From Methylovorus sp. MM2 (GTDB lineage: Bacteria; Pseudomonadota; Gammaproteobacteria; Burkholderiales; Methylophilaceae): a stretch of 64,000 bases of DNA. The stretch lies in assembly GCF_001648895.1 (NCBI RefSeq), contig NZ_LXUF01000011.1, positions 124,001 through 188,000 of the forward strand, written 5' to 3'. The notes under the pieces are model-generated. The model had not been told where the DNA came from, did not search any database, and saw nothing but the letters and a program-made list of their open reading frames with translations. A program made the translations under genes and the position numbers. This document shows positions 1 through 64,000 of the stretch, piece by piece (position 1 is the stretch's first letter; each line of letters opens with the position of its first letter).

Positions 1-2540
1 CGCATGGCGACCCTACCCTGCTATTTACCAATGCAGGCATGAACCAATTCAAGGATGTCTTCCTCGGCTTTGATAAACGCCCTTATACGCGCGCGACCAG
101 CAGCCAGAAATGTGTTCGCGCTGGCGGCAAACATAACGATCTTGAAAATGTCGGCTATACCGCTCGCCACCATACATTCTTCGAGATGTTAGGCAACTTC
201 AGCTTTGGCGATTACTTCAAGCGCGATGCCATCACCTTTGCATGGGAATTGCTGACCGAAGTATTCAAACTGCCTAAAGATAAATTAATCGTCACTGTGT
301 ATGCAGAAGATGACGAAGCTTACGATATCTGGACCAAGGAAATGGGCGTACCACCAGAAAAAGTCATTCGTATCGGTGACAATAAAGGCGCACGCTACGC
401 ATCAGACAATTTCTGGATGATGGGCGACACTGGCCCATGCGGCCCCTGTACCGAGATATTCTACGATCACGGCGACCACATCTGGGGTGGCCCTCCGGGA
501 AGTCCTGAAGAAGACGGCGACCGTTTTATCGAGATCTGGAACAACGTGTTCATGCAGTTCAATCGCGATGAAAATGGCGTGATGCATCCGCTACCCAAAC
601 CATCTGTAGATACAGGTATGGGGTTGGAGCGTATCTCCGCAGTATTGCAAGGTGTACATGCGAATTACGAGATCGATCTCTTTCAGAATCTGATCGCAGC
701 AGCAGCGCGTGAAACCAGAACTACTGATCTGGATAGCCCCTCACTCAAAGTATTGGCAGACCATATCCGCGCCTGTGCTTTCCTGATCGCCGATGGCGTC
801 ATCCCGGGGAATGAAGGCCGTGGCTATGTGTTGCGCCGTATCATCCGCCGTGCCATACGTCATGGCTATAAACTGGGTGTTCGCAGTGCGTTCTTCCACA
901 AAATCGTACCTGATCTCGTCTCCGAAATGGGCGAAGCTTATCCTGAGCTGATCATTGAACAATCACGCATCAAAGATATCTTGAAACTCGAAGAAGACCG
1001 CTTCTTTGAAACTATTGAAAACGGCATGGCGATTCTTGAGACCGAGCTATCCGTCATGGCGAATGCGGGCAATAAAGTGTTCAACGGTGAAACAGCATTT
1101 AAGCTGCATGACACTTACGGGTTCCCATTAGACCTCACGGCAGATATCTGCCGTGAACGCAGCTTTACTGTAGATGCAGATGCATTTGACGCTGTCATGG
1201 CATGTCAAAAAGATCAAGCACGTGCCGCTGGTAAGTTCAAGATGGCAAGCAATCTCGAATATGAAGGTCAAGCAACCACATTTCACGGTTATGACAAGCT
1301 GGAAACCAGCGCCAAGGTACTCGCACTTTATAAAGATGGCACTTCAGTCAATGAGTTGAATGAAGGTGATTTAGGTATTGTCGTGCTTGATGAAACCCCA
1401 TTCTATGCAGAATCAGGTGGTCAAATCGGTGATAACGGTGAGTTACGCGGCAGTGATGGCATCTTTTCCGTAGAAGACACGCTCAAGATTCAAGCCAATG
1501 TATTCGGTCATCATGGCGTTGTAAAAACTGGAAAATTGAACGTAGGCAGCTCGCTCAGTGCACGTGTAAATACCCATGCACGTGCTGCTTCCAAGCGTAA
1601 TCACTCAGCAACACATTTAATGCACAAAGCTCTACGCGAAGTATTAGGCCCACATGTGCAGCAAAAAGGCTCGCTGGTCGATACAGAAAAGACACGCTTC
1701 GACTTTGTTCACAACGCACCGATGACAGATGAAGAAATTCAACGCGTAGAGTCGATTGTAAATGCTGAAATTCTTGAGAATACTGCAACACAGGCCCGCA
1801 TCATGGATATTGAGTCTGCGCAGCAAACAGGTGCCATGATGTTATTTGGCGAAAAGTATGGCGACGAGGTACGCGTACTTGATATCGGCACCAGCCGCGA
1901 ATTATGCGGTGGTACTCACGTGAGCCGCACTGGCGATATCGGGCTATTCAAGATCACCTCAGAAAGTGGCGTCGCGGCAGGTGTTCGTCGCGTAGAAGCC
2001 ACTACGGGTGAGAATGCACTAAAACTGGTTCAGTCACAACAAGCATTGCTGAACCAAGCGGCTGAAGAGCTGAAAGCCCCAGTATCCGAATTGCCGACCA
2101 AAATCTCGCAGATATTGGATAACGTCAAATCTCTCGAAAAAGAGCTGGCAAGATTGAAGTCCAAACTTGCGTCATCTCAAGGTGATGACCTAGTCAATCA
2201 AGCCTCTGATGTTTCAGGCATTAAAGTGCTAGCAGCAACGCTCGAAGGTGCAGATGCGAATACTCTACGCGAAACAATGGATAAGCTAAAAGACAAACTC
2301 AAATCAGCAGCTATCGTACTAGCTTCTTCCAGCGATGGAAAAGTCAGTATCGCCGCTGGTATCACCAATGACCTGATCACCAAGATAAAAGCTGGTGATC
2401 TCGTCAACCATGTAGCGAGCCAAGTGGGTGGTAAAGGCGGTGGTAAGCCAGATATGGCGATGGCTGGTGGTACGGAGCCTGCTAAGCTACCTGAAGCGCT
2501 CGCCAGTGTAGAAAACTGGGTAAAACAAAAGCTAGGTTAA
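1..2540 (+). CDS. alaS: alanyl-tRNA synthetase, 5' end outside the window
   Basis: Charges tRNA-Ala with alanine in the cytoplasm. The reading frame is open to the left edge: codons from base 3 encode [12 protein letters not shown] directly before the Met at base 39, which is normal internal AlaRS sequence, so that Met is not the start. Roughly 25-30 N-terminal residues are missing. The class II aminoacylation domain is followed by the editing domain with its zinc-type HxxxH (HSATH, near base 1605) and the CGGTH motif (near base 1905), then the C-terminal oligomerisation/DHHA1 region. Stop at 2538-2540. lysC follows 41 bp downstream in the same direction. Confidence 0.98.
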
Positions 2541-2581
2541 TCTTAATTAACTGACTCATTAATCAACTAATCAATTAAATC

Positions 2582-3808
2582 ATGGCATTAATCGTACAAA
2601 AATACGGCGGCACATCCGTCGCAAACCCAGAACGCATCCGCAACCTTGCGCGCCGCGTCGCACGCTGGAAAGCAATGGGGCACCAGATCGTCGTCGTCGT
2701 TTCAGCGATGTCTGGCGAGACTAATCGTTTGATCGCATTAGCCAAAGAGATCATGCCAGAGCCTGATCCACGTGAGTTAGATGTGATGGTCTCCACTGGT
2801 GAGCAAGTGACCATCGGTCTAACAGCATTGGCATTGATGGATCTTGGCCTAAAAGCAAAAAGCTATACAGGCGCGCAAGTTCGCATCGTGACTGATAGCG
2901 CCTTCACAAAAGCACGTATCTTAAATATCGACGATGCTCGCATCAGGGCTGACCTCGATGCAGGCAATGTCGTGGTGGTTGCAGGCTTTCAAGGTGTAGA
3001 TGAAGCAGGTAACATCACAACCCTTGGCCGCGGCGGCTCAGATACTACAGGTGTTGCACTAGCGGCTGCATTAAAAGCTGACGAATGCCAAATCTATACC
3101 GATGTAGATGGTGTTTACACGACAGACCCACGCGTTGTACCAGATGCAAGGCGCTTAAAGTCGATTACATTTGAAGAGATGCTTGAGCTTGCAAGCCAAG
3201 GCTCCAAGGTATTGCAGATTCGCTCTGTTGAATTTGCAGGTAAATATAAAGTAAAACTCCGTGTGCTATCCAGCTTTGAAGAAGAAGGCGAAGGCACACT
3301 GATCACATTCGAGGAAGATGACAACATGGAACAACCTATCATCTCTGGCATCGCATTCAACCGTGACGAGGCCAAAGTAACCGTACTCGGCGTACCTGAC
3401 CGCCCTGGTATCGCTTATCAGATTCTAGGCCCTATCGCTGATGCAAATATCGATGTGGATGTCATTATCCAGAACGTCAGTGCTGACGGCACGACTGACT
3501 TCACATTTACTGTCCATAAGAACGAGCTAAACAAGACCTTAGCTCTCTTGCGCGAAAAAGTACAAGGCCATATCAACGCGCGTGAGATCGTCGGTGATGA
3601 CAAGATCGCCAAGGTATCCGTAGTTGGCGTAGGCATGCGCTCCCACGTTGGCGTTGCGAGCCAGATGTTCCGTACGTTAGCTGAAGAAGGTATCAATATC
3701 CAGATGATCTCGACCTCTGAGATCAAGATTTCAGTCGTGATCGATGAGAAATACATGGAACTGGCAGTTCGCGTACTGCATAAAGCCTTTGAGCTTGAAG
3801 AAGCCTAA
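2582..3808 (+). CDS. lysC: aspartokinase
   Basis: Phosphorylates aspartate, the first step of the lysine, threonine and methionine pathway. At 408 residues it has the usual length of the proteobacterial alpha/beta-type enzyme. The kinase domain (about 1-230) opens with KYGGTSV and contains the STGEQV motif. Two ACT domains follow (about 265-340 and 345-408), which in this family bind lysine and/or threonine for feedback inhibition. The internal Met near residue 245 is where a beta-subunit could start, as in other Gram-negative lysC genes (inference). Directly downstream of alaS, probably cotranscribed. Confidence 0.97.
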   Translation: MALIVQKYGGTSVANPERIRNLARRVARWKAMGHQIVVVVSAMSGETNRLIALAKEIMPEPDPRELDVMVSTGEQVTIGLTALALMDLGLKAKSYTGAQVRIVTDSAFTKARILNIDDARIRADLDAGNVVVVAGFQGVDEAGNITTLGRGGSDTTGVALAAALKADECQIYTDVDGVYTTDPRVVPDARRLKSITFEEMLELASQGSKVLQIRSVEFAGKYKVKLRVLSSFEEEGEGTLITFEEDDNMEQPIISGIAFNRDEAKVTVLGVPDRPGIAYQILGPIADANIDVDVIIQNVSADGTTDFTFTVHKNELNKTLALLREKVQGHINAREIVGDDKIAKVSVVGVGMRSHVGVASQMFRTLAEEGINIQMISTSEIKISVVIDEKYMELAVRVLHKAFELEEA

Positions 3809-3859
3809 GACTTTGCATTGATTTTTATGGCGTAATCAAGTATTGTTACGCCCTCGTGC

Positions 3860-3953
3860 GGAGAGCTGGCCGAGTGGTCGAAGGCACTTCCCTGCTAAGG
3901 AAGCATACGGGCTTAAACCTGTATCGAGGGTTCGAATCCCTCGTTCTCCGCCA
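3860..3953 (+). tRNA. tRNA-Ser (GCU)
   Basis: Full cloverleaf with a long variable arm typical of tRNA-Ser. The 7-bp acceptor stem pairs GGAGAGC with GTTCTCC; discriminator G and an encoded CCA follow. The anticodon loop reads CTGCTAA, anticodon GCT. The T arm carries GGTTCGAATCC. Lies 51 bp downstream of lysC. Confidence 0.97.
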
Positions 3954-4031
3954 TCTTTTACAGGCAATCGTTATAAACCCTAGATTTAAACTGGGAATTA
4001 AATCCCGCATCTAGTATAATGCACGCCTCAC

Positions 4032-4108
4032 GCGCCCGTAGCTCAGCTGGATAGAGTACTTGGCTACGAACCAAGGGGTCAGGAGTTCGAATCTCTTCGG
4101 GCGCACCA
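4032..4108 (+). tRNA. tRNA-Arg (ACG)
   Basis: Full cloverleaf of 77 nt including the encoded CCA. Acceptor stem GCGCCCG pairs with CGGGCGC, discriminator A. The anticodon loop CTACGAA gives anticodon ACG, read as ICG after deamination. Separated by 78 bp from tRNA-Ser and followed at once by a terminator. Confidence 0.97.
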
Positions 4109-4116
4109 AACATATC

Positions 4117-4148
4117 AAAGGGTTAGCTTAGGCTAGCCCTTTTTTATT
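4117..4148 (+). terminator. rho-independent terminator after the tRNA pair
   Basis: An 11-bp stem, AAAGGGTTAGC against GCTAGCCCTTT with one G-T wobble and a 4-nt loop, runs into a T-rich tail. It closes the tRNA-Ser/tRNA-Arg unit. Confidence 0.85.
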
Positions 4149-4312
4149 TTATGACATGTAGGATCACGCGCCCCGCATTGTCGCAGGAACAAACCAGATA
4201 ACCAATCTACAACACCACTAGATGTTCACTAATAAATGAGGCTTGAGTCAACTATGACCTGATTGTAGTTTTATTCTCCATCATCAACGTCAAAGTATTG
4301 TCGTAAATCAAG

Positions 4313-5614
4313 CTATCTTTTAAGACTTAATCTCAAAGCCTTACTAACTGTATTTATATTGCTCGGCTCTACACCGATATTTTTTGCAAGATTAGTCCAT
4401 TTAGAAAACTCATCAATTACTTGATCTAAAATGAATGCTGGATTATTGATATCAAAATTAATTCCAGTATCCAAAATGAGCTTACGTGTAAAATCATCTG
4501 AATGGCCACCCAGTGTCATTTGATGACGCAAAGTGTATCCAGCCCCAGCTGCAAACGTTAAGTCATATGCAGGTGCTAATTCCCATTCTTTTGTCTCATT
4601 TTTCATTAAAAATGAGATGTTCTTAACATGGTCGTCTTGATTCCTACCTACTATATTAAAAATCATTCGTTTGTAAGCTTGCTCTAGAGATTGATACCCC
4701 AATTTAAGCTCAAGTATTAATCTGAACCAGGCCTCGTAACTATAAGATTGTGGACGATTGAAATCGACATGCGTCATTCCACCAAGACTATGCATATGAT
4801 GTTGTTGAATACCTTCTCTATCAAATCGCTTAGTCATAAAGTGAAACAAACCCAAGTCATCTTCTTGATAGTCGACTTCAGCCATTTCAATCCCCAATGA
4901 CTTTGCAATCGTCGCATAGGTATATTCGATGCGATTGTATGGCTTGGCTTTCATATCCAAAGTATTAGCCGATCCTATACCATCAAACTTTATTAACCAG
5001 GCCTCATCCGTCTTATTTGGCCTCGCATAACCGGATCTCACATTGTTGTTTTTCTTATCCCAAAGTATTAATGCTTTAGCACGCGCACCACCAGCAGAGC
5101 CGCCTACTCTCATGATTTCTTGTATTGCATCAGATGTATCGCCTTCAATCAACTTTCTGGCAGATTCGACCAACTCTTTTATTTCCAGCGCTTGCTCTTC
5201 TGCTGCAGTTTTTCTTTGAAGATGCGGGGAGTACTCTAGAGCACCCATTGCCCTGTTGCCCACATATAAAAGACGTTGCACAGGACTTAGAGCCTTATCT
5301 GGCTCGCCTTTAGCCTCAAAATAACTTCTAATTATGAGATTCCCAAATGAGTCTGGCAGGGAGTCGGCAAACACTCCTGGTAATCCTAAAAACGCATCTA
5401 ATGAGCGAAGTTCTGGAAATTCAAATGTCCGCAACTCTAAAGGCAATTGCTTAGGGGATAGTGCGATACCGTTCTGAATGTATTCTTTGTTATACGAGAA
5501 CCCAATACGCCCATTTTCATATTGGATCACATCGCCAACTGGATTACCCCATATGGCAACTTTTGCTTTTGAAGATATATCTTTGTCTGTTTTTTTTTGT
5601 TTTTTAACAACCAT
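4313..5614 (-). CDS. hipA: HipA-family Ser/Thr kinase toxin
   Basis: Type II toxin of the HipA family; E. coli HipA phosphorylates GltX, causing growth arrest and persistence. At 433 residues it is full length (E. coli 440). The N-terminal HipA subdomain (about 15-130) precedes the kinase core: a Gly-rich GGSAGGARAKALI segment (about 165), the catalytic NQDDHVKN (about 335) and the metal-binding APAYDLTF (about 358), so the active site looks intact. Begins 2 nt after the hipB stop, hence translationally coupled. AT-richer than the flanking core genes, and sited next to two tRNAs, both compatible with horizontal acquisition. Confidence 0.93.
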   Translation of the reverse strand: MVVKKQKKTDKDISSKAKVAIWGNPVGDVIQYENGRIGFSYNKEYIQNGIALSPKQLPLELRTFEFPELRSLDAFLGLPGVFADSLPDSFGNLIIRSYFEAKGEPDKALSPVQRLLYVGNRAMGALEYSPHLQRKTAAEEQALEIKELVESARKLIEGDTSDAIQEIMRVGGSAGGARAKALILWDKKNNNVRSGYARPNKTDEAWLIKFDGIGSANTLDMKAKPYNRIEYTYATIAKSLGIEMAEVDYQEDDLGLFHFMTKRFDREGIQQHHMHSLGGMTHVDFNRPQSYSYEAWFRLILELKLGYQSLEQAYKRMIFNIVGRNQDDHVKNISFLMKNETKEWELAPAYDLTFAAGAGYTLRHQMTLGGHSDDFTRKLILDTGINFDINNPAFILDQVIDEFSKWTNLAKNIGVEPSNINTVSKALRLSLKR

Positions 5615-5616
5615 GC

Positions 5617-5937
5617 TTAACTCTTCAGTTTACGATACGCATTCTTACGAATCGTACCTCTAGTTGAAATTGCCTCGCCTGACGGCAAACTGTCTGGCAG
5701 CAAACCTTCCAATAAGCCAAGAAGGTTCATCACTCGCAGCACTTTAATAAAAGAAGATAGCCTTACATCTTTTCCAGATTCCATATCAAGTATCGTCTTC
5801 ACATTCAATCCACTACGATTTGATATCCAAGCCGCGGTGAGATTCTGCTCAAGCCTCTTAGCTCGCAAGCGAGCTCCGATTACCTGAGCAATTTCGGTAT
5901 TTGTCAAAAAATCCGCTATAGTGGTCATAATGAACAT
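5617..5937 (-). CDS. hipB: HipB-like antitoxin, XRE-type HTH
   Basis: Antitoxin and autorepressor of the hipBA pair. A helix-turn-helix covers about residues 16-70, with the XRE core around AAWISNRSGLNVKTILDMES. The C-terminal about 25 residues (TRGTIRKNAYRKLKS) are basic. Two in-frame ATGs, at 5937 and 5928, are both possible; neither has a good Shine-Dalgarno. Upstream DNA holds candidate operators (5970-6062). Confidence 0.88.
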   Translation of the reverse strand: MFIMTTIADFLTNTEIAQVIGARLRAKRLEQNLTAAWISNRSGLNVKTILDMESGKDVRLSSFIKVLRVMNLLGLLEGLLPDSLPSGEAISTRGTIRKNAYRKLKS

Positions 5938-5969
5938 TATTAATTAAATTAAACCATTATAATAATAAA

Positions 5970-6062
5970 ATTGAAATTTTCAATATGTTATTTCAATTAA
6001 CCCTTTAATATGGATATATTGTATATATATCAGTCATTTTAACCATATAGATGGATATATTG
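5970..6062. promoter_or_regulatory. candidate hipBA operator array
   Basis: Three elements stand out in the very AT-rich leader of hipBA. A perfect 7+1+7 inverted repeat ATTGAAA-T-TTTCAAT lies at 5970-5984. A 12-bp direct repeat ATGGATATATTG occurs at 6010-6021 and 6051-6062, 41 bp apart (about four helical turns). The second copy forms TAACC-N8-GGATA (6040-6057), one base from the E. coli HipB consensus TATCC-N8-GGATA. Binding by this HipB is inferred. The rest of the 5938-6352 gap shows no gene. Confidence 0.5.
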
Positions 6063-6352
6063 ATCATATTAATTAAAATTTAATAACTCTTAGTAAAGCT
6101 TAATATTAGAGATTTCTTCAAACTTAACTGATTGTTACTATAGGAAAAATGCAACACACGCCAAATCGCCCATCTTCCGCGACATATGAAAGCTCTTTCA
6201 TAAATCTCGCTATTCCTCTTAAGGCCTCTCTAAATAACAAGCTCGGCGGATTTCTTGTGCGACTATTCTTACTTCGCTTTCAGCAGTTTTGACCTAGTGA
6301 CCATTGGATAAATCAGAGATGATGAAATACACCACCATTTCTGGAGAATGTC

Positions 6353-6919
6353 ATGAAAGCGAATATGAATAGTTTAAAAGAAAAAAATCATATGGGGCAT
6401 GACCTAAGTGAAACGCACCCTGCCAAGTATTTGATGGGTAATCATGAATTGGTGAAAGAGCTATTTAAGGAGTACGGGATTCTTGCGGATAGAAATGTGA
6501 CTGAAGGTAAGATGTTGGTTGCAAACCAAATATGTGCAGAATTAACAGTTCATACTGAAGCCGAGGAAGCGCTCATATATCCATTAGCCGAAACCGTGAT
6601 CAATAACGAAACCGTACTTAAAGAAGCTAAAGTGATGCACTTGTCAGCGGGTGACTTGATCGCGCAGATTCAATCTATGGATCCTGAAGATCCGTTACTT
6701 GATGCCAAAGTATTTGTATTGGGTAAATACATCGAATATTGCTTTACCCAAGAAGAAAGAAGGGTTCTTCCAACAATACTAGAGACATCTGCCGTAGTAG
6801 AGCTTGGGATAGAGCTTAAAGCTAGGGAAGCGGCACTTCTAAATTCTCTCTCAGATGCTGATGGATCTACAGGCCCCAAGAAACTCAAAGCAGCCACAGC
6901 TAAAATGATTAAGCATTAA
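6353..6919 (+). CDS. hemerythrin HHE-like protein
   Basis: A 188-residue helical protein resembling the hemerythrin/HHE cation-binding family, which holds a di-iron centre in a four-helix bundle and serves in oxygen, NO or iron handling. Visible candidate ligands are His31 in GNHELVKELF, the HTEAEE block (about 73) and the His of VMHLSAGD (about 103). The usual last motif HHxxEEE is replaced by YCFTQEE (about 132), so the metal site is probably altered. glgX follows 12 bp downstream, suggesting cotranscription. Confidence 0.72.
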   Translation: MKANMNSLKEKNHMGHDLSETHPAKYLMGNHELVKELFKEYGILADRNVTEGKMLVANQICAELTVHTEAEEALIYPLAETVINNETVLKEAKVMHLSAGDLIAQIQSMDPEDPLLDAKVFVLGKYIEYCFTQEERRVLPTILETSAVVELGIELKAREAALLNSLSDADGSTGPKKLKAATAKMIKH

Positions 6920-6931
6920 GCTAGGACTGAT

Positions 6932-9004
6932 ATGCGAGTGATAAAAGAAGGAAAACCTTACCCGAGGGGTGCAAGTTATGACGGCAAAGGGACAAATTTC
7001 GCCTTGTTCTCAGACCATGCAAAAAGCGTCACGCTTTGCTTATTTAGCGCAAATGGCAGTAAAGAAACTGAGCAAATAAAATTCAATGAATGTACGAATG
7101 GGGTCTGGCATGCATATCTTCCAGATATCAAGCCGGGTCAGCTTTATGGTTATCGTGTGGATGGCCCTTGGGCTCCATTGGAAGGACAGCGGTTCAATGC
7201 GAATAAATTGCTGCTAGATCCTTATGCAAGAAAGCTTGCAGGTCAGATAAAGTGGGATGATGCGCTTTATGGGTACACAATCAGTACAGATAAAGATGCC
7301 GATCTGCAAATGGATGAACGTGACAGTGCCGCATTTATACCCAAAGCTATCGTCGTAGACCCCGGCATTCTCGTTAAATCACCAAAGCCCAATATCCGCT
7401 GGCCTAAGACCATCATTTACGAAGCGCATGTCAAAGGCCTCACTATGCGGCACCCGCTGATTGCTAACGATATACGCGGGACTTTTGCTGCGCTTAGCGA
7501 CTCAGCCATAATCAGTCATCTTCAAAAAATAGGGATTACCGCTATAGAGTTGTTACCTATCCATGCATTCTCTCAAGATCGTCATCTTGTAGAAAAAGGA
7601 TTGGCCAATTACTGGGGATACAACACGCTATCTTATTTTGCCCCAGAACCTGCTTATTCCAGCTCCGGTGAGTTGGAAGAGATCGCCAAGACCATCGATA
7701 CACTGCACGAGGCGGGCATTGAGGTGATTCTAGATGTGGTTTACAACCATACCTGTGAGGGTAGCCATCTAGGGCCTACTTTGTCATTCAGAGGCATTGA
7801 TAACCTCAGCTACTACAGAGAACTGCCAGGCAACCCGCGGTATTACGATAACCTCACGGGCTGCGGCAATGCCTTGAATACCTCGCACCCTAAAGTACTA
7901 CAAATGGTCATGGATAGCCTGCGCATGTGGGCCACTGTTTATGGAATAGATGGATTCAGGTTTGACTTGGCCTTGACCCTCGGGCGCAATGAAAATGGAT
8001 TTAATCGCGATCATGCATTATTCCACGCCATGCTTCAGGACCCTGAACTGGCAAAATGCAAATTGATCGCTGAGCCATGGGATGTTGGCCCTGGAGGATT
8101 TCAGTTGGGCTCATTTCCACCAGGATTTTCTGAATGGAATGGTGATTATCGTGATGTCACACGCGAGTTCTGGACGGGCAAAGAGGGGTTGATTTCCAAA
8201 TTTGCAAGTCGATTCGCAGCATCGAGTGATTTATTTAATGAAAGCCACCGTAGGCCTTGGTCGAGTGTTAATTTCATCACGGCGCACGATGGTTTTACAT
8301 TGCATGATTTAGTCTCTTATAACGACAAACATAATGATGCTAACGGCGAAGATAACAATGATGGCGCAAACGATAATCGCAGTTGGAATTGCGGCGCTGA
8401 AGGTGAAACAGACTCAGAAGAGATCAATGGCTTAAGGCGGCAGCAAAAGAGGAATCTATTAGCGACGTTGTTCATGTCACAAGGTATTCCTATGGTGCTG
8501 GCCGGTGATGAGCTGAATAACTCCCAGTCAGGCAACAATAATACCTATTGTCAGGATAACGAGATCGGATGGGTGAATTGGGATAACGCTGATGATGGGC
8601 TGATTGACTTTGTGGGAAAGCTAGCCGCAATCCGTAAGACGCATAACGCGATATCCAGAGCTGAATTCGTCACCGGGAAGCTCAATGAACATGGCAACTC
8701 TGATGTGACGTGGTTCAATGTCAATGGCGAGATCATGTCGAGTGATCAGTGGAATGATGTAAACGCTAAGTCTATGGTGGTTAAGTTTATTTCCCCCAAC
8801 AAAAGCGATACGGCCATCTTAGTTTTGCTCAATGCATCGCATGTAGCAGTACATTCAAAAATCCCTGCTTGCGACACATATAAATGGAAACAGATTTTGA
8901 ATACGGTAGCAGACACTGTCATGGAAATAGCTGAAGACTCAATAGAGTTAGCGCCTAGATCTGTTTATATATTCCAAGGCACTTTTGTGCCGTCGAACAA
9001 TTAA
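6932..9004 (+). CDS. glgX: glycogen debranching enzyme GlgX
   Basis: Hydrolyses alpha-1,6 branches of phosphorylase-trimmed glycogen. The 690 residues comprise an N-terminal CBM48 domain (about 10-100), a GH13 barrel and a short C-terminal beta domain. The GH13 motifs are all seen: DVVYNH, GFRFDLA (nucleophile Asp), LIAEPWD (acid/base Glu) and FITAHDGFTL. The following YNDKHNDANGE is typical of GlgX/isoamylase. Starts 12 bp after the hemerythrin-like gene. No other glycogen gene lies in the window. Confidence 0.95.
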   Translation: MRVIKEGKPYPRGASYDGKGTNFALFSDHAKSVTLCLFSANGSKETEQIKFNECTNGVWHAYLPDIKPGQLYGYRVDGPWAPLEGQRFNANKLLLDPYARKLAGQIKWDDALYGYTISTDKDADLQMDERDSAAFIPKAIVVDPGILVKSPKPNIRWPKTIIYEAHVKGLTMRHPLIANDIRGTFAALSDSAIISHLQKIGITAIELLPIHAFSQDRHLVEKGLANYWGYNTLSYFAPEPAYSSSGELEEIAKTIDTLHEAGIEVILDVVYNHTCEGSHLGPTLSFRGIDNLSYYRELPGNPRYYDNLTGCGNALNTSHPKVLQMVMDSLRMWATVYGIDGFRFDLALTLGRNENGFNRDHALFHAMLQDPELAKCKLIAEPWDVGPGGFQLGSFPPGFSEWNGDYRDVTREFWTGKEGLISKFASRFAASSDLFNESHRRPWSSVNFITAHDGFTLHDLVSYNDKHNDANGEDNNDGANDNRSWNCGAEGETDSEEINGLRRQQKRNLLATLFMSQGIPMVLAGDELNNSQSGNNNTYCQDNEIGWVNWDNADDGLIDFVGKLAAIRKTHNAISRAEFVTGKLNEHGNSDVTWFNVNGEIMSSDQWNDVNAKSMVVKFISPNKSDTAILVLLNASHVAVHSKIPACDTYKWKQILNTVADTVMEIAEDSIELAPRSVYIFQGTFVPSNN

Positions 9005-9035
9005 TCAGCAAAACCTCATCAGGAAAACTCATATT

Positions 9036-9437
9036 ATGAATGTCGTGACACTACTTCAAGTTGTTCCCTGGGTAGATCTAATTACCAACGCTCCCAAAAT
9101 TGCACTCAAAGCAAAAGAGTTTTGGAATACGGTGCAAAACAAGCCAACTATTACGCCAGAAGGGGTAATCGAAAACAAATCAAGGTTCAATCTTGAAGCT
9201 CAGAAGACTTTTGCTTTTGAAGCCAGAATAGATGCGTTAGAGACTCAATTAGCAGAACAACATAAGGACATTCTCACATCAGCAGCTTTACTCAATGAAC
9301 TCGCCACCCAAAATGCAGCGCAGGTTCAGCGTATCAATTTATATCAGACCAAATTAAAACATCTGGGTATATTGACTATTGTGATGAGCATTCTCGCTGT
9401 GACTAGTTTTATCATTGCAATAGCTAGTCATCTATAA
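9036..9437 (+). CDS. small membrane protein with coiled coil
   Basis: Unknown 133-residue protein. Start chosen at ATG 9036, after CAGGAAAACTC, because the frame further upstream overlaps the end of glgX. The middle (about 50-105) is Gln/Leu-rich and predicted coiled coil; the last about 25 residues form one transmembrane helix (LGILTIVMSILAVTSFIIAI). Topology suggests a tail-anchored protein with a cytoplasmic rod. It is 31 bp downstream of glgX and convergent with the topoisomerase gene, 10 bp away. Confidence 0.65.
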   Translation: MNVVTLLQVVPWVDLITNAPKIALKAKEFWNTVQNKPTITPEGVIENKSRFNLEAQKTFAFEARIDALETQLAEQHKDILTSAALLNELATQNAAQVQRINLYQTKLKHLGILTIVMSILAVTSFIIAIASHL

Positions 9438-9447
9438 AGCCAGATCA

Positions 9448-10449
9448 TTACAAAGATTTGCCTCTAAGCAGTTTCAGCATATATTTTTCGACCTTATCCA
9501 GCTGCTCTTTATCGTCACCCTTATCAGTCGGTAAGATGTCTAATATTTTTCCCGCTAAATATGTTTCTATGATGGTGGGATGCACATAGCTTTTCTTACA
9601 GATAGCAGGCGTATTGCCTAATTTTTTCGCAGCAATGGCAATCGCTTGTACAAGGTTCTTTTTAGCTTCTGTTTCTGTAGAGAATGGCGCTAGCGCATTG
9701 AGTGTATGCAAAGTGCCCGCCCATGTACGAAAATTTTTGGCAGTAAAATCTTGTCCGCTGATTTCCTTTAAATATTCATTTACATCCGATGAGCCTATCG
9801 CATGACGGTTTCCATCTTCATCTAAATATTGAAAAAGATCTTGCCCTGGTAGCTCCTTGATCTTACGAATGATTTTAGCTAACCGTCTGTCATTCAGGCT
9901 GAGCTCATGCTCAATACCACTTTTGCCACGAAAGTGAAATTTGACTTCACTACCCTCAATGGCAACATGTCGATTACGAAACGTGGTTAAACCAAATGAC
10001 CTATTCTTTTTGGCATACGCATCATTTCCGATTCGTATCATGGTGTGTTCGAGTAAGTAGATGATCGTAGCCAGGACTTTTTCTCTGCTTAATCCGGGTT
10101 TGGCTAAAGCTAAGTTTACTCTCTGCCGAATGGTAGGCAGGCTCAGACCAAACTCGATCATATTTTCGTATTTTTCTTTTCCCCGAGCAGTTTGCCATTG
10201 CTTATGATAGATGTATTGTTTTCTGCCTTTGGCATCGTTTCCTGTTGCCTGAATATGACCATTTGAGAAACTACATATCCACACTTGGCTCCACGCAGGA
10301 GGAATCTTTAATAACGTAATCCTTGCTAAATCATCTGAACTCTTCAATAGCTGTTGATCTCTATCCCTATATTGAAATTTTCCATTTACAACGTGTCTAG
10401 TAAACCCTATGCAGTCGGCATTGATGTGACGTAATTTAGTAGACTTCAT
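9448..10449 (-). CDS. DNA topoisomerase IB (poxvirus type)
   Basis: Relaxes supercoils by nicking one strand through a 3'-phosphotyrosine link. The 333 residues match the short bacterial/poxviral TopIB: an N-terminal beta domain (about 1-85), then the catalytic domain with a TxxxxRNRH-type Arg/Lys block (about 155-165), the RTWAGTLHTL motif (about 243) and the catalytic Tyr in KKSYVHPTI (about 288). Shared 15-bp spacing with the upstream zinc-ribbon gene suggests one transcript. Confidence 0.92.
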   Translation of the reverse strand: MKSTKLRHINADCIGFTRHVVNGKFQYRDRDQQLLKSSDDLARITLLKIPPAWSQVWICSFSNGHIQATGNDAKGRKQYIYHKQWQTARGKEKYENMIEFGLSLPTIRQRVNLALAKPGLSREKVLATIIYLLEHTMIRIGNDAYAKKNRSFGLTTFRNRHVAIEGSEVKFHFRGKSGIEHELSLNDRRLAKIIRKIKELPGQDLFQYLDEDGNRHAIGSSDVNEYLKEISGQDFTAKNFRTWAGTLHTLNALAPFSTETEAKKNLVQAIAIAAKKLGNTPAICKKSYVHPTIIETYLAGKILDILPTDKGDDKEQLDKVEKYMLKLLRGKSL

Positions 10450-10464
10450 TTAAAGGTTAATGAC

Positions 10465-10677
10465 CTAGTGGGATAGGTAGGGGAAATCCCAAGTAAAGCT
10501 TTTAAACTTATCTATCGCCTCTTGCCCACGCTTTGTATTCATCGGCACTTGATTCGTTGATGCACAATCGGGGCAATTAATCGTGTTCTTTGATAAAGTT
10601 TTTTTGGATATGTTGTAGTGATTGATGCATCCACAATCGGTGCAAATATATAAATTGTATTGAAGTGAATTTTTCAA
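10465..10677 (-). CDS. small zinc-ribbon protein
   Basis: A 70-residue protein with two CxxC knuckles, CTDCGC (about 12) and CPDC (about 35), typical of a zinc ribbon. Function not recognised. It lies 15 bp upstream of the topoisomerase IB gene in the same direction, so a nucleic-acid-related accessory role is possible but unproven. Confidence 0.6.
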   Translation of the reverse strand: MKNSLQYNLYICTDCGCINHYNISKKTLSKNTINCPDCASTNQVPMNTKRGQEAIDKFKSFTWDFPYLSH

Positions 10678-11159
10678 GATTCAATGCTTTCACTATAATT
10701 TTTCTTGAATTTTTGTTCTGGGAAAATTAGTCATTCTCACCACATATATTTGGACTTATGATCAAAGCCTTTACGTTGCATGAAGCATCCGAAATAGAAC
10801 AAATAAAAACAATAGAAATAACGTTACCGTTGAAAGTGAGCTCAATAATTTTGATGAAAGCATCACACACGCCTTGAAAAGATAAATATGCCCTCAGAAT
10901 AGCGGGGATTACATCGTTCTTTTATAGGCAATCGGCTTATTTATTTGTAGGAATGATTAACCGGAGGGGCTTTCCTATAAACAGATAGCTCTGAGGAAAT
11001 AGAAATTTATTTTGATGTATATACCATTGTGTACGTAAGAGTACATACACGCCTTGAGATTGGGTATAAAGTTAACCCAGTTCCTCCCTCACTGTGTCTA
11101 AAGTCCTCCTTGAGTCAGGCCATTCAGATTCAAGAAGTCATTAAGCAAGGATTCCAATC
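10678..11159. other. gene-free stretch
   Basis: No convincing coding frame on either strand. It should hold the promoter of the zinc-ribbon/topoisomerase unit and of the small gene at 11160, but no box is clear enough to assign. The frame 11029-11280 is not protein-like. Confidence 0.5.
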
Positions 11160-11315
11160 ATGGACGATGATATTCATCAACGTGATCAATTGGAAAATAG
11201 GGAGCTATTCCCAGTTTTTGACCGTTCGTCCCTTATTCTATTTGATTATTTTGTTTACGGTGCAATCGCAGTCTCTTTAATAGCTGGCGTATTGTTTTAT
11301 TTCTTTTTTACGTAG
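11160..11315 (+). CDS. 51-residue single-pass membrane protein
   Basis: A short frame with a GCAAGGA Shine-Dalgarno about 11 nt upstream. The N-terminal half is acidic/polar (MDDDIHQRDQLENRELF); the C-terminal half is one transmembrane helix (FVYGAIAVSLIAGVLFYFFF) ending at the stop. This polar-then-TM pattern with an SD and a terminator just downstream (11360) supports a real gene. No function recognised. Confidence 0.5.
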   Translation: MDDDIHQRDQLENRELFPVFDRSSLILFDYFVYGAIAVSLIAGVLFYFFFT

Positions 11316-11359
11316 TTTTGGTGTTGTAATCCAGTGTGGCTAATCACTGACATCAAGAA

Positions 11360-11389
11360 AAAAGGGGCTAAATGCCCCTTTTCCATGTT
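11360..11389. terminator. bidirectional terminator
   Basis: AAAAGGGGC, 5-nt loop, GCCCCTTTT: a perfect 9-bp stem with T runs on both strands. It ends the small gene at 11160 on the plus strand and the monooxygenase operon (11447-13699) on the minus strand. Confidence 0.85.
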
Positions 11390-11446
11390 AAACGAACTCC
11401 AAAACTTTTCTTCTCGCAAATTCCATAACCCTAATCAGGCTATCGT

Positions 11447-12616
11447 CTACCCAACCGCCCGTAAAGCTGGTGCACTATCGTGACCACGCACGAGAGGCAA
11501 GACTTCTTCACCGACTCGATAGGCCTCTTCAAGATGCGGAGTACTTGCAAGAATAAATGCATCAGCGCCAAGTTTAACTAAATCATCCAAACGCTCGGCC
11601 ACTTGCTCATAGCTACCGACGATACCTTGGGTTTGGCCACCACGCAGGAGACTTAAACCAGACCAGATATTAGGGTGGATGATGAAATTACGGTAATCAT
11701 CGAAGCCTTTTGGTGTTGTGCCACGCTGGCGATTGGCGCCAACAGAATCTCCGCTAATACCTGTGAATTGCTTGTATCTTTCAATTGCTGCGGCATCCAG
11801 ATTTTCAAATCCACGTCTCACTTCTCGCCATGCTTCTTCTTCTGTACGGCGTGCGATGATATCTACCCGCACTGCGCATTTGATCTTACGACCAAGTGCA
11901 TCAGTACGTTCTTTTACGCGGTCGAATTTCTCGCGCAACTGCTCAAACGGTTCAAGCCATGAGAGGTAGTATTCTGCGTGTTTTGAGGCAGATGCCAAAG
12001 CTGCATCTGATGAGCCTGAGAAATATATCTCGGGAAATTCCTGACCTAGCAACTGCTCAGGCAACCCGCCATCTTCAATATGGTAGAACTTACCATGATG
12101 GGAGAATGAACCACCTTTCCATAAACCTCTCAATACATCGAGAAATTCTGTGGTGCGTGCGTATCGATCATCATGTGGCGCAACATCGCCCCACCATAGT
12201 TGCGCGGGGCCACCGCCACCAGTAATCACGTTATATAGTGCCCTGCCCCCTGTAGCCCTTTGCAGGCTAGCCGTCATGCGGGCAGCGACTACTGGATTCA
12301 GGAAGCCTGGTTGAAAGGCGATCATGAAACGAAAGGTTTTAGTCTCACGCGCAAGAAATGAGGATATCGCCCATGGCTCATCTGTCATCGGGAATGAAGG
12401 GATGAGGCCGCCATGAAAACCGGATATCTCGGCTGCTCGCGCAACTTCAGCAATGTAGTCAAGGCTGGTAAAGCCATCATCTCGACCACTGCTTAGGCCA
12501 TGTTGAACGACATGATCGCCATGTTGCTGCGACCAGTCTCCACGGTGGTAGTCTTTGCTGCGTAATGAGCTTGGCTCACCGTGCGTTGGGATTCTCCAAA
12601 AAATATCAATCGCCAT
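11447..12616 (-). CDS. SsuD-like FMN-dependent monooxygenase (LLM class)
   Basis: Flavin-dependent two-component monooxygenase that needs FMNH2 from a partner reductase (candidate: 32319-32870). The 389 residues align along their length with alkanesulfonate monooxygenase SsuD: N-terminal IDIFWRIPTHGE, the FSGSSDAALASA segment, HPNIWSGLSLLRGG (matching the mobile loop with the phosphate-binding Arg of SsuD) and PHLEEAYRVGEEVLPL with the active-site Tyr. Expected chemistry is oxygenolytic C-S cleavage releasing sulfite, or sulfone oxygenation. Second gene of an operon with 12632-13699 (15-bp gap) driven by the sigma-54 promoter at 13742. The exact substrate is unknown. Confidence 0.85.
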   Translation of the reverse strand: MAIDIFWRIPTHGEPSSLRSKDYHRGDWSQQHGDHVVQHGLSSGRDDGFTSLDYIAEVARAAEISGFHGGLIPSFPMTDEPWAISSFLARETKTFRFMIAFQPGFLNPVVAARMTASLQRATGGRALYNVITGGGGPAQLWWGDVAPHDDRYARTTEFLDVLRGLWKGGSFSHHGKFYHIEDGGLPEQLLGQEFPEIYFSGSSDAALASASKHAEYYLSWLEPFEQLREKFDRVKERTDALGRKIKCAVRVDIIARRTEEEAWREVRRGFENLDAAAIERYKQFTGISGDSVGANRQRGTTPKGFDDYRNFIIHPNIWSGLSLLRGGQTQGIVGSYEQVAERLDDLVKLGADAFILASTPHLEEAYRVGEEVLPLVRGHDSAPALRAVG

Positions 12617-12631
12617 GATGTACTCCTAAAT

Positions 12632-13699
12632 TTATGCGGCGCGCTGCTCGGCGCCTGAATGATTTGAACGGACGGCTGGCAGAATGTATTCGCCAACGCG
12701 ATAAGCTTCTTCTAGGCTAGGCACTGCGCCGAGGATGAAATGCGTAATACCTGCACTTGCATAGTCAGATAACGCCTGAATCACTTGCTCGTAATTGCCG
12801 ACTAAACTGGCATCGGCTCCCGTTTGATTGGTAGAAAGGCTCTTCCACAACAATGCACCACCGATAGCACTGGTATGACGACCAGACTGCTCGATAAAAC
12901 GTTGCGCATCGAATCTTGCCTCTTCCTCTGTCTCGCGTGCCAGCACATCGATACGCAGGCCAACATCCAAAGATCTATTTTCGGTAGCAGCCAATGCTTT
13001 TAATTTGCTAACCTCTTTCGTGACGTCTTCTACTGGCTGGGCGGCTAGCACATGCACATCGCCTAGTCTGGCTGATAGCCGATACGTCTCATCACTATGA
13101 CCGGAGAGATATACCGTAGGTACTTTTTGACCTGATAACGGGCCTCTGAAACCACCTTCTAGGACTTCAAAAAACTGCCCTTTGAAGCTGTATGCTGTTT
13201 TGGTGATGACATTACGTGAGACCGTTAAAAACTCTTCGATACGGGTTTGTATATCTTTGGCATCGATAAAGTCACCATCATGATGACGTTGTTTCTCGTC
13301 ACCACCTGTACTGATCTGCCATGCAAACCGGCCACCACTAAAACGTTGGTAACTCACTGCATTTTTGGCAGCATAGACAGCTGATCCGCGTGATGCATCA
13401 AACTCGGTAATCACCGTTAGATATTTTGTACTACGGGTGAGATACCCAGCTACGATCCAGGATTCATCGCCTTGGGGATCATTAGGGATTTGTATGCCAT
13501 CGAACTTGGCCAGTTCCGCTGCTTTTGCGATCTGATGCAAATGATCAAAATAGTTGTAGGTATTACCACGTGGGTCGGTCACACCAGCAGTGAAATACGC
13601 TGAATCAGTATGGTCGCGCTCCCCACGTTTGCGCTTGGCAGCATCCGCATAACGGCCATCACCACTTGTTGGCACTTGCCAGAAAAATTCAATCGCCAT
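12632..13699 (-). CDS. second SsuD-like FMN-dependent monooxygenase
   Basis: A 355-residue LLM-class flavoprotein, paralogous to its neighbour (shared opening MAIEFFWQVPT and C-terminal LEEAYRVGEYILPAVR). It lacks the SsuD RGG segment that carries the mobile-loop Arg: the matching region reads LLWKSLSTNQTGADASLVG. It is therefore likely to have a different substrate or a different step from 11447-12616. Start ATG 13699 has a GGAGATAAC Shine-Dalgarno. First gene behind the sigma-54 promoter at 13742-13757. Confidence 0.83.
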   Translation of the reverse strand: MAIEFFWQVPTSGDGRYADAAKRKRGERDHTDSAYFTAGVTDPRGNTYNYFDHLHQIAKAAELAKFDGIQIPNDPQGDESWIVAGYLTRSTKYLTVITEFDASRGSAVYAAKNAVSYQRFSGGRFAWQISTGGDEKQRHHDGDFIDAKDIQTRIEEFLTVSRNVITKTAYSFKGQFFEVLEGGFRGPLSGQKVPTVYLSGHSDETYRLSARLGDVHVLAAQPVEDVTKEVSKLKALAATENRSLDVGLRIDVLARETEEEARFDAQRFIEQSGRHTSAIGGALLWKSLSTNQTGADASLVGNYEQVIQALSDYASAGITHFILGAVPSLEEAYRVGEYILPAVRSNHSGAEQRAA

Positions 13700-13741
13700 C
13701 GTTATCTCCTCAATATGTTAGCTGGCTTATCAACTTTGTAT

Positions 13742-13757
13742 GGCAGAAATCGTGCCA
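13742..13757 (-). promoter_or_regulatory. sigma-54 promoter of the monooxygenase operon
   Basis: Minus strand reads TGGCACGATTTCTGCC, matching TGGCACG-N4-TTGC with the GG and GC dinucleotides 12 bp apart. It lies 43 bp upstream of the ATG at 13699, with an inverted-repeat activator site about 139 bp upstream. Confidence 0.88.
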
Positions 13758-13887
13758 TTGCTTGCCATTACATCGATAAACAAAGATGAGTAAATATAGG
13801 CTTATGAATTTAAATGATTTATTTACCATGCGTAGACATTAATCTGTTTAATGATAATGTCTGTGAACAACAAAAATATTGCTCTAA

Positions 13888-13935
13888 TGTTGCCAAAGCA
13901 ACAGCAAACCCCAAGAAAATGCTGCTATAGCAACT
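13888..13935. promoter_or_regulatory. activator-site pair for the monooxygenase operon
   Basis: TGTTGCCAAAGCAACA at 13888-13903 is a perfect TGTTG-N6-CAACA inverted repeat. A weaker copy, TGCTGCTATAGCAACT, lies at 13920-13935, 32 bp away. They sit about 139 and 171 bp upstream of the minus-strand sigma-54 promoter, a normal position for an enhancer-binding protein. Confidence 0.7.
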
Positions 13936-14029
13936 ACAACTTTTATTGCTGAATGGATACCTTATTTATATGATCATTTTCATTAGGTAATAATGGAATA
14001 TCTGACAACAAAATATATCGTTCTGCAGA

Positions 14030-14087
14030 TGTTGTCAGTGCAACATAAGTGAGAAAACCATACATGTCAGATGTTGGATTAAAAACA
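14030..14087. promoter_or_regulatory. activator-site pair for the TonB receptor gene
   Basis: TGTTGTCAGTGCAACA (14030-14045) and TGTTGGATTAAAAACA (14072-14087) are two copies of the locus-wide repeat, 42 bp apart (four helical turns). The second sits inside a longer perfect repeat, CAGATGTT-N8-AACATCTG. They are centred about 138 and 96 bp upstream of the sigma-54 promoter at 14175. Confidence 0.72.
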
Positions 14088-14174
14088 TCTGCCTTCTTTT
14101 CTAGACATGGTCGTATAAATTATTTTTCATTTATAAACAATTACTTGAATTCCAAAAAACCCTAAAAACTTGAT

Positions 14175-14190
14175 TGGCATAGTTCCTGCC
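14175..14190 (+). promoter_or_regulatory. sigma-54 promoter of the TonB receptor gene
   Basis: TGGCATAGTTCCTGCC has GG and GC 12 bp apart as required for a -24/-12 promoter. It is 60 bp upstream of the receptor ATG at 14251 and divergent from the promoter at 13742. Confidence 0.82.
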
Positions 14191-14250
14191 ATATAGCTAC
14201 GAGCACCAAATGGTGAGTTGAAGCTTTTAAATCAAATCATAGGGAATACC

Positions 14251-16713
14251 ATGTCTAGAAAAAAACTATATGAAAGCGGCGTTATACCAAACGCATCGCT
14301 TTTCATCAGGCGTCCACTAGTAACCGCAATCATCGGTACGCTGGCTGGCAGCCTGATAATGGGGAATGTATTGGCAGCAGAGGAAACTACCAAATCCACA
14401 GCCGCAACTACACAAGAAAAACCAACAGAAGACAAACCGGCCGAGAATGCTGCGACAGAAAAATCTGAAGCATCCGCAACGGCTGCAACCACTAATGCTA
14501 CGCCAGCGAATGAGAACAAACTCAGCAGCGTAGTCGTTACCGCGCAAAAGCGTGAAGAAAGCGCGCAGACAGTGGCCACGGCTATTAGCGTGCTTGATGG
14601 CAAGGACTTACTCGATAGAGGGGCTGGACGTTCGGCAAGCGAGATATTGAACTATGTGCCTAATGCCTCTGCTGGCACACAGCAGCATGGCCGCCCTCGC
14701 TGGTGGATACGTGGCGTGGGTTCTGGTCAACAGCAGATCGATTTTCCTAGTCAGGTCGGCATATATCTTGATGATGTATACATCAGCAATGCAAGCGCTA
14801 CTGGTGGCCCGCTTTTCGATATTGACCGTGTAGAAGTCTTGCGTGGCCCACAAGGCACACTGTGGGGTAAGAACACCACAGGCGGTGCGATCAATATCCT
14901 CTCCAAGAAGCCTACTTTTTCTGGCAATGATAATTATGTAAAAGCAGATTACGGTTCTTATAACGACCGTATCGTGCAAGGCGCGGTCGGCGGGGAGCTC
15001 GTCAGTGAACGAGTAGCCGGGCGTTTGTCATTCTACGATCAAGATTACGGCGGATCATTCAAGAATCTGTTCACCGGTAAAACAGATGGCGGTCTGACTG
15101 ACTCAGGGATTCGTGGTCAATTATTGTTCGAGTTGACCCCTAATCTGGAAGCGTTGCTAAACGTGAATTACCGTAATTATAAAACCGAGGGAGCAATCTA
15201 CACGGTACAAGGCACTGGGCCTGGTGGCGCCTATGTCAATGGATATAGACCCAGCAAAAGCAACCGCGATGTCAGCACCAATGCAGAAGATAGCAGCGAA
15301 AGCTCACAAAATGGCATCTCTCTTAACGTGAAATGGCAATTGGGTAAACTATCGTTAACATCGATCACTGCCTACCAAGATTGGAAATCAACCATATTGA
15401 CGGATGGTGACTACACACCTCTGGAAATCAGCCGTAGCTACACCGATGCAGATAGCAAGCAGGTATCGCAGGAATTTCGTTTGGCTTCTCCACGTGAAGA
15501 CCGCTGGAACTGGTTAACCGGTTTCCATTACTTCAAAGAAGATATCGATTCATACGCGGCAACGGCAAGATTACCTAATGGCACCGTGCCAGCCTTAGCT
15601 GGTAGCACCGCACCCACAAGTTACAACTACACAAACTTCTCTCACAAGGCCGAAAGCTATGCGATCTTTGGTAGTACGACTTTTAACTTCACTGAGAAGT
15701 TAGATTCTACGTTGGGTGCACGTTGGAGCACAGAAGAGAAGACCCTTGACCTGACCCGCCGTGTGGGCGCGGGACCTACATGGAGCAACCTGTCTTCATG
15801 GTGGGATTCATACAGCGGCGGCTTAGCTGCATTGGGAACAGCCGGATCATTCTCTAAAGACCTAACCAAGCGCTGGGATGCGTTTACTTATGACTTCACC
15901 CCGCAATACAAGATCAATGAGACCAATCGCGTTTATGCAAAATATGCGCACGGTATCAAATCAGGTGGGTTCAATAGTGCAGCTACGCTTACCGAAGCAT
16001 TGATCGTCGTGAAACCTGAAACGCTGGATTCCTATGAACTTGGTTATAAGTCTGAATGGCTGGATGGCAGGTTGAATTTCAATACCGCCATTTTCTACTA
16101 TGACTACCAAGATGTGCAGGTGAATGTGGTGGGTCTTGTACCTGGTACAGCAAGCTCTGCATCTTATCTGCGCAACGTAGATAAAGCTGCGGTCAAAGGT
16201 ATTGAGTTTGAAGCAGAAGCTTTGCCTACTAACAGATTGCATCTGGTAGCGAATGTTGGATTGCAGGATAGTGAGTTCAAGAATTTCACTGTGGATACAG
16301 CAGGCGGTACGGTTGATTTATCAGGTAACGAGTTGGTACGTACGCCAAGATTCAATAGTTTTGTCGCAGCAGATTATCGTATTCCATTGGATAACGGTAA
16401 GAAAGTCGTGTTCGCGGCCGATTGGCGCTATGTAGGTGAACAGCACTATTTTGTGAATGCCCAAAACACTGCGCAGAACACGAACTACAAATTATTGGGA
16501 GAGGATGCTTACTCACTCGTCAATGCACGTGTCAGCTTTACCACCAAGGGTGACAAGGTAGAAGTGACGGGTTATGTGAACAACATCTTCGATAAAGAAT
16601 ATCTCAACCATGCATTACCGGGCGGAAGGTCTGGTGCACAGGTCGCAACCGGTACGGTAGCGCAGTGGGCGACACCAAGAACTGCTGGCGTAGCCCTTAC
16701 TTTGCGTTTTTAA
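14251..16713 (+). CDS. TonB-dependent outer-membrane receptor
   Basis: Outer-membrane beta-barrel for energised uptake, here presumably of an organosulfur compound. Start ATG 14251 follows TAGGGAATACC; an upstream TTG in frame has no ribosome site. A signal peptide covers about residues 1-42, cleaved near VLAAEE, followed by a low-complexity Ala/Thr/Glu linker. The TonB box/plug begins at SSVVVTAQKREES (about 90); the plug holds the typical VEVLRGPQGTLWGKN. The 22-strand barrel ends in the terminal Phe (VALTLRF) used by the Bam complex. Its energy may come from the private TonB-ExbBD set at 24572-26537. Substrate inferred only from context. Confidence 0.93.
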   Translation: MSRKKLYESGVIPNASLFIRRPLVTAIIGTLAGSLIMGNVLAAEETTKSTAATTQEKPTEDKPAENAATEKSEASATAATTNATPANENKLSSVVVTAQKREESAQTVATAISVLDGKDLLDRGAGRSASEILNYVPNASAGTQQHGRPRWWIRGVGSGQQQIDFPSQVGIYLDDVYISNASATGGPLFDIDRVEVLRGPQGTLWGKNTTGGAINILSKKPTFSGNDNYVKADYGSYNDRIVQGAVGGELVSERVAGRLSFYDQDYGGSFKNLFTGKTDGGLTDSGIRGQLLFELTPNLEALLNVNYRNYKTEGAIYTVQGTGPGGAYVNGYRPSKSNRDVSTNAEDSSESSQNGISLNVKWQLGKLSLTSITAYQDWKSTILTDGDYTPLEISRSYTDADSKQVSQEFRLASPREDRWNWLTGFHYFKEDIDSYAATARLPNGTVPALAGSTAPTSYNYTNFSHKAESYAIFGSTTFNFTEKLDSTLGARWSTEEKTLDLTRRVGAGPTWSNLSSWWDSYSGGLAALGTAGSFSKDLTKRWDAFTYDFTPQYKINETNRVYAKYAHGIKSGGFNSAATLTEALIVVKPETLDSYELGYKSEWLDGRLNFNTAIFYYDYQDVQVNVVGLVPGTASSASYLRNVDKAAVKGIEFEAEALPTNRLHLVANVGLQDSEFKNFTVDTAGGTVDLSGNELVRTPRFNSFVAADYRIPLDNGKKVVFAADWRYVGEQHYFVNAQNTAQNTNYKLLGEDAYSLVNARVSFTTKGDKVEVTGYVNNIFDKEYLNHALPGGRSGAQVATGTVAQWATPRTAGVALTLRF

Positions 16714-16753
16714 TCTGTTATACCGATCCCACAAGGAGCGGTGTCACATTGGG

Positions 16754-16788
16754 CAACTTGGCAGATTACCTTCTGCCAAGTTGTTTTT
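16754..16788 (+). terminator. intrinsic terminator between receptor and ABC genes
   Basis: A perfect 12-bp stem CAACTTGGCAGA / TCTGCCAAGTTG with a 6-nt loop, followed by TTTTT. It follows the receptor gene but precedes the two ABC genes on the same strand. With no promoter seen in the gap, partial read-through may set their lower expression (inference). Confidence 0.88.
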
Positions 16789-16824
16789 CGTTTCACGCTA
16801 CACATTGTTAACGATACTGATCAT

Positions 16825-18609
16825 ATGACTAAATCACACCCTTTACTTCGTTGTCTGGCTTTATACCGATTCATGCCTTATCAGTTCTCGGTGACGGCAC
16901 TTTTATTTATCCTGGTGAATATCGGCGTGGCATGGCAGCTTTGGCTGGTCGGCAAGATCATTGATGATATTCGTCAAGATCGAGCCATCAGTAAACTAAG
17001 CGATGGCACTATTGATCTTTCACAGATCAAATACTGGCTTATTCTGTTGGTCATAGTAGCTTCCATACGTGGGGTTTTGCAGTACATCGGCGGCATTATG
17101 TCGCTGAGTATCGGCCAAAAACTACTCACTATCTTGCGAGACCGCATCTTGACCCAAGTGCAAAGGCTGGACTTGGCCTACCACTGGCAACATGGTATGG
17201 GCGAGATCATCACGCGCACTACCCGCGATGCAGATAAAGTGCGCGATGCGCTCATCAACTTCTGGCGTCAGGTGTTTGAAGCCAGCCTGTGGGTCATTAT
17301 CTCAGTAGCATTACTGTCTTGGTACAACCCTTGGCTCGGAATCGGCACCCTACTATTCACCTTATTAGGTGTATCAATATTCGTCGCACAAACTGACCGA
17401 CTGGTTCAACTTGACCGTGCTGTCGGAGATGCATACGACAAGGTCAATCAGGAACTAAGTGAAGGCGTAAATGGCGTGCGTGTCATCAAATCGTTTGGGC
17501 TTGAACAGCAACGCATCATCGTATTCACTGATTTGGTCACCGTGTTTGTAAATAATGCAAAGGCGGCTCTCGCCTATGCTTCTTCACGCATACCTGTCCC
17601 ACAGATCGTCATCGCGTTTAGTTACGTATGGATATTGGCATTTGGCGCCTATCTCATCCAACAGGGAAAATTAAACGTAGGCGAACTTGTTGCAGCATTA
17701 CTAGTTGCCAACACATTGGTTTTCCGCATCGAAGGGATTGGCCGTGTGATTCAAGTGTTTGCAGATGCGCGCTCATCAGCGGCGCGCATATGGGATCTAT
17801 TAGACGAAAAACCCGGCATCATTTCAGGCAAACAATCCATTTCAGATGGCGCTCTAGGATTGCGCCTGAATAACGTCAGCGTCACTACGCCCAATAAGGG
17901 CAACACTATACTCCAGCATCTGGATTTTGAAGTATCCCCCGGCGAGATTGTCGCTATCGTTGGTGTTACAGGGTCTGGTAAAAGCACATTGGCAGGGCTG
18001 ATACCCCGTCTATTAGAAGTGAACTATGGTGAGGTCTTGATAGGCTCAGCCTGGGCCGGCTGGAAGAATGTAAAACATCTTGAGTTGGATGCATTACGTA
18101 AAAAGGTCCATGTCGTACCACAGGAGAGTTTTTTATTCTCAGACACCCTAGAGGCCAACCTCAGACTGGCAAAACCCAATGCCACCGAGGCAGAGCTAAA
18201 ACGCGCCATCGCGCTGGCTTCAGCAACTGAGGTCCTTGATAACCTAGCACATGGTCTACAAACAAAGATAGGTGATAGAGGCATCACTCTTTCAGGTGGG
18301 CAACGTCAGCGCATCAGCCTGGCTAGAGCTTTTCTGGCGGAGCCTGAGATTCTGATACTGGACGACTCGACCAGTGCACTTGATGCGATCACCGAAAGCC
18401 GTGTGTTGGAGAACATACGTACATTACGCAATGGCTCGGGGCAAGGTATCACTGTCATCCTTATCGCCAGCAAACTATCCACCATTCTCTTGGCAGACCG
18501 TGTCGCGATGCTGCACAACGGCAAGATACACGCACAAGGCACGCATGAGAATCTGGTCTCTAACAATGCAGAATACCGCGATCTAGTAGGAGTCGAACAT
18601 GGCAAATGA
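16825..18609 (+). CDS. ABC transporter half, exporter fold, degenerate ATPase
   Basis: Fused membrane (six TM helices, about 15-310) and nucleotide-binding domain. Walker A GVTGSGKST and signature LSGGQ are canonical. The catalytic Glu after Walker B is Asp (LILDDSTSALD) and the H-loop His is Ser (LIASKLSTI). This half therefore contributes a non-hydrolytic site, matched by the degenerate signature of the partner gene. Start chosen at ATG 16825: earlier codons lie in the terminator hairpin. Overlaps the next gene by 11 bp. Could export a product or, like YbtPQ/IrtAB, import a ligand delivered by the TonB receptor. Confidence 0.88.
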   Translation: MTKSHPLLRCLALYRFMPYQFSVTALLFILVNIGVAWQLWLVGKIIDDIRQDRAISKLSDGTIDLSQIKYWLILLVIVASIRGVLQYIGGIMSLSIGQKLLTILRDRILTQVQRLDLAYHWQHGMGEIITRTTRDADKVRDALINFWRQVFEASLWVIISVALLSWYNPWLGIGTLLFTLLGVSIFVAQTDRLVQLDRAVGDAYDKVNQELSEGVNGVRVIKSFGLEQQRIIVFTDLVTVFVNNAKAALAYASSRIPVPQIVIAFSYVWILAFGAYLIQQGKLNVGELVAALLVANTLVFRIEGIGRVIQVFADARSSAARIWDLLDEKPGIISGKQSISDGALGLRLNNVSVTTPNKGNTILQHLDFEVSPGEIVAIVGVTGSGKSTLAGLIPRLLEVNYGEVLIGSAWAGWKNVKHLELDALRKKVHVVPQESFLFSDTLEANLRLAKPNATEAELKRAIALASATEVLDNLAHGLQTKIGDRGITLSGGQRQRISLARAFLAEPEILILDDSTSALDAITESRVLENIRTLRNGSGQGITVILIASKLSTILLADRVAMLHNGKIHAQGTHENLVSNNAEYRDLVGVEHGK

Positions 18610-20443
18610 TATTCGCGGCCCAGCGCATCTTAATGATATAGAGATAGAGCAAGCTTTGGCCAAACAGAAGCTAGACCGCAATATGTTCTGGCGCATCTTG
18701 CCTTTATTGAATCAGGTAAAAGGCAAGATAGCCGCCGTCATATTGCTTGAAATCATTTTAGTCGGTGTGATCTTCATACGTCCATGGTTCCTGCGGGAGA
18801 TCATCGATTATGGTTTCATCACTACAGCACAGGGCATTATCCTCAATACACCGCTCTTAACTTGGATGGCATTGGCTACTGCGCTCACGTGGGTGATACG
18901 CTTTGGTATCGCAGGCGGATCACAATACTTGGCCGGAAATGCGGCGATCACAATATTGAATGACCTACGGATAAAAGTGTTCAGCCATGTGCAAGCACTG
19001 AGCGTTAGGTATTTTGATCAGACCAAGGCTGGCCGCATCATCTCAAGAGCTGACCGCGATGTGGATATGCTCGAACCTCTATTGATACAAGGGCCACCAG
19101 AAGTACTTTCAGCAGTTCTACGCTTGGTCGTGGCTTCTGCTGCCTTATGGTGGATATCGCCAAAACTGTTTCTGGCACTTGCCAGCATCGTGCCATTTCT
19201 CGTGATTGGCACATGGCTATTCAAGCGCATATCAGAAAAGAATTGGGCAAAGGTCGCTGAAGCACGTGCGAGATTCACGGCACATCTGGTTGAGACTGTC
19301 TCCGGTGTGCGTATCATCAAACAAACCGTGAATGAAGCCGCGAATGCAAAACGATATCGCGTGTTGCTGGATGATTTCAATACCACGTTGATCAAGGGCA
19401 ATATCCGCTCTAGCTGGTTCTTGCCTCTCACACAGGTACTCAGTGCTGTAGGCATGGCACTTTTACTGTTAGTTGGCAGCATAGGCATCGCATCACATGA
19501 GATGTCGATAGGGCAACTAGCGCAAAGTCTCTTCTATGTGCAGCTTTTTCTCGGCCCCCTACAGGAGTTAAATGACCTATTCGAGCGTTACTCATCGGGC
19601 GCATCTTCGGCACAACGTATATTTCTGCTGCTCGATACCAAACCTGAGATCAACGACCCTGATTATCCAAGTGAGCCCAAACAAACATCCGGTGAAGTGG
19701 AGTTCTCTAATGTGGTATTTGGTTATGGAGCCAATAGTGATAAACCGGTCATCAAGAATCTCAGCCTGCATATTCCCGCAGGTGAGGTTTTAGCGATTGT
19801 CGGGCCAACAGGCCATGGCAAAAGTACCTTGGTGCAGCTACTCACCAGATTCTACGAAGTGCAGGCTGGTAGCGTATTGATCGATCAACAGGATGTGCGC
19901 GAATATGCACAACAGACATTGCGGCGCAAAGTCGGTGTCGTATTGCAGGATAACGTACTGTTTTCAGGTAGCGTATTGCATAACCTGCGGATGGCAGCTC
20001 CTGATGCCAGTGATGATGCCTTAATTGCAGCAGCTCGTGAGCTTGGCGCAGATGAGGTACTTGAACGGCTATCAGATGGCTACCAGACAGAAGTAGGACC
20101 ATTGGGTGCATTTTTAAGTCATGGACAGCGGCAACTGGTTTGCCTTGTCCGCGCTTATTTAGCCAACCCATCAGTATTAGTCCTGGATGAAGCGACATCT
20201 GCAGTAGACATCCATACGGAGCGGCGCATACAAGCTGCATTCCGACGACTATGCGAAGGGCGTACAGCAATCATTATCGCGCACAGATTGGCAACGATAC
20301 GTGATGCAGATCGTATCGCCGTGATCTGGAATGGTGAAGTCGCTGAACTAGGCAACCATGATCAATTAATACGACAAGGCGGCGCATATTCAAGGTTGTA
20401 TCAGGCCTATGAGGAAGCTTCTGTGTCAGCGCAACCAACATAG
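18599..20443 (+). CDS. ABC transporter half, exporter fold, partner subunit
   Basis: 614-residue TM-NBD half transporter. Walker A GPTGHGKST, Walker B with catalytic Glu (LVLDEATSAVD) and H-loop His (IIIAHRLATI) are intact, but the signature is LSHGQ instead of LSGGQ. In a heterodimer its signature faces the Walker motifs of 16825-18609, so all deviations fall in a single site and the other site is fully canonical. That pattern is diagnostic of heterodimeric type IV transporters. AGGAG ribosome site before ATG 18599; overlap with the upstream gene implies coupling. Confidence 0.9.
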   Translation: MANDIRGPAHLNDIEIEQALAKQKLDRNMFWRILPLLNQVKGKIAAVILLEIILVGVIFIRPWFLREIIDYGFITTAQGIILNTPLLTWMALATALTWVIRFGIAGGSQYLAGNAAITILNDLRIKVFSHVQALSVRYFDQTKAGRIISRADRDVDMLEPLLIQGPPEVLSAVLRLVVASAALWWISPKLFLALASIVPFLVIGTWLFKRISEKNWAKVAEARARFTAHLVETVSGVRIIKQTVNEAANAKRYRVLLDDFNTTLIKGNIRSSWFLPLTQVLSAVGMALLLLVGSIGIASHEMSIGQLAQSLFYVQLFLGPLQELNDLFERYSSGASSAQRIFLLLDTKPEINDPDYPSEPKQTSGEVEFSNVVFGYGANSDKPVIKNLSLHIPAGEVLAIVGPTGHGKSTLVQLLTRFYEVQAGSVLIDQQDVREYAQQTLRRKVGVVLQDNVLFSGSVLHNLRMAAPDASDDALIAAARELGADEVLERLSDGYQTEVGPLGAFLSHGQRQLVCLVRAYLANPSVLVLDEATSAVDIHTERRIQAAFRRLCEGRTAIIIAHRLATIRDADRIAVIWNGEVAELGNHDQLIRQGGAYSRLYQAYEEASVSAQPT

Positions 20444-20457
20444 CCATCTACGTCAGA

Positions 20458-20506
20458 TGTTTCAACGGCAACAGTGTCATTCATCTGGCATGTTGCCGTT
20501 GAAACA
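20458..20506. promoter_or_regulatory. 16-bp-arm inverted repeat made of two activator sites
   Basis: TGTTTCAACGGCAACA (20458-20473) is repeated as its exact reverse complement at 20491-20506, 17-nt loop. Each arm itself fits TGTTK-N6-MAACA, the activator-site pattern of this locus, 33 bp apart and centred about 135 and 102 bp upstream of the sigma-54 promoter at 20600. As RNA it would also form a stable hairpin after the ABC gene, though no T run follows, so it may double as a transcript end. Confidence 0.7.
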
Positions 20507-20599
20507 GCATTTACCTCAAAAGAATCTCAAGACAGATACTACCAAGATTAAGATATTGAATATAAACATATATTAATTAATCACCATGCCGCTCGTGAT

Positions 20600-20615
20600 T
20601 GGCATGGAATCTGCC
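20600..20615 (+). promoter_or_regulatory. sigma-54 promoter of desulfinase gene 1
   Basis: TGGCATGGAATCTGCC, GG and GC 12 bp apart, 62 bp upstream of the ATG at 20678. Paired with the repeat at 20458-20506. Confidence 0.83.
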
Positions 20616-20677
20616 AAATATAAAGAGCTAGCCCGGTTGATACCGTGCAGAAAACCTACAATATTTCGGAGACTTCC

Positions 20678-21709
20678 ATGTCAGAAAATACAAAAATCGA
20701 GAATCTTTGGTACACAAGATGCCCTGTACCGACACCACTAGGCCTTGCCGCACGTGAAGGCTGGATCGAAAAAGAATTCGCCCCCGATAACATCGGCATC
20801 AAGACGCTACAAGACACACAAGACCCTGAACTGCGCGAATCTCACTATGATCATCGTCTTCCCCACTCTTTCCGTCAGGGTGGTAATGTGCCTGCGATCT
20901 GGGCACGAGCCAACGGCACAGATACACGTGTTATCGGTCTTAACTGGGTTGATGAAGCACAACTTGTCGTTACTCTACCGAACTCTGGTATCTCACGGCC
21001 TGAAGACCTTAAAGGCAAAAAGATCGCACTGCCATTGAATGACATCAGTATCGACCATCAACGTGCTAGTGCATTGCGCGGCATTGTCGTCACACTTGAA
21101 TCAGCAGGATTATCAGCCAAGCACGATGTCGAGTTGGTAGACCTACCAGTTCCTGTCAGTGAGATCGGATCTGGCTGGTCTTCTCAACGTGTGGCTTATG
21201 AAACAGAATTTACAGCACTCAAGAACGGAACAGTCGATGCGATCTATGTCAAAGGGGCACGTGGTGTAGAAGAAGCGTATAAACACGGTGTGACTATCGT
21301 TTACGATGTGCGCAACCATCCTGATCCTATCGCACGCTCAAATAACAGTGCTCCACGCCCGATCACGGTAGATGGCGCATTGCTTCGTGAGCGCCCTGAT
21401 CTGGTCGCGCGTTTTCTTAGCCGGGTGTTAGATGTGAGCGACTGGGCAGCGAGCCATGAGGCTGAGACTGTGGCTTATATCGCACGTGAATCGCACTCAC
21501 AAGATGAATGGGTGCGTAAGGCGTATGGCAACGACATCCATTTGAAACAGGGCACCGATCTCGATCAAAAATCGATCGCAGCGCTATCTGCTTATAAGGA
21601 CTTTTTGCTTGAATGGGGATTCCTAAAAGCGGACTTCGACGTGTATGCATGGATCGATCCTAACCCGCTGAATGATCTACTGAAAGCACGCAATAAAAAA
21701 GCTGCTTAA
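20678..21709 (+). CDS. DszB-like sulfinate desulfinase, paralogue 1
   Basis: 343-residue cytoplasmic protein of the DszB (2'-hydroxybiphenyl-2-sulfinate desulfinase) family, which has a periplasmic-binding-protein fold but cleaves C-S bonds. Start ATG 20678 has CGGAGA 6 nt upstream; no signal peptide, arguing against a transport role. The catalytic triad of DszB (Cys27, His60, Arg70) is matched by Cys15 in YTRCPVP, His56 and Arg66; the His-to-Arg spacing of 10 and the following GG are identical. Predicted to release sulfite from a sulfinate made by the LLM monooxygenases. Monocistronic between the sigma-54 promoter at 20600 and a strong terminator. Automated pipelines may label it an ABC substrate-binding protein. 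Confidence 0.78.
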   Translation: MSENTKIENLWYTRCPVPTPLGLAAREGWIEKEFAPDNIGIKTLQDTQDPELRESHYDHRLPHSFRQGGNVPAIWARANGTDTRVIGLNWVDEAQLVVTLPNSGISRPEDLKGKKIALPLNDISIDHQRASALRGIVVTLESAGLSAKHDVELVDLPVPVSEIGSGWSSQRVAYETEFTALKNGTVDAIYVKGARGVEEAYKHGVTIVYDVRNHPDPIARSNNSAPRPITVDGALLRERPDLVARFLSRVLDVSDWAASHEAETVAYIARESHSQDEWVRKAYGNDIHLKQGTDLDQKSIAALSAYKDFLLEWGFLKADFDVYAWIDPNPLNDLLKARNKKAA

Positions 21710-21725
21710 TCAAGCTTAAATGCTG

Positions 21726-21758
21726 CAGGCCTGCTTTAATAAGCGGGCCTGTTTTTTT
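21726..21758 (+). terminator. rho-independent terminator of desulfinase gene 1
   Basis: CAGGCCTGCTT, loop TAAT, AAGCGGGCCTG (one wobble), then seven Ts. Confidence 0.9.
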
Positions 21759-21802
21759 GTTATCTTACAGAAGCTTTAACTCAATCCCTTATTTGTCTAG
21801 GT

Positions 21803-22882
21803 CTAGGCGATTCTTCTGACATTATCTTGCACAGCTTGTAGTGGGCGCGAATCGATCCATGACGCCGTATCAAAATCTTTGGGAATAAATTCATGTGCTA
21901 ACAAGAAGTCTTTGGCTATATTTAAACCCTCTATCGACTCTTCAGCCAGATTAATCGTCATGTTGAGATGAAAATCCGCGCCTAGGACCCTTAGCAACCA
22001 TGCTTCAGACCATCCTGTTTCACGCGCAATCAGCCTTAGACTTTCCTCCTGATTCTTTTTGGCCCACAACCCTGCTTCCACAACACGTTTAAGAAATCGA
22101 TTGACGACATCGGGATGTTTTTCAAGCGTATCCGCATTGACGGTCAAGGGACGAGGTGCACAGTTGCTAATACGAACGTAAGTATCAGGATGAAACCCCA
22201 GGTTGAATATGACTTTTGCGCCTAACAGGTGTGTGATTTCGGCACCTCGGACATCTTTGACATAGATGGCATCCACTTCACCTCGCACTAAGGCATACAC
22301 CTCGTTCACGTAACCATGCCGCGCCTGCCCCCATCCGCCTGGGCGAGCCACTTCATTGACCGTGATATAGGCAGAATCAGGGAGATCTACCAGCTCAATA
22401 TCTTTAAGACCCAATCCATCATGCTCTAACGCAACATAGAACGCGCGAACGGCCGCAGCACGGTTATAGTCGTTGCTGACCTTTGCTTCATTATCATGTT
22501 GGGGTATACCGACCTTACGACCACGCAGGTCTTTGATGGTGTTGATGCCTGAATTAGGCAAACTGATGATGGCCTGAAACTCATCCGTCCAGGTTAGCCC
22601 AATCACACGTGTATCACTGCCATTCGACTTGGCCCAGATTGCAGGGGTATTACCACCCTGCCGGAACGAGTTAGGCAAGTGATGATCAAAATGTGAAAAT
22701 AGCTCAGAAGGCTTATCTGACTCATGCAGTGATTTTATGGAGATAGCATCTGATTTGAACTCCTGTTCAATCAAGCCCAACTGAATCGCCAAACCTAAAG
22801 GCGTCGGCACGGGTGAACGTGTATAGATGAATGTCTCAGTTGTATGATTATTGCCACTCAACTGATTGCCGACTAATTTCAT
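21803..22882 (-). CDS. DszB-like protein, paralogue 2, catalytic Cys replaced by Ser
   Basis: 359 residues, no signal peptide, same family as 20678-21709 and 28913-29950. The nucleophile position reads YTRSPVP: Ser23 (codon TCA, bases 22814-22816) instead of Cys. His64 and Arg74 are kept with the family spacing, as are RQGG, VRGEVDAIYVK and the C-terminal region. In DszB the Cys is essential, so this copy is probably not a classical desulfinase; it may bind a sulfinate/sulfonate, act on another substrate, or regulate. Last gene of the six-to-seven-gene import operon read from the promoter at 27543. Confidence 0.78.
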   Translation of the reverse strand: MKLVGNQLSGNNHTTETFIYTRSPVPTPLGLAIQLGLIEQEFKSDAISIKSLHESDKPSELFSHFDHHLPNSFRQGGNTPAIWAKSNGSDTRVIGLTWTDEFQAIISLPNSGINTIKDLRGRKVGIPQHDNEAKVSNDYNRAAAVRAFYVALEHDGLGLKDIELVDLPDSAYITVNEVARPGGWGQARHGYVNEVYALVRGEVDAIYVKDVRGAEITHLLGAKVIFNLGFHPDTYVRISNCAPRPLTVNADTLEKHPDVVNRFLKRVVEAGLWAKKNQEESLRLIARETGWSEAWLLRVLGADFHLNMTINLAEESIEGLNIAKDFLLAHEFIPKDFDTASWIDSRPLQAVQDNVRRIA

Positions 22883-22919
22883 GCATGTCCCCTATGTTTT
22901 TATTATTAAACGTTGCGGT

Positions 22920-23720
22920 CTAAGCAGCACGAAGATTACGCCAGCGGAAAAGATGCCGCCCCACCCTGCTCAACAAGAGATTCATACCAAAACCAACGAT
23001 ACCGATAAGAATGGTAACAACGATCAGGATATCCATACGTGCTGCGACTTCTGCATTCATCATCATATTGCCTAACCCACTCCCCGCATTGAACAATATC
23101 TCACTGCCGATAGTAGATAGCCATGCGAAAGCCAGTGCAAAAGCGACACCGGTGAATATGTTGGGCAAGGCGGCGGGTAATAATATCCTGAAAAATAGCT
23201 GCACTCGTCCTAATTTCAGCACATCACCTACTTCACGATACTTGGTTTCAACCTGACGTAAACTCTCATAGGTAGCCAATACCAATGGGTAGAATGCTGC
23301 CAAACATACGATAAACAGTTTTGCCGTATCGCCATTACCCAGCCACAAACCAAACAGGGGAACCAGCCCCATGAGCGGCACTTGCCTGAATATGTGGTAG
23401 ATAGGGCCAATAGATACATCGACGATCTTTGATGTAGCCATCAATGCGCCTATCGTAAATCCTAATACACCACCGATCGCTAAACCGGTCAGTGCGCGTA
23501 GCAAACTCGCTACCAGGCTAGTCTGCAATTCTTGCGTAGCGATAACTTCAAGTAGCGCGTGATACATCTGCTCAATGGATGCAAAGGCATAGGCATTCTC
23601 CACACTCTGACGCGACATATATTCCCAGAAAATCAGCAGCAATACAGGCACCACTGCACCTTTTGCGAGCTGAATCAGCTTTTCCTGATTCAATAGATTC
23701 TTATTGATAGATACTGACAT
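22920..23720 (-). CDS. SsuC-like ABC permease 1
   Basis: Binding-protein-dependent inner-membrane permease of the sulfonate/nitrate/taurine group. About six TM helices; the EAA loop reads EVGDVLKLGRVQLFFRILLP (about 180). Start ATG 23720 (MSVSINK) preferred over a longer frame that overlaps the next gene; it leaves a 19-bp gap. Probably heterodimerises with the permease at 23740-24546 and uses the ATPase at 26578. Confidence 0.9.
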   Translation of the reverse strand: MSVSINKNLLNQEKLIQLAKGAVVPVLLLIFWEYMSRQSVENAYAFASIEQMYHALLEVIATQELQTSLVASLLRALTGLAIGGVLGFTIGALMATSKIVDVSIGPIYHIFRQVPLMGLVPLFGLWLGNGDTAKLFIVCLAAFYPLVLATYESLRQVETKYREVGDVLKLGRVQLFFRILLPAALPNIFTGVAFALAFAWLSTIGSEILFNAGSGLGNMMMNAEVAARMDILIVVTILIGIVGFGMNLLLSRVGRHLFRWRNLRAA

Positions 23721-23739
23721 CTGCTTCAACCCCAAACAA

Positions 23740-24546
23740 TCATGCGACACGCCACGGGATAAGATTAGCCTCACCCCATTTGAATAAACGATCTATCGTA
23801 AAACCTATCGCGCCAGTCAGTACGACACCCACCAAAACGATATCAAGCCGGAACATATCACGCCCCATCTGCATCATCTGCCCGATACCGCTATCTGCCA
23901 CCAATAATTCAGAGGCCACCAGAATAGTCCACGAGCGGGCAAAAGCGATACGCAACCCAGTCAACACAGGTGGCAATATCGCTGGGATAACAAGTTTTCT
24001 ATACACCGTCAGTGTCGGCAATTGGTATGCCTGCGCTACCTCAAAATAAGGTTTAGGCACACCTTTTGTTGCTTCATATGAAGCAAGTGCCACAGCAAGA
24101 AAAGCCGCATTGATAACGATGGCGATCTTGAATATCTCATCGATACCGAGCAACAAGATAAAGATAGGAATAAGCGCGATGATAGGCACTTGCCTCACTG
24201 CCTGAAACAGGGGGTGAAAGTAATCTTCCACATTTTTAGATAATGCCATCAATATGCCAAATAGCAGCCCGGCAAATGCCCCTATCGAATAACCAAAAAC
24301 CAGACGTGAAAGACTTTTAAGCAGATGCTCTTGCAGATCTCCCGATGCCACCAGCTCTTGAAAACTATCCAATATCTGCAACGGTGAAGCCAGAAGCTGA
24401 GGCGAGATCAACTGAAGGTGCGTAACCCAAGCCCAAACCAGCAGCAATATGATCGGCGAGATAAAGCTCACCAAACGCAACCTGTTGTAGATGACCTTGC
24501 CCGCCACGCGATTCAGTCCGATCGCTGCCCGTATTCCTATACTCAC
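23740..24546 (-). CDS. SsuC-like ABC permease 2
   Basis: 268-residue permease of the same family with EAA loop EVAQAYQLPTLTVYRKLVIP (about 170) and the conserved RQVPIIALIPIFILLLGI segment. Two different permeases beside one ATPase indicate a heterodimeric channel, unlike E. coli SsuC. Inner membrane; presumably works with the periplasmic protein 27769-28851. Confidence 0.9.
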   Translation of the reverse strand: MSIGIRAAIGLNRVAGKVIYNRLRLVSFISPIILLLVWAWVTHLQLISPQLLASPLQILDSFQELVASGDLQEHLLKSLSRLVFGYSIGAFAGLLFGILMALSKNVEDYFHPLFQAVRQVPIIALIPIFILLLGIDEIFKIAIVINAAFLAVALASYEATKGVPKPYFEVAQAYQLPTLTVYRKLVIPAILPPVLTGLRIAFARSWTILVASELLVADSGIGQMMQMGRDMFRLDIVLVGVVLTGAIGFTIDRLFKWGEANLIPWRVA

Positions 24547-24571
24547 AATATCTCTTTCTCAGCGGCTTTTA

Positions 24572-24979
24572 TTATTCAGCATTCGTGATCACAGCAAGCC
24601 TTGTAATGCCAGCCCGCTCAATAGCCGCCATAACTTTAGCCACCGTGCCGTAATTGACCGCTTCATCTGAGCTCAGGTGGAGTGTTAAATCAGGATTGGC
24701 CGCATGCAACGCTTTAAGTTCTGCTTCAACACTCGATACCGGTAACTCCTGCTTATCCAGATATACCTTGCCAGCAGCATCTACACTCACAGTCACCGGT
24801 TTTTTCGGTTCAGCCGGTTGTGTCGCTGCTGTCTTAGGCAAATTGACGGTAATCGCATTATTCAATACCGGGATCGTCACAATGAATGCCACCAGCAATA
24901 CCAGCATCACATCGACAAGCGGCGTAATGTTGATCTCGCTCAGCACTTCATCACTATCATTACTGGAAGAGAAAGCCAT
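24572..24979 (-). CDS. exbD: ExbD-like proton-channel subunit
   Basis: 135 residues, one N-terminal TM helix with the proton-conducting Asp in NITPLVDVMLVLLVAF, then a periplasmic domain. Works with ExbB and TonB to energise outer-membrane transport. Its start codon overlaps the last base of the exbB stop. Embedded in an ABC import operon, so probably dedicated to the receptor at 14251. Confidence 0.93.
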   Translation of the reverse strand: MAFSSSNDSDEVLSEINITPLVDVMLVLLVAFIVTIPVLNNAITVNLPKTAATQPAEPKKPVTVSVDAAGKVYLDKQELPVSSVEAELKALHAANPDLTLHLSSDEAVNYGTVAKVMAAIERAGITRLAVITNAE

Positions 24980-25689
24980 TATGCGAACGCCTCTTTTTTG
25001 AGATTAACGACGGAAGGAGACTGATCCACCCCTTTATGGCGGAATGTCACTTTGCGTGATAGGTTGATCAAGTCTGCAGCAAGATCATCCAGATCACCAC
25101 TGGCAAGCTTCAAGCGTCGAGTGAAGAAGTTATAAGCCAATACCGCAGGCACAGCCACTGCAATACCTAAACCAGTCGCCACAAGCGCTTCACCGATGGG
25201 GCCAGCTACGACTTCAAGACTAGCAGAACCAAGTTTGCCGATATCGGTAAGCGCATGCATGATGCCCCATACCGTACCGAACAAGCCAACGAATGGGGAA
25301 GTGCTGCCGATACTAGCAAGCACAGCTAAGCCACTCTCAAGACTACGACGCTCTTTAAGGATTTGCTGGCGCAATGAACGTTCCAGTAGATCTTGGCGAT
25401 CACCGCTATGCTCAAGATCATGTGGGCCTTGAGTATCAGCATCACGCAATGCATTAAAGCCAGCAGTCGCAACGCGTGCAGCTGGACCATTGAATTCATT
25501 GATAGAAGATGCCGTCAATAGATCAGGTGCACTCCAGAATGCTTTTTTATAGCGCTTATTCTGATAACTGGCACGCAGATTCTGTATCCCCTTGACCAAT
25601 AGCAGCGTCCAAGTCACGACAGAGAATGCGATCAGCGTCCACAAGACACTATCGACGATTAAAGAGGTTGAAGAAGTAATATTAGACAT
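24979..25689 (-). CDS. exbB: ExbB/TolQ-like proton-channel subunit
   Basis: MotA/TolQ/ExbB family protein with three TM helices and the conserved GLFGTVWGIMHAL segment and APIGEALVATGLGIAVAVPAVLAYN-type helices. Start ATG 25689 (MSNITSS) follows AAGGAAATCATC; upstream codons extend into tonB. Forms the inner-membrane ion channel with ExbD. Confidence 0.93.
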   Translation of the reverse strand: MSNITSSTSLIVDSVLWTLIAFSVVTWTLLLVKGIQNLRASYQNKRYKKAFWSAPDLLTASSINEFNGPAARVATAGFNALRDADTQGPHDLEHSGDRQDLLERSLRQQILKERRSLESGLAVLASIGSTSPFVGLFGTVWGIMHALTDIGKLGSASLEVVAGPIGEALVATGLGIAVAVPAVLAYNFFTRRLKLASGDLDDLAADLINLSRKVTFRHKGVDQSPSVVNLKKEAFA

Positions 25690-25709
25690 GATGATTTCCT
25701 TAAAAATAG

Positions 25710-26537
25710 TTATCTGGATAACCTGAATTCGATGGGTACGGTTGCCCATCCATCAACAGGCGTACTGCCACGTTTCGCAGGGGCGAATACCCAACCCTTA
25801 ACGACCTCCAACGCTGCTTCATCCAACGTTTTTCGGCCACTTGATTCTTTGAGCTCTATAGTGCCGGGCTTGCCATTTGCCAACACACGCACACGCAATA
25901 TCACTTTGCCCTCCCAGCCCTGCCGCTGTGCGAATGCAGGATATTCCGGTGCAGGATTATTCAAATAACCCGCATACCCTGAAGCCTCTGTCACAGGCTC
26001 CTCTTTCGGTGCAGGCGGTGCTGGTGGGGGCGTTGGTACCGCTGCTACAGGTTCGCTGGTCTTTTGAGCCGTTGTATTTTCGTGGACAGTCACATCCTGC
26101 GGTGTCACGGTTTCTGCTGGTGGTGTACGCAGCGCAGACACAGGTTTCGCTGGCTGGGGTTTAGCCTCAAGCTTCTGTGGCAATGGTTTTGGCGGTTCTA
26201 TAGGTTGTGGCGGAACTACGACCGGCTTCACGAACTCAACGATCACTTCATTTTTCTTAGGCGGTGCAATGGGCTCCGATGATGAACGAAGATACCCTTC
26301 AACACCGGCAAAATGGGTTACGACAACAAGACCTATCAACACTGCGTAATCCCGTTTTTTCAACCCAGCAGTTTTGACTTCGCCCTCTACCTGCCTGTGT
26401 TTATAACTTTCAAATAAGTCCGTTGCGCTATAAATCGTTTTCGCCAAGGCTTGCTTAACTGGTGTAAAAGCCTCTCCGGAAAAATCCAGTGATGGGCTCA
26501 AGCCGGAACTCAGTCTTTGATTCAAAACACTAGACAT
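25710..26537 (-). CDS. tonB: TonB energy transducer
   Basis: 275 residues. A cytoplasmic N-terminal extension of about 65 residues is unusually long; one TM helix follows (about 66-82), a Pro-rich periplasmic spacer (about 88-190) and the TonB C-terminal domain with YPAFAQRQGWEGKVILRVRV and the final GWATVPIEFRL. Connects ExbBD to the receptor at 14251. AGGAGG ribosome site upstream of the ATG. Confidence 0.92.
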   Translation of the reverse strand: MSSVLNQRLSSGLSPSLDFSGEAFTPVKQALAKTIYSATDLFESYKHRQVEGEVKTAGLKKRDYAVLIGLVVVTHFAGVEGYLRSSSEPIAPPKKNEVIVEFVKPVVVPPQPIEPPKPLPQKLEAKPQPAKPVSALRTPPAETVTPQDVTVHENTTAQKTSEPVAAVPTPPPAPPAPKEEPVTEASGYAGYLNNPAPEYPAFAQRQGWEGKVILRVRVLANGKPGTIELKESSGRKTLDEAALEVVKGWVFAPAKRGSTPVDGWATVPIEFRLSR

Positions 26538-26577
26538 GGCCTACCTCCTTCCAATCATTAAACTTATACATATAAAA

Positions 26578-27417
26578 TCAAACGAAATCTGTCAGCAGAT
26601 CTTCTTTGATGCACTGAAAATCTGGGTTCGAGCGTATACGTGGCCGCGCCAATCTCACTGGCACGATACGTTTAATACGACCAGGATGAGACTGCATGAC
26701 CACCACGCGATCACCTAGAAAAACGGCTTCTTCTACATCATGAGTCACGAGTATCGTCGTCAGCCCTTCGTGCTCCCAAAGCCGCTCTAGCTCTTGTTGA
26801 AGCTTCAGGCGTGTCAATGCATCCAACGCTGCAAATGGTTCATCCAGCAGCAGCAATTGTGGTCTTAATACCAATGCCCGCGCGATAGCGACACGCTGCG
26901 ACATCCCACCAGATATCTGGTGCGGATAAGCGTGCTCAAAACCGGTCAGCCCTACTAACTCGATCTGCGCCTTTACGCGTTCTTTTCTTTCCGCTTTCGG
27001 TACATTGGTCGATGCAAAAGCCAGCAGGATATTTGCCTCAACGGTCAACCAGGGAAATAATCGATGCTCCTGAAACACGATGCCACGGCTAAGGTCTGTA
27101 CCTTCGATGCGCTTGCCTTGATATACAATCGCACCTTCATAACCAATATCCAAACCAGCAATCAAACGGAGCAATGTCGACTTTCCGCAACCACTAGCCC
27201 CCACAATAGAGATGAACTCACCAGACTGCACATCCAGATTAATCGCCTCAAGCACCTTTAATTCACTACCACTCAAAGCATAACTTTTAGCCACAGACTC
27301 TATTTTTAGTGCAACGGGTTTTGCATGCAGCTCAGGCACACTATTACCCTCAAAGACATTGCCTCGGGTAATCGCACTTTTCCTAAAATCCAACACAGTG
27401 TTCGATGAACTCATCAT
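26578..27417 (-). CDS. SsuB-like ABC importer ATPase
   Basis: 279 residues with Walker A GASGCGKST, signature ISGGMSQRVAIARAL, Walker B LLLLDEPFAALD and the H-loop TILVTHDVEEA, characteristic of the nitrate/sulfonate/taurine importer ATPases. A 30-residue N-terminal extension precedes the domain. First gene of the minus-strand operon tonB-exbB-exbD-permeases-desulfinase 2, starting 126 bp below the sigma-54 promoter at 27543. Confidence 0.93.
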   Translation of the reverse strand: MMSSSNTVLDFRKSAITRGNVFEGNSVPELHAKPVALKIESVAKSYALSGSELKVLEAINLDVQSGEFISIVGASGCGKSTLLRLIAGLDIGYEGAIVYQGKRIEGTDLSRGIVFQEHRLFPWLTVEANILLAFASTNVPKAERKERVKAQIELVGLTGFEHAYPHQISGGMSQRVAIARALVLRPQLLLLDEPFAALDALTRLKLQQELERLWEHEGLTTILVTHDVEEAVFLGDRVVVMQSHPGRIKRIVPVRLARPRIRSNPDFQCIKEDLLTDFV

Positions 27418-27542
27418 TTCCTTCTTTTCTACTTTTGGCAGTACTTATTTTGGTAGTACTTACGAATGGCAACTAAAAAAATCGATTACACAAATCAGAT
27501 ATGCATATCACCACTCATCATTAATCTGATTAGTTATATATT

Positions 27543-27558
27543 GGCAATAGCCGTGCCA
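27543..27558 (-). promoter_or_regulatory. sigma-54 promoter of the importer/TonB operon
   Basis: Minus strand TGGCACGGCTATTGCC, a perfect match to TGGCACG-N4-TTGC; the best of the six in this locus. Confidence 0.92.
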
Positions 27559-27631
27559 GATTTAAAAATGATTTTTTATCAATTAAATTCAGCGATTTAA
27601 TACATTTACACGGAATATTTAGGTTAACCTC

Positions 27632-27680
27632 TGTTGCTGATGCAACAACATCCGGCTTTTAAATTGCTGCACTTGCAACA
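27632..27680. promoter_or_regulatory. activator-site pair for the importer/TonB operon
   Basis: TGTTGCTGATGCAACA (27632-27647, perfect) and TGCTGCACTTGCAACA (27665-27680, one half-site mismatch), 33 bp apart, centred about 83 and 116 bp upstream of the promoter at 27543. Confidence 0.75.
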
Positions 27681-27713
27681 GGGTGATGTACTTGCTTCTA
27701 ATTCATGTGGCCG

Positions 27714-27754
27714 CTGTCATCCGATGACAACTAATGTTTTTCACCGGATGACAG
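27714..27754. terminator. hairpin after the binding-protein operon
   Basis: CTGTCATCCG (27714-27723) and CGGATGACAG (27745-27754) pair perfectly; the left part also forms the palindrome TGTCATC-C-GATGACA. It ends the minus-strand unit 27769-30683. There is no T run, so termination is possible but not certain. Confidence 0.45.
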
Positions 27755-27768
27755 GGTGATTGCTGAAA

Positions 27769-28851
27769 CTACTTTTGAGCGGTAGCTACTTTCGCATCTG
27801 GTGCTTTAGAGGCTGCCCAGAAATTCTCAATATTCAGATCTTTGAGTGCCTGATTAACAAAACGTGGATTAAGCAGCTTTTGTACATCGACATCATTACG
27901 AATCAAACCTGAGCTCTTGGCATAAGCGATCGTGTGTTTATAGTGTTCGACCATGGCATCGTCATATAAAGGTGACCACCGATTCTTCCAAGACACCTCA
28001 TCTGCTTCATAATCACGACGTATGACACTCTCAGGTTGTACTTTGCTTGCATAATCCCTAATGTATTGATCGCGGTTCTTATCTTGCGCTGTCCAGTAGC
28101 TGGTCTTCACATAAGCGTTAACGATCACCTGCGTAATCTCAGGATACTTTTGGACAAATTCATTGTTTGCCCATAATCCACCTCTTAGCTTCTGATCGGT
28201 TAATGCAGTTTTGGTTGACCAGATGATCTTGCCAACCCCTCTATCTTCAAGGTTATAAGCGTCATTCAAGCTAAAGAATGCATCCACGGTACCGCTAGCA
28301 AGCGCTGCCGAACCTACCTGAGGATTAACATTGACGATCTTGAAATCTTTTAATGTCAATCCATTCGCTTCCGCCAAACTGGCAAAGGTAGCTTCCCAAG
28401 GGCGGCCACGATGCAAGGCGACACGCTTACCTTTCAAGTCCAGAATAGTCTTGGCAGTAGAGTTCTTAGGCACCACAAGATAAGAGTTACCATTACTCCC
28501 CCAAGGTGCTACCAATTGTACGGTGGGCTGTGCCGAATTAAGAATGATGGGCGGCAAGTCACCATAAGCAGCAAAATCGATCGCTTTATTAACAAATGCC
28601 TCATTGATGATAGGCCCTACCGCAGCACCGGATGCAGGTACCCATTCGACCTTGATACCTTTTTTGGCGAGCGCTTCTTCCAAGCCACCTTGAGCGTTCA
28701 ACGCATCAACACCCATATACGTTGTTTTACCCGCAATGTTATAAGACACTGCACCGATACGCACAACCTTAGGTTGCTCTTCAGCCGAATAGGCATTTGC
28801 CGCTAATACTCCTATTAACGCAAATACCCCGAGAAAAATTTTCTTAACCAT
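27769..28851 (-). CDS. SsuA-like periplasmic substrate-binding protein
   Basis: 360 residues with a clear signal peptide (MVKKIFLGVFALIGVLAANAYSA, cleaved near residue 23) and an NMT1/SsuA-type binding domain (DLKGKRVALHRGRPWE at about 125; VNAYVKTSYW at about 235). It is the only protein of the cluster exported to the periplasm as a solute receptor, and should feed the permease pair at 22920-24546. Similarity is to aliphatic sulfonate binding proteins. Confidence 0.88.
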   Translation of the reverse strand: MVKKIFLGVFALIGVLAANAYSAEEQPKVVRIGAVSYNIAGKTTYMGVDALNAQGGLEEALAKKGIKVEWVPASGAAVGPIINEAFVNKAIDFAAYGDLPPIILNSAQPTVQLVAPWGSNGNSYLVVPKNSTAKTILDLKGKRVALHRGRPWEATFASLAEANGLTLKDFKIVNVNPQVGSAALASGTVDAFFSLNDAYNLEDRGVGKIIWSTKTALTDQKLRGGLWANNEFVQKYPEITQVIVNAYVKTSYWTAQDKNRDQYIRDYASKVQPESVIRRDYEADEVSWKNRWSPLYDDAMVEHYKHTIAYAKSSGLIRNDVDVQKLLNPRFVNQALKDLNIENFWAASKAPDAKVATAQK

Positions 28852-28912
28852 ATGCTACCTCTTCAAATAAATTAACGCTTTAAGCATCAAGTAGATCCAG
28901 ATACTCAAAAGA

Positions 28913-29950
28913 TCATGCAGCTTGCGCTTCTTCATGCAACCATCTGTTTGCTTCGTCCAATGCTGAGCTGTCGACCCATGCATCGAGATCGAAATCCCTA
29001 TCCAGCAAGCCATGCACCAACATGAAATCCTTTTGCTGACGGAATAATTCGATACGTTCGGCAGACAATGTCGGCGCCAGATCCAGATGGAAATTATCCC
29101 CATAAGCGGTGGTCACTCCATCGGACCCTGCATAGGTCTCACTTTCCAATATCTCTCTCACACCGGTGACATTAGTCTTTGCCCACTCCGCTGCACGTAG
29201 TGTTTGGTATAAGAATCGCACAACTAGATCAAAGTGGTTTTCAAGCAAATGCTCATGCACAGTGATTGGTCTTGGCGTTCCATTATTCACACGAGATGAC
29301 AAATCAGGATATTCATCGAGATTAATGCCGACGACTGCACCAAGTTGCTTTGCACGATCAACAGCCGACGCACCTTTCACATACACTGCATCGACTTTCC
29401 CCGATATCAGGTAATGAAGTCCTGACCAAAGACCACCCAGATCACGTCTGGCACCTTGGCCCGAGCCAACCTCAACAAGCTTTACATTATCCAAAGTCAG
29501 CCCCGCTACTTTTAAAGCCCCCTTGTATCCATGCAAGCTCATACCACGTGCAATACTGCTCCCACGCGTATGATCTTTTAATGGATGATCAACGAATGCC
29601 GGAAGTGCAAGCCTTAAGCCTTTCAAATGCTCGGGTTTTGTAATCCCTGAATCAGGACGCACAAGGATTGCCTGCCATTCATCGATCCATGTCAGACCAA
29701 TCAAGCGCGTAGGTGCTGCCTGCGCACGTGCAGCAATTGCCAGCAGATTGCCACCCTCACGGATCAGGGTAGGTAATTGATGGTCATAATGATGGCGCGC
29801 CAGATCATTGTTATCTTGCAATGTCGAAAGCTTGATGCCATCTTTTGAGAACTCATCGCCCAACCAACCTAATTTATAGGCTATCCCCGTTGCTGTCGGC
29901 ACCGGGCAACGGGTGAACCATATCTCATCTAATTTCGCTGGATTAGTCAT
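28913..29950 (-). CDS. DszB-like sulfinate desulfinase, paralogue 3
   Basis: 345 residues, no signal peptide. The DszB catalytic triad is complete: Cys15 in FTRCPVP, His54 and Arg64 with spacing 10 followed by EGG. Cotranscribed with the aldolase-like gene 29961 (10-bp gap) and the binding protein 27769. Together with paralogues 1 and 2 it indicates a family expanded inside one locus, presumably for different sulfinates or steps. Confidence 0.78.
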   Translation of the reverse strand: MTNPAKLDEIWFTRCPVPTATGIAYKLGWLGDEFSKDGIKLSTLQDNNDLARHHYDHQLPTLIREGGNLLAIAARAQAAPTRLIGLTWIDEWQAILVRPDSGITKPEHLKGLRLALPAFVDHPLKDHTRGSSIARGMSLHGYKGALKVAGLTLDNVKLVEVGSGQGARRDLGGLWSGLHYLISGKVDAVYVKGASAVDRAKQLGAVVGINLDEYPDLSSRVNNGTPRPITVHEHLLENHFDLVVRFLYQTLRAAEWAKTNVTGVREILESETYAGSDGVTTAYGDNFHLDLAPTLSAERIELFRQQKDFMLVHGLLDRDFDLDAWVDSSALDEANRWLHEEAQAA

Positions 29951-29960
29951 TGTGTATCTA

Positions 29961-30683
29961 TCAATAACTATCGTTAGCAGGCACTAGACCAAGTGCTTGA
30001 GCCTGATCATAGATCTTGGCCATCTTCCACTGCTGAGTCAGCACGCCAGGACCATAATCACGAGAACCCCCTAATGAGTCAGCAAGGTTCTGTATTAACG
30101 CACCCTCTTCCAACAGCAAAATAAATTCCGCCGTCTTACGCAAACCTTGTTTGCCCCAAACAGTAGAACCCCCGTTAGCTTCAAGAATCGCAGTGTTATG
30201 CGGATTCAATTTGATCTGATCGAGAATAAACTCTGCTTCTTGCTGGCGACGATCAATATAGATCGGTATTTCGCGGATCAGGTTATATCGCTGCACAGGT
30301 ACATAGCGAATAGGCAATGGGCGATGCGCTTGTGCCCAAGCACCTAGGTAGGGTGAATGCACATGAGACACAGTGGTAATATCAGGATGTTGTTGGAATA
30401 TCTTGATATACCGCGCAGAACCTGCGCCGCCACTACCTTGGTATACCGTGCCGTCAAACCCCACAACAGTGGCTTCAAGCTTTTTATGTTTATTGAACGG
30501 ACCGGGATAATTCACAATCACTACTTTATCCTCACCCGGCACTCTTTCCACAAAACCAACAGTGCCGTTAGCTGTGATGGTATTGGTCTCTCTAAATACA
30601 TCGAAGGCCAATTGTGATTCTTCCAGTACATTGGCAACAAAAGCATCCAGCCCGTTTTTTGCATCAATCGCAGTCACACTCAT
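29961..30683 (-). CDS. class II aldolase/epimerase-fold protein
   Basis: 240 residues of the class II aldolase/adducin family. Start ATG 30683 chosen because AAAGG lies just upstream inside the longer frame. The HxH zinc pair is His107/His109 (HVHSPY). The third His, in the HSHGPFAWG motif of L-ribulose-5-phosphate 4-epimerase, is Gly here (ANGGSTVWG), and the usual acidic residue before the first pair is not evident. Either the metal is held differently or this is a non-canonical lyase. First gene behind the sigma-54 promoter at 30749; role in sulfur use unknown. Confidence 0.75.
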   Translation of the reverse strand: MSVTAIDAKNGLDAFVANVLEESQLAFDVFRETNTITANGTVGFVERVPGEDKVVIVNYPGPFNKHKKLEATVVGFDGTVYQGSGGAGSARYIKIFQQHPDITTVSHVHSPYLGAWAQAHRPLPIRYVPVQRYNLIREIPIYIDRRQQEAEFILDQIKLNPHNTAILEANGGSTVWGKQGLRKTAEFILLLEEGALIQNLADSLGGSRDYGPGVLTQQWKMAKIYDQAQALGLVPANDSY

Positions 30684-30748
30684 CTTTAACCCTTTCATCT
30701 TTATTTATATTGATTACGTATTCGCTTACCTACGTATAAAGATGACTT

Positions 30749-30764
30749 GGCAAAAGGTGTGCCA
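30749..30764 (-). promoter_or_regulatory. sigma-54 promoter of the aldolase/desulfinase 3 operon
   Basis: Minus strand TGGCACACCTTTTGCC, close to consensus with correct GG-GC spacing, about 66 bp upstream of ATG 30683. Confidence 0.87.
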
Positions 30765-30859
30765 GCGCCATAAAAACACCATACCAAGAAATTAATAATT
30801 AAAAATCATAGTGTTAAGTTAACAACTGTTTATTTATAAATCTTAACCAATACGCTGAA

Positions 30860-30875
30860 TGTTTCTAGCTAAACA
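30860..30875. promoter_or_regulatory. activator site for the aldolase operon
   Basis: TGTTTCTAGCTAAACA, an inverted repeat TGTTT-N6-AAACA, centred about 105 bp upstream of the promoter at 30749. Only one copy is evident. The remainder of 30690-31105 holds a TATAAT-like box near 31037 that could serve the regulator gene. Confidence 0.62.
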
Positions 30876-31105
30876 GTTCTTACAGAATAACTGCTGATTT
30901 CAATTCAGTAGAATTGCCAAATAAGGGCTGCAAGCGTGGTATGCCACAGACGAAAACAAATATTTTAAAAAATGAATAAATGACGACAGCCTTTTATTAC
31001 TTAATCATAAGACCTTATATTCAATAATAGAATATAAATATAATTTATTATTCATGGACGTTATAAAAACTATTCCGTATATTGCGTCGGCTTACACATA
31101 AGTAA

Positions 31106-32263
31106 ATGAGTGACTTCCCAAATATGCGAACTCAACATTGGAATTATGATTACCATGATGATGATCACAGACATGCTGCCGAAAGTGCAGAGCATGTGAT
31201 CACGCATCCCAATCCATCTGCCGTCAGCCTATCGATTCGGGCGAGCGCACTGGTATTTAGCGACCCCAAATCGCAAAACCTACTCAGCCTGATCGAGAAG
31301 ATAGCCGCCAGCAATGCCACTGCATTAATCATTGGCGAGACGGGCACGGGCAAAGAGCTGATAGCTCGGCATATACACGCTTTAAGCAATCGCAAAAGCG
31401 GCCCATTTCAGGCAATCAATTGCGGCGCATTTTCTGAAACATTGGTAGAGAGTGAGCTGTTCGGCTATGAGCGCGGCGCGTTCACAGGTGCAACGCAATC
31501 TAAAATAGGCTGGTTTGAAACCGCGAATGGCGGCACACTGTTTCTTGATGAGATCGGCGACTTACCGCAATCCACACAAGTAAAGCTATTACGCGTGCTA
31601 CAAGAAAGAGAAGTTGTGCGTGTTGGTGCTCGCAAGGCCACACCAATCGACGTGAGACTTATCGCCGCAACCAATGTCAATCTTGAAGAAGCCGTAAGAG
31701 CCGGGCGTTTCCGTGAAGACTTATACTATCGAATAAAAGTCATCCCAATCGACCTTCCACCGTTACGTGAGCGCCGTGGAGACATCTTACCGCTAGTAGA
31801 GCATTTCTTGACTGTCTATAAGAACAGGTTGCAGACATCAACGCCACAACTAGCGCCTGAGACTATCCGGTTGATGCTGGAATATCCATGGCCAGGCAAT
31901 ATTCGCGAACTGGAAAATGTAATCCACCGTGCCCTACTGGTGGCCACATCCTCTACGCTGCAACCACGCGACCTGAATTTGCCTGCGATATACAGCTTGC
32001 AGTCAAAAGAGGTCGCATCTGCCGAGACACCAGAAATTACCGTATCGGGCAGCAGCCAGAGTGCGACAACATCGCGGCTAGAGCATGTTTTGAACGACCT
32101 ATTCGAGAATACGCCACCGAATCTCTACGAATTGATCAATGCCATCACCGTGCAAAAAGCGTATCAATTTTGCAATCACAACCAAGTCCATACCGCAAAG
32201 CTACTAGGCATTAGCCGCAATATCCTGCGCGCCCGCTTAAAAGAACTTAACCTAATCGCTTAA
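31106..32263 (+). CDS. SfnR-like sigma-54-dependent activator
   Basis: 385-residue enhancer-binding protein without a receiver domain, as in SfnR of Pseudomonas (sulfone use). The AAA+ domain carries Walker A GETGTGKE (about 78), the sigma-54 contact loop ERGAFTGA (about 127) and Walker [12 protein letters not shown] (about 145). The C-terminal Fis-type HTH (about 340-383, [20 protein letters not shown]) should bind the TGTTG-N6-CAACA repeats of the locus. The N-terminal 45 residues are His/Asp-rich. No sigma-54 promoter precedes it, consistent with separate control of the regulator. Confidence 0.92.
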
Positions 32264-32272
32264 GGCTATGGC

Positions 32273-32314
32273 TGTGTTAATCCCACTGTTAAATCCACAG
32301 TGAGATTAAACACA
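32273..32314. terminator. hairpin between convergent regulator and reductase genes
   Basis: TGTGTTAATC pairs with GATTAAACACA (one bulge), with an inner CACTGT/ACAGTG stem. Placed between two converging genes it can stop both transcripts. Confidence 0.6.
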
Positions 32315-32318
32315 TCCC

Positions 32319-32870
32319 TTATGCCACCAATGCTTGCGATGTTTCCCTATTTAATAAATACACAGCCTGATCAACCGCAATATCGATACGAGCCTTGATC
32401 GCATCACTTGTAAGTTGATAATCAGTAAACTCCGTATCTTTTGCGTAAATCGCAGTCGGCACTGTGTAGATGCCAAAGAAACTAGCTAATGTTCGTAGTT
32501 GAAAATCCAACACCAGCGCATGCTGGTCACTCCCACCAGTTGCAGCAAGAATCGCCGTTTTACCAGCCAGACTTTTAGGGTCCAGCAAATCAAAAAAGTG
32601 TTTCAGCAATCCAGTATAGGAAGCCTTATATATCGGGCTGGCAATCACGATCAGATCAGCACTGAGCAGTTTTTTATACTCAACAGCCAGTGCCTCAGGA
32701 AATTGATTGTAAGAAGTCGTGCTACCCAGCACGGTAGCAATCTGCGCAATATCAATGATTTCTGCAGGCGCATGCAGTTTTTGCGAAGCCTTAGCAACGA
32801 TAACTTCCACTAACGCTTTGGTGCGCGATGGTTGCGTGATGCTCCCCGAAACCCCAACAATATGTGTCAT
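32319..32870 (-). CDS. SsuE/MsuE-like NAD(P)H-FMN reductase
   Basis: 183-residue flavodoxin-like reductase that supplies FMNH2 to two-component monooxygenases. Family motifs: VGVSGSITQPSRT (phosphate loop, about 5), ASPIYKASYTGLLKHFFDLL (about 76) and ATGGSDQH. Expected partner of the LLM enzymes at 11447 and 12632. Own sigma-54 promoter at 32909. Confidence 0.92.
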   Translation of the reverse strand: MTHIVGVSGSITQPSRTKALVEVIVAKASQKLHAPAEIIDIAQIATVLGSTTSYNQFPEALAVEYKKLLSADLIVIASPIYKASYTGLLKHFFDLLDPKSLAGKTAILAATGGSDQHALVLDFQLRTLASFFGIYTVPTAIYAKDTEFTDYQLTSDAIKARIDIAVDQAVYLLNRETSQALVA

Positions 32871-32908
32871 ACATTATTCCTATTCATTATTGATTCTGGA
32901 GCTATATC

Positions 32909-32924
32909 AGCAAAAACAATGCCA
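32909..32924 (-). promoter_or_regulatory. sigma-54 promoter of the FMN reductase gene
   Basis: Minus strand TGGCATTGTTTTTGCT; GG and GC 12 bp apart, 39 bp upstream of ATG 32870. Confidence 0.82.
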
Positions 32925-33019
32925 CGAAATAATATTTATATTAATCAATCAGTTATAATTTATTGGTGTAATAAAAACGGCGCATTGCCTGAATTAACAT
33001 AGGTGATCTGCTGAACATC

Positions 33020-33035
33020 TGTTGCCAGAACAACA
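33020..33035. promoter_or_regulatory. activator site for the FMN reductase gene
   Basis: TGTTGCCAGAACAACA, a perfect copy of the locus repeat (arms extend to CTGTTG/CAACAG), centred about 105 bp upstream of the promoter at 32909. It lies just before the DedA start and marks the right edge of the regulon. Confidence 0.75.
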
Positions 33036-33046
33036 GTTGATACGGC

Positions 33047-33751
33047 ATGATGAGTAAAGACGTTTTACCATCCGGCACTACACCATGCAGTACGGTAACC
33101 ATACATGAGGAATATCGTTTGCAACTTACGCATGCTGCATTACATCTGGATCAGTTTTTAAACGCCATCATCACTCAATATGGCATGGCTATCTACGCCG
33201 TATTGTTTGTCATCGTAGTATGCGAAACAGCAGTCTTGGTCTTATTCTTTCTACCGGGAGACCCGTTAATTTTTATCAGCGGAGCCTTATGCGCAACCGG
33301 TGCGATCAATTTCTGGATAACGGCAGCGCTGATCTGTTTAGCAGGCATCATCGGCAGCAACATTAATTACTGGCTAGGCAATACACTTGGTAAAAAGATA
33401 GCCCTGAATGATTACCCGTGGCTTAACCGTTCATCACTTAATAGCGCCCACATTTTCTACGAGAAACATGGGGCAGTCACTTTCATCGTGTCTTTATTTA
33501 TCCCGGTTATCCGTACTTTTGCGCCCTTCATTGCTGGGCTATCAAATATGACCTATCGAAAATTCCAGCTGTTTAGTACAGCGGGTGCCGCTCTTTGGAC
33601 AATCACGTTGATTTCAGCAGGTTACTTCTTCGGCAATATCCCGGTCATTCGCGACCATTTGAATATGATTGTATTACTCGGTGTGGGATTAGGCGTGGCA
33701 ATACCACTACTGAGCGGAGGACTCAGGTATATAAAGAAACGACAGCTGTGA
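33047..33751 (+). CDS. DedA-family membrane protein
   Basis: 234-residue polytopic inner-membrane protein of the DedA/VTT family, linked to undecaprenyl-phosphate recycling and membrane homeostasis. The diagnostic FLPGDPLIFISGAL (about 67) and FIPVIRTFAPFIAGLSNM (about 153) segments are present, about five TM helices. No good Shine-Dalgarno at ATG 33047, and the first about 35 residues are outside the family domain, so the start could lie downstream. Membership of the sulfur regulon is not supported; its 5' end merely abuts the last activator site. Confidence 0.88.
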   Translation: MMSKDVLPSGTTPCSTVTIHEEYRLQLTHAALHLDQFLNAIITQYGMAIYAVLFVIVVCETAVLVLFFLPGDPLIFISGALCATGAINFWITAALICLAGIIGSNINYWLGNTLGKKIALNDYPWLNRSSLNSAHIFYEKHGAVTFIVSLFIPVIRTFAPFIAGLSNMTYRKFQLFSTAGAALWTITLISAGYFFGNIPVIRDHLNMIVLLGVGLGVAIPLLSGGLRYIKKRQL

Positions 33752-33815
33752 ATTGATACTTTAGTACTAGATTCGTTACCGAGTAGTACGGCGAGCGTAT
33801 CGACAGTAAGGAGAA

Positions 33816-33847
33816 ATAAAAAAAGCCCAATAAAGGGCTTTTTTTAC
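33816..33847. terminator. bidirectional terminator between dedA and cspA
   Basis: A AAAGCCC/GGGCTTT stem extended by A/T runs on both sides, between two convergent genes. Confidence 0.85.
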
Positions 33848-33861
33848 GATATCTCGAGAGA

Positions 33862-34065
33862 CTAAGCCTTCTGGATGTTAGAAGCTTGCTTGCCCTTAGG
33901 ACCATCTGTAACATCGAATGTTACACGATCGTTCTCTTTCAAACTCTTGTAACCGCTATCTACGATTGCGGAGAAGTGTGCGAATAAGTCGTCACCACCT
34001 GCGTCAGGAGTAATGAAACCAAAACCCTTAGCATCGTTAAACCATTTTACTAGACCTGTTGCCAT
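33862..34065 (-). CDS. cold-shock protein of the CspA family
   Basis: 67-residue single-stranded nucleic-acid chaperone. RNP1 KGFGFI and RNP2 DLFAHF are intact, and the length is canonical. A strong Shine-Dalgarno-like AAGTAAG lies just upstream. Confidence 0.96.
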
Positions 34066-34429
34066 TATCTTACTTTCTTACTTAAAAAGGAGGCGCCCTA
34101 AAAATTTGACTTTTTAACATCTTATTAGTCTTAGAGACTTACAAATTTAAAAACTTCAAATGCCCGAAATAACGTTTTACTTACAATTAATCGTAGTGTC
34201 AAGCAATTCTTTTACATTGTTTTATATGGTGTTTCAAAAGCATTACTAATTAAGGTCATGTTTTATATTGCTAAATAACGTCTGAGAGGCTATAGTGCGT
34301 GTGCGCACGCAAGTGTATGCACCCTGCGTCACAAGCCTTCGCAACTATTCCCACGCTTTACAAGTGCTTCAACCTCCTTGAGATTGTCACTTCAATATGG
34401 GTCTCAAACTATTTAACGGAGAAGCAAAC
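34066..34429. other. leader of cspA and promoter region of infA
   Basis: No coding frame. CspA mRNAs usually have long structured leaders that act as thermosensors, and the AT-rich DNA up to about 34260 fits that. The short palindromic run GTGCGTGTGCGCACGC lies near 34298. No box assigned with confidence. Confidence 0.4.
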
Positions 34430-34687
34430 TTGGCTAAAGAAGAATTAATTGAAATGAATGGCGAAGTCATGGAAATACTGCCAGATTCACGCTTTCGTGT
34501 GACGCTGGATAATGGTCATAAGTTGATCGCCTATACTGGCGGCAAGATGAAAAAGAATCACATCCGCATTCTGGCAGGTGATAAAGTCACTTTAGAGTTA
34601 TCCCCCTACGATATCAATAACGGCCGTATCACTTTCCGGCATATTGAATCAAAAGCATCTTATACCCCGAGAAAACGTACGTACTAG
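34430..34687 (+). CDS. infA: translation initiation factor IF-1
   Basis: OB-fold factor that binds the 30S A site. The IF-1 sequence begins [11 protein letters not shown], so the start is TTG at 34430, which has CGGAGAAG 7 nt upstream; the ATG at 34397 would add 11 foreign residues. The core ([38 protein letters not shown]) is typical. The C-terminus extends beyond usual IF-1 by about 13 basic residues ending PRKRTY. It stands outside a ribosomal-protein operon, as second infA copies do in many betaproteobacteria. Confidence 0.93.
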
Positions 34688-34721
34688 ACACCCTAGCTCG
34701 TCGGAGTACCGAATAAATAAT

Positions 34722-34767
34722 AGATAAGGCCCGAGATACTTAAACAAGTACTCGGGCCTTATCTTTT
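34722..34767 (+). terminator. strong terminator of infA
   Basis: GATAAGGCCCGAG (34723-34735) pairs perfectly with CTCGGGCCTTATC (34751-34763), with inner TACTT/AAGTA pairing and a TTTT tail. Confidence 0.9.
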
Positions 34768-34802
34768 CAAGCTTGATGTATGCCAGTTAAATCAGTTAAA
34801 AA

Positions 34803-35132
34803 TTAGAATTTTAAGAATAATTTAATACGGCGGGCGATGCGCCCGACCAACGTACCATCCAAATGGTAATGTTTATGCAATGGCTTACGTACATCCCATG
34901 TACATGTCATGCCCGCAGGGAATGTGACTAGATCGCCCTTTGCAAAAGTCACAGGAGCTCCACCACCATCGGGGGTGATCACAACCTCACCTTCAAGGAT
35001 ATAGGCGATCTCTTGCTCAGGGAAAACCCAAGGAAAGACTGAAACCTCTTTTGACCAAGTTGGCCATTTTGAAACGCCTAATTCCTTAAGGCGTGCCTCA
35101 TCTGGATGATGGTCGATTACAATCGTACTCAT
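34803..35132 (-). CDS. cupin-domain protein
   Basis: 109 residues from ATG 35132 (MSTIVIDHHPD); the longer frame adds ten residues. A single cupin barrel: the first motif is degenerate (WVFPEQEIAYILEGEVVI) and the second is GDLVTFPAGMTCTWDV. It resembles the Cupin_3 group that includes ureidoglycine aminohydrolase-like proteins. Substrate unknown. The usual metal-binding His pair is not evident. Confidence 0.75.
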   Translation of the reverse strand: MSTIVIDHHPDEARLKELGVSKWPTWSKEVSVFPWVFPEQEIAYILEGEVVITPDGGGAPVTFAKGDLVTFPAGMTCTWDVRKPLHKHYHLDGTLVGRIARRIKLFLKF

Positions 35133-35238
35133 AGATTTATAACTTTCATGAAAAAAATACATTAGCGCCGCCCATACTGCAGGGCGAGATGGTTAAAAAA
35201 ATAAGGTTTAACTTAGCAAGAGTTAGCTTAGATTGTTG

Positions 35239-35706
35239 TTAGCCCTTGGATATCTTTAAATTCAAGCCCTCAGCAGGTGCTCGATGATTGATCTCGACAA
35301 GTTTAGGCCAACGATCATGAACCCACCCATAGTTCTCAGGAATCTGGTCAGTGACAATATACAGGCGTTTATGATTATTGACGGTAGCAATCACGGCCTC
35401 TATCGCATAGCCACGGGGAATATCGATCCAATTCTCTCTTTGCAGGGCATCTTTCACGGCAAATGCATTACCGGCAATGGATACGATTTCCGGGGAGTAT
35501 TGATTCCACTTTCCTGCATTGATCGATGCATCACGCGCCCAACCTAATGGGAAAAAGCCTGGATCCACTTCATCGGGCCGCTTTCCCCATGTCATCCATT
35601 GAATATGGCCTTTGTCACGGCGAATAGGTAATGCCGCAAGTTTCTCCAAGAAAAGAATCGTTCTTTCCTTACCATCTGTCTCTTGATACTTAATACCCAA
35701 ACACAT
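35239..35706 (-). CDS. SRAP-like (YedK/HMCES) protein
   Basis: Small relative of the SOS-response-associated peptidase family, which crosslinks to abasic sites through Cys2. Of two adjacent ATGs, the second (35706) has AGGAGG at 6-nt spacing against 3 nt for the first, and gives Met-Cys at the N-terminus. Other family residues have counterparts: INA (Asn), GYAIE (Glu) and the HDRWP motif matching HDRMP of YedK. At 155 residues it is shorter than the usual about 220. A catalytic role is inferred, not shown. Confidence 0.6.
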   Translation of the reverse strand: MCLGIKYQETDGKERTILFLEKLAALPIRRDKGHIQWMTWGKRPDEVDPGFFPLGWARDASINAGKWNQYSPEIVSIAGNAFAVKDALQRENWIDIPRGYAIEAVIATVNNHKRLYIVTDQIPENYGWVHDRWPKLVEINHRAPAEGLNLKISKG

Positions 35707-35800
35707 CATGGCCCTCCTATATTTATTATCATCTTCTTGTAATAAATATTATTTATGGGGAATCAATACATATCAAGATATTTTTTAGCTTTTACCTACA

Positions 35801-37048
35801 TCAATCAGAAATAAGGAATTGATTATGATCAGTCTTAATGTAAAAACGCCCATCTGGATCGATCTTAATTGCGCGTATTCGGTATCCATTCAATACGGGT
35901 TCGGCATAGACGATACGCTCACCTTCTTTTTTCATTCGGTATAAGGTCATGGAGGCCATACCAGCGACAAAAAAATCATTCTCCCAATATTCATTCCTGC
36001 CAGTTTTGGGATATTTTACTATCGGGCCAATGCCTATGGATGGCACAAAAGTGAAGATCGGTTTTTCATAACCTTCATGGTTATTGAATTTGTGCCCGTA
36101 GTAGTTACCCATGCCGTCGCGCTCATAAAGCGTGCCGTAGCTGACGATAGGCCAGCCATAGTTCTTGTCACGCTTGAGCAGATTCACTTCATCGCCACCT
36201 TTGGGTCCATGTTCTGACTCCCATAACTCGGCCGTATCTTTGTCAAAATACAAACCACCTGAGGGAGAGCGTAACCCAGTCGCATAAATCTCACTCTCAA
36301 GTGTCTTCAGGTTGATCTGAATGAGTTTACCCAGCGAGGTTGCCATATCCTGAACACCATCTGGCTTGGCAAAATCACCAACCGCAAGATAAAGCGTCTG
36401 GCTATTCTCACCGATCACCAAACGTCCGCCAGCCTGATGTCCAAGAAACGGCTCCTTGATTGCAGGTTTGCTCAGGAATATCTGGCGCTTAAAGGAAAGT
36501 TTAAGATTATCGCGGTCAAGATCAAACTCGCTAACCGCAAGTCGCGCGCCATTACTCTCGCTATCCCAGATCGTATGTGATACATACAAAACGTTATTTA
36601 CAAGCAATGAGTCCTTAACGCCTGACATGTCTTTGCAATAGACGAGATCATCTGTCTCATCCTGCCCAGACACAGTATTTCTGACCAGACCTTTATCTCG
36701 ATTGATTAGACGAAGATGATCATTCTCTAATTGCGTAAAATAGACACCGCCGCATTTGGTGATGAACAGGAAGCGATCATTGCCTAATATCTCGAATGGA
36801 CCAGAGGGAAAGTCGTCATCACTTGGAATATCGAAGACTTTCAGATCAAGTGACCCGAAGACGGATAATATCTTCGCCGTTTTAGAGTCGGGAATCACCT
36901 CTTCCATATCCAGCGTATCAAAATAACCTTCGCCAAACGGCCAGAACTGCATCCTGTAATGGTTAGCGCCAATAAAAAACACCACAACTGCGATGATGAT
37001 GGCGGCTAACCATTTAATGAATACACGAAGCTTTCCTGAAATGCTCAT
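35801..37048 (-). CDS. PQQ-dependent sugar dehydrogenase-like protein
   Basis: 415 residues: an N-terminal TM anchor (about 11-30) and a six-bladed beta-propeller of the soluble glucose dehydrogenase/Asd type. Family segments include LAVGDFAK, GLRSPSGGLYFD, WESEHGPKGGDEVN (about 268) and NYGWPIVSYGT. Predicted periplasmic aldose oxidation with PQQ and Ca2+. Methylotrophs make PQQ for methanol dehydrogenase, so the cofactor should be available. Confidence 0.85.
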   Translation of the reverse strand: MSISGKLRVFIKWLAAIIIAVVVFFIGANHYRMQFWPFGEGYFDTLDMEEVIPDSKTAKILSVFGSLDLKVFDIPSDDDFPSGPFEILGNDRFLFITKCGGVYFTQLENDHLRLINRDKGLVRNTVSGQDETDDLVYCKDMSGVKDSLLVNNVLYVSHTIWDSESNGARLAVSEFDLDRDNLKLSFKRQIFLSKPAIKEPFLGHQAGGRLVIGENSQTLYLAVGDFAKPDGVQDMATSLGKLIQINLKTLESEIYATGLRSPSGGLYFDKDTAELWESEHGPKGGDEVNLLKRDKNYGWPIVSYGTLYERDGMGNYYGHKFNNHEGYEKPIFTFVPSIGIGPIVKYPKTGRNEYWENDFFVAGMASMTLYRMKKEGERIVYAEPVLNGYRIRAIKIDPDGRFYIKTDHNQFLISD

Positions 37049-37111
37049 TACCCTATTTACCCAGATTTAATTAGTATCAGAAATCTTCACCAGCCATAAA
37101 GCAACGCGGAC

Positions 37112-37924
37112 TTAATTTTGTCCGGTCGTCCTAATCTTTTGCAGAATGGTCGTTGCCAACTCTTCGATCGAACGACTTGTAGAATCTATCCAGGTAACGC
37201 CAGCACGCTCCATTAAAGACTCGGCAAGACGCACCTCTTCCCTGCAGTTCTCAATCGATGCGTAGAAGCTATCAGGACGGCGCTCGCTTCGTACTGAGTG
37301 CAAGCGCTCGGGATCAATCGTCAAACCATAGAGTTTCTCAGGATATTTATCGAGTACCGCAGGCAATGTCATGCGCTCGAAGTCTTCAGGAATCAATGGA
37401 TAGTTGGCCGCTTTTACACCGAACTGCATCGCCAGATATAAACTAGTAGGCGTCTTACCGCAACGTGACACACCAATTAATATAACTTGCGCTTCTTCAA
37501 GACCTGAATTCGTCTGACCATCATCATGACCCAATGAGAAGTTAATGGCATCCATGCGCTCGTGGTAGCTATTGCCCAATACACCATGGGTGATACCAAC
37601 TCCTAAGGAAGGTGGCATATCCAGCTCAGCGGATAAAGGATCGATAAATGCGCCAAACATATCAAGGCACAATGCATCAGTAGATTTTAGCAGTGTGCGA
37701 AATTCAGGCGTTACCAACGTCATCACAATGATGGGACGGGCATTATCTTCTTCTTTTGCCTGTTCGATACGTTGCACGACACCCTCGACTTTTTGAATCG
37801 AGTCGATAAAAGGGTAGCGAAACTGGCGAAAGGTCACATCGGGGAAATGGGCCAATAGATGACCGACGGCTTCAGCCGTGATGCCGGTACTATCTGATAC
37901 GAAAAAAACGGTGCGTTGCTGCAT
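37112..37924 (-). CDS. ppsR: PEP synthase regulatory protein
   Basis: Bifunctional kinase/pyrophosphorylase (DUF299) that inactivates PEP synthase by ADP-dependent Thr phosphorylation and reactivates it. 270 residues; P-loop GVSRCGKTPTSLYLA (about 152) and N-terminal FFVSDSTGITAE are diagnostic. It follows ppsA on the same strand after 101 bp, so it can be cotranscribed with its target. Confidence 0.95.
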   Translation of the reverse strand: MQQRTVFFVSDSTGITAEAVGHLLAHFPDVTFRQFRYPFIDSIQKVEGVVQRIEQAKEEDNARPIIVMTLVTPEFRTLLKSTDALCLDMFGAFIDPLSAELDMPPSLGVGITHGVLGNSYHERMDAINFSLGHDDGQTNSGLEEAQVILIGVSRCGKTPTSLYLAMQFGVKAANYPLIPEDFERMTLPAVLDKYPEKLYGLTIDPERLHSVRSERRPDSFYASIENCREEVRLAESLMERAGVTWIDSTSRSIEELATTILQKIRTTGQN

Positions 37925-38025
37925 GGCTTGCCTCTCTTCACTCGCTAAAAAACAAAAGCCATATCAAACGCAGAATTTCAATAGCATGCGTAAGATATGG
38001 CTGAGATATTTTTGTGCTTTAAGAC

Positions 38026-40395
38026 TTACAGCTTTAATTTATTCAGACGTTGCCATGTAGTGACAACTGTATCAGGATTCAACGAAATAGACTGAATACC
38101 TTCAGCAACGAGCCATTCGGCGAAGTCTGGATGATCTGAAGGACCTTGACCACAGATACCGACATATTTACCAAGGCGGTTACAGGTTTGGATCGCCATA
38201 CGCAACAATACCTTAACCGCATCGTTACGCTCATCAAAGCCATGTGCCATTAAGCCAGAGTCACGATCCATACCCAAAGTCAGCTGTGTTAAGTCATTTG
38301 ACCCGATCGAGAAGCCATCAAAATACTCAAGGAACTCTTCAGCAAGTAAAGCGTTAGATGGAATCTCACACATCATGATCAGGCGCAAGCCATTCTCGCC
38401 GCGCTTCAGGCCATGCTCAGCAAGGATTTCAACAACCTGCCGTGCTTCATCGATGGTACGGACGAAAGGCACCATCAGCTCAACGTTAGTCAGACCAAGC
38501 TCGTCACGCACCTTGTGCATCGCGAGGCATTCAAGCTCGAAACAGTCCCTGAAGTCTTCTGCAATGTAACGTGCCGCGCCACGGAAGCCCAGCATCGGGT
38601 TTTCTTCATCAGGCTCATAGATATCGCCACCAACCAGTTTTTTGTACTCGTTAGATTTGAAGTCTGAAAGACGAACGATCACTGGTTTACCCCAGAAAGA
38701 AGCCGCGATCGTCGCAACGCCTTCTGCCAGCTTATCGATATAGAACTGGCGTGGATTGGCATAGCCTTGGGCACGCTTTGTGATCTCAGCCTGCATGTCA
38801 GCCGGAACGCTATCAAAATTCAGGATCGCTTTCGGGTGGATACCGATCATGTTATTGATCACGAACTCAAGACGCGCAAGACCGACACCGCTATTCTGAA
38901 TCTGGGAGAAACTGAACGCCATGTCAGGGTTACCCACGTTCATCATGATCTTCACCGGTGCTGCCGGCAATGATGCAGCGGCTTGGCTAGTGACCTCATA
39001 CTCCAAAGCCCCTGCGTATACGTTACCTGTTTCACCTTCAGCGCATGAAACGGTGACGATATCACCCTCTACCAAGACTTCTGTTGCGTTCACACTACCT
39101 ACAATCGCTGGAATGCCAAGTTCACGTGCGATGATCGCAGCATGACAGGTACGGCCACCACGGTTAGTCACCAAGGCAGAAGCACGCTTCATCACTGGTT
39201 CCCAATTCGGGTCTGTCATATCGGCAACTAATACATCGCCTGGCTGCACACTATCCATTTGCGAAGGATCGCTCACGATACGCACACGACCGACACCGAT
39301 CTTTTGTGTAACGGCACGACCCGTAATGATCGCGTCACCTGAGCCATTAAGCTTGAATTTCTCGATCGTGCTACCAGCCTGCGATTTCACAGTCTCTGGG
39401 CGTGCTTGAAGAATATACAACTTGCCATCTACACCATCTTTACCCCACTCGATATCCATCGGGCGAGCGTAATGTTTTTCGATGATGGTTGCATAACCTG
39501 CTAGCTCGAGTATTTCAGCATCGCTCAGTGAATAGCGATTACATTCAGATTTATCTACATTTTCAATCACCGTGCTCTTACCGGCTGCATTTGCATTGGT
39601 AAAGATCATCTTGATGAGTTTTGAACCCAAATTACGGCGAATGATCGCTGGGCGACCTTGTGCCAATAAAGGTTTATGCACATAGAATTCATCAGGGTTA
39701 ACAGCGCCCTGCACAACGGTCTCGCCCAAGCCATAAGCTGAGGTGATGAATACAACATCATTAAAACCGGATTCGGTATCCATCGTGAACATCACACCAG
39801 AACTACCGATATCACTGCGCACCATACGCTGCACACCAGCAGACAAGGCAACATCGGCATGGATAAAGCCTTTGTGTACACGATAGGAAATCGCACGATC
39901 ATTATAAAGCGAAGCAAAAACCTCTTTGATCGCATGCATGATGTTATCCAGCCCACGAATATTGAGGAAGCTCTCTTGCTGCCCAGCAAAAGATGCATCC
40001 GGCAAGTCTTCTGCTGTAGCGGATGACCGCACTGCAAAGCTCACTGCATCGCCCATCTGAGCGGTCAGTGTCTTGTAATGCTCAGCGATAGCATCTTGCA
40101 AAGCCTGAGGGAAAGGCGCCACCATGATCCACTCACGGATCATCGCACCACAGGCTGCTAGCGCGTTGACATTATCCACATCAAGTTTATCTAGTTCCGC
40201 ATTGATGCGGTCAGCCAAGCCACCTTGTGCGAGAAACTCACGATAAGCATCGGCGGTTGTCGCAAACCCGGTTGGAACGCGCACACCTTTAGCGGTTAGT
40301 TGGCTGATCATCTCGCCTAGCGAGGCGTTCTTACCACCAACAGAAGGCACATCTGCGATGCGTAGTTTCTCAAAAGCAATGACGTATTCCGACAT
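38026..40395 (-). CDS. ppsA: phosphoenolpyruvate synthase
   Basis: Converts pyruvate and ATP to PEP, AMP and phosphate (gluconeogenesis). 789 residues as usual: ATP-grasp domain (about 1-345), swivelling domain with the phospho-His in [15 protein letters not shown] (about 420) and PEP-binding barrel with [11 protein letters not shown] (catalytic Cys, about 755). The Thr beside the His (TCH) is the regulatory target of PpsR. Confidence 0.97.
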
Positions 40396-41082
40396 ATTCT
40401 TCCCATCCGTTCATACACCCGTTATAAATGGGGCATGAATTTTATTTTCCAATGTATTTATAAAGCATGAAGGCGAAGGTTAAAGCCCGCAGACACTTCA
40501 TCAATGTTTTTATACAGGCTTTTAAATCACCTTAAATAATGCTTAATCTCGATAGCAATCATGAAGTTACTCAGAGTGTCGGGTATCAAATACGCTTTAC
40601 GCCGCCTTGAATATTGCCTGCGTAAGCTTTAAATTGAATCGCCCACTCAATCCAAGTTATTCTTCTTTTGAGGGCGTATTTTGATTAGTTTTGCTTAATT
40701 CTGTTAAACGTACCGCGCTGAATTAAATGTGAAATAATAAATCATGCGCCCACTAAAATCTACGCAAGATTCACTCTTTGCATCATTTTAGTTCATATTA
40801 GTTAGCGCAAATCGCATGCTTTATCAGGCCATTACCCTAAAAATAATATTTTCCCATGGCGAATCAATGCTATAGCCTTAATTCCGAAAAGCGCTATAAA
40901 TCAGGCTTAGTCTATGGAATTGAATATTAGAAATGTTTGTCATGATGTTGTAAAACAGGTTGCGTAAAGTCGCCATCGGCTCAATATAGAAATTTGGCGT
41001 AAATCTTGCTAAAAATACCTTGTTAAGAACCCTTAACAGAATAGATGCAGCACAAAGTTATACCGAGACGAAAGGAGAAACC
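40396..41082. other. gene-free stretch upstream of ppsA
   Basis: About 690 bp with no protein-like frame on either strand. It should contain the ppsA promoter and that of the small gene at 41083, but I see no unambiguous boxes, repeats or RNA structure. Confidence 0.5.
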
Positions 41083-41301
41083 ATGATACTGATATTTTTA
41101 GGTCTGTTATTAGCGTTAGTACCCCTGCTCTATACAACCTCACTATCTCATTTGATGCTGGTAAGCATATACGCAGGGCTTGCCCATATAGCCGCGTTTG
41201 CATGGGCACTATTCATCCTAACGATTATTGTACGTAGACAGCGAATAGCTGAATGGCGACATGCCAAGCTACGAAAAGCTCAGCCACTCACACGCCAATA
41301 G
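41083..41301 (+). CDS. small two-helix membrane protein
   Basis: 72 residues from ATG 41083, preceded by AAAGGAGAAACC; the frame extends further up but without an SD. Two TM helices (about 1-25 and 28-52) and a basic cytoplasmic tail (RRQRIAEWRHAKLRKA). No family recognised. Followed by a strong terminator. Confidence 0.7.
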   Translation: MILIFLGLLLALVPLLYTTSLSHLMLVSIYAGLAHIAAFAWALFILTIIVRRQRIAEWRHAKLRKAQPLTRQ

Positions 41302-41314
41302 AAGTTGTGTCCGC

Positions 41315-41349
41315 AAAAATAAAGCCAGCATTGCTGGCTTTATTTTTTT
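41315..41349. terminator. bidirectional terminator
   Basis: A perfect 15-bp stem AAAATAAAGCCAGCA / TGCTGGCTTTATTTT between two convergent genes; the right arm overlaps the last codons of the gene at 41348. Confidence 0.9.
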
Positions 41350-42376
41350 ACCATCCGTAACCGACGTTGAACATCAGGGTCGAATCCGCCTTTTCACGAC
41401 CGGGAGCTGGCGATTTATCCCAATTAAGATTTAACTGAGTTGATGCATTCAAGCGGCTGGTTAGCGGGAAACGAAAACCCGTTTTTGAAAATACCAATAT
41501 CTCATCGGTACGCGTCAGACCAACAAAAGCTTCATGCTCGTGAAAGAACTGGGTAAGCCCATTGAGCAGCATCTGGTCATACTTCACAGCCCAGCGCACA
41601 GATGGGTAACTTTCATCATCGGCCTCATAGTGGGTTTCGTTGATATAGTTCAAGCCGCCTTCAAGTGCCAGATTCAGATTAGGTGATTCAAACATCTGGT
41701 AACCGTTACCGCCACCGACCGTGGTACGTAGGCGAATATCCTGAAATCGATCCTGCGCTACCGAACTATTGGCATATAGATACCATTTTTCACTGACGAA
41801 GTGATCGTACTTCGCATAGCCACGACTATTGAATTGGGTGTTATCTCCACGGTCTTCTGCCCGATTGAACACGGCTCCTACGGTATAGCGATTTTGTAGG
41901 GTTCTTACGATGCTTTCCGCATCTGCTCTAAGTGCACGCGTCTCTGTATTACCTTGTGTCCAGGTGCCGCCCACATTGAAGCGGCCGGTCCATTTCATAC
42001 CACCACGCACAAGTTCGGGAGAGGGATTGATATATTTCACCTTTTCGAGATCAGTTTCTGCCACTTCTTTTGCATCGGCCGCTTGAATGACGACTTTCCC
42101 CGACTCAGTTGGTGCCAAGGCGCCATTGAATTTTTTCCTGTCTTCTAACACGACAAATAAGGGATTATCCGATTTGATGCTGGCAACTTCCAGCCAATTG
42201 ATATTGATGTCACCCGCATAGGATGTCCTGAATATCACGGTGTTGGTTTCTTTTTTAATGACTTGACCAGTGAGCACATCACCATTCTTTAATCTTATTT
42301 CGTCGGCTTGTGCTTGAGAAACCAGGCCAAACAAAGATAAAAACATCATGATGCTTACGCGATATATAGACCGCAT
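41348..42376 (-). CDS. YdiY-like DUF481 outer-membrane protein
   Basis: 342 residues from ATG 42376 (AGAGGAG upstream). Signal peptide cleaved near SQAQA-DE (about 25). A short SH3-like segment (RLKNGDVLTGQVIKKE) is followed by a DUF481 beta-barrel ending in aromatic NVGYGW. Such proteins (YdiY) are salt- or acid-induced in enterobacteria; function otherwise unknown. Confidence 0.85.
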   Translation of the reverse strand: MRSIYRVSIMMFLSLFGLVSQAQADEIRLKNGDVLTGQVIKKETNTVIFRTSYAGDININWLEVASIKSDNPLFVVLEDRKKFNGALAPTESGKVVIQAADAKEVAETDLEKVKYINPSPELVRGGMKWTGRFNVGGTWTQGNTETRALRADAESIVRTLQNRYTVGAVFNRAEDRGDNTQFNSRGYAKYDHFVSEKWYLYANSSVAQDRFQDIRLRTTVGGGNGYQMFESPNLNLALEGGLNYINETHYEADDESYPSVRWAVKYDQMLLNGLTQFFHEHEAFVGLTRTDEILVFSKTGFRFPLTSRLNASTQLNLNWDKSPAPGREKADSTLMFNVGYGW

Positions 42377-42643
42377 AGTGAATCTCCTCTGAACATATAA
42401 CACGCCGTTTGATACGCCACCGCGACCAATCAGATTTAACAACGACAATCAGCTTAAGTTGGGATGAAAAATCACAAAAAACGCTTACTTAACGATAGAT
42501 TGAAAATAACTTAACGAATGGTGTTCTTGATGAATGACTACACAATAGGCAAAAAATTTCGTGACCAGGGCGATTTCAGAGCATATCCGCGAAAGAAATG
42601 TCTGACCTAATTGCGTTAAACCTACTCAAAATAGTTTTAAAGA

Positions 42644-43033
42644 TCAAAACAACGCCACTAGCACACAACAGATTCCCGCCATTGAGATCATCCAAACAAT
42701 AGTACGAACGACTGGAACACCAAAAGCATAGAGAGGAAAATAAATCACGCGCGCAATCAGGTATACAATCGCTCCTATATAAGTCAGTGTGCCGGTACGA
42801 TCTGCAATCATGGCAATTAAAATGGCCACCGCGAATATTGGGAATGTCTCAAAAAAATTGGCTTGCGCGCGAAGCAAACGTGCCGGAAGCGGATTTAGCG
42901 GAGGCTGCTCGCCATCACGTGCGCTTACGTTCCACTTGGGTCCGTATTGATTAGTTCTCGCTTGTGCCGCCACTAGGATATGCACAAGGCCCAATATCAA
43001 TGCATAGGTCAAACATTGGAGTTCAAAAGCCAT
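42644..43033 (-). CDS. MAPEG-family membrane protein
   Basis: 129 residues, four TM helices, with the family motif RAQANFFETFPIFA (about 55). Eukaryotic relatives are glutathione S-transferases; bacterial roles are mostly unknown. Monocistronic, 68 bp downstream of the mscS-like gene. Confidence 0.88.
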   Translation of the reverse strand: MAFELQCLTYALILGLVHILVAAQARTNQYGPKWNVSARDGEQPPLNPLPARLLRAQANFFETFPIFAVAILIAMIADRTGTLTYIGAIVYLIARVIYFPLYAFGVPVVRTIVWMISMAGICCVLVALF

Positions 43034-43101
43034 GATTTATCCCTTAAAGTTTTTTATGAATATACACCAGCTTAATTAATAGCATGCGCGATATAAATGA
43101 C

Positions 43102-44202
43102 TTAATTAACTTTCACTACTTTTTTACTACTTACTTTTCTGAGCGCAACCTCATTGACAGGCATATCCAAGGTCATAGTGGGATATGCGAATTCAGCATC
43201 AATGGCTTTGAATGCTTTGATCAGATATAGATTAATGGCTTGCTGGATATCCATATATAAATTGAAATCACTGCTATCAACAAAATAAACCACCTCAAAA
43301 TCCAGTGAGCTTGCACCAAACTCTTTAAAGTGCGCTCTATCGAATCGGGTATGTTCAGATTGCTCGATGGCAGCTCTGACTATCTGCGGAATCTTTTCAA
43401 TGGATTCTGCTTCTGTGGCATATGTCAGCCCAAACTTGAAAACGACCCTGCGATCAGCCATGCGCTTATAGTTATGAATGGTGTTCTTAAGCAACTCTGT
43501 ATTGCTACACACGATTTGCTCTCCACTGATGCTTCGGATATGTGTCGTTTTAAGACCCACTCGCTCGATGCTACCAGCCACATCGCCAAAAACGATGAAA
43601 TCGCCTATCACAAATGGCTTATCTAGCCCGATAGCGAGTGATGCAAATAGATCGCTTAAGATATTCTGAACGGCCAGTGCTACTGCTACTCCGCCCACGC
43701 CAAGACTTGCCACAAAAGCCGTAATGTTTACCCCGACATTAGCAAGCATGGTGAGCAGTACAACCGTCCAGACAATGGTTTTGAATATCCAGGAAAGCAT
43801 CGCGGTGATGACAGGATTTTCAGCAGTTCCATCCACATGGACCAACTTTCCGCTAGACCAGATCGTAATACCTTTATTGAGCCACAGCGCTATCTGGACG
43901 CCAATAATCACGAATGAGACATGATCTAGCCTTGTTACCCATTTGTCCGGTAAGTCCAGAAAATGGATACCCATCAATACGGCAAACAATGCAATCGTAA
44001 AGCGGTTCGTTTCCCGCATCACTTCAAGCAGGATGTCATCTAGACGTGTTGAGGTTCTTTGCGATATATCGCTCAGTTTCCTGACGATGAACCCCAATAA
44101 TGCAAAGATAAGTAAGTAGGCAATTGCGGCAACAAGTGCAGCATATATCCATTGCTCGATTGGCAATCCAAGAAATGTATCGAAATGAAGCCAGCTATTC
44201 AT
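43102..44202 (-). CDS. MscS-family mechanosensitive channel
   Basis: 366 residues: about five N-terminal TM helices, a pore helix region VASLGVGGVAVALAVQNIL (about 165) and the MscS beta/C-terminal vestibule starting at FVIGDFIVFGDVAGSIERVG. Protects against hypo-osmotic shock. The topology resembles YnaI/YbdG-type medium channels rather than MscS itself. Confidence 0.92.
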   Translation of the reverse strand: MNSWLHFDTFLGLPIEQWIYAALVAAIAYLLIFALLGFIVRKLSDISQRTSTRLDDILLEVMRETNRFTIALFAVLMGIHFLDLPDKWVTRLDHVSFVIIGVQIALWLNKGITIWSSGKLVHVDGTAENPVITAMLSWIFKTIVWTVVLLTMLANVGVNITAFVASLGVGGVAVALAVQNILSDLFASLAIGLDKPFVIGDFIVFGDVAGSIERVGLKTTHIRSISGEQIVCSNTELLKNTIHNYKRMADRRVVFKFGLTYATEAESIEKIPQIVRAAIEQSEHTRFDRAHFKEFGASSLDFEVVYFVDSSDFNLYMDIQQAINLYLIKAFKAIDAEFAYPTMTLDMPVNEVALRKVSSKKVVKVN

Positions 44203-44451
44203 TGTTTGTCCTTTTTGATGGGAGAAGAATGACTAGTCGGTATTACACAAAACCTTAAGTACAGCGACGATTCAATAATTGAGTGACGATGATGAGACTA
44301 AGCCATTTCTCTAAAATAATTCTCAACCTTGTATTGTTAGGAACAGGAGACACTCTCGAAGTTCATTTGCTCTAAGTTCATTTGTAAGCTGAGACTTACT
44401 TAATCCATGTTGCAGTGCTAATCTGTGTCATCTGAATATTGGGGATATAGG

Positions 44452-45483
44452 ATGCAATTGAACCGGGAAATTCTCAAAGAGGCCGAAGATAAAGGCTTGG
44501 TCTCTCACCAGCAGGCAGATGCGCTTTGGAATTTTCTATCTGATCGTTCAAGAGACCAGCCCAGCTTTCGATTCACCCACATTCTGTATTACTTCGGTGG
44601 CTTAATCGCGATAGGCGCAATGACGCTGTTCATGAACCTTGGTTGGGAACAATTCGGTGGATGGGGATTGTTTTTTATCGCCTTGGCCTATGCTGTGGCA
44701 GGTCTTGTACTGACGCACTATTTCCTCAACCTCACGCTGCCTATCCCCGCAGGCATCACTGCCACATTCGTGGTGGCACTTACACCCCTTGCGGTCTATG
44801 GCCTGCAAAGTGCCTTAGGATTATGGGCGGATGGTAAAGTCTACCGCGACTATCACGTCTATATTGACTGGCGCTGGATCTATATGGAACTCGCGACACT
44901 GGTAACCGGGACGATCATGCTATGGCGTTACCGATTGCCATTTCTGGTCATGCCAATTGCTGCCACCCTTTGGTATATGAGCATGGATCTCACGCCTTTT
45001 CTAATCGGAAATCCACATTACGACACAGATTTGTATGCCTTTGTCTCCTTATGGTTTGGTTTAGTGATCACGCTCTTGGGTTTTTGGGTAGACCTACGGA
45101 CAAGGCACGATAAAGATTATGCGTTCTGGCTATATATATTCGGTGTCACCGCTTTTTGGGGTGGTATGTCGATGATGCATTCAGATAGCGAACTCAATAA
45201 GTTTATATACCTATGCATCAACTTACTCATGATTGCAGTGGGCTCTGTACTCTCGCGCAGAGTGTTTGCAGTATTCGGCGGGCTTGGCGCGGCAGGGTAT
45301 CTAGGGCATCTCGCCTATGACGTTTTCAAGGACAGCATGTTCTTCCCGCTGGCTCTGACTATCATCGGTCTTGGTATGATATATCTCGGCATCGTTTGGC
45401 AAAAACATGAAGCCGTGGTCAGTCGCCAATTAAGAGCACTGTTGCCTATACAAATAAGGGAGCTAATCGAGAGGCGCCAATAA
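44452..45483 (+). CDS. multi-pass membrane protein, DUF2157-like
   Basis: About 343 residues. ATG 44452 is preferred (TTGGGGATATAGG upstream) over the GTG at 44425. The soluble N-terminus (about 1-40, LNREILKEAEDKGLVSHQQADAL) resembles the DUF2157 head; about nine TM helices follow. No function known. Converges with the Cys-rich gene, 18 bp apart. Confidence 0.75.
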   Translation: MQLNREILKEAEDKGLVSHQQADALWNFLSDRSRDQPSFRFTHILYYFGGLIAIGAMTLFMNLGWEQFGGWGLFFIALAYAVAGLVLTHYFLNLTLPIPAGITATFVVALTPLAVYGLQSALGLWADGKVYRDYHVYIDWRWIYMELATLVTGTIMLWRYRLPFLVMPIAATLWYMSMDLTPFLIGNPHYDTDLYAFVSLWFGLVITLLGFWVDLRTRHDKDYAFWLYIFGVTAFWGGMSMMHSDSELNKFIYLCINLLMIAVGSVLSRRVFAVFGGLGAAGYLGHLAYDVFKDSMFFPLALTIIGLGMIYLGIVWQKHEAVVSRQLRALLPIQIRELIERRQ

Positions 45484-45501
45484 GTGACGCTCTTAAATAT
45501 T

Positions 45502-45834
45502 TTAGTGTGAGACCATGCGTAGACATTCGTCCATACATGCATAACATGCTTTGGCACATTCCTGACAATGATCTGCGGGGTGTTTGATACATTCATCAGC
45601 GCATTCGCGGCAAATCTCTGCACAGTCTTCGCAGATCAGGTCAACAAATTCGCTTTCTCGCTGCATAAACCTAACCGCCATCCTACAGAACTCGGCACAA
45701 TCTGTATCAAGCGAGACGCAGCGCTGCATCATGGGAGAGTGTCCTTCACTACGGCAAGCATCTGCGCAAACCTCTGATGCCAGAATCGCCTTTTTACAGG
45801 CATCAATACAGCGTTGATACTGTTCATTTACCAT
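45502..45834 (-). CDS. Cys-rich four-helix-bundle protein (copper-storage-like)
   Basis: 110 residues, 17 of them Cys, spaced as CxxxC, CxxC and CxxxxxxC along predicted helices, the layout of the DUF326/Csp3 cytosolic copper-storage proteins, in which Cys thiolates filling the bundle bind many Cu(I). No signal peptide, so cytosolic (Csp3-like). Csp proteins were described in methanotrophs. Copper binding is inferred from family. Confidence 0.82.
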   Translation of the reverse strand: MVNEQYQRCIDACKKAILASEVCADACRSEGHSPMMQRCVSLDTDCAEFCRMAVRFMQRESEFVDLICEDCAEICRECADECIKHPADHCQECAKACYACMDECLRMVSH

Positions 45835-45998
45835 TGAAACTCTCCTCGATTAAGCGATTGATTAATGACTTTAATCACTTAATGTCCGAGCGCCAAGTAA
45901 TATATTAGTTCATAAATATAAGGGTGCCCGGTATAAAGCGCTTCAATAGATCAGATGAAATCAGACAGGGTAAATACGCGGATGTATGGCAATTAAAG

Positions 45999-46472
45999 CT
46001 AGTGCCGAGCCTTAAGAGCATCGACTAATAGCTGAAAAAAATCATTGCCAATATTTGAGTAACTAATGACGCTCTTCAGCATTAGTTCACGATCAGGCGA
46101 TTCATTTAATGATGCCGCAGTTTGAATCAGTTCAAACCCATTACCGGAGCAAGCAATAACCTTCTGGGCTTCATACGCATTCTGTATAAACTCGAGCGCT
46201 TGCGAATCACTGCAAAGGGCATCAATACCTAAACTTTGTGGGACAAAAACTGCATCAAATTCAAATGCCTCATTAAGCGGCAAGGGATAATCTACCATGA
46301 TAGGCAGCCCCTGAGAGCTTGTGATTTCATCAGGATTAGGGGCAGCGACTCCAACTTTGGCAACTATATCTTTCAAGGCAAGCCGCACAGCGACGACGGA
46401 GTCAATATCCACCCCATCTGTCGTTAATATGATAACAATAGAGCCAGCAATATGATTCGATACAACAGCCAC
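45999..46472 (-). CDS. stand-alone GATase1-like domain of large catalases
   Basis: 157 residues resembling the C-terminal DJ-1/PfpI-like domain of HPII (KatE-type) catalases: IVIILTTDGVDIDSV, FDAVFVPQSLGIDAL and VIACSGNGFELI follow that domain in order. No catalase gene lies beside it. Function unknown; in large catalases the domain supports folding. Confidence 0.65.
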   Translation of the reverse strand: MAVVSNHIAGSIVIILTTDGVDIDSVVAVRLALKDIVAKVGVAAPNPDEITSSQGLPIMVDYPLPLNEAFEFDAVFVPQSLGIDALCSDSQALEFIQNAYEAQKVIACSGNGFELIQTAASLNESPDRELMLKSVISYSNIGNDFFQLLVDALKARH

Positions 46473-46595
46473 GTTGATATACCATTTCTTAGAGTTTTTA
46501 TCATCACCAAAAGACTGATGACGGTCTTATCCAAGATAATTGCATACCCACATCGGATAAATCTGTCCGCTACCGTACAGATTGAGTCCATTCAG

Positions 46596-47318
46596 CTATT
46601 TAAGCAATGCATCAAGCTCCGTTTTTATGACCTGATAACATTCACACACCCGACTTTCAAGCGCCTCTCTATTCAGTACAGTCACACATCCGCGATGGTA
46701 TTTTATATAACCCGCCCTAGCCAAGCTGGCTGATACTTCTGAAACACCAGCGCGCCTTACGCCAAGCAGGTCTGCAATACGCTGATGTGTCAAACTAATA
46801 CGATTTGTACTCCACCTATCCAAACTCGTGAGTAAAAAACGACAGACCTGCTGGTCTATGTTATGAAAGCGATTGCACACCGCGAGTTGTGAAGACTGGA
46901 CAAATAACGAGTGGATATATTGAAGCACTAATTCTCTGAAGTCAGCTTCTGCATCAAATAGCTTTTGTGCAGTAGTAGCTTTTACGCGATAGGCGAACCC
47001 TGCGCTCTGCACGATCACCTTATTGGTCAGTATGTCGGTGGAGCCCATAAACAAATTAGCCCCAACTAGCCCATCGTTACCAATCGCCGCCACCTCCGGC
47101 GAGGCCCCATTCTCTAACACCCGCACCATCGCGATAATGCTGCTAATAGGGAAATAAATGAAGTCGATTTTTTTCGTATGATGATAGATATCGCAATCTC
47201 TAGGCAGTGATACGATCTCCAGCTCCGGCAAAAGCTTTGCATAAAGCGACTCATTAAGCTTGGCAAGCAATCGGTTATTCTTCGGACTACGACGACCAAT
47301 CGATTTAGTCTTTTCCAT
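46596..47318 (-). CDS. Crp/Fnr-family transcription regulator
   Basis: 240 residues: cyclic-nucleotide-binding-like beta-roll (about 15-140) and a winged-helix HTH (about 175-225, ISLTHQRIADLLGVRRAGVSEV). No Fnr-type Cys cluster. The GNDGLVG segment is typical of a group with unknown ligand. Located upstream of 45999 in the same direction and 24 bp after the DUF421 gene. Confidence 0.88.
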   Translation of the reverse strand: MEKTKSIGRRSPKNNRLLAKLNESLYAKLLPELEIVSLPRDCDIYHHTKKIDFIYFPISSIIAMVRVLENGASPEVAAIGNDGLVGANLFMGSTDILTNKVIVQSAGFAYRVKATTAQKLFDAEADFRELVLQYIHSLFVQSSQLAVCNRFHNIDQQVCRFLLTSLDRWSTNRISLTHQRIADLLGVRRAGVSEVSASLARAGYIKYHRGCVTVLNREALESRVCECYQVIKTELDALLK

Positions 47319-47342
47319 TGGTATTATTTCCCCTGTTTATCA

Positions 47343-47831
47343 TTATCCGTTTTTTCGTACTACACTGATTGAGCCGTCAGATTCCAGCAGCATCTCTTTT
47401 ACCTGTGAGAAGTCATCCATTCCCTCTTCGCGGAGTTTGCTTAACAAGTCGTCTTTGGTAATAAATTCACGCCTAAGATTACGCCACTGAAGCCGTCCAT
47501 TTTTAACGAGCGGGATAATAGAAGCCTCGGCAAATTGGCGAACCAATGGAAAACGGTAACTCAAGTAATCCAATAGAAAATTCCAGAATACTAAGGTGCC
47601 CACCAACAACATCCCATCGGCCACATTTTTAGCATCACCACTCATAGCATTCTGCGAAGCATCCGCGACGATCACCACGAAGAGAAAATCGCCGATGCCC
47701 ATACTGCCGACATCACGCCTTAATATGAACCGAAATATCAGAAAAAGAAACCAGTAGATAACAGACCCACGAAAAAATATTTCTAATGGCGGACTACTAA
47801 AATTGAATAAACCCAGTAAATCAAACATCAT
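47343..47831 (-). CDS. DUF421 (YetF-like) membrane protein
   Basis: 162 residues: three TM helices followed by the YetF cytoplasmic domain (VKNGRLQWRNLRREFITKDDLLSKLREEG). YetF proteins in Bacillus spore germination form membrane sub-complexes; the role here is unknown. Directly upstream of the Crp/Fnr gene (24 bp). Confidence 0.85.
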   Translation of the reverse strand: MMFDLLGLFNFSSPPLEIFFRGSVIYWFLFLIFRFILRRDVGSMGIGDFLFVVIVADASQNAMSGDAKNVADGMLLVGTLVFWNFLLDYLSYRFPLVRQFAEASIIPLVKNGRLQWRNLRREFITKDDLLSKLREEGMDDFSQVKEMLLESDGSISVVRKNG

Positions 47832-47921
47832 GATTTTTCTAAATATAACTATGATGATGCCAGTTTATCTATACTGGGTTCGATCATCATGTAGGCATGC
47901 CACCGAACTTAGTGTAGGAAA

Positions 47922-47941
47922 ACAAGACAAGACAAGACAAG
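47922..47941. repeat. four tandem ACAAG pentamers
   Basis: Perfect (ACAAG)4 in the intergenic DNA between the DUF421 gene and the small gene at 48050. A 5-bp repeat can change length by slippage; whether it affects a promoter is not known. Confidence 0.7.
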
Positions 47942-48049
47942 ATATGCATGATATGTAGCAGTTATCCTACATAGAAATCAGATTTTTACTCTAATCAAAA
48001 TGTAGATAATCCACTAAGATGACTACGTACAAACATAAGGAAAAATAAA

Positions 48050-48226
48050 ATGGATCGTATAATTTACTTATTAATTCTGGCTTTAGATATTTTTGCCATT
48101 ATTAAAATCATCCAAAGCTCAGCATCGGGCGTAGAAAAAATACTATGGATATTAGCCGTTCTGCTCTTCCCAGTCGTCGGCTTGATTATCTGGTTCTTTG
48201 CGGGGCCTGGCGGTAAAAAAGTATAA
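48050..48226 (+). CDS. small PLDc_N-type membrane protein
   Basis: 58 residues with an ATAAGG Shine-Dalgarno. Two TM helices flank a loop, with KILWILAVLLFPVVGLIIWFF-type sequence (about residues 30-50), as in the phospholipase-D/cardiolipin-synthase N-terminal (PLDc_N) family of stand-alone proteins. Function unknown; such proteins are common in envelope-stress gene sets. Confidence 0.8.
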   Translation: MDRIIYLLILALDIFAIIKIIQSSASGVEKILWILAVLLFPVVGLIIWFFAGPGGKKV

Positions 48227-48245
48227 CTAGGCATCGAAAATGAAA

Positions 48246-48280
48246 AATCCGGGTTACCTTAATATCTGGTCACCCGGATT
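48246..48280. terminator. candidate terminator after 48226
   Basis: AATCCGGGT (48246-48254) pairs with ACCCGGATT (48272-48280). The T tail is weak on both strands, so efficiency is uncertain. Lies between convergent small genes. Confidence 0.5.
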
Positions 48281-48294
48281 CTCGTAAATCTTAA

Positions 48295-48501
48295 CTACTC
48301 AGTAAGACCATCGTTTACTGATGCGGATGCCTCCCTGTTTTTTCTTAACTCCTCAATCACCTCTTCAATTGATGTATTCATCTCAAAGCGATTTTTCACT
48401 AGTTGTTCCTCGTCTACATTCAAAGGCTCGAGCCCCGTAGCCTGAATCTGTAGTTTAAGTTTATTTAGATTGATTATTAAGGTATCGGTAGATAAATCCA
48501 T
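48295..48501 (-). CDS. small hypothetical protein
   Basis: 68 residues, mostly helical and acidic, no TM segment, with AAGGTAAC upstream of the ATG. No family recognised. Supported only by the ribosome site and position after a convergent gene. Confidence 0.45.
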   Translation of the reverse strand: MDLSTDTLIINLNKLKLQIQATGLEPLNVDEEQLVKNRFEMNTSIEEVIEELRKNREASASVNDGLTE

Positions 48502-48861
48502 AGGAAGTTACCTTGATTTTATGTGCGGATAAAAGAAATACTGGCAGCTCCTGCAGCCGCCAGTATGTGCCAGCTTTTGGAGATTGAGATTTAACTCATG
48601 GCAGTGAATCAATTCTATATCTCTACTGATTGACTCACTATCAACGTTTGGCCTATTTAACCGTAGGATTACCCTTACATGCCCCAGCATTCTTCTCTAG
48701 GATTTTAGCTACATTCACTTCAGATTCGTCGAACTCTAAAAGCAATTCAATCAATATTAAGTCGGTTTAATTCCTACACGCCAATCGGACAAAATCGGAT
48801 GAATATTCATCTCTCTTCGCTTTATTCTGAACGTACTGATTCATCTTAAGGTTGTAGTTAA
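48502..48861. other. gene-free stretch
   Basis: No convincing frame; the 60-residue minus frame at 48508 lacks protein-like composition and an SD. Nothing else recognised. Confidence 0.4.
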
Positions 48862-49119
48862 ATGTCAGGATTAAATCTTACGGAACTACAACTTGCTGCG
48901 CTAAATGATATCAATGAAGCTCAATTTAATCATTATGTAGAAGCCGATGTATCTCAGTCGATTCTTGAGGAGTTGGTAAGTAAAAAGCTTCTTCATTCGG
49001 ATATGTTCGAAGGCTGGGTGCTCACGGCCAAGGCTTATGACTATCTAGAGAAGCTTAGACAAAAAAGGAAAGAAGATGAGAAAGCACGCGAATATGAACT
49101 ACGAAAAAAACAGCCTTAG
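48862..49119 (+). CDS. hypothetical winged-helix-like protein
   Basis: 85 residues; the middle (ILEELVSKKLLHSDMFEGWVLTAKAYDYLEKL) looks like the recognition helix and wing of a small wHTH, followed by a highly charged tail. No family recognised. The next gene starts 45 bp on. Confidence 0.55.
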   Translation: MSGLNLTELQLAALNDINEAQFNHYVEADVSQSILEELVSKKLLHSDMFEGWVLTAKAYDYLEKLRQKRKEDEKAREYELRKKQP

Positions 49120-49164
49120 ATTTTAGTAATCTTGAATTTTCAAAGTAATTGGATTGGAGCCATC

Positions 49165-49365
49165 ATGAGACTAGCATTCACCAATAAAGAACATTACAAC
49201 GCCATTATTAAAGATAATACTGAGATAGGCCGCTATGAATACAAAGCTGAAAAAGAAGGTGTAATTCTAAAACTACGATCGCAAGAGAAACTTGAAACCA
49301 TAGACCATGTGTTTACCAATGAATATGACGTACAGAAATTTATCTACGAACATATCCACTCATAA
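49165..49365 (+). CDS. small hypothetical protein
   Basis: 66 residues from ATG 49165 (TTGGAGCC upstream); the longer frame starts with a TTG and lacks an SD. Mixed alpha/beta composition, no TM helix. Last chromosomal gene before the left attachment site. No function recognised. Confidence 0.5.
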   Translation: MRLAFTNKEHYNAIIKDNTEIGRYEYKAEKEGVILKLRSQEKLETIDHVFTNEYDVQKFIYEHIHS

Positions 49366-49495
49366 AAATTGATACATTGATTAGGCTAAGCTAAAAAAGT
49401 GAGACGATCTGGAATCATCTAAAGAAATAAAATCAGAAAAGGTTATCTGAGTGGTATAAAGAAATCCTAAAGTTTGCTTTAGTCTACTATAGGAC

Positions 49496-49507
49496 TACTA
49501 AAAATGA
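49496..49507 (+). repeat. TACTAAAAATGA, candidate integrase arm site (left)
   Basis: Shares TACTAAAA with sites at 49607-49614, 57347-57354 and 57407-57414. All four flank the two tRNA-Lys fragments, which suggests arm-type binding sites of the tyrosine integrase. Confidence 0.4.
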
Positions 49508-49508
49508 A

Positions 49509-49538
49509 CAAGGGGCTACGATTTCTCGTAACCCCTTG
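49509..49538 (+). terminator. hairpin beside the left attachment site
   Basis: CAAGGGG and CCCCTTG pair, with inner TACGA/TCGTA, followed by ATTTTA. The same arrangement (hairpin, T run, tRNA-Lys fragment) is found at the integrase end, 57252-57284. Confidence 0.6.
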
Positions 49539-49544
49539 ATTTTA

Positions 49545-49589
49545 TGGCGGCTGTTCGGGAATCGAACCCACGAAGAACGGATTAAAAGT
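49545..49589 (-). repeat. left attachment site: 3' fragment of tRNA-Lys
   Basis: On the minus strand it reads as anticodon arm ACTTTTAATCCGT, T arm GTGGGTTCGATTCCC and acceptor end of a tRNA-Lys(UUU) 3' half. No D arm or matching 5' half exists, so it is not an intact gene. It is an imperfect direct repeat of 57287-57332, identical through ATCGAACCCACGA and AACGGATTAAAAGT. Confidence 0.7.
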
Positions 49590-49709
49590 TATCCCAATAG
49601 TCTGATTACTAAAATTAACACTCGCCATCACTCGCACATGATCGCCCAGAACTTAATATTACTGTCACATAGGCAACCGGACCTGGATTTTATGACCTCT
49701 ATAAACTAT

Positions 49710-50912
49710 CTACCCTAGTTCCGCATTTTTAAGAACAGCTGTGTACATGAATAAATAATCGCCTTCCTCAAGCAAGCCATGTTTGGATTTCATATGTACA
49801 TTGAAATTCATTGGAGTACCACATCCTGAACTAACTCCAATTACTGAATTATCTGAATAGGGAGAGTTTATAAGATCTATACTAAATTTAGGGATAGATG
49901 CAAAAGCTGGAAGAAATTTCCCTGTTCCCGTTGCATACTTCATAGGACCAGTTAAATGAACGTTTAGAAATCCTGTTTGCTCATCTTTTTCAGAATCTAA
50001 TACTTCCTGTGAAACTTCTATATGACTTTTGTCAAAAGTGTCTATTTTTGTATGTAAACTTACTTGAATGATTTCAGCAATTACATCATCACTTACTTCC
50101 GATTTAGATATTCGAGCTGACTCTTGAATAAACTTATCAACTGTATACATCCAAAACTTTTGTTTAGTCTCTTTATGAAATTCTTCTATCAATTCAGGTC
50201 TAGGACCTATAGTCCTTCCTGATTGCTCAGTCCACCAATCTTCTTTTTTATCATCAGTTATAAAAATAACAGGCTTTCCGAGAGATTTTGCTTGCTCAAT
50301 GATCTGTAACCATAAAATTAAATCGCCATATTTTCTATAAGGGTCATCTACACCATCTTTTTTTCCATCTTTATATCCTGGAGGGACTTCATTTTGATAT
50401 CTGATATCACCCAGCTTCGCAATTTCATCAAGCTTGGTATTGCTAAAAGGTCCCCCGGTTTTCCCTTCAAATAGAGTTTCAGCAAAATCCAAAACTTCAT
50501 CATCCGTAAGTTTTTGCAATAGAGTGTGCTGCTGATTCTCAAGGGTTTTAACCAAATCTTGAGAGTATTTAGCGAAAGCTGGTAAGTCTGAATCAGGTAA
50601 AAAGGGATGCCTGTCATTACTTGATAAGTTTGCAAGTAAATCATTTATAGTTTTTATAGCTTTAGTGTATTCAGAAGCTTGTCCAGCAGTGACAGTAGAT
50701 CTATTTTTTAAGAATTCTCTAGCAGCTTGGTGAGTAATAAAGGCTTTTTCTTTAACTGAAGTCAGAGCTTTTTCGAGTTCCTGCCGAGTATTAATGGAGT
50801 ACCTGTAAAGGTTTAAGAGGACGTTGGCATCTATTGCGAAAATTGCCTCATTCCAGAGAATATTAAACTCATCGTTGGTTGGTCTAAAATGCCCAATGAA
50901 TATCGATCTCAT
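49710..50912 (-). CDS. PIN-like domain protein
   Basis: 400 residues. The N-terminal part has PIN-nuclease features (PIN_8/DUF4935-like): AIDANVLLNLYRYS (about 26, first Asp), GDLILWLQIIEQA (about 195) and FITDDKKEDWW (about 218). The C-terminal about 130 residues are unrecognised. Such proteins occur in defence islands and may cut RNA. Downstream of and codirectional with the DUF262-HNH gene (42-bp gap). Confidence 0.72.
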   Translation of the reverse strand: MRSIFIGHFRPTNDEFNILWNEAIFAIDANVLLNLYRYSINTRQELEKALTSVKEKAFITHQAAREFLKNRSTVTAGQASEYTKAIKTINDLLANLSSNDRHPFLPDSDLPAFAKYSQDLVKTLENQQHTLLQKLTDDEVLDFAETLFEGKTGGPFSNTKLDEIAKLGDIRYQNEVPPGYKDGKKDGVDDPYRKYGDLILWLQIIEQAKSLGKPVIFITDDKKEDWWTEQSGRTIGPRPELIEEFHKETKQKFWMYTVDKFIQESARISKSEVSDDVIAEIIQVSLHTKIDTFDKSHIEVSQEVLDSEKDEQTGFLNVHLTGPMKYATGTGKFLPAFASIPKFSIDLINSPYSDNSVIGVSSGCGTPMNFNVHMKSKHGLLEEGDYLFMYTAVLKNAELG

Positions 50913-50953
50913 TCACATCCCCTTGTTATTGATTTTATAAGATCAAACTAAAT

Positions 50954-52084
50954 TTAAATGCCTGATTTGAGTCTATTATCATGCTTACATAACATCTGAC
51001 AGTTTGCAGAAATACTTTTTCCTCCTTCATGCCATGGAGTTAAATGATCTGCTTCCATTTCGTCTATTTCAAAAAATACTTTGCATTTCGTGCAAATCCC
51101 CTTTTGCCTTTCGTAGGCTTCCCTTTTATTTTTATCTGTAAAACCCCTTATACTAAGATATTTTTCTTTTCTAGTTAGTACATACTCATAAATCCCGGAT
51201 TTTTTAGTTACATCCTCATCCATCATTAATTCAGTAATCTCGCTTTCCAACTTTTTAGAATCAAAATTTTGATCTTTAAAATTGTTATATAGAAGCCCTA
51301 GTGCTATCCCCTTCATTTCTTTCCGATAGTTCGGAAATACAACCTTCGTCCAATTAATGACACTTGTAAAATAAAGCCAAAGCTCATTTGCATTCGCGTC
51401 ATGTTGATGAATTGCCATATATTCTTCAATATTTTGATGGCTTAACCAGTCAATAGCAGTTTCTAAATAGTCTTGCCTTATTGGCGAACCAACCATATAT
51501 TGACTTGCTATGTGGTAAGCGGGACAAGAAGATTTACTAAAATATTTCTTAGCATCTGACAACCACGTGCCGGTGTAAATGGCATTCCGCAACTCTTGTT
51601 CATATAACTTCTCACCTGCAATGTTTATAGTTTTGAACCAATCAAGCTTTTCTTTATCGTTGCCCTCACAAAAATAAATCATCAATTTGTAGTCAAGCAG
51701 CTTATTTTTTTCAACCTCGGTTAGATTGTGAAAATACATTGCGTCAATAGAATAATTACCAATCACGTATTCACATATGCTTATAGTCCTTTGCTGGCCA
51801 TCCAGAACCTCAAAAGATCCATCCTCATTTTTAACCCAATACATGACATTCAAAGGGAAGTTCTTCTTGATGGTTTCTATAACAGCATCTCGCTGCTTAT
51901 CTTTATAAACAAATTCACGTTGATATTTAGGTCTGATATTGAGTAATCCACCGTAACCAATGACGCCTTCCTCATCATCATTAGAATATCCATTCGCGAT
52001 ATCTCTGATTAAAATTTCTTTGAGCTCAATGATCATATTTTTTATTTCTAATGAGAATTCGTTTAAATATTTTTCTTCCACCAA
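50954..52084 (-). CDS. DUF262-HNH endonuclease
   Basis: 376 residues. N-terminal DUF262 domain (ParB/Srx fold) with PKYQREFVYKDKQRDA (about 54) and EVLDGQQRTISI (about 92), the NTP-binding signature known from GmrS and BrxU. C-terminal HNH nuclease: two CxxC-type Cys (ICTKC, about 335) and MEADHLTPWHEGGKS with Asn in SANCQMLC. Overlaps the methyltransferase gene by 59 bp, pointing to a restriction-modification pair. Target and co-factor are unknown. Confidence 0.85.
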   Translation of the reverse strand: MVEEKYLNEFSLEIKNMIIELKEILIRDIANGYSNDDEEGVIGYGGLLNIRPKYQREFVYKDKQRDAVIETIKKNFPLNVMYWVKNEDGSFEVLDGQQRTISICEYVIGNYSIDAMYFHNLTEVEKNKLLDYKLMIYFCEGNDKEKLDWFKTINIAGEKLYEQELRNAIYTGTWLSDAKKYFSKSSCPAYHIASQYMVGSPIRQDYLETAIDWLSHQNIEEYMAIHQHDANANELWLYFTSVINWTKVVFPNYRKEMKGIALGLLYNNFKDQNFDSKKLESEITELMMDEDVTKKSGIYEYVLTRKEKYLSIRGFTDKNKREAYERQKGICTKCKVFFEIDEMEADHLTPWHEGGKSISANCQMLCKHDNRLKSGI

Positions 52085-53018
52085 TATAGATGGCTGAGCT
52101 TAAGGAATAGCCATCAGGAGCGTATGATCCAAGATTCCCAAGAATTTCAAATTGGTCAGGATTATATTTTTCAATAAATGTAATAGGTACACCCATAGGG
52201 CCCTCATAATCCATTGGGATATCTTTAGTTTTATCTACATTAATAGCATCAAAATTGTCATATTTTGGATATTCACTCTCATTACCTTGATATTTTTTGA
52301 ATAAAATTAGGTCCTCGTGACGTTTCTTGGTTTCTATATTTGTAAACCAAGCTACACCTGAAACCCTGATCATCCCATCCTTGTGATCTGCATCTGAAGC
52401 ATAGTCAACGTAATGTTTATTTACAAAATGCGCCATATTTCGGGTAAATCCGTACCCAAGCCAAAGCCTGTTATCTTTTATTAGTTTAAAAATTTCTTTG
52501 TAGGTAATTGAGTTCTGATTCCCAACAATAAGAAACTTTTTATCATATTCAATCAGCTGTGCTACATATTCTCGGAACAATGAAAACGGGGGATTGGTTA
52601 CAACAATATCCGCACTTTTCAATAGTTCAATACATTCAGCACTCCTAAAGTCTCCATCACCCTTTAAATGAATAATCCCGATTTCCTCGGGATTTGGTAT
52701 TTTGTCTCCATTTTTATCACCCGTGTATTCTAGATAAATGGCTTTTTCAGATGTGTTCTGAGTAAATAAGTCCATATTCTGATTTTTGTAGCAAGTCGCA
52801 ATAAGTTTTCTCAACCCCAAGCTTTCAAAGTTATAGGAGAAATAGTGAAAGAAATTACTAACTCTCGGATCATCGCAATTACAAAAAACAACCTTATCTT
52901 TGAAGTTAGCTCTGTAATGCCTTAACTCTTTTTCGATATCTGATAATTGTGTATAAAACTCGTCATTTTTTTCCTTATTTGCTTTCTGCAAAACTTTATT
53001 TGAAGCTTTTTTAACCAT
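52026..53018 (-). CDS. adenine-specific DNA methyltransferase, EcoRI family
   Basis: 330 residues resembling M.EcoRI-family N6-adenine methyltransferases: NDEFYTQLSDIEKEL (about 17), the catalytic NPPF (about 140) with SLFREYVAQLI after it, and GVAWFTNIETKKRH (about 222). Probably protects the host from the DUF262-HNH nuclease encoded by the overlapping downstream gene. Recognition site unknown. Confidence 0.88.
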   Translation of the reverse strand: MVKKASNKVLQKANKEKNDEFYTQLSDIEKELRHYRANFKDKVVFCNCDDPRVSNFFHYFSYNFESLGLRKLIATCYKNQNMDLFTQNTSEKAIYLEYTGDKNGDKIPNPEEIGIIHLKGDGDFRSAECIELLKSADIVVTNPPFSLFREYVAQLIEYDKKFLIVGNQNSITYKEIFKLIKDNRLWLGYGFTRNMAHFVNKHYVDYASDADHKDGMIRVSGVAWFTNIETKKRHEDLILFKKYQGNESEYPKYDNFDAINVDKTKDIPMDYEGPMGVPITFIEKYNPDQFEILGNLGSYAPDGYSLSSAIYIGGRKIFKRILIRNKKYDH

Positions 53019-53073
53019 CTAATTTGGACCTATGTAATATCTTAGAAATCTTATAAATCAACTCCAACTTCAC

Positions 53074-53814
53074 TCAATTGGTAATTGCTTTGGCTTTTTT
53101 TACAATGATTTGATTATCGTAAATACTAATAGAGCCAGCCTCGGCAGAATCAGTTTTTTTCTTAGAAAGAGGAATTGCAATTTGATTGCTGGGGCTTTTC
53201 TTAAATCTTTCTAGGACTTCGCGTACAGCCGTGACTTCATCAATTGCGTTAATTTGTTCGATGTCACATAGCATCCTCGATCCCCATCTAGTCGAACCGA
53301 CATGATTAATCAATGAATAGTCTTGATACGGAACAATTACAGTAAATCCATTCTCAGGTGCTGCAGGCTTAATAACTGGTTTTATTAGCATCAAAGGTAA
53401 AAAAGCACAAAAAATTGAAACCATTAACACTAAAAAATTTACAAAACGTTCTAGAGCTTCAGGCTGCCACTTTATGAATTCATTAATTTTTCCAGTTTTC
53501 CACGAATGTCTAATAGCTATGATGCTAAACAAAAGTAAGGCAAAATTTATTAATAAGAGAAACAAGATATGCGAAAACTCAATGAAATAATTAGAGTTTA
53601 AAGCAACTACGCCAGTCTGCATGTAAGTGACAATTGCCCAAGTGACAAAACTAAACAACCCCAAAGTCATGTCACCATGTACTTTTAAAAGATCATTAAA
53701 AGTTAAGTTGATCTTGCTTGAAGCTATTCCCGCAATGATACTTAAGAGCGCAAAAATAAAAGGAAGATATACGGGAAGATAAAAACTGAAATTTTCTGCG
53801 ATGCTAAGAAACAT
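53074..53814 (-). CDS. four-helix membrane protein of unknown function
   Basis: 246 residues: about four TM helices in the first 150 residues, then a soluble C-terminal domain of about 95 residues. No family recognised. It is upstream of the methyltransferase (55-bp gap) in the same direction, so it may belong to the same defence cluster. Confidence 0.6.
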   Translation of the reverse strand: MFLSIAENFSFYLPVYLPFIFALLSIIAGIASSKINLTFNDLLKVHGDMTLGLFSFVTWAIVTYMQTGVVALNSNYFIEFSHILFLLLINFALLLFSIIAIRHSWKTGKINEFIKWQPEALERFVNFLVLMVSIFCAFLPLMLIKPVIKPAAPENGFTVIVPYQDYSLINHVGSTRWGSRMLCDIEQINAIDEVTAVREVLERFKKSPSNQIAIPLSKKKTDSAEAGSISIYDNQIIVKKAKAITN

Positions 53815-53958
53815 ACGTCCCCTCTTTATGATTTTTATTATTTATATAAACAATATGTTACAAATAATTCAAAAAAGCAATTTCTATTAGCTTTGTAAGG
53901 GATTTCCTTTCAAGTTCCTAATTAGTTTTAACCAAGAACCTAAGCATCTGCAGTCAAC

Positions 53959-54870
53959 ATGACCTCTATATCTATCAAACTTTCTGCTATCGAAAAATCA
54001 TTAAATTTGTTTCTTAGAGAAGCTTCCGGTGTGCTATCTATGTTGCGTGAGACAAAGCCTGGGGATGGAATTTCTCTACGATTACGAAAACTGCTTATCC
54101 ACTACAAAACAAGTGGCTGGGCTAAACACTACCTTGTTCCAGACGACTCATTTAAAGCCAAATTACTTACCTACATGCAACCTGACGAAATCAATGCGCT
54201 AGGTAAAGCATTTGAATCCATGTCATCGGTTGAACATCAAGAATGGGTTGATCAGCATATTAGTGAGATTGTTGAAGAAGCAGATTCAGATACTGATCCT
54301 TTGACCGAAGAAGAAATTGCAGCCTTAAGTGAGGATGAAAAAGCAGATTTATATAAGCGAGCTCAATTCGCCATCCACTTTTCGCTTGTAACACTTTTTA
54401 ATCATTTTTCTTACGTTGCATATAAGAAACCCATCTATCAACTCGTAAATGAAGCTATTAAAGGCAATGATGAATCTTTCTTACAAGCCATACAAATTGA
54501 TAAGACAGTTTTAGAATTCATTCCTTATTTCAATGAACGAAACCTGAGGGCAGCTACAGAATTGGATTTCAATTTCCAGCGGCGAATTAATACCTATCGA
54601 AACAAACCTATTCTTCAAAGCCGAATTAAGCATCATCAGTTATGGCTTGTATTTGCATACCTGGATGAAATGAATGTTTTAGATCAGTTTGAAAATTACA
54701 AAGAAGAATTGCTAGGCATCTGTCAACGCTTAGGCATCTACGGCCCACCGCCAGATAAAGATTTTGCTGACATAGACAATTTCAATAAACTTCTCAGCGA
54801 ATTTAAGAAAAACCAATCCGGCATCATGCCTAAATACGGAAATTATGTCCTTGTCAATGACGTAACTTAG
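53959..54870 (+). CDS. hypothetical protein of the integrated element
   Basis: 303 residues, mainly helical, very acidic in the middle (VEEADSDTDPLTEEEIAALSEDEKA, about residues 110-135), no TM helix or nuclease motif. No family recognised. Divergent from the membrane gene and 104 bp upstream of rep. Confidence 0.6.
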   Translation: MTSISIKLSAIEKSLNLFLREASGVLSMLRETKPGDGISLRLRKLLIHYKTSGWAKHYLVPDDSFKAKLLTYMQPDEINALGKAFESMSSVEHQEWVDQHISEIVEEADSDTDPLTEEEIAALSEDEKADLYKRAQFAIHFSLVTLFNHFSYVAYKKPIYQLVNEAIKGNDESFLQAIQIDKTVLEFIPYFNERNLRAATELDFNFQRRINTYRNKPILQSRIKHHQLWLVFAYLDEMNVLDQFENYKEELLGICQRLGIYGPPPDKDFADIDNFNKLLSEFKKNQSGIMPKYGNYVLVNDVT

Positions 54871-54934
54871 TCAAGGTGGCATCCGTGTTCTAAGTTCTCT
54901 CAATGCATAGTATCTGTGTCGCCCATTCAATTTT

Positions 54935-54970
54935 GGACGACACAGGGCAGTCGTCCTCCCACTTGGAGGA
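54935..54970 (+). promoter_or_regulatory. two mutually exclusive hairpins in the rep leader
   Basis: Hairpin A: GGACGAC (54935-54941) with GTCGTCC (54950-54956). Hairpin B: TCCTCC (54954-54959) with GGAGGA (54965-54970), which buries the rep Shine-Dalgarno. Both need bases 54954-54956, so only one can form: A frees the ribosome site, B hides it. A leader-level or antisense copy-number control is inferred. Confidence 0.5.
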
Positions 54971-54974
54971 TATT

Positions 54975-56330
54975 ATGCAAACCAACCTTAAGCCAGATTC
55001 CGGCAATCAATCTCTTTCTGTAGACAACAAAAACGGTGACAGCCTATCCGTCCCCGCCCGCACGGCGCAGCCGGCGGACGGAGTCGGTGGGATGGAACCG
55101 GATGCGCCGCCTACTAACAGAGCATCCTATAACAGCAATCAAGTAGAAGATAGAACTGAGAACCCGAGTGATTGCAGGGATTATTTTCAGCCTTTAAGGT
55201 GGGGTGTTGATACGCTTTACCTCTCCTATCATGGCTCAATCCATAACACAGTCGATAACGAGCTTAAGGATTTAAAGGCCTTAGCCCAATCTCAAGACGA
55301 TCAAGAACTAGCCCGCGCGCAATACGAGATAAATGACCATATCTTTGAAGTTAAAGATAAAGGCGCGGGACGTTTCCCCTACATCCTCGAGGACAAGTCC
55401 TTTCGGCTTCAGATAGCCCGTAAATTACTCCTTCCGCTGCTCTATGGCAGAGTTTCCAGCTATTTCCTAGCCCATGCCTCACCTCGGCAAGCAGAAGCCT
55501 CCCTACGCTCTATAGCAACTCATTTAGGCCAAGTCGAACCGGACGAAAGCACTAGCCGTATTGATCTGTACGTAGATTTTGTGTCATCTGTCCGTATGGA
55601 TGGCTGGACGCGTGAAGCTTGGGTGACCCGTGCCAGTGCCATCGATAACTATTCACGGGATCAGAAATTCACGGGCTGGGCCATTGGTGCAGGTGGCAAT
55701 ATGATTGCAAGGCTTTATAACAAGACCGAAGAGATCAAAAAAAGCGGTAAGACCTATTTATTTGAATTATGGAAAGCCCAAGGCTGGGACGGTGAGTCCG
55801 ATGTATGGCGATTGGAGTTTGAATTCAAGCGTGAAATATTAAGCCAGTTTCGATTGAGTACGCTGGACAGTGTCTTAAAGAACCTAAATGGCTTATGGAG
55901 CTATGCCACGACCGAATGGCTAAAGCTGACCGAGCCTAATCCCGACGACAAGACCAGATCACGCTGGCCTATCCATCCGTTATGGGCTTATCTGTCCACT
56001 ATTGATTGGGAAACGGACGGAGGCGTACTGCTTAGAAAGTTTAACCACCAGCGCACACCTTCTGACGAATACCTGTTCGGTCACATGCAAGGTCTTTTAA
56101 CGTCTTTTATGGCAAAGTCTGGTGTAGTTGACCTAGATGCCTGGCTAGATGAATATAAGCACTGCGAGGGATGGCGGGCTGGAAAGGAAACATTATGGCC
56201 CAACATCAAGAAGGACTCTACAAAAGGCCTGACTCTAGGTACTGGTGGATCAATGCAACCCTCCCGAACGGCAAACGAGTACGCGAGAGTGCTGGGACTG
56301 AAGACCGGATCGAAGCGGAAGCGTATCTAG
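54975..56330 (+). CDS. rolling-circle-type replication initiator (Rep_trans-like)
   Basis: 451 residues from ATG 54975 with GGAGG 5 nt upstream; the longer frame begins inside the leader hairpins. The protein resembles replication initiation factors of filamentous phages and pT181-type plasmids: [13 protein letters not shown] (about 65), [12 protein letters not shown] (about 190) and [12 protein letters not shown] (about 280). Residues after about 400 are encoded over the start of the integrase gene (136-bp overlap) and have no recognisable fold. Probably drives replication of the excised element. Confidence 0.75.
55048..55081. repeat. GC-rich inverted repeat in the rep 5' region
   Basis: CCGTCC(CC)GCC pairs with GGCGGACGG around a GC-rich loop. 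It sits in the low-complexity N-terminal coding part of rep, the same relative place as the structure at 62194-62268 in the second rep gene, and could be a double-strand origin. Confidence 0.35.
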
Positions 56331-57265
56331 CGAAGTTAAAACTGGATGCCTACCGTGAACATCACTTTGGGATTAAACAGCAACGCTCGTGGCAGGAAGC
56401 AGTCGTCAGGTTTCTTGCGGTCAAGGCAACACTGCGTGATGTGAAAGGGTATTACGGCATCTGCCGACGTCTGGATAACTACCTAGGCGACAAGATGCTA
56501 AACCAGATCAATGGCGACATTATCTGGAACATCATTCAGGGTGAAATGAAACGTGGCAATGCGATTGCAACTATTAACCGTCATCTGGCGGTGACTAGGG
56601 CAATTATGCGGATGGCACGCGATGAGTGGCAGTGGATTGATAGCATGCCCAAGATAAGACTGTTATCGGGTGAAGTAGAACGCGACCGCTGGCTGACTAG
56701 AGAAGAAGCAGACAAGCTCATTGCAGCAAGTCCGCCTCACTTGGCAGCGCTTATTAAATTTGCTTTGGCGACCGGATGCCGTGCGAGTGAGATCACTGGT
56801 CTGGAATGGAACCGTGTTGATCTGGAACGGCGGACAGCATGGCTAGACAAGACCAAGAACAAAACGCCGCGAGGTGTACCCCTGAACTCGGATGCCATTG
56901 AGGTATTGGAATCTGTAATGGGTCAAAGTACTCGTTATTGCTTCACGTACAAAGGTGAGCCGATTAAGCGGGCGATTACCAATCATGCTTGGTATGGTGC
57001 AGTGGAACGTGTTGGGCTGTCGGATTTACGATTTCATGATCTTAGGCACACATGGGCTTCATGGCACAGGCAGGCAGGAACCAGTTGTGATGAACTGAAA
57101 GATTTAGGCGGATGGAAGTCACGGCAAATGGTGGATCGTTACGCGAAATTTGCAACCGAGCATTTAACCGCTGCGGCCTCACGAATCGAGTCTGGGCGTG
57201 AAGGGAAAGTGATCAGTCTTGTCACGTTCAAGTCACGTTTAGATGAAACAAAGGCCTACGCATAA
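56195..57265 (+). CDS. int: tyrosine-family integrase
   Basis: 356 residues from ATG 56195, with AAAGGAAA upstream; start overlaps rep by 136 bp. N-terminal DNA-binding part ([19 protein letters not shown]), core-binding domain (about 50-140) and catalytic domain with Arg in [12 protein letters not shown] (about 197), HDLRH (about 284), Trp/His-box GGWKSRQMV and Tyr in VDRYAKF (about 315). Sited 21 bp from the right attachment site, as usual for integrative elements in tRNA genes. Confidence 0.93.
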
Positions 57266-57284
57266 TGCGTAAGCCTCTGTTTTT
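57252..57284 (+). terminator. terminator overlapping the end of int
   Basis: AGGC-C-TACGCAT pairs with ATGCGTA-A-GCCT, then GTTTTTA. The left arm includes the last int codons. Confidence 0.75.
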
Positions 57285-57286
57285 AT

Positions 57287-57332
57287 TGGTGGGCTGTGCG
57301 GGGATCGAACCCACGACAAACGGATTAAAAGT
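57287..57332 (-). repeat. right attachment site: 3' fragment of tRNA-Lys
   Basis: Minus strand reads GACTTTTAATCCGTTTGT, the GTGGGTTCGATCCCC T arm and GCACAGCCCACCA acceptor end: the 3' half of tRNA-Lys(UUU). No D arm is present beyond it. Direct-repeat partner of 49545-49589; the two bound a 7.7 kb element with int at this end. Confidence 0.75.
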
Positions 57333-57759
57333 CGGTCTCATTGCGTTACTAAAAATCACTGTCCGCGCCAGATAAGGCTCTTAGAGATGGTAGTACCACT
57401 AAGAAGTACTAAAAACGACTATTGCGTTGACACTTGGTTGACAGTTTTTTAGGCGTCTTTTTGATTCAATTCTTTAAATTCAAGAGGTCGATTGGGTTTA
57501 TGTCGTTAGTAGGAAATAACGCAAAGAAATAGGTATCGATTATTCTAAATAACACATAAAAGAGAACCACAAACAACAATAATGTGACGATGAATCTCGT
57601 CAGTGACGATTTGCTTTTTCTGAATGTCTTTATCGTCTTTCACAATAAATCCTCCTGAATTTTTCAGAAGAATATCAAAAAATATATCGAATGTCAGCAC
57701 GACTTATTAGAGTGGAAGCATTCCGGTAATTCGCTAAAATCGCAACGCGCTATAGATCA
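57333..57759. other. non-coding DNA beyond the right attachment site
   Basis: Contains two further TACTAAAA copies (57347-57354 and 57407-57414) matching the left side. No gene recognised in the rest. The left copy of the 27-bp repeat (57719-57745) begins here. Confidence 0.5.
57719..57745 (+). repeat. 27-bp imperfect direct repeat, left copy
   Basis: Matches 58266-58292 at 23 of 27 positions (core CGGTA-TTCGCTA-AATC-CAA). The two copies flank the gene at 57760-58197 exactly, 547 bp apart. Confidence 0.6.
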
Positions 57760-58197
57760 TTACTTATCGATTTTCTTTGGCTCAGGGCAAGGATATGCCT
57801 CATGAAAAGCAGTTATAGCAAAGAAAATCGCAGGTTTTTGGTGTTGGTGAGGATTCATTTCAAGACCATCTTTGAGAACAGAAATTAAATCATCAAGCGG
57901 AGTCTTGGGAGGAATACAAAAATTGTATTTATTATTCATACCTCCCACATCTTGTATGACGGCAGAGAATTCAGAGAGGGCCCTAATATAAGCTGGCAAC
58001 TTACCAAATACGATCGCTTCTTGAAGACTCCCCTTTCCGGTTTCTTTAACTCTCTTAAAAGTATAGATGTCACTTAATAAGTTAGCTCCTAAATAATCAG
58101 TCTGTATGTTTTCAGTAGGTTGAGGTTTGTTGGCTGATTGCTCTTCAGCGAATAGCATCGTAGGTGCTATCAAAATCAGTAAAAGCAAATACTTCAT
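57760..58197 (-). CDS. Rap1a/Tai-like periplasmic protein
   Basis: 145 residues with a signal peptide (MKYLLLLILIAPTMLFA, cleaved near residue 17). The C-terminal part, FCIPPKTPLDDLISVLKDGLEMNPHQHQKPA followed in sequence by AFHEAYPCP (split here by a few residues), fits the Rap1a/Tai immunity family with two Cys that form a disulfide. Those proteins neutralise type VI secreted Ssp1/Tae amidase effectors in the periplasm. No cognate toxin is adjacent, so an orphan immunity role is only inferred. Confidence 0.55.
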   Translation of the reverse strand: MKYLLLLILIAPTMLFAEEQSANKPQPTENIQTDYLGANLLSDIYTFKRVKETGKGSLQEAIVFGKLPAYIRALSEFSAVIQDVGGMNNKYNFCIPPKTPLDDLISVLKDGLEMNPHQHQKPAIFFAITAFHEAYPCPEPKKIDK

Positions 58198-58265
58198 GAT
58201 TATTCCCCTTTAAGTGGTTTTTGCTATGACCTAGTTTTTAACGAGACTTTATCACTTCATAGATA

Positions 58266-58292
58266 CATTTCGGTAGTTCGCTAGAATCACAA
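58266..58292 (+). repeat. 27-bp imperfect direct repeat, right copy
   Basis: Partner of 57719-57745; differs at four positions, all transitions. Confidence 0.6.
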
Positions 58293-58404
58293 AGCACAAA
58301 TAGCATCAAGAGGCGGCATAAAGCCGCTTTGCTATTTATACGCCCGCTTGCAGCGGTTTCACTCTTGACCCTATTTCCACTTTGTTATGTGTGTCGGCCA
58401 TGCC

Positions 58405-58445
58405 GTATGGCGAGGGCTGAACCCTTCTGGTTCGCCTTCCCATAC
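58405..58445 (+). other. long hairpin upstream of 58478
   Basis: GTATGG pairs with CCATAC, and inner GGC(T)GAACC with GGTTC(G)CC around a TTCT loop, making a stem of about 18 bp with bulges. It lies 32 bp before the next start codon, between a small stem GGCGGC-ATAAA-GCCGC (58312) and the gene. Could be an RNA leader or a single-strand origin of the phage-like element. Confidence 0.4.
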
Positions 58446-58477
58446 AGCAGACCTTAAACGCATATAGGAGAAATTAG

Positions 58478-58735
58478 ATGTTGAAGATCAGGAATGTGAA
58501 CGATGAGACGAAGTGGAAAGACTACAGCAGGGTCGATTACGTTTGTAATCAGGCAAACGTCCGTATCACTGCGATCAGTGATGATCAGAAGCGAAGGGAG
58601 TATGCATTGAAGCAGATCAGGGCATTGGGATTCAAATGTCAGGTGATCTGGGAGAGAAAGGAGATACAGGTATTCAATCAGACTGTGGATGGAAAAAGGA
58701 TTTTCATCTGCTCTATCGAAGATGAGAGGAGATGA
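58478..58735 (+). CDS. small hypothetical protein
   Basis: 85 residues, charged, mixed alpha/beta, after ATAGGAGAAATTAG. No family recognised. It has its own terminator (58766), which supports expression as a single gene. Confidence 0.6.
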   Translation: MLKIRNVNDETKWKDYSRVDYVCNQANVRITAISDDQKRREYALKQIRALGFKCQVIWERKEIQVFNQTVDGKRIFICSIEDERR

Positions 58736-58765
58736 GGATTTTATGTGACAGTGGATCAGATGATT

Positions 58766-58788
58766 AAGCCCCGAGAGGGGCTTTTAAT
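58766..58788 (+). terminator. rho-independent terminator
   Basis: AAGCCCC, loop GAGA, GGGGCTT, then TTAATTT. Confidence 0.85.
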
Positions 58789-58861
58789 TTGGTAGACTAT
58801 ATGAATATATCTGTGACTGAGACAATAAACCTGTATAGCATTATTTAACGAAAGTAACTCT

Positions 58862-60436
58862 ATGCCAATTACAAAAAGCACCATTATCTTAGTTGTTGAT
58901 GACTTTGAGTCTATGCGCAAGGTAACAAGGAGTCAGCTTGAAACGTTAGGGGCTGCCGCCAAAAATATTCTGCAAGCAAAAGATGGTGCTGAGGCTTTGC
59001 GTATTTTGCAAAATCACCTAGTTGATATAGTCATAACAGATTGGAATATGCCTGTAATGACAGGACTTGATTTGTTAATTGCTATGCGGGCGAATGCTAA
59101 GTTGAGCCGACTTCCCGTTCTAATGATTACAGCCGAAGCTGAGCGTGCCCGTGTTGAGCAAGCTATATCTTATGGCGTGAGCGGTCTTTTGGTTAAACCT
59201 TACACTCCCGGAGCCTTGCTTGACCGAATTGAACGAGCAATGACTTGGCGGCCTAGGAAAGTTGATGGAATTGAACCAGCTATTGATGCTCCCGTTTCTT
59301 TATCCAAAGAAGCTGTACGCTCTACGATTCTGGTAGTCGATGATACTCCAGACAATTTGCATCTTATATCGCAATTGTTTAAAGATGAGTACCGAGTGCG
59401 TATCGCTCATAATGGAGAGAAGGCTCTGGAAATATGCACTTCCAATAACCCTCCAGACATTGTGCTGCTTGATATTATGATGCCTGGGATTGATGGTTTT
59501 GAAGTGGCTAAGCGTATGCGAGAGCACCCTAACTCCGAGAATATCCCAGTAATTTTTGTGACGGCAATGACCGACCAAGATGCCAAGTTGAAGGGCATGG
59601 AACTTGGTGCTGTAGATTTTGTAACAAAACCTATTGACCCTACTGCACTAATACCGCGTGTACGCAACTTCATGCGCTTTGTAGAGCTACGTAAACAGTT
59701 ACAAGCAGATTATGATGGTATGTTAGAAATGGCGCGCTTAAAAGAAGATGTTGAGCATATTACACGGCATGATTTGAAGGGGCCGCTGGCGGGGGTAATT
59801 GGACTAATTCAAGCGATGGAGGAGGATGACTCAACGAGTCGTAAACAATTTGAGCAGCTAAGGCTCGTAGAAGAAACAGCATTGCAATTGCTTAATATGA
59901 TTAATCTTTCTTCAGAATTATTTAAAATTGAGACTGGCCGATTTAAGCTTGATGCTCAGCCCGTTAAAATTAGTGATATTTTGCGACGTATCGTTGAGGT
60001 TTCACGCACAACATATAATGAAAAGCATTTGACCATATCTGTAGATACCGATATTACGGTTGTTGGCGATAAACCGCTTCAGATACTAGGCGATTCAATG
60101 TTTTGTTATTCTTTGTTTCAGAATTTAGTTAAAAATGCATGTGAAGCTGCACCGGAAAAAACACGTGTCATTGTCTCGTTGGTTGATGAGGATCCGGTTC
60201 AAATTAAAATTCAGAATAAGGGTGCTGTCCCAATAGCAATTCGTAATAGTTTTTTTGAGAGGTTTGTGACGCAAGGTAAATCTGGTGGTACTGGCTTGGG
60301 CACTTATTCAGCAAGGTTGCTAGCAGAAGCGCAAAATGGACACATTTCGTTGGACGTATCAGATGAGGATAATCTAACCATTGTTACAGTCAGTCTACCT
60401 AGATTGTTAGAAGTCGATGCTAATGTGGTAGTTTAA
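58862..60436 (+). CDS. REC-REC-histidine kinase
   Basis: 524 residues with an inverted order of two-component domains: receiver 1 (about 8-125, phospho-Asp in DIVITDWNMPV), receiver 2 (about 152-270, Asp in DIVLLDIMMPG), a HisKA-type helix pair with H-box HITRHDLKGPLAG (about 300) and an ATPase domain with N-box NLVKNACEAA (about 422) and G-box GKSGGTGLG (about 478). No sensor or TM domain, so cytosolic; input probably comes through the receivers. No partner regulator adjacent. Sits inside the accessory region. Confidence 0.9.
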   Translation: MPITKSTIILVVDDFESMRKVTRSQLETLGAAAKNILQAKDGAEALRILQNHLVDIVITDWNMPVMTGLDLLIAMRANAKLSRLPVLMITAEAERARVEQAISYGVSGLLVKPYTPGALLDRIERAMTWRPRKVDGIEPAIDAPVSLSKEAVRSTILVVDDTPDNLHLISQLFKDEYRVRIAHNGEKALEICTSNNPPDIVLLDIMMPGIDGFEVAKRMREHPNSENIPVIFVTAMTDQDAKLKGMELGAVDFVTKPIDPTALIPRVRNFMRFVELRKQLQADYDGMLEMARLKEDVEHITRHDLKGPLAGVIGLIQAMEEDDSTSRKQFEQLRLVEETALQLLNMINLSSELFKIETGRFKLDAQPVKISDILRRIVEVSRTTYNEKHLTISVDTDITVVGDKPLQILGDSMFCYSLFQNLVKNACEAAPEKTRVIVSLVDEDPVQIKIQNKGAVPIAIRNSFFERFVTQGKSGGTGLGTYSARLLAEAQNGHISLDVSDEDNLTIVTVSLPRLLEVDANVVV

Positions 60437-60454
60437 TAAAATATTTCTTTTAAT

Positions 60455-60491
60455 ACTTAAAAAATAAAAAAAGGCCCCTGACTGGGGCCTT
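60455..60491. terminator. bidirectional terminator
   Basis: AAGGCCCC, loop TGACT, GGGGCCTT, with a long A run on the left that becomes a T run on the minus strand. Ends the kinase gene and, more strongly, the minus-strand rep operon. Confidence 0.85.
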
Positions 60492-60628
60492 CTTCACTGG
60501 CTGATGTGTATTCGTAGTTGATCAGGCACTTGAGTGTGTCTGGTCAGCTTCGAATAGAGCGCCTGCGGCATTGCACCGCGATGAACCAGTGGGAGGGGTG
60601 AACCGGTTGTGCATGCCCTACTCTCTCT

Positions 60629-60691
60629 TTATCGTCTTATCGCGATAGCCATGAGGTATAGGATCAGTGCGGTGAGGTAGGTGATCATCAT
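60629..60691 (-). CDS. 20-residue membrane peptide
   Basis: Very short frame MMITYLTALILYLMAIAIRR starting 2 nt after the stop of the gene at 60694, with AGGAAATAAGC as ribosome site. Hydrophobic helix with two C-terminal Arg, like small phage membrane peptides. Supported by SD, coupling and composition only. Confidence 0.35.
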   Translation of the reverse strand: MMITYLTALILYLMAIAIRR

Positions 60692-60693
60692 GC

Positions 60694-61164
60694 TTATTTC
60701 CTGTAGCCATGTTTAGCCCCGAATCTGGGTTGGCCCTTCTCGTACTCGGGTAAGGTGTGGGTGACCCAGTGGATGTAATCCGCACCGGTCATGGCGTTAG
60801 TGGTTTGGGTGAGTTTCCCCATCTCGACCAGCTTGGCCCGTACCTTGTCGAAGGTCTCGGCACTCAATATGGTGGCCTGCGGATGCGGAGCCCGTCCGGT
60901 GTTGAACCTTAAGATGGCATTCATGACCGTGACCTGATTGTTGCGTCCGGTCTCGCTCTTCATCTGTGCCCTCACCCGCTCTCTTATCTTGTCGCCGTCG
61001 TACTGCATGCGTTTGTAGTAGAAGGCACGTGCATAGTCCTTCTGACGGCTGGCACTTAATAGTTCGTTGAAGTAATAGCCATCCATGTCGGCTGCGATGT
61101 CGTAGACACGGTCTATCTCCTGTTTACGCCAGCCTGTGATGGTTCGGGTCTGTATGATCTGCAT
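60694..61164 (-). CDS. hypothetical protein of the phage-like rep operon
   Basis: 156 residues, helical and basic, no recognised domain. 11 bp downstream of rep in the same direction. In filamentous phages this position holds the ssDNA-binding protein, but the sequence shows no clear OB-fold, so that role is only a guess. Confidence 0.6.
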   Translation of the reverse strand: MQIIQTRTITGWRKQEIDRVYDIAADMDGYYFNELLSASRQKDYARAFYYKRMQYDGDKIRERVRAQMKSETGRNNQVTVMNAILRFNTGRAPHPQATILSAETFDKVRAKLVEMGKLTQTTNAMTGADYIHWVTHTLPEYEKGQPRFGAKHGYRK

Positions 61165-61175
61165 AAGGTGTTCTC

Positions 61176-62393
61176 CTAAGAGGATAGGAACGAGAGGGAT
61201 ACCGGCATGTGTTCCAACTTATCGTGATGGAGCTGATGGCCGGTGTACTTGAATGAAGGTGGCAGGACGCCTTTGGGTAACTTGCCTTCACGGATGATCA
61301 TATCGAGGACGGCCTTGGGGGAGCCTTCGATATCGAGCATGAGGTTGAGTGCGGGACCGCACTGGCGTTTGAGCCAGCGTTTGGTCCGCTCATAGGAGAT
61401 CTGGGTGGTCTTTTGTATCGTGTGGATACGCTTCAGGTCATGACTGAAGGTGGCGAGTATCGGATAGGCGGCAGCGTAGTAGTCCTGCGGACGCTTCAAT
61501 ATGTCGAAGGGCACGATACGGTCGACGGATTTGAACTCGACTTCCATGCGTACCCATGGGGAGTTGGGGTCCCCTAGCTGCTTGCCCTTCTCATAGCCAC
61601 GGAAGTAACGGCCGTTGTTACGGTTACCGATGTAGATGGTGCGGCCTTTGCCATTGGGTTTCTTCCAGTTGCCGCGATGTTCGATGTTGGGGTCACGGCC
61701 ACCGTTATTGAACTTGCCATCGTCATAGGCTTTATCTAGGTCATCGACGGTATAGAGTTCACCCTTGATATCGTCATGGGCGAGGTCGATACGGGTGATA
61801 CCGGCATTCATGGAGGATTCTAGGAAGTCAAAGAGTCTTCTTTCCCACCCTCTCCTTGCAGCGGCACAGCCTGAACCATTGAGGACGAAGTGGACGGTGT
61901 TGCGTTGGCCGCCGTAACAGACGAAGCCGTACTTGTCGCCTAGGTTATAAGAGGTACGGTAGAAGTGCATGCCCTTGTCACGCTTGGACGTGATACCGAA
62001 GCCGAAGATGGATTCACAGGCGAGGGATGCGGCCATCATGATCTCTTGGTCCACTACCCCACCCTCCAGTATCTGGAAGGTATCCTCATGGACGGTGAAC
62101 TGGACCCAGTCCACAAAGCAGTGTTCAGAATCATAATGACTACGGGGAATGACCTGCTTTATCTTTCCGTCGTCACACACCAGTTCAATCTTTCCCCCCG
62201 TGTTACTAAGGGGGGCACAGCGACTGCGGTGCGTCCTCGCTCCGCTGCGGGCGCTCCTCGGCGCTGTGGTGTGGGCGTTGATGGCGTTGATATGATCGGG
62301 GACCGAAGCATCTATTGAGTCGAAGTCTTCAGGGGTGAGTCTGGCTCGGGCGAGCACATGGGCGTCGGCGTGGAGGTAGGGGCGTTTTTTCAA
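61176..62393 (-). CDS. filamentous-phage-type replication initiator (RstA-like)
   Basis: 405 residues with a TTG start (AGGAG 8 nt upstream) whose last bases overlap the stop of the HTH gene (TTGA), so translation is coupled. Replication-initiation-factor features: FVDWVQFTVHED (about 91), the AGITRIDLAHDDIKG block (about 195), the GRTIYIGNRNNGRYFRGYEKGKQLG block (about 235) and WVRMEVEFK (about 266). Nicks its own origin for rolling-circle replication by family. Residues about 42-60 are Arg/Ala-rich and correspond to the structured DNA at 62194-62268. Confidence 0.85.
   Translation of the reverse strand: MKKRPYLHADAHVLARARLTPEDFDSIDASVPDHINAINAHTTAPRSARSGARTHRSRCAPLSNTGGKIELVCDDGKIKQVIPRSHYDSEHCFVDWVQFTVHEDTFQILEGGVVDQEIMMAASLACESIFGFGITSKRDKGMHFYRTSYNLGDKYGFVCYGGQRNTVHFVLNGSGCAAARRGWERRLFDFLESSMNAGITRIDLAHDDIKGELYTVDDLDKAYDDGKFNNGGRDPNIEHRGNWKKPNGKGRTIYIGNRNNGRYFRGYEKGKQLGDPNSPWVRMEVEFKSVDRIVPFDILKRPQDYYAAAYPILATFSHDLKRIHTIQKTTQISYERTKRWLKRQCGPALNLMLDIEGSPKAVLDMIIREGKLPKGVLPPSFKYTGHQLHHDKLEHMPVSLSFLSS
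62194..62268. other. candidate rolling-circle origin inside rep
   Basis: CCCCCC (62194-62199) and GGGGGG (62210-62215) bracket the loop GTGTTACTAA; next to it CACAGCG (62216-62222) pairs with CGCTGTG (62262-62268) around a GC-rich, self-complementary stretch. Adjacent hairpins with a short AT-containing loop are the usual form of a Rep nick site. Assignment is by structure only. Confidence 0.4.
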
Positions 62394-62596
62394 AGAAAGA
62401 ACTCCTGCTCAAGGGCTAGCTTGTTGAGGAGTGCGAGGTTGATGAGGCGATGTTTGCCGATGAGTAATGTCGGCAGATATCCCCTGTTCATCCAGCCTTC
62501 GATGATGCCTTCACTCATCCCTATCATCTCTGCGAACTTCTGGCGCGAGATGACGGGTAATGACGGCATTTGACTTAAATCAATATGAGTGTCCAT
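62390..62596 (-). CDS. small HTH DNA-binding protein (MerR/excisionase-like)
   Basis: 68 residues; a MerR/Xis-type winged helix with ISRQKFAEMIGMSEGIIEGW and the wing RGYLPTLLIGKHRLINLALL. Proteins of this form precede rep in filamentous-phage and satellite genomes. First gene of the minus operon 62596-60629, divergent from the repressor at 62710. Confidence 0.75.
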   Translation of the reverse strand: MDTHIDLSQMPSLPVISRQKFAEMIGMSEGIIEGWMNRGYLPTLLIGKHRLINLALLNKLALEQEFFL

Positions 62597-62709
62597 AATC
62601 CCTTTTATATGCGCCTCTGTGCCTCAAAGTAAGTCAATGTAAGTGTTCTTATAAAACTATACTTTTATACAAACACACTGAATGGAACTGTACTCGAATA
62701 AAAACACAC

Positions 62710-62985
62710 ATGTCAATATCTCAAGGAAAAAAAATCAGACTTATTCGCGAAAGTGCCGGTATGGGACGGCAGGCATTTAGCGATACAACAGGAATCCCTA
62801 AAGACAGTTTGATTGGTTACGAAATGGAACGAATCAAGCCAGGCGGAGAAGTGTTATCTGCAATTGCAGGAAAATGGCCAGAATACGCAGCCTATCTGCT
62901 AACAGATGAAACCGACGTTAAGCAGCGCAATCCAGAAGTGGAATCAGTAGCGCGAGAATTGGAAAATCAGAAAAAGGCGAGTTGA
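62710..62985 (+). CDS. XRE-type phage repressor
   Basis: 91 residues with an N-terminal HTH (IRLIRESAGMGRQAFSDTTGIPKDSLIGYE) and a short tail with KWPEYAAYLLTDET, typical of small prophage repressors. Transcribed divergently from the rep operon over a 113-bp gap, as RstR is from rstA in CTXphi, so it probably represses that operon. Confidence 0.8.
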   Translation: MSISQGKKIRLIRESAGMGRQAFSDTTGIPKDSLIGYEMERIKPGGEVLSAIAGKWPEYAAYLLTDETDVKQRNPEVESVARELENQKKAS

Positions 62986-63173
62986 TCGCTCGAAGCGTTT
63001 TAAAGCGGTGGTTTAAATAAGGGGAGTTATTGTTATGTACGAGAACTCAAGAAATAGTTTGTATAGAATGCAAATGCAGAACTGATGCGCGTGGCTACTT
63101 TGACCTTTTACGACATATTGGAATTAGCAACTAATAATTAGTTGCAATTATATAAACTTTAACTAATAATCCG

Positions 63174-63428
63174 ATGTCCAAAACTAAAACCCATCTAGAC
63201 CGATTAATATTAATCCCAACTGATTACAGGTGGGATGAAATGGTTGGCCTTTTGAAACTCTTAGGCTATGAGTCAAAAGCAGGTGGAAAAACAGGTGGTT
63301 CACGCAGAAAATTTATTAATGCTGATGGACACATAATCAGCTTGCACGAACCACATCCAAATAAAATCGTTAAGTGTTATGTTTTGCGACAAATAGTAAT
63401 AACGTTCAAGGAAAGAGGAATATTGTAA
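63174..63428 (+). CDS. hicA: HicA-family toxin
   Basis: 84 residues: the dsRBD-like HicA fold with GGSRRKFINADGHIISLHEPHP (positions about 40-61, split motif) and the C-terminal VLRQIVITFKERGIL helix. HicA toxins cleave mRNA. The usual His of the GSHH motif is absent (GGSRR), as in some subfamilies. Stop overlaps the hicB start (TAATG). Start ATG 63174 lacks a clear SD. Confidence 0.83.
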   Translation: MSKTKTHLDRLILIPTDYRWDEMVGLLKLLGYESKAGGKTGGSRRKFINADGHIISLHEPHPNKIVKCYVLRQIVITFKERGIL

Positions 63429-63916
63429 TGACACCAACCGTGATGACTTATCTAGGCTATCAAGGTACCGTCGAAGTTAGTCTGGAGGATAATTCCATAC
63501 ATGGAAAAATCCTTCACATAAACGATCTCATTACTTATGAGGCCGAAACACCCGCTCAAGTTGAAGCTGAGTTCAAGGCTGCTGTGGATGATTATCTTGA
63601 ATTTTGTGCGGCTGAAGGAAGAGCAGCTGACAAGCCATATAAAGGCTCATTTAATATTCGAATTGGTGAAGATCTTCATAAGGAAGCTACTTTACTTGCA
63701 ACCCAACTTGGCTGCGCACTTAATGATTTTGTTAAGGAAGCTATAAGGGATCGTGTTTGCCGTGGCGCAGGTAATGTGGCGCAAACTATAGTGCAGCATC
63801 AGCATGTGCAACATGTTAACCATTATTCTGTGCAAGCTGGATTCTCTGAATCTTATAGTGAGGAGGGGCAACAGTGGAATCAAAAAGCAGAAGCCGCAAA
63901 AGCAACCCTTCAATAA
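63428..63916 (+). CDS. hicB: HicB-family antitoxin with C-terminal extension
   Basis: 162 residues from ATG 63428, which overlaps the hicA stop by one base. The degraded RNase-H-like HicB domain (about 1-75: YLGYQGTVEVS, SIHGKILHINDLITYEA) is followed by a ribbon-helix-helix (about 78-120, FNIRIGEDLHKEATLLATQ). A further about 45 residues, His-rich then with aromatic residues (HYSVQAGF, YSEEGQQW), exceed the normal HicB length. The next gene begins inside its 3' end. Confidence 0.85.
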   Translation: MTPTVMTYLGYQGTVEVSLEDNSIHGKILHINDLITYEAETPAQVEAEFKAAVDDYLEFCAAEGRAADKPYKGSFNIRIGEDLHKEATLLATQLGCALNDFVKEAIRDRVCRGAGNVAQTIVQHQHVQHVNHYSVQAGFSESYSEEGQQWNQKAEAAKATLQ

Positions 63917-64000
63917 CTCCACTGCGTCTTGTTCTTCAAGATGTAGCTATTATTAAATTTAAAGCGGAGCGCTACGTATCAAACGATGAAGCACCTAAGG
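63874..64000 (+). CDS. third gene of the hicAB operon, cut by the window edge
   Basis: GTG start at 63874 with a strong AGGAGG 8 nt upstream, overlapping hicB by 43 bp in another frame and open to the window end (42 codons, VESKSRSRKSNPSITPLRLV then LQDVAIIKFKAERYV). The PLRLVLQDV start is compatible with the first strand of a SecB-like chaperone, as in toxin-antitoxin-chaperone operons, but too little is visible to assign it. Confidence 0.55.
   Translation, partial: MESKSRSRKSNPSITPLRLVLQDVAIIKFKAERYVSNDEAPK

Follow-up and report, generated by a model that had tools for sequence, protein, structure and literature searches.

A conserved Cys-to-Ser paralogue among three DszB-type proteins of a putative sigma-54-controlled organosulfur uptake locus

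We found that one locus in the 64-kb window (the whole stretch of DNA analysed here) encodes three DszB-type proteins, and that one of them, copy 2, has altered the catalytic thiol and preserved nearly everything else. Because of its Ser23, copy 2 is classed as a DszB homologue outside the enzyme class. The silencing of copy 2 and its retention are both well supported, and analogy with known importers suggests that it may sense or gate uptake. Our reading of the whole locus, which we consider evenly poised between right and wrong, is that copies 1 and 3 are desulfinases and that copy 2 is a silenced but selected cytosolic sulfinate- or sulfonate-binding protein, perhaps acting on uptake. DszB is mainly familiar from actinobacterial fossil-fuel biodesulfurization. 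Such enzymes are themselves known; what appears new here is a recurrent, selected pseudoenzyme branch of them in proteobacterial organosulfur uptake regulons, and a search among open-licence papers found nothing relevant on DszB-like paralogues in such loci. The features of the locus are listed in Table 1.

Table 1. Genes and sigma-54 sites of the locus (positions in the window)
Feature	Position	Strand	Remarks
FMNH2-dependent monooxygenase	11447..12616	-	SsuD/SfnG-like
FMNH2-dependent monooxygenase	12632..13699	-	SsuD-like
Sigma-54 site	starts at 13757	-	
Sigma-54 site	starts at 14175	+	
TonB-dependent outer-membrane receptor	14218..16713	+	
Exporter-fold ABC permease/ATPase gene pair	16741..20443	+	
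Sigma-54 -24/-12 site of copy 1	20600..20615	+	
Copy 1	20678..21709	+	DszB-type; Cys15-His56-Arg66; without signal peptide; probable sulfinate desulfinase
Copy 2	21803..22882	-	DszB-type; Ser23 (codon TCA) at the catalytic Cys position; His64 and Arg74 retained; final gene of importer operon
ABC importer permease A	22920..23774	-	SsuC/SaoP-like
ABC importer permease B	23740..24546	-	Assignment rests on sequence, position and conserved gene neighbours; 35-nt overlap with permease A
ExbD/TolR-type protein	24572..24979	-	
ExbB/TolQ-type protein	24979..25749	-	
TonB	25710..26537	-	
ABC importer ATPase	26578..27417	-	279 aa; without fused C-terminal regulatory domain
Sigma-54 site of ATPase-to-copy 2 operon	27543..27558	-	
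SBP, periplasmic sulfonate-binding	27769..28851	-	Signal peptide present; 3uif (SsuA of Methylobacillus flagellatus) is the nearest solved structure
Copy 3	28913..29950	-	DszB-type; Cys15-His54-Arg64; flanked by aldolase-like gene and SBP
Class II aldolase/adducin-like protein	29961..30698	-	
Sigma-54 site	starts at 30764	-	
Sigma-54 activator	31106..32263	+	SfnR-like in domain architecture: AAA+ with Fis-type HTH, and no separate sensor domain found at the N-terminus
MsuE-type FMN reductase	32319..32870	-	207.8 bits (cut-off 212.5)
Sigma-54 site	starts at 32924	-	

Pairwise identity among the three copies is 36-48%, and DszB (2de2/2de3/2de4; E 2e-10 to 1e-13) is the top PDB hit by sequence for each. 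Ser25, Cys27, His60, Arg70 and Gly72-73 of DszB align to Thr13, Cys15, His56, Arg66 and Gly68-69 of copy 1, and this alignment is free of gaps across the His-to-Gly segment; we took ATG 20678 as the start of copy 1, a GTG upstream at 20645 being a possible alternative. The corresponding set in copy 2 (Thr21, Ser23, His64, Arg74 and Gly76-77) differs from that of copy 1 only at the Cys position. Equivalents of His60 and of Arg70-x-Gly-Gly were found in all three copies, while that of the catalytic Cys27 is present in copies 1 and 3 and absent from copy 2. A residue check of all three genes bore out the preliminary description, which had placed three DszB-type genes at these coordinates, and direct reading gave both the Cys-His-Arg sets that it had assigned to copies 1 and 3 and the TCA-encoded Ser23 with His64 and Arg74 kept in copy 2.

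AlphaFold models of copy 1 (pLDDT 92.7, pTM 0.90) and copy 2 (pLDDT 87.5, pTM 0.86) were built from 27-member alignments. The best fold match of both models was DszB C27S with its bound substrate (2de3; Z 34.1; 2.8 Å over 316 residues for copy 1 and 3.2 Å over 326 residues for copy 2), followed by substrate-free DszB and then by SsuA 3uif (Z 25.9-26.1), and Foldseek on the copy 2 model concurred with DszB as the best match. The DszB fold and active-site set proposed earlier are supported. The copies resemble DszB in their full-length fold (Z 32-34 for the models of copies 1 and 2), in having no signal peptide, in the Cys/His/Arg-x-Gly-Gly active site of copies 1 and 3, and in having genes for FMNH2 monooxygenases and a flavin reductase nearby. 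They differ from it in being ~24% identical by structural alignment, in having Thr for Ser25 and, in copy 2, Ser for Cys27, and in sitting within a TonB/ABC uptake locus controlled by sigma-54.

The copy-2 lineage is a conserved Ser clade under purifying selection. The four orthologues of copy 2 in Methylophilaceae, which are 71-76% identical, all carry Ser (5/5 genomes with copy 2 itself, in a fully supported lineage), encoded by TCA, TCT, TCT and TCC. It had been asked at the outset whether Ser23 might be absent from close relatives; it is present in 4/4 orthologues, so the claim stands. Congeneric pairs gave dN/dS values of 0.044-0.046 for copy 2, on a par with the Cys copies (copy 1, 0.034-0.044; copy 3, 0.033-0.053). 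We then defined 48 conserved columns, each kept in at least 90% of the Cys forms, among which the Cys column is invariant by definition. The copy-2 clade retains 42 of the 48, and C23S is the sole conserved-column change that is fixed in this clade and absent from its Cys sister lineage; the other clade-wide change, Asp210, is common to that lineage. When copy 2 was searched class-wide against 369 genomes with a threshold of E 1e-60, the host genome was the only one found; at this depth, then, its clade is not widespread.

To place the three copies in their family, we collected 166 distinct ORFs from the window and from fetched loci, of which 159 could be scored at the three positions. Cys-His-Arg was the commonest set (124 ORFs), followed by Ser-Ile-Arg (17), Ser-His-Arg (8), Gly-His-Arg (5) and a few singles; a Gly form occurs in Duganella and an Ala form in Solimonas. 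Because Cys-His-Arg is found in 124 of the 159, the active-site residues are not a matter of chance. In a tree from which the trait column had been left out, the fully supported copy-2 clade has alphaproteobacterial Cys proteins as sisters, whereas a second Ser clade, comprising Burkholderia, Paraburkholderia, Massilia and Jeongeupia, is nested among different Cys proteins. One old clade of all Ser forms is ruled out by the AU test (p 1.2e-6), whose model shares any long-branch pull, the Ser rows L046 and L014 being long-branched. Judged from these sequences, the Cys-to-Ser change arose more than once in the family, and more than once the catalytic Cys was lost with the rest of the protein conserved. 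Copies 1-3 fall in different clades and are old paralogues, which rules out a local triplication; likewise, the sister lineage of copy 2 rules out its being a local duplicate of copy 1. In the second Ser clade the His is mostly gone and the Arg retained, and the Burkholderia and Paraburkholderia forms have active-site Thr changed to Ala and His to Ile; there the Ser gene leads an SBP-permease operon and adjoins an intact Cys copy. Ser forms adjoin importer genes more often than Cys forms in raw counts (16/20 vs 15/82), but with relatedness removed the sign test, which had only four independent pairs, was not significant.

Mutants of DszB give a standard for these differences: C27S leaves no activity, yet substrate is still bound in the crystals, H60Q costs ~17-fold in activity, the Arg-x-Gly-Gly motif is thought to be structural, and Cys-to-Ser raises the computed barrier from 31.4 to 37.4 kcal/mol (PMC6100217). 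Measured against these mutants, copies 1 and 3 qualify as possible desulfinases, and copy 2 is probably not a normal desulfinase; nature has made the very change that crystallographers use to trap the DszB substrate. Copy 2 might still be an enzyme, with Ser23 serving as a proton donor or taking part in another reaction (a different substrate, or decarboxylase- or hydrolase-like chemistry). Its retained His64, Thr21, Arg74, Gly76-77 and 42 conserved columns would fit such an activity, and same-fold enzymes of other chemistry, namely Thi5, MqnD and a phthalate decarboxylase, are among the fold matches. However, the same substitution inactivates DszB and raises its barrier, and the independent Ser clade later lost His and Thr in Burkholderia, as expected once catalysis is gone. 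We therefore regard a catalytic copy 2 as unlikely, though by no means negligible. The retention of His64 is also a milder loss than that in the Burkholderia Ser forms, and we count it against our reading of copy 2 as a silenced binding protein beside two desulfinases.

We next consider the gene neighbourhood. The aldolase, copy 3 and SBP genes form one minus-strand unit, and the ATPase, TonB, ExbB, ExbD, permease B, permease A and copy 2 genes form another; intergenic gaps inside these two units are -40 to 61 nt, and 351 nt separates the units. Among relatives sharing this layout the nearest are Methylovorus, Methylophilus and Methylobacillus, which places the methanol-consuming host in the Methylophilaceae. 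Copy 2 starts 37 nt past permease A. Copy 3 lies 10 nt after the aldolase gene and 61 nt ahead of the SBP gene and is hence importer-linked too, so operon position alone does not set copy 2 apart. The preliminary description had argued from the importer operon to a sensor: the position of copy 2 was confirmed, but the argument is weakened by copy 3 and by the Cys relatives of copy 2 in L058 and L062, which are also importer-linked.

A scan of both strands of the window for the strict sigma-54 pattern TGGCAY-N5-YTGC gave exactly 6 matches in 64 kb (0.85 expected). Each lies just upstream of, and on the same strand as, one transcription unit of the locus (6/6 units), and no further site was found by this pattern elsewhere in the window. 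In eight related loci (L005, L104, L105, L106, L108, L109, L110 and L112) the ATPase gene is preceded by a matching site, and several related loci also have such sites ahead of receptor, aldolase, monooxygenase or MsuE genes. Given these sites here and in the relatives, the simplest reading of the six is a single regulon that has its own activator. The Pseudomonas SfnR/sfnG-msu regulon is similar in its sigma-54 activator, in which no N-terminal sensor domain was found, its sigma-54 promoters, its MsuE-type reductase and its SsuD/SfnG-like monooxygenases; the locus described here differs in adding DszB-type paralogues and TonB-dependent import, and the likeness of the activators is one of domain architecture.

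The promoter type common to the window's three copies would also suit a heteromeric desulfinase in which copy 2 joins copy 1 or 3 as a non-catalytic subunit or as an allosteric partner, with no part in transport sensing. So would the company that Ser forms keep, since among loci with enough flanking DNA they occur together with intact Cys copies in one locus. On the other hand, many Methylophilaceae loci (such as L008, L109 and L110) carry Cys copies without a Ser form, and copies 1 and 2 are in separate operons, which makes such a partnership distinctly unlikely in our view.

The cellular location of the copies was assessed from their N-termini. No hydrophobic N-terminus was found in copies 1-3, the best 10-residue Kyte-Doolittle mean being ~1.0-1.2, compared with 2.83 for the SBP. 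This agrees with the earlier statement that the three copies lack a signal peptide and the SBP has one, and supports a cytosolic location and hence the view that they are not periplasmic receptors. Against the curated TIGR01728 (SsuA) model, copies 1-3 scored 45.6-91.0 bits, far under the cut-off of 163.5, although the SBP of the locus, at 104.4, is likewise below it, so that the score by itself is not decisive. The copies share their overall fold (Z ~25-26) and a related sulfur chemistry with SsuA-type periplasmic proteins (3uif and 2x26), from which they differ in having no signal peptide and, in copies 1 and 3, in having the catalytic Cys.

These likenesses bear on the possibility that no copy is a desulfinase and that all three belong to the SsuA/NMT1 kind of ligand-binding protein and work in the cytosol, with the Cys otherwise employed. 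The low identity to DszB, SsuA as the next fold match and the database annotation of the family as ABC (transporter) substrate-binding protein would all agree with this. Yet Cys-His-Arg is retained in the great bulk of the family as counted above, and DszB beats SsuA by sequence for all three copies and by fold for copies 1 and 2. In addition, two Cys members on Sinorhizobium meliloti pSymA adjoin an acyl-CoA-dehydrogenase-family gene and an NtaA/DmoA-family monooxygenase gene. We take these to be the families of DszC and DszA, respectively, and such neighbours support the enzyme reading of the Cys members. A purely ligand-binding family is thus quite improbable. Lastly, a drifting remnant or a sequencing error, to which a single changed catalytic codon might point, is ruled out for practical purposes by the four independent Ser orthologues with varying codons, the dN/dS of ~0.045, and the full-length open frame and good Shine-Dalgarno of copy 2.

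Returning to the reading with two desulfinases and one silenced copy, we propose that the locus would be a sigma-54-controlled organosulfur scavenging system, in which the TonB-dependent receptor and the SsuA-type importer may take up a sulfonated or sulfone-type compound. The FMNH2 monooxygenases, fed by the MsuE-type reductase, would convert the imported compound, and cytosolic copies 1 and 3 would free sulfite from a sulfinate intermediate. SsuD frees sulfite from sulfonates directly, and the monooxygenases of the locus are closer to SsuD, which counts against the sulfinate-intermediate step. Copy 2 would be a selected pseudoenzyme: from its cytosolic location, otherwise intact ligand site, strict selection and importer operon, we infer that it binds a sulfinate or sulfonate intracellularly without cleaving it. 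As the closing gene of the importer operon, it might sense or gate uptake, although the ATPase has no known docking site for it.

The analogy for such gating is that NrtBCD/CmpBCD importers are acted on by cytosolic regulatory domains of the same fold, the substrate-binding-like domain of NrtC/CmpC being involved in nitrate- or PII-dependent transporter inhibition (PMC13249358, PMC6603209). Both cases have a cytosolic SBP fold tied to a broadly related importer (8wm7, 9uak and 9uai; Z ~19-20). Unlike copy 2, which is a stand-alone gene beside an ATPase without extension, the NrtC/CmpC domain is fused to the ATPase; the identity is ~13%, and that domain is not derived from a Cys-active-site enzyme. 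A wider proposal, which we put forward tentatively and would sooner expect to fail than to hold, is that a desulfinase has repeatedly been turned into a cytosolic sensor via Cys-to-Ser, the silenced copy reporting the intracellular sulfinate/sulfonate pool and gating either the ABC/TonB importer or the sigma-54 activator. If this sensor role is true, the stand-alone gene would represent a new way of arranging feedback control over organosulfur uptake, and copy 2 is a candidate for the internal signal of sulfonate uptake. More generally, a large DszB-type set annotated as "ABC transporter substrate-binding protein" is now placed in proteobacterial organosulfur uptake loci, offering a natural experiment in which a binding-protein fold may have moved among receptor, enzyme and sensor.

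A pattern search of the whole 64 kb window showed that each transcription unit of the organosulfur locus carries one sigma-54 promoter-like site, and no such site was found in the window outside this locus. Within the locus, an exporter-fold ABC pair (16741-20443) is flanked by a TonB-dependent receptor and copy 1, the first of the DszB-type paralogues. In the Methylobacillus-type loci L008, L109, and L110, a second exporter-fold ABC gene pair replaces copy 2, the Ser23 paralogue, in the importer operon. Elsewhere in the window, the stretch at 48001-57265, whose GC content is low as far as about 56000, is probably an integrated element; among its ORFs, read by eye, one resembles a methylase gene, another a replication protein, and a third an integrase.

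Features located in the window and in related plasmid loci
Feature	Position	Source
Sigma-54 promoter-like sites (n=6)	window 13757(-), 14175(+), 20600(+), 27558(-), 30764(-), 32924(-)	pattern search
Integrase-like ORF	window 56171-57265	ORF read by eye
L114 gene group	7968-15406	Sinorhizobium meliloti pSymA
L113 gene group	8019-15957	Variovorax paradoxus VAI-C plasmid

DszB relatives were also found in other loci, of which L114 and L113 are on plasmids. In the L114 group, genes of the acyl-CoA dehydrogenase and NtaA/DmoA families accompany two Cys-type relatives, an arrangement suggestive of a Dsz-like pathway carried by a symbiotic plasmid. In the L113 group, genes for a sulfurtransferase and for a member of the cysteine dioxygenase family lie close to a Cys-type relative, a gene company that could hint at a sulfinate derived from cysteine. 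In five Duganella loci (L051, L068, L071, L073, and L074), the catalytic Cys of a DszB-type paralogue is replaced by Gly (motif RGSIPT or RGSVPT), and this Gly form has a Cys copy and a binding-protein gene as neighbours.
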